Assembly (NCBI GenBank): GCA_963920705.1
Contig: OY987225.1
Location: forward strand, 7,080,175-7,144,174
DNA from: Odiellus spinosus
Lineage: Eukaryota; Arthropoda; Arachnida; Opiliones; Phalangiidae
Length of the DNA: 64,000 nt
Direction of reading: 5' to 3'
Shown here: positions 1 to 64,000 of the stretch, piece after piece
Position numbering within the stretch: the first letter of the stretch is position 1
Layout of the letters: each line of letters opens with the position of its first letter
Notes under the pieces: generated by a model
The model's database searches: none
What the model was told of the DNA's origin: nothing
The model's input: only the letters and a program-made list of their open reading frames with translations
Translations under genes and position numbers: made by a program

Positions 1-1238
1 GGGTATTGTAACAGGGACACTCTTACAAATACAGTGAAATATCCTAGGTACTCTTCTATCCAGATGCCATCATTTTCAGGAGCTAAACAGCATCCTTAAA
101 CTCCACCCAGGAAGAAACCTTGGGTAAGAGTGCGCTACCCATGAGGTCACCATCAAATTTAAATCAAATACTAGTATATAAGTTCTATTATTTCTATGTG
201 GAATTGATAAAACAATAACTTACCCTCATTTCATTATGTCTTAAATGATTTCTCTTTTAATTAAGTTTAAAGCGTTCACCTCATTTGTAAGAATAGTAGA
301 AAAGTTAATTATTTACCCTGAGATCCTTTATGAGGTTTTTAAGCTCATTGTTGGCCTTGGTAAGTTGTTCAATATTTTCTCTTTGTTTCGCTATCATTTG
401 CAAGTTTTCGAGCTGTTGTTGTCTCGAATTTGCAACCAAAGCGTCATACTAAAAATACAACCAAAAAAATTATCAACAAAAGCTACAGGAACATTGTAAT
501 TGTTATAGTTTTTAATTGATCTGGACTGTTATAATATAAGTCATATAAAATTTCACCAAACGTTTTGAGGTAATTTTCAGTTAATTATTAAAGTTTCTGT
601 AACGGTGACCACCCTTTTCGCCCTTCAATATAATGTAAGACCATCACTCACCACTAAGTAGCCGTATTCAGTCCTGTACTTCAATTAAAACTTCTAGCTA
701 ATTTCAACGACTAAGGAAACCTCCCATAGAGGGCACCACTGGTCACGTTATCTGGTTCTCTGACGTAAGTCCCAAATAGAGGATATATAAAACCAACCCT
801 TACCAAAAAAAAATTTGTCTTAAGATATGTCTTGGGGAAGTGTTTCGGGCGTCTTATGCAGTCTTTAGAGGTTTTGGGAAGTCTTCCACTATGTCAAGAA
901 GTTTTGGGGAAGTCTTTAAGACTTCCCCAAGACTTTTGTAGTGTTCTTGAAGACCTCTTCAGATCAGACTAACTTTTTTCCGTAACGGACACAATCAATC
1001 GTCAGCAGATCACATCCAACCCATGATCACTTTATTTTTAAACTCTTTTTAAAGTATTGTACACACCTAACTGGTTTAAAGTCAATAAATATTAAATGAA
1101 ATATGTTAACACACTATTTTAATTCTACTACCAAAAGCGGCGATTATATCGCGAACTCTACTCGCTAAGCCTAAATCCATAAAAAATAAATTTTAAACTG
1201 AAAATATTCTAGAAAAATTTCGTCGCTGATGCCAAAGA
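1..1238. other. Non-coding stretch, no gene recognised
   Basis: AT-rich sequence with only short open frames that have no recognisable motif; the longest, at 245-499, looks like chance. The one structured item is a MITE-like repeat at 797-987, listed separately. A short inverted motif sits inside that repeat. I see no RNA gene. Confidence 0.6.
797..987 (+). repeat. MITE-like repeat, copy 1 of 3
   Basis: Starts CCCTTACC followed by an A run and ends AGACTAACTTTTTTCCGTAA, which are imperfect inverted ends. The interior carries repeated GTCTTGGGGAAGTC-type words in both orientations and can fold back on itself around 905-935. Related copies lie at 9994-10189 (same strand, best preserved) and 20577-20768 (opposite strand). 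There is no coding capacity. Small size, inverted ends and several copies suggest a non-autonomous DNA transposon. Confidence 0.6.
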
Positions 1239-1538
1239 TGATGAGGTCTCGTGTGTGCTACCATTAAATCGATCAACGTTGTAGTTAATTAAAGTCTTTA
1301 ATTAAATTCGATAAAACATTATAACTTGTTAATATAACAAAGGTAAACTCTTTAAAGTTATTATAAACTAGATCACATAACTGACTTAATAGATGACTGG
1401 TCTGTAAGGAGACTGAGGAGAGACTGACTGTAGAATAAATTTGAGTGGCCCTAAAAAGAAACCAACTTTCTCTGCCAGTAGGTGGCGCTAATATAAAATG
1501 ACCTTTGAAACCAAACATGTAAAAGCAATAATAGGTCA
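1239..1538 (-). repeat. 3' LTR of copia E
   Basis: A 300-bp copy matching 6000-6295. In plus-strand reading it begins TGATGAGGTCTCG and ends ATAGGTCA. It differs from the 5' LTR by at least two substitutions and a short indel block around 1345-1360. The pol frame ends 43 bp from its inner edge. Confidence 0.9.
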
Positions 1539-1581
1539 TAATTAGATTCCCAAACCATTTCACAATTCCTTTATATTTAAA

Positions 1582-3981
1582 TTATTCAATTTGTAACATT
1601 TTAACACAGTTTATAAAAATATTTTTGTTTAACAATTTGGTTAAAATATCCGCAACGTTTTTCTTAGATTCCACAAATTTTAAACAAAACATATTACTGG
1701 CTAAATGTTCTCTAACAAAATGATATCTTATATCGATATGCTTGGATCGTTGGTTCTCGACACAGTTCTTTGAGTAGAAAATTGCTGACTGATTATCACA
1801 ATGAATTACTGGTTGTCTAAAGTTTAAATGAAATTGTTCTAATTCACGAAAAATTGGTATCAGCCACAGAAGTTCTTTGGTAGCTTCCGATACAGCTACG
1901 TATTCCGCCTCCATTGTTGAGAGTGAGACGGACTTTTGTTTAATTGATCGCCAGGCAATGGGAGAAGATCCGATTCTGACGATATAACCACTAGTTGATT
2001 TCCTGGTGTCACGATCCGAACCCCAATCGCTATAGATTGATAATTCTGGATTCTGTTGATGTTGATAAATGATGCCTTGATCTGCCGTAGTTAATACATA
2101 TCGAGTTAGTTGGCAAAGATGACTCCAGTGCGAATATCCAGGGTTACTGCTATACTGTGAGAGGGCTATTACGAAAAATAAAATGTCTGGACGAGTTCTC
2201 TGCGCAACAAATAATAAACTTCCAATTAAGGATCTATAAGGGAATGTTTTCATTCTTTCCTGTTCCTCTTCTTCCGTCGGAGAGTCCTTTCGAGTTAATA
2301 TAACGCTTGAAGCCATAGGTAGACTTACTGGTTCTTCTACTGTAATCTCGTAACGTTTTCCAATCTGATGAATATATGTAGATTGGTGAATCTTTAAAGA
2401 TCCGTCTTCACGAAAGTTGAATTCGATCCCCAAGAGTTTACGTATCGGAACAAGATTCTTGATTGCAAAACGTCGTGATATGATCTTGAATACTTCTTTC
2501 TGTATATCTTCTGTTTTCGTGATTACTACGAGATCATCTACATAGACGAGAACTATAACCTTCTTTGGTAAATAATAAATACAGTTAGTCCCAATTAGTT
2601 TCGTGAATCCCAATTCGTGGAAGCTCTTATCGAGTTCGATAAACCATTGTCTTCCGCTCTGGGGTAGACCATACAACGCTTTTCTAAGTCGTAAGCAATA
2701 TTTTGAAGTTTCGGCAACGTGGAATCCTGGAATTTGCTTCATGAAGACATCATGATCGAGATTCCCATACAAATAGGCATTTTTGACGTCCAAATGACAA
2801 TGCTTCCAACCAAGGCAGGTGACGAATAGTACGAGAAATAATCGAATTAAACTGAAGTTAATTACCGGGGAAAATGTATCGTCGTAATCAATCCCTTCAG
2901 TTTGATTGTATCCCTGAGCGACTAGTCTAGCTCGATAACGTGTTATTTTCCCTTCGGTATCTTTCTTCACTGTATAAACCCAGCGACATCCTACAATCTT
3001 CTTTCCCGCTGGTTTTTCCGCAACTTCCGTTACGTGTCGTTCTTGTAACGTCTCGACTTCACTTTGAATGGCTAGTTTCCACTGCTTAGCTTGATTAGAC
3101 GCTACAGCTTCATCATACGTTGTTGGTATGACTATATTACTGCAATATGCAGCGAAAACTTCAGGAACTTCTTCATTAATAGGTTGATTAATATTTTCAG
3201 GAAGGTCTTCTGTTTCTTGTTTTAAGTATTTCTTCAATGATTTCTTTACCGATTTTCTTGAAAATTTAAATATCGCTGGATCATGCGTGAAATCATTATC
3301 TTTCAAATATTGCGTTATTTCTGGTTTCGAACGAAATTGCCTTCCTTCTGGATTATAATAATAAACATCCGCATCTCCTTTTGATGCTCCCTTCTGTCGT
3401 ATTGAGACACGTTTCATCCAACCTTCCGGTAATTCTTTGGTTTTGTGTTTCTTCGATATATCGACTGCTACTTCTTTAGAACCATCTCCCAATAGGGTAT
3501 TGGGTAATTCGTCTGATATTGCATCTTCAACCTGTTCGTTTTCTTCTTCAGGATTTCCAATTGTAGTTTCATCAACGAAATCTTCAGTTAAAGATTCTTC
3601 AGTAGTCCATTGAAATTTAATATTATCTTCAATTAGAAGTTCTGGATTGATATTTCGAATACCCATCTTATCTTCATCAAATCTTAGATGTTTAGTTTCC
3701 ACGACAATATTATCTTCTGGATACCAGATTCGGTGTCCTACGGTATGTGAAGCGTATCCAATTACTATTCCCGGTTTAGCTCTACTTTGGAATTTGTTTT
3801 GTCTTCGTTCTTTCGGAATATGTACGTAAGCTAAACTTCCGATTCGTCGTAAGTGCATGGAACTAGGTTTATATCCCATCCAGAGCTCCAACGGTACTGT
3901 ATCTTCAAGTTTGGCATGTCTCGAGTGATTTTTAATATACGCCGCTGTCCTCACCAACTCGCCCCACAGCTTATTCGGCAA
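1582..3981 (-). pseudogene. pol: Copia E Pol, 3' part: integrase end, MBD-like domain, RT, RNase H
   Basis: An open frame of 799 codons continuing the gag-integrase frame after a one-base shift. In order: the integrase C-terminal part (residues 1-110), an acidic linker, an MBD-like segment (about 184-242), copia RT with YVDD at 480-483, and RNase H near the C-terminus. The RNase H first motif, CDSDWA in copia C, is two residues shorter here and reads YSDWGS, so a catalytic aspartate is probably lost. The apparent first codon is TTG, which only marks where the frame becomes readable; the true protein would start at 5846. With the frameshift and the RNase H lesion this copy is unlikely to be autonomous. 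Confidence 0.92.
3256..3432 (-). other. MBD-like (methyl-CpG-binding) domain coding segment in copia E
   Basis: Residues about 184-242 of the 3' Pol frame. The segment opens LPEGWMKRV, carries RQKG, then DVYYYNPEGRQFRSKPE, and closes with a FKFS motif. These match, in order and spacing, the landmarks of MBD2/3 and MeCP2 domains: the GW start, the R-x-K-x-G loop, the Asp and Tyr of DVYY, the FRSK arginine and the final FDF-like strand. The segment lies between integrase and RT, flanked by acidic, low-complexity linkers. Binding to methylated CpG is inferred, not shown. Confidence 0.78.
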
Positions 3982-5846
3982 TTTATACCTTCTTCAATAA
4001 ACGCTCGTACCATATTTAATAACGTTCGATTAATTCGTTCTGCTACTCCGATCATTTGTGGCGAATACGTATTAGTCTTTTCGTGTCGAATGCCTTCTTT
4101 AACGCAAAATTCTGTAAATTGATTAGAACAGAACTCCAACCCATTGTCAGTTCTAAGTGCCTTTATGTTCTTATTCTTCTGTTTTTCAACGTAGGTCTTA
4201 TATTTCTGGAAACAGTCGAATGCTTCGCTTTTCTTCGCCATCAAATAAATAGTCAGGTAACGCGTTTTATCGTCCAAGAACGTGATGAAATATTTCGCTC
4301 CACCACTTGATTTTATAGGGGCTGGTCCCCAGACATCACAATGGATTAATTCGAGTACGTCGTTACTTCTGATATCGTCGATCCTTTTGTGAGATTGTTT
4401 CGTTGATTTAGCTAATTGGCACGTAGAACAGTCGTTCAATGATCCTTTTAGCGTTTCCAATCCCCTCAGCATATTATTTGATGCCATAAACTTTAAGTCC
4501 TTTTCATTTAGATGTCCCAATCGTTGATGCCAGCGTTCAAGTTCTCTAATTTCTCGATTTTCCGAAATATAGGTTTTCGACATTTCTTCAGGTTCATCTT
4601 CTGGTGGCCCATTAATTAATACAGTAAGGTCGACTTTGTAAAAATTATCCGATGATAATGGTGCTTCAAATGGAACTTTTCCTTTTGGCGAGTAGACTGT
4701 ATATTTTTGATTCTCCCTGCGTCCACTATACCCAGCTTGATCTATGATTCGTTCCGAGATCAAATTACGTCCCATTCCTGGAGTATATATAACATCTTCA
4801 AGTTTGATTATGTTTTTCAATTTATTGTTCATTTGAATCCAAATATCGCCTCGTCCTTCTACCCTTGATTGTCCTTCGCCAACCATGGCCTGTCCTTGAT
4901 ACGGTGTAAATGAGTAAAACCACTCCCGCTGATTGCAAAAATGCTTGGTCGCACCAGAATCTACGATCCATTCCTTCATTATAGCCGTCGTGCATAATGC
5001 CGTTGCAAAGAAAACTTTTTCTGATTTCTTATCATCTCTTGATTTCCTTTTATCTGGCAGTCGACAATCGTTCGCTCGATGACCCACTTTGTTACAGTTG
5101 AAACATGTTCCATTGAATCGACTTGACTTATTACTCTCTTTGTTGTTGTATCGTTTGTACGTAGTATTTTCTTTATCTTTTGATTTTCTCTCTCTCCTGT
5201 CAGAGTGTTGAGCCGCAAAAACATTGGTCATGGATTGATTCGCAGAATCTCGTTGAACTTGTCTTCCATGTTCATTAAGAAGAATCTTCTTTATCGGTTC
5301 GGGTTTAAAGTTATCATCGTCAAATTGATAAATCTGCGCAGTCAGTGAATCGTAAGATATTGGCAATGTTCCAATCATCTTATAAGCAATGTCTTTATCT
5401 TCTAACTCATTACCAGCTTCTTTTAATTCTTCAGATATACGAAATATACGATTGAGAAACTCTGGTATTTCTTCTCTTTCTTGATACGTTATAGCGTGAA
5501 ATTGTGTCAACAAATTTCCTATGCGTGCTCGAGACGTTGGCTCGAATGTCTGTTTAAGATTTTCCCAAAGTTCGTGGGCTTTCCTAGTATTCATAAACGT
5601 ATTTCGTATATCTGAACTAATCCCCAAAGCAATTGTAGAAAACGCATCAGATTCTCTTAATTTTAACTTTAGTTGTTCTTCAGCCTTTGCTTCTGATGCT
5701 GGCGCCTTTTCTAAATCGCAGACTATTTCCCATAATCCTTTCTGCCTTAGCAATAATTCCATTTTCAATTTCCATGCTTGATAATTATTTGATTTCAATT
5801 GAATAACTTGACTCACTAGATATTTTCCATTATTATACATCGCCAT
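3951..5846 (-). pseudogene. gag-pol: Copia E Gag-protease-integrase, 5' part of broken polyprotein
   Basis: An open frame of 631 codons starting at ATG 5846. In order: copia Gag (1-245), a CCHC zinc knuckle CFNCNKVGHRANDC (248-261), a retropepsin with canonical DSG (296-298), and an integrase with the HHCC region and the three acidic positions in CDVWGP, RTDNGLEF and GVAERINRT. The frame runs out 3' of the integrase catalytic Glu and overlaps the next frame by 31 bases, which is consistent with a single one-base indel near 3985. Copia C is unbroken at this point, so this is damage rather than programmed recoding. Confidence 0.92.
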
Positions 5847-5983
5847 CTTGTCTGGGCCTATTCAGTCAGGTTATATCCAGTCTCGATCCTTTAGTTAAAT
5901 CCAGTCTCGATCCTTTAATTTTATATATAGGGAAAATTGACGTCTAAATTTTCCTAAGCCTTAGCTTATCTCCAACGCTGAAA

Positions 5984-5999
5984 CCACGCTCTGCTACCA
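5984..5999 (-). promoter_or_regulatory. Primer-binding site of copia E
   Basis: The minus strand reads TGGTAGCAGAGCGTGG directly next to the 5' LTR. The first 12 bases are complementary to the 3' end of animal initiator tRNA-Met, including its CCA tail. The same site occurs in copia C and in the copia remnant at 19920-19935. This fixes the inner edge of the 5' LTR at 6000. Confidence 0.85.
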
Positions 6000-6295
6000 T
6001 GATGAGGTCTCGTGTGTGCTACCATTAAATCGATCAACGTTGTAGTTAATTAAAGTCTTTAATTAAATTCGATAAAACATTATAACTTGTTAATATAACA
6101 ATGGTAAACTAATGTTATTATAAACTAGATCACATAACTGACTTAATAGATGACTGGTCTGTAAGGAGACTGAGGAGAGACTGACTGTAGAATAAATTTG
6201 AGTGGCCCTAAAAAGAAATCAACTTTCTCTGCCAGTAGGTGGCGCTAATATAAAATGACCTTTGAAACCAAACATGTAAAAGCAATAATAGGTCA
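6000..6295 (-). repeat. 5' LTR of copia E
   Basis: A 296-bp direct repeat of 1239-1538, upstream of gag in minus-strand reading. It presumably holds the promoter, but I see no certain TATA box. The outer edge is followed by taaaa, which is not the sequence flanking the other LTR. Confidence 0.9.
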
Positions 6296-8541
6296 TAAAA
6301 TCACAAAAGAAATATCGCATAAAAATGGGGCGTGAATCAAATTAACTATTGCGCGTGCACTTTTTCTAAGAAACATATCTTTGATTCACACAATGCCATT
6401 TCAAAGACTAGCTCTAGGATTGGCTAGTCAGCAATTGAGTCTTTTAGAAAAAATTTCGAGCCTAATTATCTAACCAAAAATTATATCAAAATCAGCTTCG
6501 AGTTTGGATCAAATGATTTTTTGGCATATTGGAATTATTAATTAAAAATAACTTGTTCCACTTTAACGGTATTCTTGAATTACTTAAAAAACTTTAGACA
6601 TCAGATTTTATAATTTTCTCAGGCTTATTTTTTATGCCTAAAATAAATATGCAACAATTAAAATATTACAATCTATCAAATATGGTAAACTTTGGCTACA
6701 ATGAAGAATAGTCCAGCCTATGGATTATATTTTTAGTTTTATCATACTATGTATTATGACAAGCCATATTCAAAATTCTATACCTCTGGGCATGGAGGAA
6801 AGGGGGTGAAGTCGAAATGAACGGTGTTCTTCACTCCCTACCTGTAATACTTTACTCTCACAAGCGGTGGGAAAATCCTGTCAGGCTAGTTAAAAATATT
6901 ATCATGTGGCTCATGCCATAGTTATTCGTTGCTCTCTCAATTCATAGTTATATTTTAAAATTAGTTTTGGTAATTTTTCAAATTTCATTCCAACAAACTG
7001 TGTGCACAATATTTTTCCATTTTTAAACTAATTTTAAATTATTAACTTTAAGATTCTACCCCTTTCATCATTCACTATATTTTTTACATCTCTAAGCCTA
7101 ATTCCACTATAATACGTCAAATTTCACAAGTATTGCATCATCTCTCGCGAAAGATTCGCCCAAAATTTGGGCATAAATAGTCGATGCCAATAGAAACGGC
7201 CTATTTTTATAGTTTATTTGAAATATAGATGCTCAGATGAAACATTAAACATCGAAAATACAGGGTGTTTCGAAAATGGTGGTAGGACCGCGCTCCAGTG
7301 GGTTCTATGGGTCATTTTAAGACGAAAATGTTCTATGACGTTTTGTCTAACGGGGCACCATTTAAGAGTAACGAAATGATTCATCTACGGATGACCCCTT
7401 AACATAAATTAATAAATGTATAATCAATGATAAAATAAGCTTAATAAGCTATACTCAATGATAAAATAAGCTTAAATAATTAAGCTTATTTTATCATTGA
7501 GTATAGCTGGTTTTTTAAAGCGCACTTTATAAAAGGTTTCCTTTCAGTCAAAATCAATTCTCGCGCTTTGAAGAGGTCACCTGCACCGAGTCAATGAAAA
7601 GGGAGCCAAGTGGAAAAATTACCAAAATGAGCCAAACAAGAAAATTACTTCTAAATCGAAAAAAAATTAAATTAAACCAAGTTGGACCAAGTGAGAAAAT
7701 TCCTAAATTCTATTAAAATCGATAAAATTAATTTAAATACCATTAAATGGACTAAATGAAAAATTTTAGTCAACTCGAAAATCTAATAAATTCGAGAAAA
7801 ATGGAGCAAATTACTAATAAATTCTACATTGTGTTTATTTATCTCGGAAACAAAAATACTGCATTGGGATTTTAAGTGATTCATATGCATTAGAGGGCGA
7901 GGATTTCGAAGATAACCAAATTTTTGAACTTTAATTTTAGTGAAAGGTCAAAATCAAAGATTTTGAAAAATGATAATGTTTTAAATATTATCCAGATGAA
8001 CAATTAGATGTAATATTATTTAAAAGGCTTTAAAATAAGCTCTTACACGATAGTTTACGACAAATAGCAGCTGAGATAAAATTAAAAGTGTTTTAGAGGT
8101 GGTGGTCATTTTCTCTAAAATGACCAATGCTGTATCTCATAAATGGCTTGACCGATCGCTATAAAACTTTCGGAATCGTCTTCTGTGGCCCAAAAAAACC
8201 CTAGAAACAATATATGATGGGACAAGGGTGGGGTTCAAAGCGCTGATTGAACTGTCCAAGAAAGACCCAATGAGCTAGTTCAAACGGGGCAGTCCTGGTA
8301 TTAAACGGTTAGCAAGCTGCTCCTAAGTTTTATTAAGTGTATATTTATGTAAATAATTGTAATTTCAGCGCTGATATTTTCTGTTAATTTTAATTTTCTC
8401 ATATGTTTGTTCAAACCAGAAAAGAAAACATAGCTAGGGGTAAATTGTGGCGACACACGTTTTCAGAGAAATTCAAAAACTGCCTTTGGCGGTATTTTAA
8501 CTGTATTAATAACGTACACCACGTTACGTTAAACACCCCTC
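6296..8541. other. Non-coding stretch with scattered repeat fragments
   Basis: No gene recognised. Contents: a 62-bp palindrome at 7447-7508, and at 7261 a CAGGGTGTTTCGAAAATGG sequence that resembles transposon ends common in arthropod genomes, though I cannot pair it with another end. The rest is AT-rich without open frames of note. Confidence 0.5.
7447..7508. repeat. Perfect 28-bp inverted repeat
   Basis: Arms 7447-7474 and 7481-7508 are perfect reverse complements around a 6-bp spacer (aataat). A partial direct copy of the arm lies just upstream at about 7420-7441. It could form a cruciform or an RNA hairpin. No function is evident; it may be a MITE remnant. Confidence 0.8.
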
Positions 8542-9006
8542 TAAAGGGAGAATGAAAGGCCAAAACAATCTATTTTTAATCGATTAAGAATGCTAAAATA
8601 ATGAGAAAAAACAATAATATAACTCACCAAAAATATTTCATTATTTTACAATCAATTTCCAAAGTTTCGAAACTTGCAGATGCTAAACCTTGGCTGCCTA
8701 GGCGAGCCGGTTTTTTTTTAAATATTCCCGTCTGATCTAGTCGCTAATCACGAGCGAGTACGCGTATTTTTAAAATACGAGTACTCGCTCGTGATTGGCG
8801 ACAAGAACAGCCGCGAATATTAAAAAAATACAGGTCGTGCTAGCCTAGTTCACCGAGCTAGGCAGCCTAGGCTTAGCATGGGAACTTTGGAAATTGATTA
8901 TAAAATAACGAAATATTTTTGGTGAGTTATATTATTGTTTTTTTCATTATTTTAGCATTCTTAATCAATTAAAAATAGGTTGTTTTGGCCTTTCATTCTC
9001 CCTTTA
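8542..9006. repeat. 465-bp near-perfect palindrome (foldback MITE)
   Basis: The two halves are reverse complements from TAAAGGGAGAATGAAAGG at the left edge to its complement at the right edge. The symmetry centre is near 8770, in TTTTTAAAA. Mismatches are scattered and a few small indels occur on both sides of the centre. There is no coding capacity. The structure fits a foldback element or a MITE whose terminal repeats span its whole length. I could not define a target-site duplication. Confidence 0.8.
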
Positions 9007-9993
9007 ACCATGACTGTATCATAGGCCAAATGGACGTTATTTGTGCTTTACCTTTGATCTTTCTTTATCCAACTGATGTTGCAAAGCTTTAATTTGAGTG
9101 TCTTTTCTTATGAATCTCCTCCTTCAAATCCTCCACAATAACTATTTCCTTTATATAAAGTTAAAATTTAATTTCAAGCTCTAAAACTTTAGGACCTGTT
9201 TTCACTGGCGCAATCGATTCATTTTGCAGCTCACGTTGGATACGACATCCATTTTACTTTTAAATTGAATATGCTCCCTTGTAAAATCTAAAGAAAAGGC
9301 ACACCCAATAAAGAAAAAAACGCTTAATTTAGTCAAAAATGATCTAAATTTGTTAACTAACAACAAAATACACTTGAAAAACAAATAAACAAGATGGGCG
9401 GCCGCGTGTTCAAGGAAGGGATAAACCAGGAGGTCACGTGATTAGCAGAACAAACCGCAGTGCTATCTAGAGAAGTGTTGGCGTAATACAACGTCTTATC
9501 GACTAGACCTAAAAATGACCTACGCGATATATTTTTTTAGTTAAAATATTGTTTGTTATCTTTCTTTATTTTTTTATATCGCGTTTCTTATCTATATAAA
9601 AGGCTGTTGTAAATTAATATTCTGTTCAGTATTTATTAAACTATTGTTGAATTATGTTCGTTTGGTAATTTATTCTACTTACTTAAAAACTAGCTTAGAA
9701 ATCTATCAAGAAGGGTTAAGGAGTATGAGATAGTTCGATTATTTTATTGGCTAGATTATATAGTCTGCTAATTTTTCTAAAACTACGTGGCCTAGACAAT
9801 ATCTATAACGCTAAAATATTAAATAAATAATAAGATTGGATTAAGGTTTCTTTTATCAACTGAAGATGAAAGTTAAAGGAGGTTCTGTTTGTTGTGTTAA
9901 TAAATGCAAAAGTTTTACGCGAATAAATCAGGATTTGATAAAATCAGTCTTTGCGCAAGACAAAAATCAGCCAATCAAGCGTTTCCTTCCTCA
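9007..9993. other. Non-coding stretch, no gene recognised
   Basis: AT-rich sequence. Short open frames (9202-9384 minus, 9866-10183 plus) lack recognisable motifs, and the second runs into a MITE. I see no RNA gene or further repeat structure. Confidence 0.5.
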
Positions 9994-10189
9994 TATCCCT
10001 TACCAAAAAAAGTTAGTCTTAAGAGGTCTTGGGGAAGTCTTTCGGGTGTCTTATGTAGTCTTAAGAGGTCTTGAGGAAGTCTTCCATTATGTCAATAAGT
10101 CTTGGGGAACTCTTAAAGACTTCCCCAAGACTTTTGTAGTGTTCTTGAAGACCTCTTCAGATCAGACTAACTTTTTTCCGTAAGGGATA
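9994..10189 (+). repeat. MITE-like repeat, copy 2 of 3 (best preserved)
   Basis: The ends are inverted copies: TATCCCTTACC then AAAAAAGTTAGTCT on the left, and the complement AGACTAACTTTTTTCCG then TAAGGGATA on the right. If the outer TA pairs are the target duplication, the ends resemble Tc1/mariner-type MITEs. The interior is built from GTCTTGGGGAAGTCTT words in both orientations, giving a hairpin at about 10094-10132. It matches 797-987 closely and 20577-20768 more loosely. Confidence 0.7.
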
Positions 10190-11560
10190 TTTCCCGGCAA
10201 ACTAGACTGAGACTGTTAGAATATTTCAAAGGATTTGTTTTTCAGGTGTATGCCACTAAATACACCAACTGAAATCTTAATTTAACCTGAAAGAGACCAA
10301 AATGTAGAAAAATATTGGTACAGTTTCATTAAATTGAGGTTAATTCAATTGATTAAGCCAGCGAAATTCTGATGGAATTTTCCAATTTGACCAAATAAGT
10401 TGAATTTTCCTGATTTGTAAAGCCGATTTCTTTGGTTATTTTATAGAAGCATATATTCAAATGAAAAGTAAAACTGACATCACACCTACATAATAGCTGC
10501 GGGAATGTTTTCAATTTCTTGTGATTAAATTGGCGAGCTTACTGCGACATCCAATTGACAAGGCCCCAATTGAGCCAGGTTTGCTTATCTACTTTAAAAA
10601 GTGACAAACCTCACACTATGATCTTTATACCTTCGTGTTACTCAAGTGATATGATTTTGTAATAAACTTCTATTCTCAAATTTATCATTACATTAATATA
10701 TTTCTACATTGAAAAACCACGAATGTTCAAATAAATCTAAATTTTTAAAAAGAGTCTACAATCATTTTGAAAGTTAAATTAAGTCCTGTTAAGCCTAATC
10801 GTTGATGTTTGAAATTAAGTGCATGACTTGGATTCTCGCAATACACTGAACAGTATTTTAAATCACATGAAAAATAGAAACAGATCGAATTAAAGGTTCC
10901 TTCAACGATTTACTGCTTCCAGTTTGCAAAAACGTTTCGCAAAAACATGCTTATGTTGGCTATCTGCGCCAGTGAAAAACGGGCCTTACTCTTTATGACA
11001 TTTAACAAAATTCTCAATACTCACATTTTTAATGAACTTTCTGTTCAAGTCCATTATCCCATTTTGGTCACTTGATGGCGCTTCATACTGCTTAACTTCA
11101 TTCCTGTAGAAAATTTGATTGAAACACAATGATCTTAAAATAGGAATAAGATAGGAAATAAATAGTCTGTACAAGATAATGTTCAATATGTTATAGAATA
11201 GCCACTTTTTTACCAAGTTTAAATCCACAGAACTTCCTCGGAGTAAGATTACGTTCGTGGATGGTACATAAAGTAGATATGAAAACCGACTCCATTCGCA
11301 CCTTGTTGAATTGATCTTGCGCCAAGCAAGATAATTTAATCACCAGAAATGAAAAACTTTCCCAAGGCTGTTTTTACATTTGAGTGATGGCGCTTTTACT
11401 TCTCATTTCAATAAGTAAATAGGAAACCAGGGTTTGACGTTACCTCTGGCAGAGGGCGCTGGAGTCTGCGACCAGGAAAGGAAGCAGGTAAAAGTAGAAG
11501 AGATTGTTCAGGAATCGAGGCAGTCGATGTTGTAAGCTGAGATCGTCTATGGTTAGTTAG
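10190..11560. other. Non-coding stretch, no gene recognised
   Basis: Sequence without a supported gene. The open frame at 10986-11228 (minus) shows no motif and is probably chance. Confidence 0.5.
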
Positions 11561-11563
11561 GGT

Positions 11564-14055
11564 AAGTTTGGACACATCTAAGTTCGGACACTTTTACTAT
11601 TTTAATTATCACTGCCGTCTGGTAGTGAATTTTTCCGGCAACCCGGTATTACGGTTTAGCCCTAAACATAAGCTTTCCAAAAAAAAATACAACAAATTCG
11701 TAGGAAGAAGCGTTTCGAAAATGGAGGACGAAGATGGAGGTTCGGTAACTTTTCATAATTAACTTGTTTAAATTTGAGGAATGTTCATCTCATAATCGTT
11801 TTGAATAAGGTCTCTTTTCTTTTCTATCGATTGGATTTGTTAGCGGCTTGGAATTATAGTAGATTTAATCATTATATTTCGATTCATAACCCTAACCCTT
11901 GGCTTTTAAATAAAATATTTGTAAGACACACTTTTTCCGACAGGCTTATGGGGTGTCCGACAGGCTTATGGGGTGGCTAAGTTTGGCCAGTAAGGAAACT
12001 CTTAATATAATGTTAGATTTTCACTTTGAATTTCCGATTACTTTCTTCCGAGTTATATTTTATGTCAAATAAAGTTTATTTAACTATTTTAGGAGATGAT
12101 GAAACAAAGTCGAAGCGTAATTACAATAACTGGAAACTAGAAGATGTAGAAAGAGCTATGGAGGATGTCTCAGAAAGGAGACGTTCTCTCCGAGACGCTA
12201 AGAAACATTATGGGATACCAAGACAAACACCCCACAATAAATTATCTGGAAAAGCTAACTTAAAACCAGTAATTGGTAAGCCCAGAGTTTTATCTGATGA
12301 TGAAGAAATGGAACTAGCCCAGTAGGCAGTGCAAATGTCTCAGATAGGATACGGTCAAACTAAGAGACAGATTCTTGATAAAGTGCAACAGTTGGTGACA
12401 AAAGAGAAGAGACCCTCACCATTAAAGCATAGTCCTAGACCGCCATCCGAATGTAAAATTAAGAAACCCTGAACCTCTTCAACTTGCACGCGCTCAGGCC
12501 TGTACCCCCTCAAAAATAAGCGAATGGTTTAATGGCTTCTTCAACTTTATGTCAAAGCTAGGAATGTTATCCGATTCTGGTAACCGATTGTGGAACTGTG
12601 ACGAGGCGGGATCTTCTCTTTGTCCCAAAACTGGCATTGAAAAATCAAAGAAATGTTTTGCAAATCACTGCAAACACAAGAAACCAGATAACGGTTTTGG
12701 CAGCTGTTTCAGCTGCTGGTAATTATATACCACCTTATCAGCTGTATAGTGGCAGCCGTTTAAACTTCAATTCTTTGGAAAACGGGGTGGAAGGTGCGAG
12801 ATATACTCTGACAAAATCAGGATGGATGACTACAGAAACCTTTTATGGTTGGATTGCTAACCACTTTCTTAAGAGCATTCCACCAATACGTCCTGTCATT
12901 CTATTACTGGATGGGCACAAAAGTCATATTGATTTAGAAGTTAGTAAGCTGTGTGCCAAAAATGAAGTGGAACTTTATTGTTTACCACCACATTCTTCAC
13001 ATATCATGCAGCCGCTGGATGTATCGGTTTTTAAATACGTCAAAAGTAATTGGAAGGTAGGAGTTCAGTCGTACTTAACTCGAAACCCTGGTGCTAGCGT
13101 TAACAAGAAATCATTTGCTGAGGTTTTTAAACACTGTTTGGAACTATGTCAACAGCAACAATTGTAAATGGGTTTAGAGCTAGTGGTATATATCCGGTTA
13201 ACCGTAACGCGATTGACAATTCAAAGCTACAACCTTCAATAATCTTTGACGAAGAACCCACTGAAATTATCAATGAACCTGATGGCCAAAACCTACCAAA
13301 TTCAAATTCACTGGAAAAGGCAAAAATTGAATTTGCTATTTCGAAATTAGAGGAAGGATTGGGTGAATTCAAAATTATGGAGTACAATTTAATGAAAGAG
13401 GAGCTGTATGATTTGCCAGAACCCTTATTCGAGTGTTGGAAAACTCTTTTGGAGCTTCGGCATTGGCTTTGAGTCGGTTCCATCTAGCGTAGAGGAAGAA
13501 ATTTCCCCTAAAAGATTGGATATCTTTAGGAGAATGTCCCAAGAGAATGGACACCACTGATCGTACAACCCCAAAGCAAACTGAAAATTACTGGCGAAAA
13601 CGAAGATTCATCGTGCTTAAAAAGTAAACTTCAGAAATATTGGAAACTTTACCCTAAACACCCGAAACCACGTCAAAAATATTTAAAAACAAACCCAAAA
13701 GAATATTCCAAAAACAAAGTAGAAGACAACGAAGAGATACATCACCAAAAACAACTGAAAACCGAAAGGAGGCTCAGTTAGAAACCTCTACAAGAAAAGA
13801 TGCTGAAGAAGACGACGATGAAAGAGGAATGTCAGAAGTAGATGAACTCTTTGATGGTTTTCAATTTCATAATAGTTCACCAGTTGAAACAAGATACGAT
13901 GGGCCTTCTACATCTAAACGGTCGAAAATTACGCTAATCGAAAGACATGCGAAACCACCGACTAAACCAAGACAGTTAATTGCGTACGAATGTACCTGCA
14001 TTTATACGTATCCAGTTTCGTCATTAAATAAATGAGAATAAGTGTCCACTTTAGT
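11564..14055 (+). mobile_element. Degenerate pogo-like (Tc1/mariner superfamily) DNA transposon
   Basis: A broken transposase reading frame (12026-14035) lies between weak inverted ends: CTAAGTTCGGACACTT at 11578-11593 and the approximate complement of CTAAAGTGGACACTTA near 14040-14053. The left side also has the direct pair AAGTTTGGACAC / AAGTTCGGACAC and a 20-bp direct repeat near 11937-11976. The outer boundaries are uncertain. The element is not mobile by itself, because the transposase has a nonsense codon and at least two frameshifts. Confidence 0.65.
12026..14035 (+). pseudogene. Pogo/Tigger-like DDE transposase, broken
   Basis: The 5' piece (12026-12325) encodes a pipsqueak-type helix-turn-helix ending in an in-frame TAG; the same frame goes on with recognisable transposase sequence to about 12470. 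After a shift, the first catalytic Asp is read in NCDEAG near 12595. A further shift leads to the 12598-13167 frame, which carries LLDGHKSH and QPLDVSVF. The last two Asp residues are 36 positions apart, giving a DD35D arrangement. A final piece (13146-13472) has GFRASGIYPVNRNAI, typical of the C-terminal part of pogo/Jerky-type proteins, and 13829-14035 is an acidic tail. The family is clear; the copy is dead. Confidence 0.85.
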
Positions 14056-14147
14056 TGAGTTTTTGGCTCATTTCCTGGCCTGGCAGCTTAGTTTTTAATA
14101 ATATATAGAGGGATTGTTTAGGTAGTTTTGTGACCTTATGAGGCGTT

Positions 14148-14404
14148 AAGCTGGGTTTTCAAAGGAGCGGGTAGCGGGCAAAAATCCAGCGGGTGCGAGA
14201 AAACGAAAGCGGAGCAAGAATATCTAATCGAGTTAGATCGGAGCGGGTAGCGATTATTTACCCTCTTTCCCGCGATTTACACTCTCTCGCGCAAAAACTC
14301 GCTTTAATGAAAACGGTCTTTTGCTTAGCGGGAGCGAGATATTTCAGTTTTTTCTCGAACCCGCTGGATTTTTGCCCGCTACCCGCATTTTGAAAACCCA
14401 GCTT
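14148..14404. repeat. MITE with about 55-bp terminal inverted repeats
   Basis: The left end AAGCTGGGTTTTCAAA leads into GCGGGTAGCGGGCAAAAATC and CAGCGGGT. The right end is the reverse complement of the same words with a few mismatches. The interior, about 150 bp, is non-coding. Length and structure fit a MITE; the target duplication is not clear. Confidence 0.75.
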
Positions 14405-14690
14405 TGGAGGAGGTAAGGTTATTTCCGGTGCCCAGGTCTAGAGTTAGTTAAAATCGGTTGTTTTTGAGTTTTGAACCTGTTAAGACAGGTTGACAATGTA
14501 AGAGTCCCGCCTTTTTCTTTCACTGTTAATTTTTCCTTCGGACGTTTATCCATCAATATGATCCATCAGTCTCTGGCGGTGCTCGTAGGGCTAGTTTAAA
14601 GATAGCTAGACATCAGAGAACTAGGGTGGTGGCTTCCCATTCCGGACACTTTTTACAAACTGATTGAAAATAGTAGTCACACTAAGGTAC

Positions 14691-14840
14691 CCCAACTGTT
14701 TGACATATTATCCTAACTGTTTGACATATTATCCTAACTGTTTGACATATTATCCTAACTGTTTGACATATTATCCTAACTGTTTGACATATTATCCTAA
14801 CTGTTTGACATATTATCCTATCTGTTTGACATCTTATCCT
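14691..14840 (+). repeat. 21-bp tandem repeat, 7 copies
   Basis: Seven head-to-tail units built on ACTGTTTGACATATTATC, nearly identical, with changes in the last unit. As 21 is a multiple of three, it produces a periodic open frame (PNCLTYY repeated), which I regard as a by-product and not a gene. Confidence 0.9.
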
Positions 14841-14989
14841 ATAGTTTGAACTTTTGCGCGTCTTTTAAACCTGTTTGAAGCTAAAAACACCCGTAAAGTA
14901 ATGAGAAATAGCGTTTTCCCTTCATCAAGTGGTGGTTTCCTATTCCGGACGTTCGATTCTAGTTCCGACATTGCAAGTTTCAACTACGG

Positions 14990-16340
14990 ACACTCGCTTC
15001 TAATGTCCCGGACACCCGCTTCTAATGTCCCGGACACCCGCTTCTAATGTCCCGGACACCCGCTTCTAATGTCCCGGACACCCGCTTCTAATGTCCCGGA
15101 CACCCGCTTCTAATGTCCCGGACACCCGCTTCTAATGTCCCGAACACCCGCTTCTAATGTCCCGGACACCCGCTTCTAATGTCCCGGACACCCGCTTCTA
15201 ATGTCCCGGACACCCGCTTCTAATGTCCCGGACACCCGCTTCTAATGTCCCGGACACCCGCTTCTAATGTCCCGGACACCCGCTTCTAATGTCCCGGACA
15301 CCCGCTTCTAATGTCCCGGACACCCGCTTCTAATGTCCCGGACACCCGCTTCTAATGTCCCGGACACCCGCTTCTAATGTCCCGGACACCCGCTTCTAAT
15401 GTCCCGGACACCCGCTTCTAATGTCCCGGACACCCGCTTCTAGTGTCCCGGACACCCGCTTCTAGTGTCCCGGACACCCGCTTCTAGTGTCCCGGACACC
15501 CGCTTCTAGTGTCCCGGACACCCGCTTCTAGTGTCCCGGACACCCGCTTCTAGTGTCCCGGACACCCGCTTCTAGTGTCCCGGACACCCGCTTCTAGTGT
15601 CCCGGACACCCGCTTCTAGTGTCCCGGACACCCGCTTCTAGTGTCCCGGACACCCGCTTCTAGTGTCCCGGACACCCGCTTCTAGTGTCCCGGACACCCG
15701 CTTCTAGTGTCCCGGACACCCGCTTCTAGTGTCCCGGACACCCGCTTCTAGTGTCCCGGACACCCGCTTCTAGTGTCCCGGACACCCGCTTCTAGTGTCC
15801 CGGACACCCGCTTCTAGTGTCCCGGACACCCGCTTCTAGTGTCCCGGACACCCGCTTCTAGTGTCCCGGACACCCGCTTCTAGTGTCCCGGACACCCGCT
15901 TCTAGTGTCCCGGACACCCGCTTCTAGTGTCCCGGACACCCGCTTCTAGTGTCCCGGACACCCGCTTCTAGTGTCCCGGACACCCGCTTCTAGTGTCCCG
16001 GACACCCGCTTCTAGTGTCCCGGACACCCGCTTCTAGTGTCCCGGACACCCGCTTCTAGTGTCCCGGACACCCGCTTCTAGTGTCCCGGACACCCGCTTC
16101 TAGTGTCCCGGACACCCGCTTCTAGTGTCCCGGACACCCGCTTCTAGTGTCCCGGACACCCGCTTCTAGTGTCCCGGACACCCGCTTCTAGTGTCCCGGA
16201 CACCCGCTTCTAGTGTCCCGGACTCCCGCTTCTAGTGTCCCGGACACCCGCTTCTAGTGTCCCGGACACCCGCTTCTAATGTCCCGGACACCCGCTTCTA
16301 ATGTTCGGACACCCGCTTCTAATGTCCGGACACCCGTTTT
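14990..16340 (+). repeat. 22-bp satellite, about 62 copies, with block variants
   Basis: The unit is CCCGGACACCCGCTTCTA followed by ATGT or GTGT. About 20 consecutive units carry the A form (to about 15440), then about 38 carry the G form (15441-16276), then the last three return to A and degrade. Single substitutions are rare (CCCGAAC near 15140, GACTCCC near 16224). Degenerate precursor units lie at 14935-14995. Confidence 0.95.
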
Positions 16341-17191
16341 AAATTATAATTTACCAACGTATATTTATACTTTATTCTTAAAGTAAAAGCTTTTCTAACG
16401 CTCATTTTAATCGTATCATGGAAAATAATACGTATCCCACTCCTTGTTCCGCTTAATCAAATAAAAAGAGTTAAAATACCTTGATCCTTAAGTTCCATCT
16501 TCACTGGATATTTTAGGCCTAACTTTTCAAACGCGAAAACGAATTAAAAGCGTCAATGTTTCGAATTTGGCGGGAAAGACGCTTCCAAAGCGCGAGCTCA
16601 CCCGGTGGCTGAGTTTTACCTCTACCGCGTCAAGACCGCGAAAAGGTAGAGCAAAACGGAAAATTCATAGCGCCTCTTTTTAGGACTAAATGGTGGGAAA
16701 ACTTTTGTTTTATTAGTTCGTTAGGTCTTAATCTCCCGAAAGCGCGTAGTTTTAGGTCTTTTAATTAGGTTTCTTCGCGGGTAATTGATGACTAATAATT
16801 AATTAATAATCGAATATCCTGTCGAACCGATGCCACGAATGTATTTTCCGCGTAAAAAAGTTTAAAGTTTCGATAGAAAGTAAGTTTTGTTTCGTACGTT
16901 TTTTCTAAAGAAAATGAGAGCTTATTTTCGAAGTCACGTTTGAAGTCATTCCCCGAATTTGGCACTAATTTAAGCGTAAAAATTACGGTACCCCGTAATT
17001 GGGGTCTTATCTTCTCTACACCATCTCCTACGGTCCTGAAGCGATGTTTTACGGATAGCCCTGAATCCGAGGCTTAAAATAAGGGCTTTTTACATGACAT
17101 AAAGCCAGGAAATTTAAAGATATTCATTTAAAACCAAAACTGTCCGGAATTACAATTGTCCGGAATTGCAAGCCACCACCCTAGTACTACT

Positions 17192-17199
17192 CTCTGGCG

Positions 17200-17232
<33 letters not shown>

Positions 17233-17539
17233 CGGCGTGTAACGTAACGTCTTTACGCCCGGACAGCGGTCGCGATTGCGAACCAGGTGTGGCGCCAAGG
17301 CGTAAGGCCTTGAGCAACTCAGTTATGGTAAGTAACTACGCAGGGATTAGGACTGGGAATTGCCCACGCGACGGAAAGAGATGGGAATGGGGAAGAGGAA
17401 GGACCATTCCGTCGCGGACCATTCGCAACACTCCCTATGGGCAAGGGACCTGCGATTCGAGCAGGACAACACCCAGACCTTGCCACTGAGACGCCAGTTT
17501 ACAGGAGTGCGCCACCACTCCCGGCCTCTGGCGAAGATT
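17192..17539 (-). mobile_element. SINE-like retroposon with 14-bp target duplication
   Basis: A run of about 28 T at 17204-17232 reads as a poly-A tail on the minus strand. CTCTGGCGAAGATT occurs at both 17192-17205 and 17526-17539, directly bordering a roughly 320-bp unit (17206-17525), as expected for a retroposed sequence. Its body (about 17318-17525) matches 58820-59030. No coding capacity is recognised. One caution: a CTCTGGCGAAG word also occurs inside the other copy near 58797, so the duplication may be partly coincidental. Confidence 0.5.
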
Positions 17540-17599
17540 ACCACCCTTAAGGCGGGAGGTCCTACAGTAATATACATTAGCATAATATAGCACAAAATT

Positions 17600-19190
17600 G
17601 GCCTTATTCCTATTCAGCGCCACCTCGGCCGAGCGGCGAAAATTGGAACCATCGAGAGTTGGCACCAATCAAGTTTCGCCATTCTCAGAATTTTTTTCAA
17701 TTTAAAAACATATTTCTGCTATTCGCGAATTTCCCCGCTTCGGCCAAAAAAATGTTTTCTACTAAATATTATTTGAGAGGAGGGAATTAAAACGGCTTAA
17801 AACTTGTTAAAAAAGTTGTGCTTTACAAGATACGTCAATTTTCAAAAGGTAAAAATAAAATAATATTTTAGAAAATTAAAACTTATTTAGCAGGCTAAGC
17901 CTTGGTCTTTTGTTTATAACGTATTCATGCTTTGATACTACATACAAGTTATGCAAGGCGAACTAAATGGGTTACTATTTTAGCATTGCAAGACGAGGAA
18001 GCCTAATTTTGATCATTTTTATTTTATAATAGGTTCATTTATTGTTGGAGAGTAAAGTTTGAACTACCCGCCTGAAGAGAAAACAGGTTTAGTACCCCGC
18101 CGGCATCTAGAAAGGAAAATCATTTTTACTTTATGTTGTTGTCTGAAACAGTTTGATTTTGTAAATCTCGCAATAAAAACATTGTTCTGCATAAAATGGG
18201 CAGTGGTTGTCTCATATAAATCACAATTAACATTCTAATATAAGAATTTAGTTACGGTGATAACGTTTTCTAGCTGCGGAAGCTGATATCAATGGTTCGT
18301 AAGAAAAGAATCAAATTACGGTGGAATGCATTTCTTAAAATTTAATATTGAGAACATGAATTCCGAACCTGAATGCCTGAGACCCAGAAAATATTTGTAA
18401 ACATGTAAAAGTGATATTATTATTGTTGAATAAACTTGATTAGCCACTGGTAGAATACTGTAATTTGATTATTTTCTTACGAACCATTGATAGCGTGTAT
18501 TAAGCTTTCGCAGCTAGAAAACGTTATCACCGTAACTAAATTCTTATATTAGAATGTTAATTGTGATTTAAATGAGACAACCACTGCCTATTTTATGCAG
18601 AACAATGTTTTTATTGCGAGATTTACAAATTCAAACTGTTTCAGACGACAACATAAAGTAAAAATGATTTTCCTTTCTAGATGCCGGCGGGGTACTAAAC
18701 CTGTTTTCTCTTCAGGCGGGTAGTTCAAACTTTACTCTCCAACAATAAATGAACCTATTATAAAATAAAAATGATCAAAATTAGGCTTCCTCGTCTTGCA
18801 ATGCTAAAATAGTAACCCATTTAGTTCGCCTTGCATAACTTGTATGTAGTATCAAAGCATGAATACGTTATAAACAAAGGACCAAGGCTTAGCGAGCTAA
18901 ATAAGTTTTAATTTTCTAAAATATTATTATTTTATTTTTACCTTTTGAAAATTGACGTATCTTGTAAAGCACAACTTTTTTAACAAGTTTTAAGCCGTTT
19001 TAATTCCCTCCTCTCAAATAATATTTAGTAGAAAACATTTTTTTGGCCGAAGCGGGGAAATTCGCGAATAGCAGAAATATGTTTTTAAATTGAAAAAAAT
19101 TCTGAGAATGGCGAAATCTGATTGGTGCCAATTCTCAAATGTTCCAATTTTCGCCGCTCGGCCGAGGTGACGCTGAATAGGAATAAGGCC
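17600..19190. mobile_element. 1.6-kb foldback element with about 720-bp inverted arms
   Basis: Arms 17600-18322 and 18457-19190 are near-identical reverse complements around a 134-bp spacer (18323-18456). The outermost bases are GGCCTTATTCCTATTCAGCG and its complement. The element is flanked on both sides by AATT (17596-17599, 19191-19194), which is either a 4-bp target duplication or an extension of the palindrome. There is no open frame of note. The high arm identity with a few small indels suggests a fairly recent origin or arm conversion. Confidence 0.85.
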
Positions 19191-19625
19191 AATTCCACCA
19201 AATGGATCAAATGAAATAAGACGAATTTAACGAAAGTGGACCAAAGTCATTTTTAATTTCGGTTCAATGCAGCTCAATTTGAGTTATTTTATTTGTTCTA
19301 TTTGGTTGAATTATTTTGGAATTTTCCAATTAGCAGGGGCGTAGGAACGTTTTTAAGATGGGGGGGGGGGGGGGGGGGCAAAATCCGCAAATGTGATGAT
19401 TTTATTGGTTTTGTTCCTACATTGAAATTTATTTTCAAATTCATACCTTTTTCAGATAGGAGAGGGGGGCAAAATATGGTTTTTTCTCCATTAAAAGGTA
19501 TTTTCAATTTTCAAATACGTACGTCCTAGTCCTACCCACAAGTACTGTACAACCCCAAGTATTGTATAATAATATTCAAATAATTCACTGGAGTAGAGAC
19601 AGTTACTACATTTTTAAAAAGAAAC
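19191..19625. other. Unassigned repeat debris with a long G tract
   Basis: No gene. From 19335 there is GGGGCGTAGGAACGTTTTT followed by an unbroken G run (about 19360-19378) and GCAAAA; a similar GGGGGGCAAAATATGG recurs near 19464. GGGGCGTAG plus G-run ends resemble widespread invertebrate DNA-transposon or Penelope-type repeats, but I cannot assign a family. Confidence 0.4.
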
Positions 19626-19782
19626 AGTTTATTAAATGAACGTATTTAGGAGAGCTTTCGGTCATATTTTTGTTATTTTTGTTAATTTTGTTATGTTAGA
19701 GTAGAAAAGGATTGAAAAGGGAGTCAATACTCACTAGTAGTGTAGTACGTCCGTAGGCTCTCCTAAAAACATTTAATAAACT
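19626..19782. repeat. Short inverted-repeat element
   Basis: AGTTTATTAAATG...TTTAGGAGAGC at 19626-19656 is the imperfect reverse complement of 19757-19782, around a spacer of about 100 bp. It looks like a small MITE or the residue of an inverted duplication. Function unknown. Confidence 0.55.
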
Positions 19783-19785
19783 CTT

Positions 19786-20570
19786 TTAACCATGCATTAG
19801 CTGATGATTGACAATGAACTTCGCCTTCCGCCATTTTTATTCACGTTATGTGAATTCGTTTTCGATGAAGTTCGTTAATTAAGCCTTATCTTCATAGTTG
19901 ATAAACTTCCACAAATAAACCACGCTCTGCTACCATTTGTTGGATATTCGTTGAATAAATAATGAAGGCGAATATTGTGAATCAAATTAAATTATTTTAA
20001 TTACTGCATAAACATAAACTGGGTTAGTTTATGTTTAACAAAGAAGGAACGAAAAGCTATAGACGAATTCGGAATTGAAGAGGAACTTCCAGGGGCAGCC
20101 TCCATCGGAGTACACTCTTTACGCTCCGATCTCTTAAGAGATGTCAGTATTGTAGTTCCCATTCTGATCCTATTCTGATTGGCTACGCTATGAAGAGAGA
20201 GACAAACTAGGCAATCGATAATTCCTCCCCTCTACGCGTTTCCCATAGCAGCGGGTGTAATGCGTGGATAGGTACGAGAGCGAGAGATAGAGTGAGGGGC
20301 AGGCGCGCCATCTATTGCGATAATTCATCATTATATTTGTACCTAGCCCCTAGAAGTTGGTTTATGAGTATGGACAGTCAGAATTCGTCAATTAACTGTC
20401 AGCTCTGAAGAAAGGTGAGTGGATTTACCCCAATTGTTACTAGCAAACTGTCTCGCCAAATCGTCATAAATAATCACGAATTATGCATTATTAAAGAAAC
20501 CAATTGTAAGTGACGAAATAAAATTATTATTGTTCCTTTTAATTACGATGTCAGTTTCATTTATTTGACA
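19786..20570 (-). mobile_element. Truncated copia 5' end (LTR, primer site, gag start)
   Basis: On the minus strand a TGGTAGCAGAGCGTGG primer site (19920-19935) lies two bases inside an LTR-like sequence starting TGTTGGATATTCG at 19938. Downstream, an ATG at 19834 opens a short gag-like start (MAEGE...) resembling the MAERE start of copia C, and then the sequence breaks off near 19786. The outer end of the LTR is not defined; 20570 is a guess at a CA end. This is a third copia copy of the same broad group, reduced to its 5' terminus. Confidence 0.5.
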
Positions 20571-20576
20571 ATTCTC

Positions 20577-20768
20577 CTTATCAAGAAAATATAGTCTGAT
20601 CTAAAGAGGTCCTCAAGAACACTACAAAAGACTTCTTGACACAATGAAAGACTTCCCCAAGACCTCTTAAGACTACATAAGCCACTCAAAAGGCTTCCCC
20701 AAGACCTCTTAAGACTACATAAGCCACCCGAAAGACTTCCCCAAGACCTCTAAAGACTAACTTTAGGT
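20577..20768 (-). repeat. MITE-like repeat, copy 3 of 3 (reverse orientation, degenerate)
   Basis: The complement of 797-987 and 9994-10189: it reads CTTCCCCAAGACCTCTTAAG repeatedly and begins with TAGTCTGATCTAAAGAGG. The segment from about 20653 to 20740 is internally duplicated. The end near 20768 has lost most of the inverted terminus. Confidence 0.55.
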
Positions 20769-20917
20769 GGGTCCTTGGTTGATTCTTAAATCTTAATCAA
20801 TCGGGTATTGATTGATAACTTTTTACTTTGTGTTTGGTTGCCAAATTGAATTACTTCGATTTGGGGTCACCCCTTTCAAAAATTCTAAAGAAACGGTTAC
20901 AATTTGAACGTGCAACG

Positions 20918-21236
20918 TGGGTTCTTAATTTTGCCTTGGGGGCATCCGCGTTCAATAAATAATTAAATAAGTACTTCTTTTTAAAGAATAAAAAAAATAC
21001 TAAAGATTTAATTTTCAATTTTTCTCATGACGAGAAGCGTTTACATTTTACATCTTTCTTTTAAAACCGTCCCAACAAGAATGATCTTCTTTTCCTCTCG
21101 GTTTTTCACACGAGAGCGAAAAGATTCACCTCTCCCCTCTTTTGACCACATGTCAATCAATCACATGTCACTTCCAATCCCCTACACTCCTTTTTCATGC
21201 AGGTGGTCCCTTATATGTTTACACATCGTCGTTACA
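20918..21236 (-). repeat. 3' LTR of gypsy A
   Basis: 319 bp, with TGGGTTCTTAATTTTGCC at the low-coordinate edge and CATCGTCGTTACA at the high-coordinate edge. AACG stands just before it and also 7 bp further out, so the duplication could be placed in two ways; equal LTR lengths favour 20918. A purine-rich tract (GCGGAGGGGTGT on the minus strand, about 21238-21249) borders its inner edge and is the likely polypurine tract. Confidence 0.9.
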
Positions 21237-21467
21237 ACACCCCTCCGCTAAAGTGTGTTTTACCCTCATGAAACCACTTTATGTGCCTATAAACATATAG
21301 CCACCAAAAATTTCCAACAACAAATTAATACCCATAATACAAACAAAAAAAAAAAAAAAAACAAGGTTACATATGATCCTATACAGAATAAAACATTTTT
21401 TTTTTTTTTTTAACATAGAAATATAACGTCAATTGTGAATTATTTAATACATATTTCAAATTTCTAT
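21237..21467. other. 3' untranslated segment of gypsy A
   Basis: Between the integrase stop and the 3' LTR. It contains A and T homopolymer runs (about 21343-21361 and 21395-21410) and the polypurine tract. No open frame. Confidence 0.7.
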
Positions 21468-23138
21468 TTATGCCACTTTCTTGGCCGATCTTAACCTTAA
21501 TTTTAATGGCAAATCTTTGCTCTCCTCTCCATCTTCGAAACTTCTTCGCTGCTTGTAAGGTTTTAAATTCATTACGTGATGTGATCCAATATCCTTCTGT
21601 TTGGCATCAACTGTTTCTAAACAATACGTTATTTCCGATTTCTTTTCTTTAATACGGTATGGACCAACGTATCGTTCTGCCAATTTACTTGAAAAGCGTT
21701 TTATTTTCGACGATAGAGGGTGAGCTCTCAAAAGCACTAAACTTCCAATTTCGTAACTAACTTCCCTATGCTTGTTATCATAATATGATTTTTGTTTTTC
21801 ATGAGCATTCGCTCTAGCCGTTTTAACATCTTTGTGCATGTCATTAATTTTGGTCTTTAGATTTTCTACATATCTAGCTGGCTCACTTTCTCCGTTAGTT
21901 TTTGTTAAATTATTTTCCAAAATCCGGTGCAAAGGAAGTTTCATTTCGCGACCAGTTAATATGGTATATGGACTCAACCCTGTAGATGCCTGCGGCGCTG
22001 ATCTCAAAGCGAGCGCTAATTCTGGCAAATGTTCATCCCAAGTGGGATGGTCCCCATCTACGTATGACGCGATCATAGGTTTTAAATTTCTATTCACCCT
22101 CTCGGTAAAATTTGCCTGGGGGTGGTAGGGAGTTGTATAATGAACTTTTGTTCCCCAGTCATTACATACTGCCCTAAAATGCACGCTATCAAATTGACCT
22201 CCGTTATCGCATATCACAAACCTCGGAACCCCATATCTAGCAAATACCTCTTCGGTTAACTTCTTTGTTACAGTTTTAGCTGTTGCTTTTCTCAGTGGAA
22301 ATATCTCCATGAATTTCGAAAAATTGTCTACCACAACCAATATTTGTGTATTCTGCCTTTTGCTAGTTGTTAATGGACCGATTAAGTCCATCGCGATTGT
22401 TTCCCAAGGTTCAGTAGGTATAATTGTCCCTAACATTCCCGCTGGTTTTTGAGTTGTCGCTTTAAATTTTTGACAAACGTCGCACGACGTTACGTAATCG
22501 ACTACATCAGAATACAATGAATCCCAATATACTACGTTTCTAACTTTCCATAGTGTTTTTTCTATCCCTAGGTGGCCCGATCTTGGATGATCGTGTAACT
22601 CTTTCAATACGCTCTCCCTTAAACTTTTGGGTATTACCGGCTTCCAAGCAATTGGTTCCGAAAGTGCATTTATATGCTTGCAAGCTCTAGATTCGGCTAA
22701 CCTGTATAAAATATTTTCCATGACGCAATACTGCCCTCCCTTCTTTTTAATCTTTCGGGCTTGTTTGCTTTCTTTTGGTAACACTCCTTTCGTGAGGTAG
22801 TCTATTATGTTGATAATTTTCTTATCCCGCTGTTGCTCTTTCCCTAGAATCTCTAAACTACGCAAAAGTGGGGTTTCGTCCTTTCCCCCTTTTTCTGTCC
22901 TAACATCAAGCACCTGTAGCTTTTGTTCCCCTATTCCTTCAGTATTTATGGCTTCGAAAAATTCTTCTTCCCAACCCGTTTCCTCGGACTCTTCTTCTAC
23001 GGGATAACGCGACAACGCGTCCGCAACTAAATTTTCTACCCCTCTTCTATGAACTACACTGAATTGAAAACTCTGTAGGTGCAAAGCCCAACGTGTCATT
23101 TTAGACGTAGAATCTTTCATTTTATTCAAATATTGCAA
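21468..23138 (-). pseudogene. pol: Gypsy A Pol, 3' part: end of RNase H and integrase
   Basis: 556 codons in frame with the upstream Pol segment, separated from it only by a TAA. Residues 1-45 complete RNase H (VADALSR). The integrase zinc region has histidines near 182-189 and cysteines 219 and 222. The catalytic acids are D251 (MDLIGPL), D311 (CDNGGQF) and E346 (FTERVNR), the last two 35 positions apart. A GPY/F module (YVGPYRI) lies near residue 500. There is no chromodomain and no MBD-like segment. The Met used as apparent start is just the first codon after the stop region; translation would come from upstream. Confidence 0.93.
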
Positions 23139-25085
23139 TTAACTATTATCCGTAATCAATGTAAACGGTATCCCATCTAAATATTGCCTGAGCTTTTGAA
23201 TACTCCAAACCACTGCTAAAAGTTCCCTTTCCGTGGCGTGATAAGCTTGCTGTGTTGCGTTCAGCTTTTTACTACAATACACAATGACCTTATCCTGACC
23301 CTTCTTTTCTTTCTGAAACAAAATGGCCCCTAGCCCGATCATACTGGCGTCAGTTTGCAAATATAGTGGTTTAGAAAAATCTGGATATCTTAAAATAGGA
23401 GCTTCTATTAAGCAATTTCTTAATTTACAAAAGCTAGATTCACATTCGTTCGACCATTTGAAATGGTCTCCTTTCTTTGTTAGATCCGTTAATGAACTTG
23501 CTATTTCCGAGAACCCTTCTATAAAATCCCGATACCAACCTACTAGTCCTAAAAATGATCTAACTGCTTTGGCGTTAGTTGGTCTAGGATATTCGCTAAT
23601 TGCCCTAATCTTTTGCGGATTAGGTTCAATGCCATCTACTCCCACTATGTGTCCTAAATATTCGACTGAGCGTTCTAAGAACTTACATTTAGCTAATTTT
23701 GCTGTCAACCCTGCCTCTTTTAACCTTTTGAATACGATTCTCAACTGTTTAATGTGTATTTCCCTATTTCTTGAATACACTAGAATGTCGTCAATGTAAA
23801 TAAGCACAAATTTACCTAGCTCGTCTACAAAAACCATTTCCATACATCTTTGAAAAGTTGCCGCGGAATTTCGAAGCCCAAATGGTAACACATTATACTC
23901 GAAAAGCCCTTTGTGTGTTATAAATGCCGTAAGATGTTTAGACTCCTCTGCCATCGCGATCTGCCAAAAACCATCTTTTAAATCTATAACTGAAAAATAT
24001 TTTGCTCCTTGGAGCTGATCTAATTGATTTCTTATTATCGGCATGGGATACACATCCGGTACCGTCACGGCATTTAGCTTTCGAAAATCCCCGCAAGGTC
24101 TCGAACTATTACTAAGGTTACTCTCCCTATCTCCGCTAGGTGTCTTATTAGTATTTTTCGCTACTATTACTATAGGTGATGCATAGGCCGATTTACTCCT
24201 CCTGATAATCCCCTCCGCTAGCATTTTGTCTATATGTTGCTCTACTATCTCCTTTTTAGGGGGAGATAAGGGATATGGGCGTGACTTAATAGGCACGTCA
24301 CTCGTCAGTTTTATTTCGTGCTGAACAATATTGGTTTTCCCCACTTTTCCTGAAAAAACCTCTGGAAACTCATTAACTAGCTCCTTTACATCTCGATCTA
24401 AATCTTTCCCACATAGAGTTTCGTTTATTGACAGGCATTGTGCCCCTTCCCTATCAATTTGACCTTCATCTTCCACAAAACCACATGCTTTCTGCGCGCT
24501 TTCACTCTCTCTTCGAATCAATGGGTAGGCTATATTTTCATCTTTAAAATAGAAACTTAGGGTGTGGGGTTTAGTGTAAATTCCAGTATGAATAGAAAAA
24601 TCCCATCCTAAAATAACCTCACAATCCAAATTTCTCGCTACGGCTAATTCCCACTTCCATGATCTATTTGCTATTTTTATAGGCCAACGAATTTTTCCAA
24701 TAATACACAAACCCCTTTGGTTAGCACTACCAACTTCGGGTCCATTCCAAGGTCTTAACTTATCCCCGGTCCCTTTTGATTTGTTCCAAAAGTTTTCTGA
24801 AATTAATGTTAAATCCGACCCTTTGTCTAACATAGCTGACCCTTCCCATTGTTTTATACTTGTCGGCACATTTGGCTTCCCATGTGGTTTCTTGGCACAT
24901 TTTTTTTTCTGATCCAAATCATTTGTTCCCAATGTAGGTAATACCTCCCAATTTTCTTTTATTCGCTTTTTCCCTATTGACATAACTGAAGTTGTACTTT
25001 TATTATTGCTCGCTTCTGACCAGACGCCGTCTAAATTTCTTAATAAATCGTCGGAATTAAACTGTGGTTGAAACTTATTAAGCAC
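23139..25085 (-). pseudogene. pol: Gypsy A Pol, 5' part: protease, RT, RNase H
   Basis: 648 codons, in the -1 frame relative to gag, overlapping it by 46 bases. The protease active site reads DKG (87-89) where D-S/T-G is expected; the later ILGWD motif (158-162) is normal. RT has LPFGL (400-404) and YIDD (430-433). RNase H starts at TDAS (578-581) and runs to TDNS, where a TAA stops the frame. The apparent first codon is GTG, so Pol must be reached by frameshifting; I find no canonical slippery heptamer in the overlap. The altered protease triad and the stop are two independent lesions. Confidence 0.92.
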
Positions 25086-26155
25086 ACGGATTTACGATCC
25101 GGAGATTCTGTTTTGTCCTTATCGGAATCCCGACTATTTACTAAATTTACGTTACTACGTCCCCTATCTGAGTTTTTGCGCTCTTTACGACATTGGAAGC
25201 TTTTGTGTCCTTCTTTATTACAATTGAAACAAACTATTTTACGTGGCTGAAACCTATTTTGCGAATCATACCTCTTTTCTTTCCCTTTATCGTCAGGTTT
25301 TACGTAATTAGATTTTTCGGTTCGTTGATATCCATTTGAACCTTTATTTCTATCGCGCTCGTCCCCTTTAAATCTATCTCTATCGTACCCTCTGGAACTA
25401 TTGTACTTTGGCAATGAAGCCTTACTCCTTCCATTTCCACCTTCCGTTTCGTAGGCTTCACATCTATCCATAAGCGCTTGCGCTTCTTGCGCCTTCCTTT
25501 GTACCTCTGACAAATTTGGCTTACTAGATAGGCTCATTTTCCATAACAACCATGGATTAATTCCAGCTAACACTTTGTCAGTTATATCTTCCTCTTTCAT
25601 ATCTGGATCTAATTGTTTACAAAGCTTCTCAACATCTAAAATGTAACTTATGACCGTTTCTTTCGGTTGTTGTTTCCTATCTTGCAATTGGTTTTTTAAT
25701 TGCCTTTTGTAATCTTCCCCAAGCATAGCTATACTGAAAGAATCACGAAATTTTGCCCAGTTCCTTATTTTACCTTTAACTCTATCCCACCAAAATCCTA
25801 AGCTTTTATCTAACATCAAAGGTACGGCTTCTAACATTTGCGCGTCATCGTAACCCCTGGCTTTTAGGCATCTTTCTGCCTCGTTCAAAAAACCTAAAGA
25901 ATCCTTTTCGTCCTTCTTCTCAAATTTTGGCAAGGGTAATTCTCTCGAAAAATTTATTCTTAAATTATTATTGGCTCCTTGATTTCCATTCCCGCCTTGA
26001 TTTCTTTGAGCCCCTCCCTGTATAACATTTGTCAGGGCTTCATAAATTTCGTTTTGCCTTTGCCTATCTGCGTTTTGTTGCACCATTACTTGTTGAAACA
26101 ACAAAGCTAATTGCCCTAGGGCATTTCCCTCTTGCTCCGGCGGATTTGGAGTCAT
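25040..26155 (-). CDS. gag: Gypsy A Gag
   Basis: 371 codons from ATG 26155. The capsid-like region (about 90-220) contains LPKFEKKDEKD and WWDRVKGKIRNW-type motifs of gypsy capsids. A basic, serine- and arginine-rich stretch follows (about 235-305), then one CCHC zinc knuckle, CFNCNKEGHKSFQC (309-322). The C-terminal 49 residues are charged and overlap the start of the Pol frame. This frame looks intact. In a complete element it would form the particle and bind genomic RNA. Confidence 0.9.
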   Translation of the reverse strand: MTPNPPEQEGNALGQLALLFQQVMVQQNADRQRQNEIYEALTNVIQGGAQRNQGGNGNQGANNNLRINFSRELPLPKFEKKDEKDSLGFLNEAERCLKARGYDDAQMLEAVPLMLDKSLGFWWDRVKGKIRNWAKFRDSFSIAMLGEDYKRQLKNQLQDRKQQPKETVISYILDVEKLCKQLDPDMKEEDITDKVLAGINPWLLWKMSLSSKPNLSEVQRKAQEAQALMDRCEAYETEGGNGRSKASLPKYNSSRGYDRDRFKGDERDRNKGSNGYQRTEKSNYVKPDDKGKEKRYDSQNRFQPRKIVCFNCNKEGHKSFQCRKERKNSDRGRSNVNLVNSRDSDKDKTESPDRKSVCLISFNHSLIPTIY

Positions 26156-26408
26156 GTTTTTCCCGCTTCTTAACTCAATTTTTATATTCTAAGGTAAATA
26201 TTTGTACGTATAGAAATTGGTTTTGTACTTTACCCTACGTTTCTCCATTCCTCAAGGATATCACACTACACTATAATGTTTAATTAAATGTTCCGCACTT
26301 TCGTCCTTGGCTATACGTTGGGTAGGTATTCTCTTGAATTATGATTGACTCCGCTGGCTTGGTCCTTTCCTCAGCGTCGTCCGTGATTCGATGCGGTGAT
26401 CTTTCTAC
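26156..26408 (-). other. 5' leader of gypsy A, part 1 (continues at 37940-38389)
   Basis: Untranslated leader between the Gag start and the insertion point of gypsy B. CGCTGGCTTGGTCC...CAGCG near 26350-26380 resembles the 59-bp leader repeats at 37941-38160 on the far side of B, confirming continuity. The last four bases, CTAC (26405-26408), are the duplicated target of B. Confidence 0.8.
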
Positions 26409-26757
26409 TGTAGCAGACGAAGTTTTAGTAGTTACAACTTTCACCGTTTTTGGCGCTACAGTCACCAAGGACGATGTAAGGAGTTAAAGATCAGCTGAAA
26501 GATGGTCAGTCAAAAAGTGAAGCTAGAGGATAGAAGTTAGGAGAAAATAAGTTTGGTTTAAAAAAGATAATCATTGGAGATAGATAAAAAGGAAATGCAC
26601 TCTTCCTCTCAGGACTTATTGAATTTATTTAAAGTGAGTCTAATTTAATTTAAAACCTAGCCTAAAGTTAAATATATATATATATATAGATACGAGCCAC
26701 TGCCAAGGGTTAGTGACGGCCCTAAAGTATTTCTATTTATATTACCTAAACGTTACA
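26409..26757 (+). repeat. 5' LTR of gypsy B
   Basis: 349 bp, TGTAGCAGACGAAG to CTAAACGTTACA. A TATATATATATATA run at about 26672-26689 is a plausible TATA region. The matching site in the 3' LTR is where copia C inserted. The next bases (26758 on, TTGGTGATAGAGGTGG) are where a primer-binding site is expected; I could not match the tRNA. Confidence 0.93.
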
Positions 26758-26858
26758 TTGGTGATAGAGGTGGAGGCTACAGGCTTCTGGGTTTTATTTT
26801 TTTTCTGTTTTTATTGTATTTTGGTGTTTTACTTTTTTCATTTAATGCGTTTTTAGTT

Positions 26859-26891
<33 letters not shown>

Positions 26892-26948
26892 GATTCTTTT
26901 TTTACTTTTTTCTTTAGCTAATTTTATGATTCCTTGTTTTGATATGGA
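26758..26948 (+). other. 5' leader of gypsy B
   Basis: Untranslated. It contains the presumed primer-binding site at its start and a long T tract (about 26860-26889), then ends at the Gag ATG. Confidence 0.7.
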
Positions 26949-27902
26949 ATGCCTCTAACTCGTGCTAGCGCTCTTCGTGCTCGTAGTTTTAGTGTGAATG
27001 ATTTACCGCTCTCGCCCCCACCTGCCAAACCGTTAGCTTCCCCACCTTGTGTTCCTAAAGATTCTATAGACGAATTTAACGATTTTTTAGATCAGTTTTC
27101 CATCTCTACCGTTATGCCTCATACAGGTGCGACTGCCTCGAGTCCTACGGACATGGCTGCTTGTATTGCTTTGATGGCGAAAAATGTTGACTTGTTGAGC
27201 CAGTCTGTTAGTCAACCTAGGCCTAGGTATAACATCCCCACCCCTACTTTTACTTTTTCTGGTTCTCGTCAAGAAAATCCCTTACGTTTTATTAAGGATC
27301 TAAAAAAATTTTGCGTTTCGGAAAATTTTGGTATTAATATTTTGTTACAAAAACTTCCCGTTTTACTTAAAGGTAGTGCTGAGACTTGGTGGGATACTCA
27401 GACTTTCTCTTCTTTCTCATCTTTTGAAACTGCTTTTCTTAACCGATACTTTACTTCCGATTTCAAACGAGCTTTAAAACAACAACTTTTACACCGTCGT
27501 CAGGCCCCTGGAGAGGACCCTGAAACCTTTATTAGTGATATTGTTAGTCTGAAAAGCCAGCTTCCTGTTCCTTTATCAGACGAGGATATTTTGGACTTGG
27601 TTTATGAGGGTTTACATAGAGACTTAGTTCAACATATTAACTTTCGCTTTTGCACAAGTCTGTCTATTCTTGAAGAAGAGATCTCATATGCTCGTCGCCT
27701 TCTTACCCGTATGGCGCCTTCGACAGCTCCACCCGTTTTTAGGCATCCTCCGCCTACGGCTCCGGGCTCATTCCCTGTTACCCCTGGTTCTTCACAGCCT
27801 AGCAGTCCTATTTGCTGGACATGTAATACGGTTGGTCACGTATCCAAATTTTGTCCAAACCGATCTTCGTCAAAAAACTTTCAGGGCCGAGCGGGAGTTT
27901 AG
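26949..27902 (+). CDS. gag: Gypsy B Gag
   Basis: 317 codons from ATG 26949. A proline- and serine-rich start is followed by a capsid-like region with PTPTFTFSGSRQENPLRF and ETWWDTQTFSSF, and by one CCHC zinc knuckle, CWTCNTVGHVSKFC (289-302). The frame ends in TAG at 27900-27902, inside the loop of the predicted frameshift-stimulating stem. The frame is intact. The product would be the structural particle protein; the downstream Pol is in the -1 frame. Confidence 0.9.
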   Translation: MPLTRASALRARSFSVNDLPLSPPPAKPLASPPCVPKDSIDEFNDFLDQFSISTVMPHTGATASSPTDMAACIALMAKNVDLLSQSVSQPRPRYNIPTPTFTFSGSRQENPLRFIKDLKKFCVSENFGINILLQKLPVLLKGSAETWWDTQTFSSFSSFETAFLNRYFTSDFKRALKQQLLHRRQAPGEDPETFISDIVSLKSQLPVPLSDEDILDLVYEGLHRDLVQHINFRFCTSLSILEEEISYARRLLTRMAPSTAPPVFRHPPPTAPGSFPVTPGSSQPSSPICWTCNTVGHVSKFCPNRSSSKNFQGRAGV

Positions 27903-30295
27903 ACCCCTCTTGCTCAGGGCCTTCGTCTACCCATTTTTTTCCTTTTACTAGGCCTTCTCTCACCCCCACTAAGAGTTTCCATCCAAATATACTTAATATG
28001 CTTTTTAATTTACCAACACTTTCTGCTCATATTTCCGTTGTTTTACCAACTGGTCGTACTTTACCTTGTTTGGTCGATTCGGGTTCAGATTTTTCTCATT
28101 TTAACGAAGAGACTTGGACTGTTCTGTTTCCTGATTGGACCCCGTCCTTAAACCGTCCGCCTGTAACTATGGCTGATGGTTCTTCGCAAGTTTTGTTGGA
28201 TACACGTCGGCTCACAATTAAGATTCAGAATCACCCGTTTTCTAATGACTTTTCCGTAGTTGAAAATTTGGTTGAACCTTGTATTCTTGGCCGTGATTTT
28301 TTAATTAATCATGCGGTCAAGTTGGATTATGGTTCTGGCACAGTTACTCTGGGTAAACGATCACAGATTTTGATCTCTTTTGATAGCTGCCACTCCGACC
28401 CTCTCCCACCTTGTGATGTAGATCTTGAGACTGAAATAGACAAGGCGGTATCTCGTACCTCTTTGTCGGTGGCGCAGCGTCACGATTTACAATGCCTCTT
28501 GCGTCAATTTCCTTCTGTGTTTTCTTTGAAGCCCGGTTTAACATCGATCACTCGCCATGTCATTAACACTGGTAATGCCGCACCTATTGCCTCTAAACCT
28601 TATAGAGTTTCTAGGTTAAAAGAACGCCTAATCGAACGTCACATCGATGAAATGCTCGAGAATAATATTATCGTTCGTTCACAGAGTCCTTGGGCATCTC
28701 CAGTGGTGGTTGTCCCAAAAAAAATCCCGTTGCATGATTGTGATGAAAATTCTCCAGTAAGTTCGTTTAGCCGGTTTTGTGTTGATCTTCGCCGCCTTAA
28801 TGCTGTCACTGTTCGGGATCCATATCCTATCCCACGGATTGATGATCTTATAGATGTTTTGGGTCAACCTACCTTTATCACGACTTTGGACCTCCATTCC
28901 GGTTTCTGGCAGGTTCCAATGGATCCCGAAAGTCAGGCTAAAACATGTTTCACTACCCATTATGGTAATTTTGAATTTTTACGTATGCCTTTCGGTCATG
29001 TGTATTCTCCATCAACATTTCAGCGTATGATGCAGGAAGTGTTACATGATCGCCGGCATTACAATACAGAAGTTTATTTTGATGATGTTTTAACGGCCCA
29101 TGGGGAATGGCAACAACATCTTTCTGCTCTTCATTATATCTTTTCTCGTTTAGCCGTGGCAAATCTTACAGTCCGTTTGGACAAATGTGATTTTGCCAAA
29201 TCCGAGGCCAAAATTTTAGGTCACATCCTTAGTTCCGCTGGTGTCAGTATCGATCCTCAGAAACTCGCTGCTGTACGTGACTTTCCAGCCCCAAGAAATG
29301 TGAAGCAGTTGGAACGATTTCTGGGACTTATGGGCTGGCATCAGAAATTTATTCCTTGTTGCGCTGACCTAGCCCAACCACTTTATAGTCTGCGTCGCAA
29401 ATTCAAACGATGGCATTGGACTAATGACCATCAATTGGCCTTTGATTCTTTGAAGTCTGCCCTTTCTCTCTCTACATCTAAGGACGATTGCCTATTTCTC
29501 TTAACAACTGACGCTTCCGAAGTTGGTTTGGGCGCTATGCTTTCCCAGGTCCAGGAATCTCAAGAGGTTCCCATCGCTTACCTAAGTAGAGTCTTAAACT
29601 CTGCCCAGCGAAACTACTCTGCTACAGAAAAAGAGTGCCTTGCTGTTGTATGGGCTGTGGGGAAGTGTCGTCATTTTTTGGAAGGTCGTCATTTTAAGAT
29701 CTATACTGATCATAAGGCTCTTTGTTGGCTTATGAATCTACGGGACCCTCAGTCACGTTTAGCGAGATGGGCCTTATTGCTACAGGATTTTGATTTTGAA
29801 ATCCTCTATAAACGTGGCTCGGTTAATGTGGTTGCGGATGCTTTGTCCCGGGCCCCAATTGAATCTCCTTCCCCTTTTATGGATGATCAGAGTGACGTTA
29901 GTGGTGACGATCTGGGTTCTAATACTGTTATATTTTCGTCCAAACACGGTGGTAATATTTGTGCTGTAAGGGCCTGTATTGACATTTCGGATGTAGAGAT
30001 GTCTCCGTCTACATTGTCTCGAAAGGAGATAAGAGATCACCAAATTAAAGATTCAAAATTTGGGAGTATTTACGAAGCTTTGACTCCTGGTCATCTAGCA
30101 CAACACCCTCTTCCCGATTTGCATCAATATGCTATACATGATAATATTCTGTACCGGAAATTGGCACCCTCGGTTTTCAAGATTGTACTTCCCAGTACAT
30201 TAATATCTAAGGTACTTACACTTATCCATGACCATCAGTGTTCTGGTCATCTTGGTGTAAAGAAAACTTGTCAACGTGCTCAGTTCCAGTTTTAG
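27851..30295 (+). pseudogene. pol: Gypsy B Pol, 5' part: protease, RT, RNase H
   Basis: 814 codons counted from an internal ATG; the real entry is the -1 frameshift at 27872-27878. Protease DSG is canonical (76-78), with ILGRDF at 145-150. RT has YFDD (409-412) and an atypical FGHVYSPSTFQ where FGLxNAPSTFQ is usual. RNase H starts at TDAS (553-556). The frame stops at TAG 30293-30295, within the integrase zinc region, where a Y/F-W pair is normal; it resumes in the same frame nine bases later. I take this as a nonsense mutation, since readthrough at this spot would be unusual. Confidence 0.9.
27872..27915 (+). promoter_or_regulatory. -1 ribosomal frameshift signal, gypsy B gag/pol
   Basis: The heptamer A AAA AAC (27872-27878) is in the correct phase with Gag codons TCA AAA AAC. 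After a 10-base spacer, GAGCGGGAG (27889-27897) can pair with CTCTTGCTC (27907-27915) over nine pairs, two of them G-U, with a nine-base loop that contains the Gag stop. Pol lies in the -1 frame. Heptamer, phase, frame and a downstream stem agree with known -1 signals of retroviruses; activity is inferred. Confidence 0.75.
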
Positions 30296-30304
30296 TGGCC
30301 AAAA

Positions 30305-31729
30305 ATGAAATCTGATATCACTAAATATGTACAAAGCTGCTTGATATGTCAGCAAAGGAAACCGCGAAATACTTTGAAACCTGGTCCTATGCAGTCAACC
30401 GTTGTCGATCGCCCTTGGTCAATGGTTGGCGTGGATTTGATGGGACCCCTTCCTATTAGCACTAACCGAAATCGTTTTTTACTAGTTTTTACGGACTATT
30501 TTTCTAAATGGGTTGAGTTTGTTCCGTTACCAATTTCAACTGCTTCGACGATCTCTGATGCTTTGGTTTCCCGAGTGGTTCGGCAATGGGGTAGCCCAGT
30601 TCGCCTTCTCAGTGATAATGGTCCTCAGTTTATTTCCGAGTTATGGCGTACCACATGTGAAAGAATGAATATACATTGTACATATACTTCTCCATATCAT
30701 CCCCAAACTGATCAGACTGAGCGGGTTAACCGTGTTGTAGGTGATATGATCAGTTCTTACGTGGGAAATAAACATTCAACATGGGATGATAATTTACCTT
30801 TATTTCAGTTGGCGTATAATATTGCTCCTCATGAGTCCACCGGTCAGACCCCCTTTTTTATTAATCATGGACGTGAGGCACGTTTGCCATGGTTAGAAGC
30901 AGCGTTCAATCCTCATTTACAAGGCGATCCAGAACAAGTAGAGGAATATATACATGATGTTATTGCTCCTATGCAGACTATATTGGATGATGTTCGTCAT
31001 AATATAACTCGATCCCAGGAGAAACAACAGCGGTATTACAATAATTCGCGGATCGTTTGGGAACCTGATGTTGGTTCACTAGTTTGGAAAAAAACCCATC
31101 CCGTTTCACAAGCAGCCGCTGGGTATTCAAAAAAATTGGCACCACGTTGGGACGGGCCATATGAAATAATAGATATTTTGAATCCACTAGCCCCTGTGTT
31201 GAAAGATGTTCGTACTGAGGAAAATGTAGGTTCTTGGCACGTGGATCAACTTAAACGTTATTATAGTCGGGATGCTTCTTTGCCAGTATTCCCTGATGAC
31301 CCATTGCCCATTATAGCAAATTCACCGGATAATATTACACTGGCTGGAACTGCTTGCTTACCCGATACTATAATAACGATCCCTGTAGACTCAAATTTTT
31401 CTTCTCCTGTTCGGGATTCCACGGTGCCAAAGTCTATCACTCCCCTTAAGGATGACAATCCTTTAGTCCAACCTTTTCGTTATGGTTGGCATCGAAGGGT
31501 CGTCACTCGTGCCACTGTTAGACCTGGTGGTCCGGTAGCTGATGTTTATTATTTTTCCCCTTTTGGTCAGAAATTTCGCTCTAAACCTCAAATAATGGCT
31601 TACCTATCTTCTCTTGATGATCGGATTACAGATGGTCATGGCCTCGGTGAAGCAAATTTTCTTTTCACCCCCGTCTTGATTTATAAACCCCCTTTTGAAA
31701 TCCTCCGCTCGGCTTTTGTTCGCGATTAA
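30305..31729 (+). pseudogene. pol: Gypsy B integrase with C-terminal MBD-like domain
   Basis: 474 codons in the same frame as the upstream Pol, after the TAG. The second half of the zinc region has C12 and C15. Catalytic acids: D44 (GVDLMGPL), D103 (LSDNGPQF) and E138 (QTERVNR). A GPYEI module lies near residue 285. After a low-complexity linker, residues about 392-455 form an MBD-like segment, and the protein ends 19 residues later. In chromoviruses this position holds a chromodomain. The integrase core looks intact, so the element was lost mainly through the nonsense codon. Confidence 0.9.
31478..31672 (+). other. MBD-like (methyl-CpG-binding) domain coding segment in gypsy B
   Basis: The segment opens YGWHRRVVTRATVRPGG, continues with DVYYFSPFGQKFRSKPQ and closes with FLFTP. 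The DVYYFSP-x-G-x-KFRSKPQ core is nearly the same as that of animal MBD2/3 proteins, including the Asp and Tyr and the FRSK arginine that contact methyl-CpG in known structures. The R-x-K-S-G loop is altered (R-A-T-V-R-P-G-G). It is more like MBD2/3 than the copia versions are, which suggests a separate capture. Confidence 0.8.
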
Positions 31730-31734
31730 TTTTT

Positions 31735-31749
31735 ACAGTTTTTTTTCAG
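31735..31749 (+). promoter_or_regulatory. Candidate 3' splice site before ORF3
   Basis: CAG followed by TTTTTTTTCAG ends ten bases before the ORF3 ATG at 31759. A pyrimidine tract plus CAG at this spot is what a spliced subgenomic ORF3 message would need, as for env of gypsy-type errantiviruses. The donor is not identified. Confidence 0.35.
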
Positions 31750-31758
31750 ACCACATAC

Positions 31759-32412
31759 ATGCCTGTCTGTGCCAGGGAATTTGTTAGGGTCCGTCTTACA
31801 CCTTCTAAAGTGGAAATACCTGTAGAATTCTGTATACCCTCGGTTTCTTTTCTTACACGTGCTGCGGCGGATTTTTTATCGCTATCCATTTTGCCTATGA
31901 GTCCGCCGGACCTCCAGGAACTTTCTACTTTATTGGCTCATCCGGTTCTTGGTGCGATCAAAGATCTCGAGGTATATTGGACGCAGACTGACTTTCTGCT
32001 TCCTATTGTGGCAGTTTGTGATTTTGATACCCGTCCCTTCATCGCGTTTGACACCCCTTCTTTGGCCGCTATGGGTCTTATGTTAGATTTCCGACGCGGT
32101 ACTTATAGGGTTGATCCCGTACCTTTGCGTCATTCACCTCCCCTCCCATTTACATTTTTGCCTAACCCATCTACCCCTTTGTGTTTTCGTTGTCGTCAGC
32201 GTCATCACGTTCAAAATTGTCCGAAGAAGCGCAAGATATCTGCAAGTTGTAGACCAAACGTTCCCTCATCCGTTCTACAAGTTCTACAAGAGTCTAACCC
32301 GGTTACAGTTTCACCCACTACTTACGCCCTGTCTGACATCTCGTCTTCCGATTTTCATTCTACTGACGATGACTCCGTCTTGGTTTTGCGCCTTCCTGAT
32401 TCTCCGTTATAA
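31759..32412 (+). CDS. Gypsy B ORF3: retropepsin-like fold without catalytic Asp, plus zinc knuckle
   Basis: 217 codons, 29 bases after the integrase stop, in the position of env. There is no signal peptide, transmembrane helix or furin site, so it is not an envelope. Residues 10-118 follow the pattern of the element's own protease: IPVEFCIPSVSFL stands where LPCLVDSGSDFSHF would, and FIAFDTPSLAAMGLMLDF stands where CILGRDFLINHAVKLDY would. The DSG triad is replaced by CIP. A zinc-knuckle-like CFRCRQRHHVQNC (142-154) is one residue shorter than CX2CX4HX4C. The tail is Ser/Thr/Asp-rich. A duplicated protease-nucleocapsid module is my best reading; function unknown. Confidence 0.7.
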   Translation: MPVCAREFVRVRLTPSKVEIPVEFCIPSVSFLTRAAADFLSLSILPMSPPDLQELSTLLAHPVLGAIKDLEVYWTQTDFLLPIVAVCDFDTRPFIAFDTPSLAAMGLMLDFRRGTYRVDPVPLRHSPPLPFTFLPNPSTPLCFRCRQRHHVQNCPKKRKISASCRPNVPSSVLQVLQESNPVTVSPTTYALSDISSSDFHSTDDDSVLVLRLPDSPL

Positions 32413-32566
32413 TGGTTTATATTAGTTCGAAAAAAAAAAAAAAAAGGAGGGAGAAGAGAAGAAGAAAAAGCAAACAAAAAAAACCTGATTTTTTTTTTGT
32501 ATTTTGTCTTTTTTTATTCTTGTTGTTTTTTTTATATAAATAAAATTCTTTTAAAGGGGGGAAGAG
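32413..32566 (+). other. 3' untranslated segment and polypurine tract of gypsy B
   Basis: An A/G-rich run (32430-32475), then a T-rich run, then AAAGGGGGGAAGAG directly before the 3' LTR, the expected polypurine tract. No open frame. Confidence 0.8.
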
Positions 32567-32829
32567 TGTAGCAGACGAAGTTTTAGTAGTTACAACTTTC
32601 ACCGTTTTTGGCGCTACAGTCACCAAGGACGATGTAAGGAGTTAAAGATCAGCTGAAAGATGGTCAGTCAAAAAGTGAAGCTAGAGGATAGAAGTTAGGA
32701 GAAAATAAGTTTGGTTTAAAAAAGATAATCATTGGAGATAGATAAAAAGGAAATACACTCTTCCTCTCAGGACTTATTGAATTTATTTAAAGTGAGTCTA
32801 ATTTAATTTAAAACCTAGCCTAAAGTTAA
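32567..32829 (+). repeat. 3' LTR of gypsy B, first part (continues at 37850-37935)
   Basis: Matches 26409-26671 except for one base by eye (GGAAATACAC here against GGAAATGCAC). It ends at GTTAA (32825-32829), the 5-bp sequence duplicated by copia C. The remaining 86 bp lie on the far side of copia C. Confidence 0.93.
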
Positions 32830-33050
32830 TATTGGTAGTTGACTAAAACTTTGACCTAACTTCTGATTGGTTCATGAACCCACCTGAGTTTTCCTGTCGT
32901 CTGCTCTACAACTAAAACCTTCACTTCCTCTCTAGTCCCAGTTGGGTGTTGTTGATATATCGTTTTAAGTTATGAGTTTTAATTAATAAATAGTTTTAAC
33001 AATGTTTTATGATTCTAAGATTCTTTCACTGTTTAAAAAAATATCCAACA
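32830..33050 (+). repeat. 5' LTR of copia C
   Basis: 221 bp, from TATTGGTAGTTGAC to AAAATATCCAACA. The right end CCAACA predicts TGTTGG at the left, but both LTRs start TATTGG, so the terminal dinucleotide is TA and not TG. The flanking GTTAA fixes the boundary. Confidence 0.93.
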
Positions 33051-33052
33051 AG

Positions 33053-33068
33053 TGGTAGCAGAGCGTGG
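33053..33068 (+). promoter_or_regulatory. Primer-binding site of copia C
   Basis: TGGTAGCAGAGCGTGG, two bases after the 5' LTR. Twelve bases are complementary to the 3' end of initiator tRNA-Met. Same site as in copia E and in the remnant at 19920-19935. Confidence 0.87.
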
Positions 33069-33211
33069 TTAACAGTGAATGTTGAACTTACATCATTTGA
33101 TTTAGCCAACCGAGGCTTAGTGATGGATCATAGGAAGTTTTGACAAGTCGTGTTTTGACTTTTGCGACCCCATAAACATTTTCGGAAATTCAAGCGTGAG
33201 AGAAATCCAAG

Positions 33212-33628
33212 ATGGCGGAACGAGAAGCCATTTTTTATTCTGGGCAAGTTGAAAAATTGAATTCGGAAAATTATAAAAATTGGAAGTACGAAATGGAGAT
33301 GGTTTTGAGGGACAAAGGTTTATGGGAAATTGTAAACAAGACAGAAACTGAGCCAGCATCAACAGCGGAAGCAGATGTTAAGGCCAAGTATAATTTAAGA
33401 AAATCCAAGGCTTATTCAACAATTGCATTGGGAATAACTATTGATTTAAGAAGTATAATAGCAGAAGCTACAACAGCTAGTCAGGCGTGGGACAAGTTAA
33501 GGAGCGCTTTTCAACCGACGTCAAGGGCTCGAATTGGTGTTTTAAGGAATTTTATACAATTGAATATAAAGAAGGTGAAAGTATGCCATCATTTATTGGA
33601 AGACTTTATAGTATCAAGAATCAGTTAA
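33212..33628 (+). pseudogene. gag: Copia C Gag, N-terminal part, cut by a frameshift
   Basis: From ATG 33212 (MAEREAIFYSG), 138 codons. Gag-like up to SRARIGVL, then out of frame. Homology with copia E Gag passes to the -1 frame at about 33541-33550. The shift is in mid-capsid, not at a gag/pol border, and no canonical slippery heptamer is in phase here, so I read it as a one-base indel. It is surprising in an element with identical LTRs. Confidence 0.88.
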
Positions 33629-36600
33629 CAGAAGCTGGTGAAACTATAGCGGAGAAAGACATAGCCTATCAATTGATATCATCATTACCTGAAATTTATG
33701 AACCTTTAGTCCAACAGATTTATCAATTTACAGACACTGAGTTTACACCAACAAATATAAAACAGAAGCTTATTGGAGAGTACGGCAGACAGATTGAAAA
33801 GAATCGTATATCAGAAAATCGCGCCGCTGCTGACGTTTTAATGGCTCAAGCTAAAAGCCAACGGGGAAGAGACGAAGGAAGTAAGAGTTGGAGATCTCAA
33901 CCAACTGGATACCGAGATAATCAACAGAGATTTTTCCAAGGCACGTGTTTTAATTGCCAAAAACGTGGGCACAAATCTTCCGAATGTACGAAACCATCGG
34001 CGAACGATAACCAAAGAGAAGGTCACGATATGAGAGAAACTAGAGACCGAAGAGAAAGGAAGGATATAAGATATCTGAAAGATCAAAGGGAGAAACGAGA
34101 TTTCAGAGATCAGCAAGGAAGGAAAAAGCAAGAGAAACATTGCCTATTTGCATCTGCCTTGGTATCATCGACAGCAACAGCGAATGATGATTGGATAATC
34201 GACTCAGCGGCCACACACCACTTCTGTAATCGGCGTGAGTGGTTTTCTACTTATAATGCATTAGAAGCTGAGGCAACATGTGGCGAGGGGAAATCTAAAA
34301 TTAAAGGAGTTGGAGATATTAGAATTCAAGTTGGCGGAAAAACTGGAGAGATGATAAGGCTTAAGGAAGTAGTTCATACACCTGGCATGAGACGCAACTT
34401 GATCTCTGGACGAATAATTGATCAATCGGGCTACAAAGGAATTACAGTAAATTCGAAATTTACCGCTTACGACAGAAATGGGGATTACGCGTTTGAAGCA
34501 AAATTAACAAAAGACAATTTCTATACGCTACAAGACGCTGAAGTAATAACAAAAGAAGACTCAATTAATGAACTTCACGAATATAATTCATCTTCTATGA
34601 AGATATCAACAAATACCATCGATTTATGGCATAAACGTCTCGGTCACGTAAACGAGGCAGATTTGAATTTCATGGCAAAGAACCAAATGTTACACGGACT
34701 ACGCCAAATCCAAGGAGAGCTAAATACATGTATATCCTGCAGATTGAGCAAGAGCATAAAACAAAGTCATCCAAATATAGGCGAAATTAAAAGTAAAGAA
34801 CTTCTGGAGCTTGTTCATTCAGACGTTTGGGGACCAGCCCGCATTACATCGGCAGGGGGAGCGAGTTATTATATAACATTTATCGATGACTACAGTAGAC
34901 ATATTTGGATTTACATTATGCATAAGAAGAATGAAGCTTTCGCATGTTTTGAGAAATTTAAACGGCTCGTTGAAAACAGAAGCAACAAGAAAATTAAAAG
35001 TCTTAGAACGGATAATGGACTTGAATATTGCGCGAAATACTTTACCAAGTTTTGTGAAGAAGCGGGAATCGAACATCAAAGAACAAATACGTATTCACCA
35101 CAAATGAATGGCGTTGCTGAAAGGGTAAACCGGACATTATTAGACATGGTACGAACTTTATTGGAGGATGCTAAAATGCCTTCAAACTTATGGGCCGAAG
35201 TGGTAGTTACAGCTGCATATTTAAAGAATCGCTTACGTCATTCATTACTCGGCAAGAAAGTTCCTGCTGAATTTTGGATCCATACTAAACCAAGTGCTAA
35301 CTACCTCAAGAGATTCGGTTGCCTAGCTTTCGTAAACATTCCAAAACAACAACAAAGGAGTAAACTACACAATCGAGCAAAACTGGGAGTATTAATTGGT
35401 TATGCAGCTCATACGAGGGGATATCGAATCTTTTACCCAGAACAACTAAAAGTAATAGAGACAAAACACGTTACATTCGACGAAGAACGATTGGGACTTG
35501 AATATCTGAAACATTCAAGAAGAGAATTTCCTGAGAAAGAAGTATTCTGGTCCAGAGACGATGAAGAAGATGATGAAATAGTCGTAAATAATAAAGCACT
35601 TCAGGAAGAAATCCTTTTACCAGAAGAGGCTTTGGAAGGAATTGCTACTAATGAAGATACCGAGAATAAAGTAGAAGAACCCATCGTAAACAAACGAAGC
35701 ATACAAGAAAAATACATGGATTTGGGTCCAAAAATTAAGGAAATTCCGGTAACTTGGAAACGAAACGTAACCATCCGAAAGAAAGGGCAGACTAAAGGCC
35801 GAGCTGATATAATCTACACTGATGGTGAAGGAAACTCTTTTCGATCAGTTCCAGACGTTATGAAACATTTAGTAAAGAACAATCTCCCGTACGACATTAA
35901 AATGTTTGATTTCAGTACAAAGAATCAAACCGCAACATCAATCTTAACATCTGTTAGTGAGGATGATATATCGGATATTTTTGAAACAAACTGTATAGAA
36001 GCTGAAATACCCAAGAACTTTATGGAAGCAATGAAGTCTCCTCAGAAGCGAGAGTGGCGAAAGGCTATGGATGAAGAAATTTCCACTCTGCAAGATAGAC
36101 AAGTGACTGAAGTGGTAAAAAGGCCCGAAACTAAGAAACCTTTAGGGTGCAGATGGGTATATACAATAAAACGAGATCATAATAACAAGATCATCCGATA
36201 TAAGGCGAGAATTGTTGCGCAAGGTTTCGGTCAAATAGGAGGAGTCGACTACGATGAGACATTTTCACCAGTAGTAAATTTTTCAATAATACGGTTCTTC
36301 ATTGCCCTATTCATAACGACACTTGGATGGGTACATAATCATTTCGACGTGAAGAACGCCTACTTATATGGAACACTCGATCACGAAATATTTATGAGCC
36401 AGATACCAGGATACGAAGAAGCCAATTCAACAACGCATTGTCTCAAACTTAAAAAGGCGTTATATGGTCTGCAACAAAGTGGCCGTCGTTGGTTCATGGA
36501 GTTAGACAGAACATTCAATCATTTAGGATTCTCAAAATTCCTCGGTACGAACTGTGTATATTACCTACCATTTAAAGCAATTATACTCGTATATGTTGAC

Positions 36601-37563
36601 GATCTCGTAGTTCTTGGAAAAGATAATGGAACGTTACAAGATGTCTTTAATAATTTATCAAAAATCTACGACCTGAAAAATTTAGGACCTATACGAAAGA
36701 TTCTGGGTGTAGAATTTGAAGAAAGAGCAAATGGTGGATTAAAATTACACCAAACCACTTATATTAATCAAACTGCGAAGAAATTTAATATAAATGCAGA
36801 CGAACCAGTAAGCCTACCCATGAACGCGAGTGCCATCTTAACAAGAAAGGATTGTCCAACAACTGAAGAAGAAATTGAAGAAATGAAGAAGTATCCTTAT
36901 AGATCATTAATCGGTAGTCTTCTTTTTCTTGCGCAGCGAACAAGGCCGGATATTCTGTTCTCAGTAGTAGCATTATCGCAATATAATAGTAATCCCGGAT
37001 ACGTGCATTGGCGACATTTATGTCAGTTGACAAGATATGTTATAACTACAGCGGACCACGGCCTAATATATAATCGAGAATCAAAAACAAATTTAACCTT
37101 ATATTGCGACAGTGACTGGGCAGCGGATAGAGACACTCGTCGTTCAACGTGCGGTTTTATAACTTTCGTGGGGGCATCACCAGTTACCTGGAGGTCAATA
37201 AAGCAAAAATCCGTTTCATTGTCCACCATGGAGGCCGAGTATGTGGCGATGTCTGAAGCAGTCAAAGAACTTGCATGGTTATCCCCCCTTATCAAAGAAC
37301 TTGAATTATTTAACATAAAGTTACCAACCCCGATAATAGTTAGCGATAGCCAATCTGCAATTGGTTTTGCGAGTGATTGTTTAGAAAACCAACGATCAAA
37401 ACATATCGATATCCGTTATCATTATGTAAGAGAAAAATTAAATGATAAATTGTTTGAATTGAAATTTACCCCATCGAAATCTAATGTCGCGGATATTTTT
37501 ACAAAAATATTAATTAAATCAAATTTTGGAAATTGTTATCGGATGTTGCAACTTAAAGAATAA
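33487..37563 (+). CDS. gag-pol: Copia C Gag-Pol polyprotein (rest of Gag, protease, integrase, MBD-like, RT, RNase H)
   Basis: 1358 codons open without a break, but its true N-terminus is in the other frame (33212). CCHC knuckle CFNCQKRGHKSSEC at 154-167. The protease site reads DSA (239-241) where DSG is normal. Integrase has WHKRLGH, CISC, SDVWGP, RTDNGLEY and GVAERVNRT. The MBD-like segment is at about 753-809. RT has YVDD at 1036-1039. RNase H has CDSDWAADRDT (from 1207). Apart from the Gag shift and the DSA triad, all catalytic motifs are present, and the copy could have moved with proteins supplied in trans. Confidence 0.93.
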   Translation: MGQVKERFSTDVKGSNWCFKEFYTIEYKEGESMPSFIGRLYSIKNQLTEAGETIAEKDIAYQLISSLPEIYEPLVQQIYQFTDTEFTPTNIKQKLIGEYGRQIEKNRISENRAAADVLMAQAKSQRGRDEGSKSWRSQPTGYRDNQQRFFQGTCFNCQKRGHKSSECTKPSANDNQREGHDMRETRDRRERKDIRYLKDQREKRDFRDQQGRKKQEKHCLFASALVSSTATANDDWIIDSAATHHFCNRREWFSTYNALEAEATCGEGKSKIKGVGDIRIQVGGKTGEMIRLKEVVHTPGMRRNLISGRIIDQSGYKGITVNSKFTAYDRNGDYAFEAKLTKDNFYTLQDAEVITKEDSINELHEYNSSSMKISTNTIDLWHKRLGHVNEADLNFMAKNQMLHGLRQIQGELNTCISCRLSKSIKQSHPNIGEIKSKELLELVHSDVWGPARITSAGGASYYITFIDDYSRHIWIYIMHKKNEAFACFEKFKRLVENRSNKKIKSLRTDNGLEYCAKYFTKFCEEAGIEHQRTNTYSPQMNGVAERVNRTLLDMVRTLLEDAKMPSNLWAEVVVTAAYLKNRLRHSLLGKKVPAEFWIHTKPSANYLKRFGCLAFVNIPKQQQRSKLHNRAKLGVLIGYAAHTRGYRIFYPEQLKVIETKHVTFDEERLGLEYLKHSRREFPEKEVFWSRDDEEDDEIVVNNKALQEEILLPEEALEGIATNEDTENKVEEPIVNKRSIQEKYMDLGPKIKEIPVTWKRNVTIRKKGQTKGRADIIYTDGEGNSFRSVPDVMKHLVKNNLPYDIKMFDFSTKNQTATSILTSVSEDDISDIFETNCIEAEIPKNFMEAMKSPQKREWRKAMDEEISTLQDRQVTEVVKRPETKKPLGCRWVYTIKRDHNNKIIRYKARIVAQGFGQIGGVDYDETFSPVVNFSIIRFFIALFITTLGWVHNHFDVKNAYLYGTLDHEIFMSQIPGYEEANSTTHCLKLKKALYGLQQSGRRWFMELDRTFNHLGFSKFLGTNCVYYLPFKAIILVYVDDLVVLGKDNGTLQDVFNNLSKIYDLKNLGPIRKILGVEFEERANGGLKLHQTTYINQTAKKFNINADEPVSLPMNASAILTRKDCPTTEEEIEEMKKYPYRSLIGSLLFLAQRTRPDILFSVVALSQYNSNPGYVHWRHLCQLTRYVITTADHGLIYNRESKTNLTLYCDSDWAADRDTRRSTCGFITFVGASPVTWRSIKQKSVSLSTMEAEYVAMSEAVKELAWLSPLIKELELFNIKLPTPIIVSDSQSAIGFASDCLENQRSKHIDIRYHYVREKLNDKLFELKFTPSKSNVADIFTKILIKSNFGNCYRMLQLKE
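35743..35915 (+). other. Divergent MBD-like segment in copia C
   Basis: Residues about 753-809 read IPVTWKRNVTIRKKG, then ADIIYTDGEGNSFRSVPD, and close with MFDFS. The position between integrase and RT is the same as in copia E and the landmarks are in the same order. The core is weaker: YYxxP is lost and FRSK reads FRSV. The arginine of FRS and the RKKG loop remain. Shared location indicates that the domain was in the common ancestor of the two copia elements. Confidence 0.7.
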
Positions 37564-37611
37564 TGTTAAATTAATGTTAACTGTCGGATTTAATATAAAT
37601 ATATTTATGTC

Positions 37612-37623
37612 AAAGAGGGGGAG
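37612..37623 (+). promoter_or_regulatory. Polypurine tract of copia C
   Basis: AAAGAGGGGGAG immediately before the 3' LTR; the usual start of plus-strand DNA synthesis. Confidence 0.85.
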
Positions 37624-37844
37624 TATTGGTAGTTGACTAAAACTTTGACCTAACTTCTGATTGGTTCATGAACCCACCTGAGTTTTCCTGTCGTCTGCTC
37701 TACAACTAAAACCTTCACTTCCTCTCTAGTCCCAGTTGGGTGTTGTTGATATATCGTTTTAAGTTATGAGTTTTAATTAATAAATAGTTTTAACAATGTT
37801 TTATGATTCTAAGATTCTTTCACTGTTTAAAAAAATATCCAACA
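37624..37844 (+). repeat. 3' LTR of copia C
   Basis: 221 bp; I see no difference from 32830-33050. Followed by the GTTAA duplication and then by the rest of the gypsy B LTR. Confidence 0.94.
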
Positions 37845-37849
37845 GTTAA

Positions 37850-37935
37850 ATATATATATATATATAGATACGAGCCACTGCCAAGGGTTAGTGACGGCCC
37901 TTAAGTATTTCTATTTATATTACCTAAACGTTACA
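37850..37935 (+). repeat. 3' LTR of gypsy B, second part
   Basis: Matches 26672-26757 except for one base by eye (CCCTTAAG here against CCCTAAAG). With 32567-32829 it makes 349 bp, the length of the 5' LTR. Confidence 0.93.
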
Positions 37936-37939
37936 CTAC

Positions 37940-38389
37940 CTCGCTGGCTCGCTCCGTTCATCAGCGTGGTCCTCGTGGCTCCGGTCTTTGTTGGTAACGT
38001 CGCTGGCTCGATCCGTTCTTCAGCGTGATCCTCGTGGCTCCGGAGTCCGGTCTTTGTTGGTAACGTCGCTGGCTCGATCCGTTCTTCAGCGTGATCCTCG
38101 TGGCTCCGGTCTTTGTTGGTAACGTCGCTGGCTCGATCCGTTCTTCAGCGTGCTCCTCTGCCTTTTTAATTACCGTTCATCAGTTTAAACGAATATATAT
38201 ATATATTTATATATCTATAGCTGGCTCGATCCGTTCATCAGCTTCTATCGTTAACAGGCTCTTCTTGGATTATTCTTTACTCCATTTTCTTTTTATTCAT
38301 CAGCTTATTTTCGGCTGGCTAGTCTTCTTTCGGGTTTCCAAGTCTCATAATTTAAGACTGCCCCGCGCCTCCACCAATTTATTGCAAAG
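37940..38389 (-). other. 5' leader of gypsy A, part 2, with 59-bp tandem repeats
   Basis: Three full and two partial units of a 59-bp repeat (about 37941-38160 and 38219-38245), built on TCGCTGGCTCGATCCG and GTGGCTCCGGTCTTTGTTGG. One unit has an 8-bp internal duplication (GGAGTCCG). The leader joins the 5' LTR at 38390. On the minus strand a TGGTGGAGGCGCGGGG sequence lies 12 bases inside the LTR and may be the primer site; the tRNA is not identified. Confidence 0.75.
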
Positions 38390-38708
38390 TGGGTTCTTAA
38401 TTTTGCCTTGGGGGCATCCGCGTTCAATAAATAATTAAATAAGTACTTCTTTTTAAAGAATAAAAAAAATACTAAAGATTTAATTTTCAATTTTTCTCAT
38501 GACGAGAAGCGTTTACATTTTACATCTTTCTTTTAAAACCGTCCCAACAAGAATAATCTTCTTTTCCTCTCGGTTTTTCACACGAGAGCGAAAAGATTCA
38601 CCTCTCCCCTCTTTTGACCACATGTCAATCAATCACATGTCACTTCCAATCCCCTACACTCCTTTTTCATGCAGGTGGTCCCTTATATGTTTACACATCG
38701 TCGTTACA
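38390..38708 (-). repeat. 5' LTR of gypsy A
   Basis: 319 bp; the one difference seen from 20918-21236 is AAGAATAATC here against AAGAATGATC. Followed by AACG (38709-38712), the target duplication. Confidence 0.92.
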
Positions 38709-39574
38709 AACGCACCCTTTATTTAGAATAATTCTGCCTCAAAAATTAAACTGTTGAAACAAACAGCTTGAGCCATGGAATAAGCGAACCGCTTCAAGAA
38801 ATGTATGTAATTGACGTAGCATTGACATCGTTTTCTCTCTCTCTCTGTCGAACCAAAGGTGTTTAACGTGCATTTTGGTGCATAGTCGCGTGGCGCCTCG
38901 ACATCCCACATACGCTAAATTCTAGCTACCTTAGCTGCAGCTCTATAATATCGGATTTTCTTGGACAAGAGAGGCGAAGAGAGAGGAAACTTGAATTCGC
39001 CAAAAAAGATTCGCAATTAGTGTATGGCCAAATGGGGGAAAATAAAAACGAGGAATTGGAGCAGAAAGCAGTTTTAGATGCTATGAACGACACGAATTAT
39101 AACGTGTGGTCACTCTTCCATCTCTGGTTATTTCATGCTTGAGCTCAGTCAATTTCTGTCTTTTAAGGCTTGCAGCCAAAAATTGCAAAACTTTACACTT
39201 AATTGATATTTTTATTAAAAAAAAAAAACAGTAGTTCCCTAAACTTAACCATACCATGGTCTATAAATATCGCGTAAAGGCTTACATTTCAGTGCGCTTC
39301 TTCCTAGGTGATAATATTTCTTCGACATCGGAAGAAACCTTTCTACCTCTTCTAACAACACTCATTATTTTGATAACTTGGATTTAAAGTTCTCAATTCC
39401 TTTGTTTACAAAACTACAAACATGAACGACAATACTTCAATTCTTTGGTACTACATGACAAAAACCCTTTGTACGTTAAGAGCAGACGATACACTCATAT
39501 TCAGACTTCAGAGTGGGAAATAAAAGTAAGGGTTAATAATATAAAAAGCTATAAACCCTGACTCGCCTAACCTT
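38709..39574. other. Non-coding stretch between gypsy A and the LINE
   Basis: No gene recognised. A short CT microsatellite lies at about 38832-38846 and an A run near 39218-39229. The rest is unassigned AT-rich DNA. Confidence 0.5.
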
Positions 39575-41488
39575 CTTCTTCTTCGTATTTGCACCTAAGT
39601 AGTGAGGGACCACTTTATGGCGCCGACAGGAGATGTAGCGCGGTTGAGAAGGAGTGCCGAGAGGTTTTGAGGATCAAGTCATTGGGGAGAGAGTTCCAGT
39701 GTGGGTTCACACGCTGGGCAAAATGGTGTTTGCGGAATGATGTATTGTAGGCTTTGTAGCGCGGGAGGAATATTTTCTGGGAGTGCCCTCGATTTGAGCT
39801 GCGATGGGCGGCGCATTGAATAAAGAAGTCGGCAGAGGGAATGGGGGAGCTGTTTTGCAGAATTGAGTGGGTTGTGATGAGGTCGGTATGTTGGTGGCGT
39901 AGGGAGATAGGGGCTATGTTCAGAAATTATCTTCGGTCGACTGCGGAGCGGTGTTTGAGGAGTGGGATGAGTTTTGTGAGGCGATTCACTGCCTTGTCGA
40001 GGAGGGTGATATCTTGTTTGAGGTGGGGTGTCCAAAATGGGGAGGCAAAGTCGAGGAGCGGTAGGATAAACGAATTGTAGACGGTTTTGATGAGCGTGGG
40101 AGTGATGCGCGTGAACGAGCGACGCGTTAGTCCGGTGAACATGTTTATTTTTTTCGAAACAGCCCGACAATGGTCCGAAAAAATAAGTTTATCATCGACG
40201 AGAACTCCGAGGTCCCGCACTACCGTTGTCGAGGGTAGAGGGAGGCCGCATGTTGAATACACGTGACGGGCGTTTTTTGAGCCGAGGTGGAGGACCTGGG
40301 ATTTGGCAGCGTTGAACGACAGACCGGAGTCTGCGGCCCAAGCTGCGCGGCGTCAAGGTCTAGTTGGAGGGAGGTTGTGTCTGCAGGGGAACGGATTATC
40401 TGGGAGAGCTTTGTGTCATCCGCGAAGAGACTCGGAAGGGCAGATTTGATGTGGCCGGGAAGGCAGTTTATGAAAATAGCGAACAGTAAAGGTGCAAGGA
40501 CGCTCCCTTGGGGGACACCGCTGGTGACATTACACGGGGGGGGAGGATACCCCAAGAAGGACCACCTGTTGGGTACGGCCAGATAGAAAGTTTACTATCC
40601 ATCTGAGGAGGGCACCCTGGATCCCGGCGTCATAGAGACGCGAGGTTAGCTTGTCGTGTGGAACTGTGTCGAAGGCCTTGCGGAGATCCAGGTAGATAAC
40701 ATCGACGCTGTGACCTGCATCAAGGCCTTTTGTCCAGTAGTTTGAGGCGGTGAGGAGATTTGTGGTGCAGGAGCGACGTGGTAGAAAGCCATGTTGGTAA
40801 GGGGAGAAAAATTTGAAGTTTCCAGGAAGTCGTAGATTTTCTTGTGAAGGAGGGATTCGATGGTTTTCACCACTTGACAGGTGAGGCTGATAGGGCGGTA
40901 GTTTTCAGCCATTTTTGGGTTGCCTTTTTTGGGAATAGGCGTGACATTTGCCTGGCGCCAGGCTGGTGGTATGTCGCCAGTGGTGATGCTGAGGTTGAAG
41001 ATATGGGCCAGAGGCCAGGCTAGTTCGTAAGCCAGGGTGCGGAGGAGGTTGGGATGGAGGCCATCTGGACCGGGGGCTTTGTTAGGTTTGAGACGTTGGA
41101 GTGCTTGGCGGACTTCAATACATCGAAACTGAATTGGTTCAGAGAGGGTAGCCTGTTGCTCTGCGGGAGCGGGTTTTGGCGGTGCGTGGGGGGGGGGGCA
41201 GCTTGGAATGTAGAGGCGAAGAATTCATTTAAAGCGTTGGCGATGTTGTGGTCGTCCGTAGTGAGGGTGCCAATTACAAGGAGGCTCGAAACTCCATGGT
41301 GGGATTTGCGCTTGCGGTTAATGAAGCCAAAGAAAGCTTTAGGGTTGGTACGCATGTTCTTTGTAATTTTTGCTTCATGACGAGCTCGGTCTTGGCGTAT
41401 AAGAGTGGTGAAAGCGTTACGGGCTGTCTTGTTGGCGTTATGGTAGGGGGTGCTTGCCGGGGTGGGGAGATGACGGTGGCGAAGATAC
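39575..41488 (-). mobile_element. CR1/jockey-like LINE, 3' part (continues at 58120)
   Basis: On the minus strand the RT part of a non-LTR retrotransposon ends in a short GAA-repeat tail (39575-39592). The last four bases at the other side, ATAC (41485-41488), are the duplicated target of gypsy D; the same LINE resumes after D at 58120. Broken reading frames show an old copy. Confidence 0.85.
39655..41488 (-). pseudogene. LINE reverse transcriptase, broken by frameshifts
   Basis: Read on the minus strand. 41020-41488: the linker after the endonuclease (FFGFINRKRKSHHGVSSL, ANALNEFFASTF). 40646-40912: RT motifs NYRPISLTCQVVKTIE, then a frameshift. 40220-40555: TSGVPQGSVLAPLLF and the catalytic FADDTKL. 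39927-40262: the C-terminal part (LGVLVDDKL, LLDFASPFWTPHL). 39679-39926: a short C-terminal end in another frame. GVPQGSVLxPLLF and FADDTK are typical of the CR1/L2/jockey group. At least three frameshifts make it a pseudogene. Confidence 0.87.
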
Positions 41489-43261
41489 TGTAGTGCTTAT
41501 TTTAGGGTCCTTTGGACTTTTATTCAGTGTTCCTTTAATTTCAATTCAGTGTTCCTTTAATTTCAAGATCCCATTTCCTTTATTGTACCAAGTTAAAAAT
41601 AGTTTAGTCGAAGGTCACTCTGAATTTTGAGTTACTTTTATTTTTTTTTAAGTCATAAAGTTAATTATAGGGTCAGGCATTGGAGCTATTTCGGAAAAGG
41701 GTAAAAATATATATTGAAGGCTATATCTGGGTTAGAAAACATTTTCCCAAATAAAATAAGTAACAAAAGGCAGGAAAGGATTTAAAGCCGTAACCCGCGC
41801 GCTGGTCGCACGGGACGGTAGATCCTGATGGCCTCCAATGGATCACATTTGACAGGTAGGGGATTTCTGGGAGTCGTGGCCACGACGCCTTTGATGTCCT
41901 TTACTTAAAATACCTTTCCTTTTAAAAATCATCTGAAGAAATAGCGAACGATTCATTGATAGTTTTATTACCCATAATTATATTCCCATTTTCAACTTAC
42001 TCCCAAAAACCGAAGTTTACCAAATGCCGCGAAGCTTAATTGTGAAAGCTTTGAAAATAATTTTATCTGTATTTTGTTATCTCGGAACTTCCTAAGAAAA
42101 GGGTTCCTTTACTTTTATGTATTGTATGAATAGAATTTTAGGATGTTGGTATCTGGCGATACCTGTGCAAAATAATTAAGTGATACAATCAATCACATAT
42201 TTTATGAGATCTGGCGATGCCTGGGTTTTTCATCTTGTAATGGGAAAATTGGTAAAGCGACCAGGAGAAAGTACAACCAAAAATGGAAGGAACAAACGCT
42301 GCGGATTGGTTGGACGAAAACACGTGATAAACGTCCAAGCCAATCAGGTCCAACAGGGTTACCTGACAGCCACATGGGTGACCCTTAAAAAGAGAAACTT
42401 TAATGAAAAGAAAGGATATACTTGACTGGGAGACTAAGAGTCAAGGTTCACGAGTTTCTTAAGAAGGCGGCGAAAGGAGTAGAGTCGCGGACTTAGATTA
42501 TTTCTAAAAACGATGGCGAAAGTCCAGGCGTAAGCGACCGCGTACGAGTAAAAAGACAGTCCGAAACTGCAACATGAGGAGCGCGGCTCGAATCGGAATT
42601 AAAACTGAAAGCGCGCTTCCGGTTCTCCTAAATTAAACGGCCGGTCTTCACGGTAACCGCAACGTATGCGTATCGACAATAACCAGGGTCGCCAGATCAG
42701 TGATAAGTTTTTGTAATTAAGGATGCATGTAAATATTATTTTGGGGGTTATGGGGTTCATTTAATTAGTGTATTTGTTTTATATTATCGAGTTATGTTTT
42801 TACCGCAGCTTCTTAAAAGCTGTATGATGATTTTGTGAAAAGAGTGAAAGGTTATGTTATGTTTTGTTTAACAGTTAAATATGAACATTAAGTTTATATT
42901 ATTAAATATGAGCATTGGTAAACTTCCGTCTATTTCCTACTAACCTAAGCTGATATCCCTTAGACTATATTTTAATTTAATTTCCACATGTTTCGCTCGC
43001 TATCTCCTAATAGTGAAAAAGGTACGCGAGGTGATACCCGGTTAAAGCTTAGCAAAGACTAAGGAGTTTGATGTGTCGTAACAGTAACTAAGACGAAAGG
43101 TTTTTATAAGATATAATTAGTTTTTAGGATTTCTCTTTCAAGTTTGAAACAAGGGCTCGCGCGGTTGAGCACCTTAAGGTTTATTTTAAAGGTTTAAGTT
43201 TTTAAAGATTGAGAAGGAAGAGAGTCCTAAAGCTAAAAGTCTAGTTAAAAACGCTGTTACA
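41489..43261 (+). repeat. LTR 1 of gypsy D
   Basis: 1773 bp, TGTAGTGCTTATTTTAGGG to AAAAACGCTGTTACA. A 23-bp direct repeat (CAGTGTTCCTTTAATTTCAA type) occurs near its start. It holds an 81-codon open frame (42180-42425) with no recognisable motif, present in all three LTRs; I do not call it a gene. One base after it, TGGGGGCCCCGTGCCGGG (43263 on) is the likely primer site; its first bases resemble the tRNA-Pro site of some retroviruses. Confidence 0.93.
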
Positions 43262-43510
43262 CTGGGGGCCCCGTGCCGGGATCTGTTATTAAAGGTTAAG
43301 TCTAAGGTGTAAGGTTTAGTGGTTTATAAAAGGTTTAAGATTTAAGTTTTTTTTACTGGTATGATATTTCAGAGAAGTACGTTCGCTTAATGTTTACAGG
43401 TTTTATTTGCTTTGAATTTTTTTTATATGATAATAATTAAATAAGTTTTTTTTTTTATTTTTGATAATTTGAGCTTACTTGCGATTTTATAGATTAATTA
43501 GTTTGAGTAT
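43262..43510 (+). other. 5' leader of gypsy D, unit 1
   Basis: Begins with the probable primer-binding site and is otherwise AT-rich, ending at the Gag ATG. The same sequence is at 50691-50939 in unit 2. Confidence 0.7.
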
Positions 43511-45193
43511 ATGAGTTCACTTTATTGTAGGTTTGATTCGGATTTGTCTGAAGCGCAAAAGCGATCTAGAAAGGAAAGATACGAACAAAGAGCAAAAATG
43601 CCGATCCTTCGTAGTAATCCCAATTCTCGTAGATCTTCTCCCACTAGAAGTCCAACTCCGACTCAAAATTTGATTAATATGGGTACGAATAGTCCCACTA
43701 ATTCCCGTAGCAATTCCCCCTCTCGAGGATCGGGTAGCGGTTTAAGTGGTTTAGCTAATATTAATCAAATTGCTAACGCAAATACTTCTAATGCACCCGC
43801 TAGTAATGCCAATTTAAGTATTACCCCAACAAATAATGTACCCGTTGTTAATGCTAACGCAAATAATGCGCCCGCCAGTAATATTAGTCCAGTCGTAATG
43901 CAAAATAATAACGCAGGTACTGGTCAAGTAGTTAGCATGGATTTATTTAATCAGCTTATGCAAAAAGTTAGTTCACTCGTTGATATGCAGGTTAGTCAGC
44001 AAGCCTTAATTCAGTCGTTGCTTACTCAACAAGCTTCGCAGGCTTTAGCACCGCAAATAACCCAAAATCAACCAGTTTTAGCTCCGTCAAATCCAGCTAG
44101 CATAGTTTTAGCGCCGCAAAACGTGGCGAATGCGCAGGTTTTAGGGCACCAAAATCTGACAAACCCGCAAGCGGGAAATTCAAATCTAGCTCCTACATCT
44201 GTTATGAGTTTAAATGGTCAGGGGAGTAAACAAAGTATTTCAGCCCCTGGGGGGACGCCTAGTCCGTCGTTTTCCGTAAGCGCGCCGTCTTCGGTCGGTA
44301 GCCAGGTTAACGTCGTGGCGGCATCCTTACCCTCGCTAACGCCAAGCCATTTCGTTACCCCTCCAGTTCTTCCCTTCACGACCCCCGTGGCGTCTCCCGT
44401 TTATCACGGAAATCACGCGGACGCGGGGCCGAAAGAGTTTTTACGGCGCGCGAGGCAGGTTATGATTACCTATGGGGTAGACGAAGTTACATTCGTACAA
44501 AGGTGGATTCCCGGAATGTTGATGGGACCCGCCTCTGATTGGTATTACAGTGAAGCCGACTTTACGTCCTGGGCAGATTTTCAAGGGAGACTGAAAGGCG
44601 CGTTTGAGCGCGAGGGAAATGATGATATAGTGTTAGATAAAATAACAGAAAAGGTACAAAAACAGGAGACTGTAGTCGAATACGCTACAGCATTACAAAA
44701 ATTATTTGGGCAGCTAAATGAGCCGCTCGACGCCAAACAGCAGTTAAAATACATGTACCGTAACCTTAGAAAGGATATCAAAGCCTATATTAAAATTAAG
44801 GTTATCAAAAATGTGCGTGAATTGATAGACGACGCCACAAACGTAGAACGGTGTATTGCGAAGCCCCGTAATTATAATGAAACTAGTGGGGCTAGTAATA
44901 GTAATAGTAGTACCGGTTTCGGTCAATCCAAGCCATTAAATCCACAGAGTAGTAGTTTTACTCCTACGTGCTTTAAATGTCAAAAGCGTGGTCATACGGC
45001 AGATGTTTGTCGAAGTAACGTACAATCAACCAGTGCTGGGGGAGGGGCATATTATAATCCCAATATGAAATGTTTCAAGTGTAATAAAATGGGCCACAAA
45101 GCCCCTTGGTGTAAGGAAGATGTTCCCAAATCGGGAAACGGGGAAGCGGACGACTTGAAAAGGGTCAAGGGTCAGTCCGCTCAGCAGCAATAA
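43511..45193 (+). CDS. gag: Gypsy D Gag, unit 1
   Basis: 560 codons from ATG 43511. Residues about 30-290 are low-complexity (Asn, Ser, Ala, Pro, Gln), unusually long for a gypsy Gag. The capsid-like region (about 300-450) has FLRRARQVMITYG, ASDWYYSEADF and VEYATALQKLF. Two CCHC knuckles follow: CFKCQKRGHTADVC (487-500) and CFKCNKMGHKAPWC (521-534). The stop is TAA 45191-45193. The frameshift site is at codons 542-543, so most ribosomes would make Gag and a fraction Gag-Pol. Confidence 0.92.
   Translation: MSSLYCRFDSDLSEAQKRSRKERYEQRAKMPILRSNPNSRRSSPTRSPTPTQNLINMGTNSPTNSRSNSPSRGSGSGLSGLANINQIANANTSNAPASNANLSITPTNNVPVVNANANNAPASNISPVVMQNNNAGTGQVVSMDLFNQLMQKVSSLVDMQVSQQALIQSLLTQQASQALAPQITQNQPVLAPSNPASIVLAPQNVANAQVLGHQNLTNPQAGNSNLAPTSVMSLNGQGSKQSISAPGGTPSPSFSVSAPSSVGSQVNVVAASLPSLTPSHFVTPPVLPFTTPVASPVYHGNHADAGPKEFLRRARQVMITYGVDEVTFVQRWIPGMLMGPASDWYYSEADFTSWADFQGRLKGAFEREGNDDIVLDKITEKVQKQETVVEYATALQKLFGQLNEPLDAKQQLKYMYRNLRKDIKAYIKIKVIKNVRELIDDATNVERCIAKPRNYNETSGASNSNSSTGFGQSKPLNPQSSSFTPTCFKCQKRGHTADVCRSNVQSTSAGGGAYYNPNMKCFKCNKMGHKAPWCKEDVPKSGNGEADDLKRVKGQSAQQQ
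45133..45181 (+). promoter_or_regulatory. -1 ribosomal frameshift signal, gypsy D unit 1
   Basis: G GGA AAC (45133-45139), in phase with Gag codons GGA AAC, is a canonical -1 slippery heptamer. Five bases later AGCGGAC (45145-45151) pairs perfectly with GTCCGCT (45175-45181); inside, CTTG (45154-45157) pairs with CAAG (45166-45169). The Pol frame is the -1 frame and is open from 45085, through the heptamer, past the Gag stop. All the elements of a working site are therefore present; activity is inferred. Confidence 0.88.
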
Positions 45194-45222
45194 AAGGGAA
45201 AAAGGCCGACCCGGAACTAAAA

Positions 45223-48200
45223 ATGCCAGAGGTAAAAGACCCGTTAGGTGGAGGTCAAGATTTTTTAAAAATATTTTTAGGGACAGTTCCGTGTCTGGCG
45301 TTAGTCGATCCTGGCTCGACTGATACAATAATTAACAGCGCTTTAAAACCCTTAATTGAAAATTGTGGCTATAAAACCACTAGTAAATATTCAGCTTTTG
45401 AACAACCCGATGGGTCATTAGTAGCTATAGAAGGTACGGTTGAATTACCATTTTGTTTACCGAGAAAGCAATTAGAATTTGAAGCTTCATATGCCGCCAA
45501 CATAGGTTACGAATGTATTTTGGGTCGAGATATTTTATATAAAACAGGAATGATAGTTGATTTTGGGAAGGGACATTTTTGTTGGCCAGAAAAAGTAGAT
45601 AAGTTAAGTTTTGAGAAAAGGCCCGATATTTCTAAAGTTTATTCTCTGTCCCAAGCATCGTTAGGTTTAAGTCGACCCAAAAACAACGTAGACTATGAAG
45701 GTATTCATGAAGCACTAATTAAAGCTCCTCTCGATCAAGAGGAAATGAAAAGTTTAGTAAATTTGGTATCGAAATTCGAACATGTTTTTTCAACCCTACC
45801 AGGGAGGACCACCCGCGTAGAACATTATTTAGACACCGGTGATAGCCTACCCATAGCTAGTGCCCCATATAGATTCGCACCGGCAAAAAGAGCCGAAGTA
45901 GATAAGCTAATTCAAGATATGCTCGACCAAGATGTCATTGAACCCTCGGAAGGTCCTTGGGCTTCACCCGTTATAATGGTTAAAAAGAAAGATGGGTCGT
46001 CGCGATTATGCGTCGATTACCGTAAAATTAATAACGTGACCCGTAAGGATGCTTATCCATTACCCCGAATCGACGACATCTTGGACAGTATTCATAGGCC
46101 GAATTATATAACTACGTTAGATTTGAGGAGCGGATATTGGCAAATCCCCATGCACGAAGCGCATAGAGATACCGCAGCGTTAATTACCCATAGAGGGCTA
46201 TTTAGACCGAAAGTTCTTATGTTCGGTTTGACAAATGCACCCAGTACGTTTCAAAGGTGTATTAACAACTTGTTTGGAGATTTGTCAAGCAGCGGAGTGT
46301 GCGCCTATTTAGACGATTTGATTATCGCCTCCGCTGACTTCAAATCCCACTTAAAAACCCTCGAGGAAGTTTTTAATAGACTAGCAAAAGCGGGGTTAAC
46401 TGCCAAAGCGTCGAAAACGCAATTTTGTCAAAAAGAATGTCGCATCTTAGGTCACATTGTTAATAATTTAGGAATTAAGGTAGACCCCGAGAAGACATTT
46501 ACAATGAGTAGTTACCCAACACCGCGCAATGTAAAACAATTAAGGCGATTTTTAGGGATGGCTAGCTATTACCGAAGGTTTATAGAGAATTTTTCTAAGA
46601 TAGCGAACCCCTTAAACGCCCTTTTACATAAAGACGCCAGTTTTAAATGGATGGAAGCGCAAGAAGTTGCCTTCAATAAATTAAAGGAATGTTTATCGTC
46701 AGCACCCCTACTCAGCTCGCCAGATTATTCCTATCCATTCGTCATCCATACGGATGCGTCGAACAATGGATTAGGGGCGGTTCTTTCTCAAGAAATTAAT
46801 AAGAAAAAGTACGTTGTTCAATTTGCCAGTTGCTCTTTGAGCGCGGCGGAGAAAAATTATTCAACGACTGAGCGGGAGTGTCTTGGAGTTTTATGGGCGA
46901 TTCAAAAATTCCGACCTTATATTGATGGGACTAAGTTTGAAATTTATACCGATCACAGCGCGATCAAATGGCTACATAGCGCTCCAGATCCAACGGGCAA
47001 ATTCGCCCGGTGGAATACTTTGCTGCAGGCCTTCGATTTTACTGTAAATCATATTCCCGGTAAAAATAACGTGGTCGCGGATGCGCTTTCGCGCCTATCC
47101 GAAAATGACCCCCCGGAAGCACGCGTTTCGGCCCTTCGAAAAACTGAGCCCACCATAGTTCGTTTCGATAGGGAGGAAATAGCCAAGGCCCAACGCAGCG
47201 ACGAAAAGTTAGGGGCACTTCTTTTATATTTAGAAGATAGTAGAATTCCTTCAGAGAAAGAAACGCGAGAGTGGGTTGAAAAGGTGGCTCCCTCTTGTGA
47301 TATTAGGGATACAGTTTTGTACAAAGATACGGAAAAGAGTGAAAACGGTTGGGATGGTTTCCGAATTTTGGTTCCGCCGTCTCTAAAGGCTAGAATTTTA
47401 CATGTCAATCACGACATCCCCTCCGCCGGTCATTTCGGAATTAAGAAAACCCTTCGGAGGATTAGAAACCAATATACTTGGTCAGGATTAACACTTGACG
47501 TCATTAATTATGTTAGGTCATGCGCTAGCTGCCAATCTCATAAAGTTCCCTCTTTAATGCCCGCTGGTTTAATGAAACCAAGCGAAGTGCAGGAACCATG
47601 GGAGGTTATATCGATAGACCTAAAAGGCCCTTTTCCACGTAGTAAAAGGGGTTTCAAATATATTTTAGTTGTTTCCGATTATCTGACGAAGTGGGTTGAG
47701 ATTTTCCCTTTACGAAACGCAACTACCAAACCAATCGTTAACCATCTGCTGGACGATGTATTCTCCCGTTTTGGATTACCATCGTGCGTGGTTAGCGATA
47801 ATGGTTCGCAGTTCGTTTCTAAGTTATTTAAGTCCGTATTTGAGAATTTAAAAGTTAAACAGCGATACACCTCGTTGTATTCCCCACAAAGTAATGGGTT
47901 AGTAGAAAGGTATAACCGTACAATCGGAACTCTCATCGCTACCTTTATCGAAGATAATGATCAACGCGATTGGGATCGTTATTTACAGCAGTTTGCTATG
48001 GCGCTACGGACGTCACCCCAAGAGTCGACGGGTGTAACCCCCGCGTCTCTAATGTTTGGCCGCGAGTTAAGAACGGCTACTAGTTTAATTAGTAATAAAA
48101 ATCCGGATGAGTATTTAGATCCCTCAGTAGAGAAAATCTACGCGTTAAGAGTAATTCCTAAGGTACAAAAAGCCCTGGAATTAGCTCGGGAAAAGATTAA

Positions 48201-48702
48201 GAAGGCACAAGGCCGACAGAAGGATTATTACGATAAGCACCACAGAGAATTCGAATTTAATGAAGGTCAACTCGTTTTACGACAAACCCATTTTCAATCA
48301 AGTGCTATCGATGATTTTAGCGCGAAACTAGCTAAAAAGTTTGACGGTCCTTACCGTATCGCGCAGAAGCTTTCGCCTCACACATATAGGATTGAGACCC
48401 TTACAGGAAAACCCCTCAAAGGTACCTATAAGGTTTCAAATTTAAAGCCCTATGTTGAGCGCAATGACGAATTAAACCTACTAGATGACGATCTAGATAC
48501 GGTTAGTGTTAGCGAGGAAAAATTAGTTCCCCAAGACGTCGTCAAGTTTTCAGGTCAAGTTTTAAGACCGAGAGATCCTAGTCAGGATAATAAGTTTTCG
48601 GGTCAAGTTTTAAGGCCAAGAGATCCTAGTCAGGATAATAAGTTTTCAGGTCGTGTTTTAAGACCGAGAGACCCAATTACGGGTAAAGTTGCGCGCAAAT
48701 GA
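45223..48702 (+). CDS. pol: Gypsy D Pol, unit 1: protease, RT, RNase H, integrase
   Basis: 1159 codons from an internal ATG; expression is probably by the -1 frameshift at 45139, as the frame is open upstream. The protease site reads DPG (29-31) where D-S/T-G is usual, with ILGRD at 99-103. RT has YLDD (362-365). RNase H starts at TDAS (510-513). The integrase zinc region has H730, H737, C767 and C770; the catalytic acids are D799, D859 and E895. A GPYRI module lies near 1070. The C-terminus holds three tandem copies of KFSGQVLRPRDPSQDN or a variant, an unusual ending. No lesion apart from the DPG triad. Confidence 0.93.
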   Translation: MPEVKDPLGGGQDFLKIFLGTVPCLALVDPGSTDTIINSALKPLIENCGYKTTSKYSAFEQPDGSLVAIEGTVELPFCLPRKQLEFEASYAANIGYECILGRDILYKTGMIVDFGKGHFCWPEKVDKLSFEKRPDISKVYSLSQASLGLSRPKNNVDYEGIHEALIKAPLDQEEMKSLVNLVSKFEHVFSTLPGRTTRVEHYLDTGDSLPIASAPYRFAPAKRAEVDKLIQDMLDQDVIEPSEGPWASPVIMVKKKDGSSRLCVDYRKINNVTRKDAYPLPRIDDILDSIHRPNYITTLDLRSGYWQIPMHEAHRDTAALITHRGLFRPKVLMFGLTNAPSTFQRCINNLFGDLSSSGVCAYLDDLIIASADFKSHLKTLEEVFNRLAKAGLTAKASKTQFCQKECRILGHIVNNLGIKVDPEKTFTMSSYPTPRNVKQLRRFLGMASYYRRFIENFSKIANPLNALLHKDASFKWMEAQEVAFNKLKECLSSAPLLSSPDYSYPFVIHTDASNNGLGAVLSQEINKKKYVVQFASCSLSAAEKNYSTTERECLGVLWAIQKFRPYIDGTKFEIYTDHSAIKWLHSAPDPTGKFARWNTLLQAFDFTVNHIPGKNNVVADALSRLSENDPPEARVSALRKTEPTIVRFDREEIAKAQRSDEKLGALLLYLEDSRIPSEKETREWVEKVAPSCDIRDTVLYKDTEKSENGWDGFRILVPPSLKARILHVNHDIPSAGHFGIKKTLRRIRNQYTWSGLTLDVINYVRSCASCQSHKVPSLMPAGLMKPSEVQEPWEVISIDLKGPFPRSKRGFKYILVVSDYLTKWVEIFPLRNATTKPIVNHLLDDVFSRFGLPSCVVSDNGSQFVSKLFKSVFENLKVKQRYTSLYSPQSNGLVERYNRTIGTLIATFIEDNDQRDWDRYLQQFAMALRTSPQESTGVTPASLMFGRELRTATSLISNKNPDEYLDPSVEKIYALRVIPKVQKALELAREKIKKAQGRQKDYYDKHHREFEFNEGQLVLRQTHFQSSAIDDFSAKLAKKFDGPYRIAQKLSPHTYRIETLTGKPLKGTYKVSNLKPYVERNDELNLLDDDLDTVSVSEEKLVPQDVVKFSGQVLRPRDPSQDNKFSGQVLRPRDPSQDNKFSGRVLRPRDPITGKVARK

Positions 48703-48917
48703 GCTCATATTATTTGTTTTTCTTTTGTTTATTTTCAATTAGAACACCCTGTGTGTAATTTTTTTAAGTTGGATAAGGTTCTAATCCTTGTTTGATATTG
48801 TTGAGGTGCACCTGTAAATATTAAATTTTCGTACGTACGTTTTCCTAGTTTGTTTTATTAACAGTATTTTTCTTAGCTATGGTCTCACGAGGCCGTGACA
48901 CGCTAAGTGGGGGAGAG
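48703..48917 (+). other. 3' untranslated segment and polypurine tract, gypsy D unit 1
   Basis: Short non-coding segment ending in AAGTGGGGGAGAG just before LTR 2, the expected polypurine tract. Repeated at 56132-56346. Confidence 0.8.
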
Positions 48918-50690
48918 TGTAGTGCTTATTTTAGGGTCCTTTGGACTTTTATTCAGTGTTCCTTTAATTTCAATTCAGTGTTCCTTTAATTTCAAGATCC
49001 CATTTCCTTTATTGTACCAAGTTAAAAATAGTTTAGTCGAAGGTCACTCTGAATTTTGAGTTACTTTTATTTTTTTTTAAGTCATAAAGTTAATTATAGG
49101 GTCAGGCATTGGAGCTATTTCGGAAAAGGGTAAAAATATATATTGAAGGCTATATCTGGGTTAGAAAACATTTTCCCAAATAAAATAAGTAACAAAAGGC
49201 AGGAAAGGATTTAAAGCCGTAACCCGCGCGCTGGTCGCACGGGACGGTAGATCCTGATGGCCTCCAATGGATCACATTTGACAGGTAGGGGATTTCTGGG
49301 AGTCGTGGCCACGACGCCTTTGATGTCCTTTACTTAAAATACCTTTCCTTTTAAAAATCATCTGAAGAAATAGCGAACGATTCATTGATAGTTTTATTAC
49401 CCATAATTATATTCCCATTTTCAACTTACTCCCAAAAACCGAAGTTTACCAAATGCCGCGAAGCTTAATTGTGAAAGCTTTGAAAATAATTTTATCTGTA
49501 TTTTGTTATCTCGGAACTTCCTAAGAAAAGGGTTCCTTTACTTTTATGTATTGTATGAATAGAATTTTAGGATGTTGGTATCTGGCGATACCTGTGCAAA
49601 ATAATTAAGTGATACAATCAATCACATATTTTATGAGATCTGGCGATGCCTGGGTTTTTCATCTTGTAATGGGAAAATTGGTAAAGCGACCAGGAGAAAG
49701 TACAACCAAAAATGGAAGGAACAAACGCTGCGGATTGGTTGGACGAAAACACGTGATAAACGTCCAAGCCAATCAGGTCCAACAGGGTTACCTGACAGCC
49801 ACATGGGTGACCCTTAAAAAGAGAAACTTTAATGAAAAGAAAGGATATACTTGACTGGGAGACTAAGAGTCAAGGTTCACGAGTTTCTTAAGAAGGCGGC
49901 GAAAGGAGTAGAGTCGCGGACTTAGATTATTTCTAAAAACGATGGCGAAAGTCCAGGCGTAAGCGACCGCGTACGAGTAAAAAGACAGTCCGAAACTGCA
50001 ACATGAGGAGCGCGGCTCGAATCGGAATTAAAACTGAAAGCGCGCTTCCGGTTCTCCTAAATTAAACGGCCGGTCTTCACGGTAACCGCAACGTATGCGT
50101 ATCGACAATAACCAGGGTCGCCAGATCAGTGATAAGTTTTTGTAATTAAGGATGCATGTAAATATTATTTTGGGGGTTATGGGGTTCATTTAATTAGTGT
50201 ATTTGTTTTATATTATCGAGTTATGTTTTTACCGCAGCTTCTTAAAAGCTGTATGATGATTTTGTGAAAAGAGTGAAAGGTTATGTTATGTTTTGTTTAA
50301 CAGTTAAATATGAACATTAAGTTTATATTATTAAATATGAGCATTGGTAAACTTCCGTCTATTTCCTACTAACCTAAGCTGATATCCCTTAGACTATATT
50401 TTAATTTAATTTCCACATGTTTCGCTCGCTATCTCCTAATAGTGAAAAAGGTACGCGAGGTGATACCCGGTTAAAGCTTAGCAAAGACTAAGGAGTTTGA
50501 TGTGTCGTAACAGTAACTAAGACGAAAGGTTTTTATAAGATATAATTAGTTTTTAGGATTTCTCTTTCAAGTTTGAAACAAGGGCTCGCGCGGTTGAGCA
50601 CCTTAAGGTTTATTTTAAAGGTTTAAGTTTTTAAAGATTGAGAAGGAAGAGAGTCCTAAAGCTAAAAGTCTAGTTAAAAACGCTGTTACA
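48918..50690 (+). repeat. LTR 2 of gypsy D (shared middle LTR)
   Basis: 1773 bp, same ends as LTR 1. It is both the 3' LTR of unit 1 and the 5' LTR of unit 2: it is preceded by the polypurine tract and followed by the primer site, with no target duplication beside it. Confidence 0.93.
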
Positions 50691-50939
50691 CTGGGGGCCC
50701 CGTGCCGGGATCTGTTATTAAAGGTTAAGTCTAAGGTGTAAGGTTTAGTGGTTTATAAAAGGTTTAAGATTTAAGTTTTTTTTACTGGTATGATATTTCA
50801 GAGAAGTACGTTCGCTTAATGTTTACAGGTTTTATTTGCTTTGAATTTTTTTTATATGATAATAATTAAATAAGTTTTTTTTTTTATTTTTGATAATTTG
50901 AGCTTACTTGCGATTTTATAGATTAATTAGTTTGAGTAT

Positions 50940-52622
50940 ATGAGTTCACTTTATTGTAGGTTTGATTCGGATTTGTCTGAAGCGCAAAAGCGATCTAGAA
51001 AGGAAAGATACGAACAAAGAGCAAAAATGCCGATCCTTCGTAGTAATCCCAATTCTCGTAGATCTTCTCCCACTAGAAGTCCAACTCCGACTCAAAATTT
51101 GATTAATATGGGTACGAATAGTCCCACTAATTCCCGTAGCAATTCCCCCTCTCGAGGATCGGGTAGCGGTTTAAGTGGTTTAGCTAATATTAATCAAATT
51201 GCTAACGCAAATACTTCTAATGCACCCGCTAGTAATGCCAATTTAAGTATTACCCCAACAAATAATGTACCCGTTGTTAATGCTAACGCAAATAATGCGC
51301 CCGCCAGTAATATTAGTCCAGTCGTAATGCAAAATAATAACGCAGGTACTGGTCAAGTAGTTAGCATGGATTTATTTAATCAGCTTATGCAAAAAGTTAG
51401 TTCACTCGTTGATATGCAGGTTAGTCAGCAAGCCTTAATTCAGTCGTTGCTTACTCAACAAGCTTCGCAGGCTTTAGCACCGCAAATAACCCAAAATCAA
51501 CCAGTTTTAGCTCCGTCAAATCCAGCTAGCATAGTTTTAGCGCCGCAAAACGTGGCGAATGCGCAGGTTTTAGGGCACCAAAATCTGACAAACCCGCAAG
51601 CGGGAAATTCAAATCTAGCTCCTACATCTGTTATGAGTTTAAATGGTCAGGGGAGTAAACAAAGTATTTCAGCCCCTGGGGGGACGCCTAGTCCGTCGTT
51701 TTCCGTAAGCGCGCCGTCTTCGGTCGGTAGCCAGGTTAACGTCGTGGCGGCATCCTTACCCTCGCTAACGCCAAGCCATTTCGTTACCCCTCCAGTTCTT
51801 CCCTTCACGACCCCCGTGGCGTCTCCCGTTTATCACGGAAATCACGCGGACGCGGGGCCGAAAGAGTTTTTACGGCGCGCGAGGCAGGTTATGATTACCT
51901 ATGGGGTAGACGAAGTTACATTCGTACAAAGGTGGATTCCCGGAATGTTGATGGGACCCGCCTCTGATTGGTATTACAGTGAAGCCGACTTTACGTCCTG
52001 GGCAGATTTTCAAGGGAGACTGAAAGGCGCGTTTGAGCGCGAGGGAAATGATGATATAGTGTTAGATAAAATAACAGAAAAGGTACAAAAACAGGAGACT
52101 GTAGTCGAATACGCTACAGCATTACAAAAATTATTTGGGCAGCTAAATGAGCCGCTCGACGCCAAACAGCAGTTAAAATACATGTACCGTAACCTTAGAA
52201 AGGATATCAAAGCCTATATTAAAATTAAGGTTATCAAAAATGTGCGTGAATTGATAGACGACGCCACAAACGTAGAACGGTGTATTGCGAAGCCCCGTAA
52301 TTATAATGAAACTAGTGGGGCTAGTAATAGTAATAGTAGTACCGGTTTCGGTCAATCCAAGCCATTAAATCCACAGAGTAGTAGTTTTACTCCTACGTGC
52401 TTTAAATGTCAAAAGCGTGGTCATACGGCAGATGTTTGTCGAAGTAACGTACAATCAACCAGTGCTGGGGGAGGGGCATATTATAATCCCAATATGAAAT
52501 GTTTCAAGTGTAATAAAATGGGCCACAAAGCCCCTTGGTGTAAGGAAGATGTTCCCAAATCGGGAAACGGGGAAGCGGACGACTTGAAAAGGGTCAAGGG
52601 TCAGTCCGCTCAGCAGCAATAA
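50940..52622 (+). CDS. gag: Gypsy D Gag, unit 2
   Basis: 560 codons, identical in translation to the unit 1 Gag, offset by exactly 7429 bp. Two zinc knuckles and the frameshift site are conserved. Preceded by a leader (50691-50939) that matches unit 1. No independent change was seen. Confidence 0.92.
   Translation: MSSLYCRFDSDLSEAQKRSRKERYEQRAKMPILRSNPNSRRSSPTRSPTPTQNLINMGTNSPTNSRSNSPSRGSGSGLSGLANINQIANANTSNAPASNANLSITPTNNVPVVNANANNAPASNISPVVMQNNNAGTGQVVSMDLFNQLMQKVSSLVDMQVSQQALIQSLLTQQASQALAPQITQNQPVLAPSNPASIVLAPQNVANAQVLGHQNLTNPQAGNSNLAPTSVMSLNGQGSKQSISAPGGTPSPSFSVSAPSSVGSQVNVVAASLPSLTPSHFVTPPVLPFTTPVASPVYHGNHADAGPKEFLRRARQVMITYGVDEVTFVQRWIPGMLMGPASDWYYSEADFTSWADFQGRLKGAFEREGNDDIVLDKITEKVQKQETVVEYATALQKLFGQLNEPLDAKQQLKYMYRNLRKDIKAYIKIKVIKNVRELIDDATNVERCIAKPRNYNETSGASNSNSSTGFGQSKPLNPQSSSFTPTCFKCQKRGHTADVCRSNVQSTSAGGGAYYNPNMKCFKCNKMGHKAPWCKEDVPKSGNGEADDLKRVKGQSAQQQ
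52562..52610 (+). promoter_or_regulatory. -1 ribosomal frameshift signal, gypsy D unit 2
   Basis: The heptamer G GGA AAC (52562-52568) and the stem 52574-52580 with 52604-52610 repeat the unit 1 signal exactly. Confidence 0.87.
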
Positions 52623-52651
52623 AAGGGAAAAAGGCCGACCCGGAACTAAAA

Positions 52652-55600
52652 ATGCCAGAGGTAAAAGACCCGTTAGGTGGAGGTCAAGATTTTTTAAAAA
52701 TATTTTTAGGGACAGTTCCGTGTCTGGCGTTAGTCGATCCTGGCTCGACTGATACAATAATTAACAGCGCTTTAAAACCCTTAATTGAAAATTGTGGCTA
52801 TAAAACCACTAGTAAATATTCAGCTTTTGAACAACCCGATGGGTCATTAGTAGCTATAGAAGGTACGGTTGAATTACCATTTTGTTTACCGAGAAAGCAA
52901 TTAGAATTTGAAGCTTCATATGCCGCCAACATAGGTTACGAATGTATTTTGGGTCGAGATATTTTATATAAAACAGGAATGATAGTTGATTTTGGGAAGG
53001 GACATTTTTGTTGGCCAGAAAAAGTAGATAAGTTAAGTTTTGAGAAAAGGCCCGATATTTCTAAAGTTTATTCTCTGTCCCAAGCATCGTTAGGTTTAAG
53101 TCGACCCAAAAACAACGTAGACTATGAAGGTATTCATGAAGCACTAATTAAAGCTCCTCTCGATCAAGAGGAAATGAAAAGTTTAGTAAATTTGGTATCG
53201 AAATTCGAACATGTTTTTTCAACCCTACCAGGGAGGACCACCCGCGTAGAACATTATTTAGACACCGGTGATAGCCTACCCATAGCTAGTGCCCCATATA
53301 GATTCGCACCGGCAAAAAGAGCCGAAGTAGATAAGCTAATTCAAGATATGCTCGACCAAGATGTCATTGAACCCTCGGAAGGTCCTTGGGCTTCACCCGT
53401 TATAATGGTTAAAAAGAAAGATGGGTCGTCGCGATTATGCGTCGATTACCGTAAAATTAATAACGTGACCCGTAAGGATGCTTATCCATTACCCCGAATC
53501 GACGACATCTTGGACAGTATTCATAGGCCGAATTATATAACTACGTTAGATTTGAGGAGCGGATATTGGCAAATCCCCATGCACGAAGCGCATAGAGATA
53601 CCGCAGCGTTAATTACCCATAGAGGGCTATTTAGACCGAAAGTTCTTATGTTCGGTTTGACAAATGCACCCAGTACGTTTCAAAGGTGTATTAACAACTT
53701 GTTTGGAGATTTGTCAAGCAGCGGAGTGTGCGCCTATTTAGACGATTTGATTATCGCCTCCGCTGACTTCAAATCCCACTTAAAAACCCTCGAGGAAGTT
53801 TTTAATAGACTAGCAAAAGCGGGGTTAACTGCCAAAGCGTCGAAAACGCAATTTTGTCAAAAAGAATGTCGCATCTTAGGTCACATTGTTAATAATTTAG
53901 GAATTAAGGTAGACCCCGAGAAGACATTTACAATGAGTAGTTACCCAACACCGCGCAATGTAAAACAATTAAGGCGATTTTTAGGGATGGCTAGCTATTA
54001 CCGAAGGTTTATAGAGAATTTTTCTAAGATAGCGAACCCCTTAAACGCCCTTTTACATAAAGACGCCAGTTTTAAATGGATGGAAGCGCAAGAAGTTGCC
54101 TTCAATAAATTAAAGGAATGTTTATCGTCAGCACCCCTACTCAGCTCGCCAGATTATTCCTATCCATTCGTCATCCATACGGATGCGTCGAACAATGGAT
54201 TAGGGGCGGTTCTTTCTCAAGAAATTAATAAGAAAAAGTACGTTGTTCAATTTGCCAGTTGCTCTTTGAGCGCGGCGGAGAAAAATTATTCAACGACTGA
54301 GCGGGAGTGTCTTGGAGTTTTATGGGCGATTCAAAAATTCCGACCTTATATTGATGGGACTAAGTTTGAAATTTATACCGATCACAGCGCGATCAAATGG
54401 CTACATAGCGCTCCAGATCCAACGGGCAAATTCGCCCGGTGGAATACTTTGCTGCAGGCCTTCGATTTTACTGTAAATCATATTCCCGGTAAAAATAACG
54501 TGGTCGCGGATGCGCTTTCGCGCCTATCCGAAAATGACCCCCCGGAAGCACGCGTTTCGGCCCTTCGAAAAACTGAGCCCACCATAGTTCGTTTCGATAG
54601 GGAGGAAATAGCCAAGGCCCAACGCAGCGACGAAAAGTTAGGGGCACTTCTTTTATATTTAGAAGATAGTAGAATTCCTTCAGAGAAAGAAACGCGAGAG
54701 TGGGTTGAAAAGGTGGCTCCCTCTTGTGATATTAGGGATACAGTTTTGTACAAAGATACGGAAAAGAGTGAAAACGGTTGGGATGGTTTCCGAATTTTGG
54801 TTCCGCCGTCTCTAAAGGCTAGAATTTTACATGTCAATCACGACATCCCCTCCGCCGGTCATTTCGGAATTAAGAAAACCCTTCGGAGGATTAGAAACCA
54901 ATATACTTGGTCAGGATTAACACTTGACGTCATTAATTATGTTAGGTCATGCGCTAGCTGCCAATCTCATAAAGTTCCCTCTTTAATGCCCGCTGGTTTA
55001 ATGAAACCAAGCGAAGTGCAGGAACCATGGGAGGTTATATCGATAGACCTAAAAGGCCCTTTTCCACGTAGTAAAAGGGGTTTCAAATATATTTTAGTTG
55101 TTTCCGATTATCTGACGAAGTGGGTTGAGATTTTCCCTTTACGAAACGCAACTACCAAACCAATCGTTAACCATCTGCTGGACGATGTATTCTCCCGTTT
55201 TGGATTACCATCGTGCGTGGTTAGCGATAATGGTTCGCAGTTCGTTTCTAAGTTATTTAAGTCCGTATTTGAGAATTTAAAAGTTAAACAGCGATACACC
55301 TCGTTGTATTCCCCACAAAGTAATGGGTTAGTAGAAAGGTATAACCGTACAATCGGAACTCTCATCGCTACCTTTATCGAAGATAATGATCAACGCGATT
55401 GGGATCGTTATTTACAGCAGTTTGCTATGGCGCTACGGACGTCACCCCAAGAGTCGACGGGTGTAACCCCCGCGTCTCTAATGTTTGGCCGCGAGTTAAG
55501 AACGGCTACTAGTTTAATTAGTAATAAAAATCCGGATGAGTATTTAGATCCCTCAGTAGAGAAAATCTACGCGTTAAGAGTAATTCCTAAGGTACAAAAA

Positions 55601-56131
55601 GCCCTGGAATTAGCTCGGGAAAAGATTAAGAAGGCACAAGGCCGACAGAAGGATTATTACGATAAGCACCACAGAGAATTCGAATTTAATGAAGGTCAAC
55701 TCGTTTTACGACAAACCCATTTTCAATCAAGTGCTATCGATGATTTTAGCGCGAAACTAGCTAAAAAGTTTGACGGTCCTTACCGTATCGCGCAGAAGCT
55801 TTCGCCTCACACATATAGGATTGAGACCCTTACAGGAAAACCCCTCAAAGGTACCTATAAGGTTTCAAATTTAAAGCCCTATGTTGAGCGCAATGACGAA
55901 TTAAACCTACTAGATGACGATCTAGATACGGTTAGTGTTAGCGAGGAAAAATTAGTTCCCCAAGACGTCGTCAAGTTTTCAGGTCAAGTTTTAAGACCGA
56001 GAGATCCTAGTCAGGATAATAAGTTTTCGGGTCAAGTTTTAAGGCCAAGAGATCCTAGTCAGGATAATAAGTTTTCAGGTCGTGTTTTAAGACCGAGAGA
56101 CCCAATTACGGGTAAAGTTGCGCGCAAATGA
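52652..56131 (+). CDS. pol: Gypsy D Pol, unit 2
   Basis: 1159 codons, identical in translation to unit 1 Pol: DPG protease triad, YLDD, TDAS, integrase D-D-E and the three C-terminal 16-residue repeats. The lack of any difference means that the duplication is very recent, or is kept alike by conversion, or is an assembly product. Confidence 0.92.
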   Translation: MPEVKDPLGGGQDFLKIFLGTVPCLALVDPGSTDTIINSALKPLIENCGYKTTSKYSAFEQPDGSLVAIEGTVELPFCLPRKQLEFEASYAANIGYECILGRDILYKTGMIVDFGKGHFCWPEKVDKLSFEKRPDISKVYSLSQASLGLSRPKNNVDYEGIHEALIKAPLDQEEMKSLVNLVSKFEHVFSTLPGRTTRVEHYLDTGDSLPIASAPYRFAPAKRAEVDKLIQDMLDQDVIEPSEGPWASPVIMVKKKDGSSRLCVDYRKINNVTRKDAYPLPRIDDILDSIHRPNYITTLDLRSGYWQIPMHEAHRDTAALITHRGLFRPKVLMFGLTNAPSTFQRCINNLFGDLSSSGVCAYLDDLIIASADFKSHLKTLEEVFNRLAKAGLTAKASKTQFCQKECRILGHIVNNLGIKVDPEKTFTMSSYPTPRNVKQLRRFLGMASYYRRFIENFSKIANPLNALLHKDASFKWMEAQEVAFNKLKECLSSAPLLSSPDYSYPFVIHTDASNNGLGAVLSQEINKKKYVVQFASCSLSAAEKNYSTTERECLGVLWAIQKFRPYIDGTKFEIYTDHSAIKWLHSAPDPTGKFARWNTLLQAFDFTVNHIPGKNNVVADALSRLSENDPPEARVSALRKTEPTIVRFDREEIAKAQRSDEKLGALLLYLEDSRIPSEKETREWVEKVAPSCDIRDTVLYKDTEKSENGWDGFRILVPPSLKARILHVNHDIPSAGHFGIKKTLRRIRNQYTWSGLTLDVINYVRSCASCQSHKVPSLMPAGLMKPSEVQEPWEVISIDLKGPFPRSKRGFKYILVVSDYLTKWVEIFPLRNATTKPIVNHLLDDVFSRFGLPSCVVSDNGSQFVSKLFKSVFENLKVKQRYTSLYSPQSNGLVERYNRTIGTLIATFIEDNDQRDWDRYLQQFAMALRTSPQESTGVTPASLMFGRELRTATSLISNKNPDEYLDPSVEKIYALRVIPKVQKALELAREKIKKAQGRQKDYYDKHHREFEFNEGQLVLRQTHFQSSAIDDFSAKLAKKFDGPYRIAQKLSPHTYRIETLTGKPLKGTYKVSNLKPYVERNDELNLLDDDLDTVSVSEEKLVPQDVVKFSGQVLRPRDPSQDNKFSGQVLRPRDPSQDNKFSGRVLRPRDPITGKVARK

Positions 56132-56346
56132 GCTCATATTATTTGTTTTTCTTTTGTTTATTTTCAATTAGAACACCCTGTGTGTAATTTTTTTAAGTTG
56201 GATAAGGTTCTAATCCTTGTTTGATATTGTTGAGGTGCACCTGTAAATATTAAATTTTCGTACGTACGTTTTCCTAGTTTGTTTTATTAACAGTATTTTT
56301 CTTAGCTATGGTCTCACGAGGCCGTGACACGCTAAGTGGGGGAGAG

Positions 56347-58119
56347 TGTAGTGCTTATTTTAGGGTCCTTTGGACTTTTATTCAGTGTTCCTTTAATTTC
56401 AATTCAGTGTTCCTTTAATTTCAAGATCCCATTTCCTTTATTGTACCAAGTTAAAAATAGTTTAGTCGAAGGTCACTCTGAATTTTGAGTTACTTTTATT
56501 TTTTTTTAAGTCATAAAGTTAATTATAGGGTCAGGCATTGGAGCTATTTCGGAAAAGGGTAAAAATATATATTGAAGGCTATATCTGGGTTAGAAAACAT
56601 TTTCCCAAATAAAATAAGTAACAAAAGGCAGGAAAGGATTTAAAGCCGTAACCCGCGCGCTGGTCGCACGGGACGGTAGATCCTGATGGCCTCCAATGGA
56701 TCACATTTGACAGGTAGGGGATTTCTGGGAGTCGTGGCCACGACGCCTTTGATGTCCTTTACTTAAAATACCTTTCCTTTTAAAAATCATCTGAAGAAAT
56801 AGCGAACGATTCATTGATAGTTTTATTACCCATAATTATATTCCCATTTTCAACTTACTCCCAAAAACCGAAGTTTACCAAATGCCGCGAAGCTTAATTG
56901 TGAAAGCTTTGAAAATAATTTTATCTGTATTTTGTTATCTCGGAACTTCCTAAGAAAAGGGTTCCTTTACTTTTATGTATTGTATGAATAGAATTTTAGG
57001 ATGTTGGTATCTGGCGATACCTGTGCAAAATAATTAAGTGATACAATCAATCACATATTTTATGAGATCTGGCGATGCCTGGGTTTTTCATCTTGTAATG
57101 GGAAAATTGGTAAAGCGACCAGGAGAAAGTACAACCAAAAATGGAAGGAACAAACGCTGCGGATTGGTTGGACGAAAACACGTGATAAACGTCCAAGCCA
57201 ATCAGGTCCAACAGGGTTACCTGACAGCCACATGGGTGACCCTTAAAAAGAGAAACTTTAATGAAAAGAAAGGATATACTTGACTGGGAGACTAAGAGTC
57301 AAGGTTCACGAGTTTCTTAAGAAGGCGGCGAAAGGAGTAGAGTCGCGGACTTAGATTATTTCTAAAAACGATGGCGAAAGTCCAGGCGTAAGCGACCGCG
57401 TACGAGTAAAAAGACAGTCCGAAACTGCAACATGAGGAGCGCGGCTCGAATCGGAATTAAAACTGAAAGCGCGCTTCCGGTTCTCCTAAATTAAACGGCC
57501 GGTCTTCACGGTAACCGCAACGTATGCGTATCGACAATAACCAGGGTCGCCAGATCAGTGATAAGTTTTTGTAATTAAGGATGCATGTAAATATTATTTT
57601 GGGGGTTATGGGGTTCATTTAATTAGTGTATTTGTTTTATATTATCGAGTTATGTTTTTACCGCAGCTTCTTAAAAGCTGTATGATGATTTTGTGAAAAG
57701 AGTGAAAGGTTATGTTATGTTTTGTTTAACAGTTAAATATGAACATTAAGTTTATATTATTAAATATGAGCATTGGTAAACTTCCGTCTATTTCCTACTA
57801 ACCTAAGCTGATATCCCTTAGACTATATTTTAATTTAATTTCCACATGTTTCGCTCGCTATCTCCTAATAGTGAAAAAGGTACGCGAGGTGATACCCGGT
57901 TAAAGCTTAGCAAAGACTAAGGAGTTTGATGTGTCGTAACAGTAACTAAGACGAAAGGTTTTTATAAGATATAATTAGTTTTTAGGATTTCTCTTTCAAG
58001 TTTGAAACAAGGGCTCGCGCGGTTGAGCACCTTAAGGTTTATTTTAAAGGTTTAAGTTTTTAAAGATTGAGAAGGAAGAGAGTCCTAAAGCTAAAAGTCT
58101 AGTTAAAAACGCTGTTACA
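56347..58119 (+). repeat. LTR 3 of gypsy D
   Basis: 1773 bp, same ends as LTRs 1 and 2; preceded by the unit 2 polypurine tract and followed by ATAC (58120-58123), the target duplication shared with 41485-41488. Confidence 0.93.
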
Positions 58120-58565
58120 ATACATTTTCCAGGAGGTGTCCCGAATTTTCTTGGCTAGTTTAAAAGGTTTGCTAAGCCTTTGTTTAGGGGTCAGTATACG
58201 CCTGTGACGGAGGTAGGTAGATGCACCGACCGTCAGGATATGGAAGAGAATATCCCAGCAGGTAGTGACAGAGCTGAGGGAGAAAAGCATCCGCCAATTT
58301 ATCCGTGAAAGATGGGCCTTCATGGCTGTATAGTCTCTGTTAAGATAGTCAATACTCGATTTGGGTGATGGCGGTGGTACTGTCGGTAGTCGGGTCATAA
58401 AGGTGATTGCGTCGTGATCGCTTTTGCCGAGCGGGGGGAGTTTCTCAAAATTGTAGAGGAGCAGAGGGTCTGGCGAGAAAACCAAGTCGAGATATGTATA
58501 GCGGGCAGCCGAGAGACGGGTGGGAAATGGTACAAATTGACAAAGGCCAATTAGAGCCAGGGTTT
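58120..58565 (-). pseudogene. LINE endonuclease C-terminal part, same LINE as 39575-41488
   Basis: On the minus strand the frame reads the end of an apurinic-type endonuclease: QFVPFPTRLS, YLDLVFSPD and LGKSDHDAITF, the last holding the catalytic SDH. After it comes the linker up to KKIRDTSWKM, where gypsy D interrupts. The frame would continue directly into the 41488 side if D were absent. The LINE is truncated at about 58565, so its 5' half is missing. Confidence 0.85.
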
Positions 58566-58724
58566 ATCTTATATTACATTATTTATTCCAATGATTTGTA
58601 CCGGAGCTGTCAAAGATGTGCCCACATCCATAGCTCCTTTCAAAAACCAGAAAAAGAAAAAAAAATCCAAGAGCCGTTTTTTTCTATATCTCGTACGTGG
58701 GCTAACTACATAGCCACTAGCGAT
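58566..58724. other. Short unassigned stretch
   Basis: Non-coding, with an A-rich run near 58645-58665. It separates the truncated LINE from the following repeat. Confidence 0.4.
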
Positions 58725-59036
58725 TCTTCTTCTTCTTCTCAAAATTGCTCCTAAGTGGTCAGGGACCACTTTATGGAGCCTGAGGGCGTGACAGTGCTCT
58801 GGCGAAGGATGGGCAGGTCAGTTGTGTTATGTAACTACGCAGGAATGATGACTGGGAATTGCCCACGCAACGGATGGAGAAGGGAATGGGGAAGATGAAG
58901 GACATTACCGTCGCGGACCATTCGCAAGTTCGCAACACTCCCTATGAGCAAGGGACTTCAATTTCGATCAGGACATCACCCAGACTCTGCCTTTGAGACG
59001 CCAGTTTACCGGAGTACGTCACTACTCCCGGCATCC
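58725..59036 (-). repeat. SINE-like repeat, second copy, with LINE-like tail
   Basis: 58820-59030 matches 17318-17525 (shared words CTGGGAATTGCCCACGC, GTCGCGGACCATTCGCAA and GAGACGCCAGTTTAC). The low-coordinate end (58725-58790) instead resembles the tail of the LINE at 39575-39640: CTTCTTCTTCTTC, then CCTAAGT and AGGGACCACTTTATGG. A retroposon sharing the 3' tail of a LINE is a known way for SINEs to borrow LINE enzymes. No coding frame. Confidence 0.5.
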
Positions 59037-59744
59037 AAGAGCAAGAGCCCCTTTAATAAAACGCGGCGGTGTTTTGCTACGTAATGGAGAAATGTCAATC
59101 GAATGGTACCGGAAGACTTTGAGTCACTGAACCTCGAGGTTTTTTTCAGCTCCTCAGAAAAAAAAAAAAAAGTTAATTATAAACTGTTTTGAAAACGAGC
59201 TGTAGTGAAATTGCGATTAATTTTTATTTTAAATGGAAAAGAAAAAAATGAAATTTATGCATTTATGATTTATGATATTGCAATAATAAGCTTTGAGCAT
59301 CATTCTTGAAACTTTAGCCCTCACCACCAATATAATTTCTATTATTTATGTCTATGGCATTTGCTATAAAAAATTGGGTAGCGTGGGACTGGCAGCCTGC
59401 TGATGATTTGGCGTCTTTTTGGCGAAATAGCGCCGCCATAATGTGTTTGTTTTCGAACAAGGGAGGTGACTGTTAGAAAGACTGAGCAAATAGGCTGGTT
59501 TTAAACGAAACTGGAAAGCTCGAATAACATCTGAATATTTGTGAGACATTTTACTAACCACAACTGAAAAAAGATCATGGAAGTTACTGAAGTATGTACA
59601 AAATGATTGTTTTGGAACCAATTGCTTGCTGTGCCAAATCTCAAACTGGTAAAATGGAACAAGCCTGTAAAATACCCAAATGAATAGGTAACTAGCCAAA
59701 AAAATCTTCGTATTCTACGTTTCTACTACTATTCTCAATTTATC
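59037..59744. other. Non-coding stretch, no gene recognised
   Basis: AT-rich with an A run at 59159-59171. The open frame on the minus strand at 59364-59699 (111 codons) shows no motif that I recognise; I leave it uncalled. Confidence 0.45.
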
Positions 59745-60360
59745 GGAAATAAGTTGAGTTCTTTTAAGAACTGCTTATGAAGTTATTTGATGGAAACCTG
59801 GTCCTCCGTTCATCAAGTCTCAGGTGTTCCAGAAGCGCAAGTAAACTATCCTAGCCGTGTTCAATGAAGGGCAACTCCTAAATAAGTATAGTTCTTTTTA
59901 GAACTGCTTATTGAGTTAAATTCAACAAAAATAAATTATATACGTAGCGAGAAACCAGCCGAAATTCTGCAGCGTGAGTTAACTATCTTATCACGAACTA
60001 CTGTATCGAGAAGCCTGTGATTATTGCAGCAGCACAAATTAACTATCTCCGTACCTGTTCGAGGTTAAAGCGTAACATGTAGCCAACTCGGAAATAAGTT
60101 GTTCTTTTAAGAACTGCTTATGAAGTTATTTGATGGAAACCTGGTGCTCCGTTCATCGAGTCTCAGGTGTTCCAGAAGCGCAAGTAAACTATCCTAGCCC
60201 TGTTCAATGAAGGGCAACTCCTAAATAAGTATAGTTCTTTTTAGAACTGCTTATTGAGTTAAATTCAACAAAAATACGAAAGCGAGAAACCAGCCAAAGT
60301 TCCGCAGCGTAACATTTGGCCAACTCGGAAATAAGTATAGTTCGTTAAGAACTGCTTATG
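59745..60360 (+). repeat. Tandem-duplicated unit with conserved hairpins
   Basis: Two near-identical segments (from 59745 and from 60090, offset 345 bp) and a third partial one (from 60327). Each contains the hairpin AGTTCTT-TT-AAGAACTGCTTA or a variant, at 59757, 59890, 60101, 60233 and 60339; a sixth is at 60840. Longer pairing is possible in several copies: AATAAG with CTTATT outside, GTTCT with AGAAC inside. Pairing is kept where bases change (GTTC-GTTAA-GAAC at 60339; GTAA with TTAC at 60840). Could be a structured RNA or a transposon end; not recognised. Confidence 0.6.
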
Positions 60361-61084
60361 GAAATGTTTTGAATAAATCTAGCCAGATTACGTCCCTTTT
60401 ATAATCTGGATATAATGGATAATGAGCGATGCTTATAATTTTATGTGTACCACTTGCGAGTACAAACTGTAGTGGGGGAAAGGCTTGCAGTTAAGTTTTA
60501 TAAGTGATCGCTGAACTCTCTCGCAAGTTCCTGGTAACCTTGTAAACAAGGGTAGAAAGTTTAATCTATCATAACTGTATAGGAGTTTTTCTCATAAGCT
60601 CCGTATCATGGGGTTAGGGAGGGTGATATCCTAGCTTTGCGATAAAATTATTGCAAGAAATGCTTTTGAATTATAAAAGTATATCAAACTGGCTTTAGCG
60701 AGTGTTTCTTCAATGGTTGAACGATAATTGTATTGACAGTAAGCCGCACTTCATTGTAGGGGCTCTTTCCTTATTAGTTTTAGAAACTATCTAACTGTAC
60801 AAACTACTGATACTTCTTTTAGTTTGTGTTATCGTAATAAGTTCTTTTAAGAACTGCTTACGAGTGATGATATCACGATGCAGCGCAAGCAATCCTAGCT
60901 GCTATTAGACTTGTAAATAATACTTTGTACCGAATCTCGGCAATAGAATAAGAGTTTTGCGTCATTTTTATTCTAGTATCGGCTTTGCGTCTCAGGGGGG
61001 GCAGAGTGGAAGTTATAAATTCACCTTTTTACAGCCTAGTTTTAGTAAAATGAACAAATGAACACTTCATGGCAGTATCAAACC
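60361..61084. other. Non-coding stretch with one further hairpin
   Basis: No open frame of note. It contains one isolated copy of the hairpin (60840-60860) and a G run near 60998-61004. It leads into the 141-bp satellite. Confidence 0.45.
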
Positions 61085-64000
61085 TGATAGAATGAACATC
61101 ATGTCAATCAGATGATTGGCATTGAATGATGCGAATAATCAGCTTCGTAGCTTGGGGGGAGGGGAAATCAAATGCCGGATATATTACAGAATAGTATGAC
61201 TTTCAAGAACTGATCAATGCGTCATAGATGGAATGAATATTCTGTCAATGGACTGATTGGCATGGAATGATGTGAATAATCAGCTTCGTACCTTGGGGGG
61301 AGGGGAAATCAAATGCCGGATATATTACAGAATAGTATGACTTTCAACAACTGATCAATGTGTCATAGATGGAATGAATATTCTGTCAATGGACTGATTG
61401 GCATGGAATGATGCGAATAATCAGCTTCGTACCTTGGGGGGGAGGGGAAATCAAATGCCGGATATATTACAGAATAGTATGATTTTCAAGAACTGATCAA
61501 TGTGTCTTAGATGGAATGAATATTCTGTCAATGGACTGATTGGCATGGAATGATGTGAATAATCAGCTTCGTACCTTGGGGGGAGGGGAAATCAAATGCC
61601 GGATATATTACAGAATAGTATGACTTTCAAGAACTGATCTATGTGTCATAGATGGAATGAATATTCTGTCAATGGACTGATTGGCATGGAATGATGCGAA
61701 TAATCAGCTTCGTACCTTGGGGGGAGGGGAAATCAAATGCCGGATATATTACAGAATAGTATGATTTTCAAGAACTGATCAATGTGTCTTAGATGGAATG
61801 AATATTCTGTCAATGGACTGATTGGCATGGAATGATGCGAATAATCAGCTTCGTACCTTGGGGGGGGGAGGGGAAATCAAATGCCGGATATATTACAGAA
61901 TAGTATGATTTTCAAGAACTGATCAATGTGTCTTAGATGGAATGAATATTCTGTCAATGGACTGATTGGCATGGAATGATGCGAATAATCAGCTTCGTAC
62001 CTTGGGGGGAGGGGAAATCAAATGCCGGATATATTACAGAATAGTATGACTTTCAACAACTGATCAATGTGTCATAGATGGAATGAATATTCTGTCAATG
62101 GACTGATTGGCATGGAATGATGCGAATAATCAGCTTCGTACCTTGGGGGGAGGGGAAATCAAATGCCGGATATATTACAGAATAGTATGATTTTCAAGAA
62201 CTGATCTATGTGTCATAGATGGAATGAATATTCTGTCAATGGACTGATTGGCATGGAATGATGCGAATAATCAGCTTCGTACCTTGGGGGGAGGGGAAAT
62301 CAAATGCCGGATATATTACAGAATAGTATGACTTTCAACAACTGATCAATTCGTCATAGATGGAATGAATATTCTGTCAATGGGCTAATTGGCATGGAAT
62401 GATGGGAATAATCAGCTTCGTACCTTGGGGGAGGGGAAATCAAATGCCAGATATATTACAGAATAGCATGATTGTCAAGAATTGATCAATGCGCCATAGA
62501 TGGAATGAATATTCTGTCAATGGCCTTATTGGCATGGAATGATGCGAATAATCAGCTTCGTACCTTGGGGGGAGGGGAAATCAAATGCCGGATATATTAC
62601 AGAATAGTATGATTTTCAAGAACTGATCTATGTGTCATAGATGGAATGAATATTCTGTCAATGGGCTAATTGGCATGGAATGATGCGAATAATCAGCTTC
62701 GTACCTTGGGGGGAGGGGAAATCAAATGCCGGATATATTACAGAATAGCATGATTTTGTAGAACTGATCAATGCTTCATAGATGGAATGAATATTCTGTC
62801 AATGGACTGATTGGCATGGAATGATGCGAATAATCAGCTTCGTACCTTGGGGGGAGGGGAAATCAAGTGCTAGATATATTACAGAATAGCATGATTTTCA
62901 AGAATTGATCAATGCGTCATAGATGGAATGAATATTCTGTCAATGGCCTGATTGGCATGGAATGATGCGAATAATCAGCTTCGTACCTTGGGGGGGAGGG
63001 GAAATCAAATGCCGGATATATTACAGAATAGTATGATTTTCAAGAACTGATCTATGTGTCATAGATGGAATGAATATTCTGTCAATGGACTGATTTGCAT
63101 GGAATGATGCGAATAATCAGCTTCGTACCTGGGGGGGGGGGGGAATCAAATGCCAGATATATTACAGAATAGTATGACTTTCAACAACTGATCAATGCGT
63201 CATAGATGGAATGAATATTCTGTCAATGGGCTAATTGGCATGGAATGATGCGAATAATCAGCTTCGTACCTTGGGGGGATCAGGGGAAATGAAATGCCAG
63301 ATATATTACAGAATAGCATGATTTTGTAGAACTGATCAATGCTTCATAGACGGAATGAATATCCTGTCAATGGACTGATTGGCATGGAATGATGCGAATA
63401 ATCAGCTTCGTACCTTGGGGGAGGGGAAATCAAATGCCAGATGTATTACAGAATAGCATGATTTTCAAGAATTGATCAATGCGTCATAGATGGAATGAAT
63501 ATTCTGTCAATGGCCTGATTGGCATGGAATGATGCGAATAATCAGCTTCGTACCTTGGCGGGGAGGGGAAATCAAATGCCGGATATATTACAGAATAGTA
63601 TGATTTTCAAGAACTGATCTATGTGTCATAGATGGAATGAATATTCTGTCAATGGCCTGATTGGCATGGAATGATGCGAACAATCAGCTTCGTACCTTGG
63701 GGGGAGGGGAAATCAAATGCCGGATATATTACAGAATAGTATGAATTTAAAGAACTGATCAATGTGTCATAGATGGAATGAATATTCTGTCAATGGACTG
63801 ATGCGACTAATCAGCTTCGTACCTTGGGGGGAGGGGAAATCAAATGCCGGATATATTACAGAATAGCATGATTTTCAAGAACTGATCAATGCTTCATAGA
63901 TGGAATGAATATTCTGTCAATGGCCTGATTGGCATGGAATGATGCGAATAATCAGCTTCGTACCTTGGGGGAGGGGAAATCAAATGCCGGATATATTACA
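61085..64000 (+). repeat. 141-bp satellite array, about 21 copies, continues beyond the window
   Basis: Unit of about 141 bp, anchored by GATGGAATGAATATTCTGTC, AATCAGCTTCGTACCTTGG, a G run, then AGGGGAAATCAAATGCC and GGATATATTACAGAATAG. Successive anchors are 141-142 bp apart; the length varies with the G run (5 to about 13). The first unit (from about 61085) is divergent, later ones are over 90 percent alike by eye. One unit near 63800 has a short deletion. No open frame. Confidence 0.95.

Follow-up and report, generated by a model that had tools for sequence, protein, structure and literature searches.

An MBD-like domain at the integrase C-terminus of a Ty3/gypsy element and of copia elements in the same genome

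Gypsy B, a Ty3/gypsy element in the window (the whole stretch of 64,000 nucleotides analysed here), carries an MBD at the C-terminus of its integrase. The domain is found at this position in members of both the gypsy and the copia superfamilies of the same genome, and its DNA-contact residues are conserved. We lean towards the view that the gypsy B lineage captured the MBD and has kept it under selection as a tether that biases insertion, the MBD of the copia elements probably being of another subfamily.

Gypsy B extends from 26409 to 37935, a nested copia element included (Table 1), and is flanked at both ends by the target-site duplication CTAC (26405–26408 and 37936–37939). LTRs, target duplication and the order reverse transcriptase–RNase H–integrase identify it as a Ty3/gypsy element. 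The protease match in the pol frame is below the cut-off. One in-frame stop within the integrase zinc-binding domain splits pol into two frames, and this copy is thus broken; two further genomic copies share an identical 98-residue C-terminus with gypsy B and have longer open frames. The extra frame behind pol is without any Pfam match; a stretch resembling C-x2-C-x3-H-x4-C was spotted in it by eye.

Table 1. Positions of gypsy B, of the two copia elements and of the host TAM exon (window positions unless a locus is named)
Feature	Position	Strand	Remarks
MBD of copia-1	3244–3441	−	53.1 bits; element about 1238–6298, minus strand
5′ LTR of gypsy B (TG...CA)	26409–26757	+	ends read by eye
gag frame	26949–27902	+	Retrotrans_gag; zinc knuckle below cut-off
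pol frame	27851–30295	+	RVT_1, RNase H, first half of integrase zinc-binding domain; in-frame stop at end
Integrase remainder, frame as pol	30305–31729	+	rve 30413–30703, SH3-like 31073–31261, then MBD
MBD-like domain, gypsy B integrase C-terminus	about 31460–31690	+	Pfam, structure match, alignment
MBD2-aligned codons of gypsy B			R166 31508–31510; Asp 31541–31543; Y178 31547–31549; R188 31577–31579
Extra frame behind gypsy B pol	31759–32412	+	217 aa
3′ LTR of gypsy B, first part	32567–32829	+	1 difference in 263 from 5′ LTR
copia-2, nested in gypsy B 3′ LTR	32830–37844	+	LTRs 32830–33050 and 37624–37844; duplication GTTAA
MBD of copia-2	35746–35925	+	34.8 bits; between integrase SH3 and reverse transcriptase
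3′ LTR of gypsy B, second part	37845–37935	+	1 difference in 91
Host BAZ2 TAM exon	L003 1417–1752

The window holds several other repeats. Gypsy C forms a tandem at 41489–58119 (LTR-internal-LTR-internal-LTR), in which 9202 bases are repeated at a distance of 7429; two stretches that were compared, 1773 and 2900 bases long, show no difference, indicating either a very recent event or an effect of assembly. A 321-base direct repeat lies near gypsy A (20917–21237) and behind gypsy B (38389–38709), and a cluster of direct repeats with spacings of 550 to 1554 bases occupies 61176–63988. Minus-strand frames at 39615–41496 resemble, by eye, a decayed non-LTR reverse transcriptase, and a DDE_1 transposase fragment is present at 12598–13167.

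Within the integrase frame of gypsy B, rve is followed by an SH3_Tf2-1 match (25.9 bits, under the cut-off of 30) and then by the MBD. The latter belongs to PF01429 by profile (E 4.9e-10; 39.3 bits against a cut-off of 21) and has the MBD fold of this family. Its top match among solved structures is MBD2 (E 2.4e-8), and human MBD2 is also its single best pairwise match. The AlphaFold model (mean pLDDT 55) is poor beyond the core; in a Foldseek search with this model, MBD, TAM or SETDB2 chains take ranks 1–38 among the best 50 matches listed. Pfam gives no Chromo match in gypsy B at E ≤ 0.1, so that the element does not qualify as a chromovirus and has an MBD there instead. The sequence-only reading had placed an MBD-like domain at 31478–31672, near the end of the gypsy B integrase and in the slot of the chromovirus chromodomain, and both points are borne out: the translation of this interval agrees with the one given there and contains DVYYFSPFGQKFRSKPQ, the domain lies behind rve and the SH3-like part, and its span is somewhat larger (Table 1). 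MBD2 and MBD3 have additional conserved domains behind the MBD; Pfam finds none behind that of gypsy B, where the frame stops 37 residues past the Pfam MBD match.

When all six window frames were scanned with a model built solely from five human MBDs, three places matched strongly, with scores of 60.4, 41.3 and 36.6 bits against 6.0 for the next one; they are gypsy B and two copia elements. Since the top score of the same model in 10 Markov windows was 10.7, the three matches are not due to chance. Gypsy A and gypsy C gave no MBD; this covers the gypsy A integrase frame, the terminal part of one gypsy C copy (of two) and, with the human-MBD model, all six window frames.

The MBD of the copia elements sits between the integrase SH3 and the reverse transcriptase, and thus likewise at the integrase C-terminus. 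The AlphaFold model of the copia-1 domain has a pLDDT of 68.5, and MBD, TAM or SETDB2 chains take ranks 1–45 among its best 50 listed Foldseek matches. The copia-1 and copia-2 MBDs align without gaps over 60 residues with 43% identity, and their flanking linkers are 21% and 14% identical (gaps counted); dS between the two is saturated. The LTRs of copia-2 are identical over 221 bases. As an observation in its own right, the region 32567–37935 shows the LTR of an MBD-bearing gypsy hosting an MBD-bearing copia.

We searched the genome (443 Mb, 286 contigs) with the MBD family profile and with the gypsy B C-terminus, scoring the best 150 of 415 and the best 150 of 358 candidates, respectively. 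All 150 scored candidates of the MBD family search were over the cut-off, and 145 had no stop inside the match. Because both searches were ranked by match and the best 150 of each were taken, the locus counts are lower bounds biased to good copies. Seventy-eight loci were followed up: the top 8 of the family search, the top 30 of the C-terminus search and 40 hand-picked from both for varied scores. Judged by neighbouring domains, the carriers are 48 gypsy elements (47, plus one with a copia fragment downstream), 23 copia elements and 7 unclassified loci (L003, L019–L021, L040, L042 and L048). The expectation that both gypsy and copia integrases bear an MBD holds within the window and among these loci. 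One of the unclassified loci, L003, proved to be an exon for the TAM of a host BAZ2 gene (best match BAZ2B, E 4.1e-31). Behind many gypsy MBDs (loci among L011–L063) comes a PP-(W/F/Y/L)-E-like motif, just before the stop.

Part of PMC9520026 names two arginines and one tyrosine of MBD2 as critical for methyl-CpG and supplies the residue numbering used here. All three residues are present in gypsy B, whose MBD could, judged by these residues, bind methyl-CpG; in copia-2, Ile replaces the critical Tyr. For a wider comparison, locus domains under 54 bits and other unclassified ones were left out, giving 74 rows, including 6 host rows and the 2 window copias; L042 and L048, the latter one bit short of the 45-bit carrier cut, were entered as gypsy by sequence. 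Dropping rows at least 88% identical to a kept row left 47, namely 22 gypsy, 19 copia (two from the window) and 6 host. Among these 41 non-redundant element MBDs, the first arginine is kept throughout (22/22 gypsy, 19/19 copia), the Asp in 22/22 and 18/19, the Tyr in 22/22 and 16/19, and the second arginine in 20/22 and 15/19. The host BAZ2 TAM keeps both arginines but, compared with most retroelement MBDs, has Glu for Asp and Cys for Tyr.

Purifying selection acts on gypsy MBDs, that of gypsy B included. Against three related loci (L014, L015 and L018), the gypsy B MBD has dN/dS values of 0.12, 0.13 and 0.13. Thirteen of 15 other gypsy pairs lie at 0.03 to 0.46, the highest value being based on five differences only, and two are undefined. 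The four copia pairs gave 0.12, 1.14 (five differences) and two undefined values. Pooled over 9 disjoint pairs (7 gypsy, 2 copia), pN/pS is 0.18.

Whether these domains would discriminate methylated DNA is where the strongest alternative enters. The MBD might bind DNA largely regardless of methylation, like MBD3, and serve the integrase simply as an affinity tag, a possibility that we take seriously but consider doubtful. The window shows no CpG depletion (observed/expected 1.03), and the ratio is 0.91 at the BAZ2 locus, 0.86 (median; range 0.53–1.12) over 47 gypsy loci and 1.09 (0.77–1.28) over 23 copia loci. These values give no sign of heavy germline methylation, although CpG depletion would be slight in young elements anyway. 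The lack of depletion in the window and at the BAZ2 locus, the loss of the critical tyrosine in copia-2 and the placement of the gypsy MBDs on the TAM/SETDB2 side of the tree (see below) all suit a domain with little sensitivity to methylation; to our knowledge, TAM is not a selective methyl-CpG reader. The near-complete retention of the tyrosine, and of both arginines in most element MBDs, argues against it.

The origin of the domains was addressed with trees of only 59–67 alignment columns. In the 47-row tree, the gypsy MBDs fall with the host BAZ2 TAM on one side and the copia MBDs with human MBD1–4/MeCP2 on the other (99/97). Copia is not one group in it, and no more than 16% of the bootstrap trees unite the gypsy MBDs; a constrained tree with gypsy and all hosts against copia beat the free search by 2.97 units. 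When BAZ2A, BAZ2B and SETDB2 were added and the edges lengthened (50 rows), the best tree placed the 22 gypsy MBDs with BAZ2/SETDB2 and the 19 copia MBDs with MBD1–4/MeCP2 (100/99); gypsy (93/74) and copia (85/77) each form one group, neither of them starred. With two long rows removed (48 rows), the gypsy/copia split is again 99/97. An MBD must thus have entered retroelement superfamilies at least twice, unless it was handed on from one superfamily to another.

Descent of gypsy B from MBD2/3 is disfavoured. Once relatives are added, gypsy B and its two close relatives group with 19 other gypsy MBDs and not with MBD2/3, and p-AU for gypsy B with MBD2/3 falls from 0.18 (8 rows) and 0.079 (47 rows), which do not reject it, to 0.046 (50 rows) and 0.00018 (48 rows), a range so wide that the values are rough. 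The earlier description of the domain as almost the MBD2/3 core stands as a resemblance, human MBD2 being the best pairwise match; of the grouping named there as a sign of independent capture, inside MBD2/3 and apart from copia, the best trees bear out the second part and disfavour the first.

Separate captures in gypsy and copia, as also proposed from the sequence alone, are favoured by these trees but not proven. The rival is a single capture followed by passage between the superfamilies, for instance through template switching when their RNAs are packaged together, which we judge rather improbable. AU tests allow all gypsy and all copia MBDs as one clade (p-AU 0.247, 0.142 and 0.107 with 47, 50 and 48 rows) and gypsy B with copia (0.203, 47 rows). 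Profile scores conflict with the trees on the neighbours of the gypsy MBDs: the gypsy profile scores highest with copia (102.7), ahead of TAM (87.4) and MBD1–4/MeCP2 (77.7), the depth of the profiles differing between sets, and gypsy B alone gives 79.7 with copia, 71.7 with MBD and 61.7 with TAM, again with unequal set depths. All three window MBDs also have Ala before the conserved Asp, a feature that does not hold across the wider gypsy and copia sets. Against a single capture stand the highly supported split in the best trees, the differences between gypsy and copia sets in loop length and flanking motifs, and the top profile score of the copia MBDs, which is with MBD1–4/MeCP2 (117.6, against 71.7 with TAM; set depths unequal).

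In the integrase tree, 13 MBD-bearing gypsies (the window copy and the 12 of 21 other gypsy rows with enough upstream frame, three rows being less than half filled) are separated with 100/98 support from gypsy A and C, which were the only two rows without an MBD. The correlation between integrase and MBD distances is not significant. On separate captures, a broader scenario can be put forward tentatively, and with some doubt: the two superfamilies would have taken readers from different host MBD subfamilies (TAM/SETDB-like in Ty3/gypsy, MBD2/MeCP2-like in Ty1/copia) into the same integrase spot, and both would have radiated widely through methyl-CpG-guided integration.

Its position and the selection on it make tethering of the integrase to DNA or chromatin the most likely role of the MBD; a chromodomain has been reported to do this for the MAGGY integrase (in part of PMC3350952). 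In the mechanism that we propose, the Ty3/gypsy lineage of gypsy B would have acquired the MBD fold at its integrase C-terminus, and the domain, retained by selection, would bind CpG-containing, probably methylated, DNA and thereby bias the insertion site of the pre-integration complex. The copia elements of the genome have their own integrase-terminal MBD, which is probably from a different subfamily. We infer DNA binding, methyl selectivity and an effect on target choice alike, and an MBD at the same spot in two unrelated element classes may point to insertion-site choice. It is unlikely that, instead of guiding insertion, the domain masks or recruits by acting on chromatin factors of the host or on the DNA of the element: selection on the MBD is silent as to its function, and host MBD2 and MBD3 work in NuRD (part of PMC9520026), but in both superfamilies the domain is covalently joined to the C-terminus of the integrase, as chromodomains are, and this would suit targeting better. 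Chance or an assembly artefact can be regarded as refuted by Pfam, structure match, Markov control, the many genomic copies and selection together.

Retroelements that choose their insertion sites by reading histone marks have their model in the chromodomain integrases. With a large family of integrases that carry a DNA-methylation-reader fold under selection, such reading would reach from histone to DNA marks, and it could be tested on natural material whether methylated DNA attracts transposons or is shunned by them; the many natural MBD variants, including losses of the critical tyrosine, could link reader chemistry to insertion pattern. Our literature search found no report of MBD integrases.

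Retroelements have taken up DNA-methylation machinery more than once, as in the methyltransferase-capturing retrotransposons of Symbiodinium and the alga K. nitens (PMC5890265, whose main text contains neither 'MBD' nor 'methyl-CpG'); those elements captured a writer enzyme, whereas here it is a reader domain. With MBD2/MBD3 (and MBD1, MBD4 and MeCP2), gypsy B shares the MBD core and the critical Arg/Tyr/Arg, but its MBD is on a retroelement integrase, has another loop and C-terminal part and takes another place in the tree. The BAZ2A/BAZ2B TAM and the SETDB2 MBD are the tree neighbours of the gypsy MBDs and have similar N- and C-terminal edges; unlike these, they are not on an integrase, and TAM is not the nearest by profile score. 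The chromoviruses, too, are Ty3/gypsy elements in which the integrase core and SH3 are followed by a chromatin reader with a likely role in targeting (in part of PMC3350952); they carry a chromodomain where gypsy B carries an MBD.
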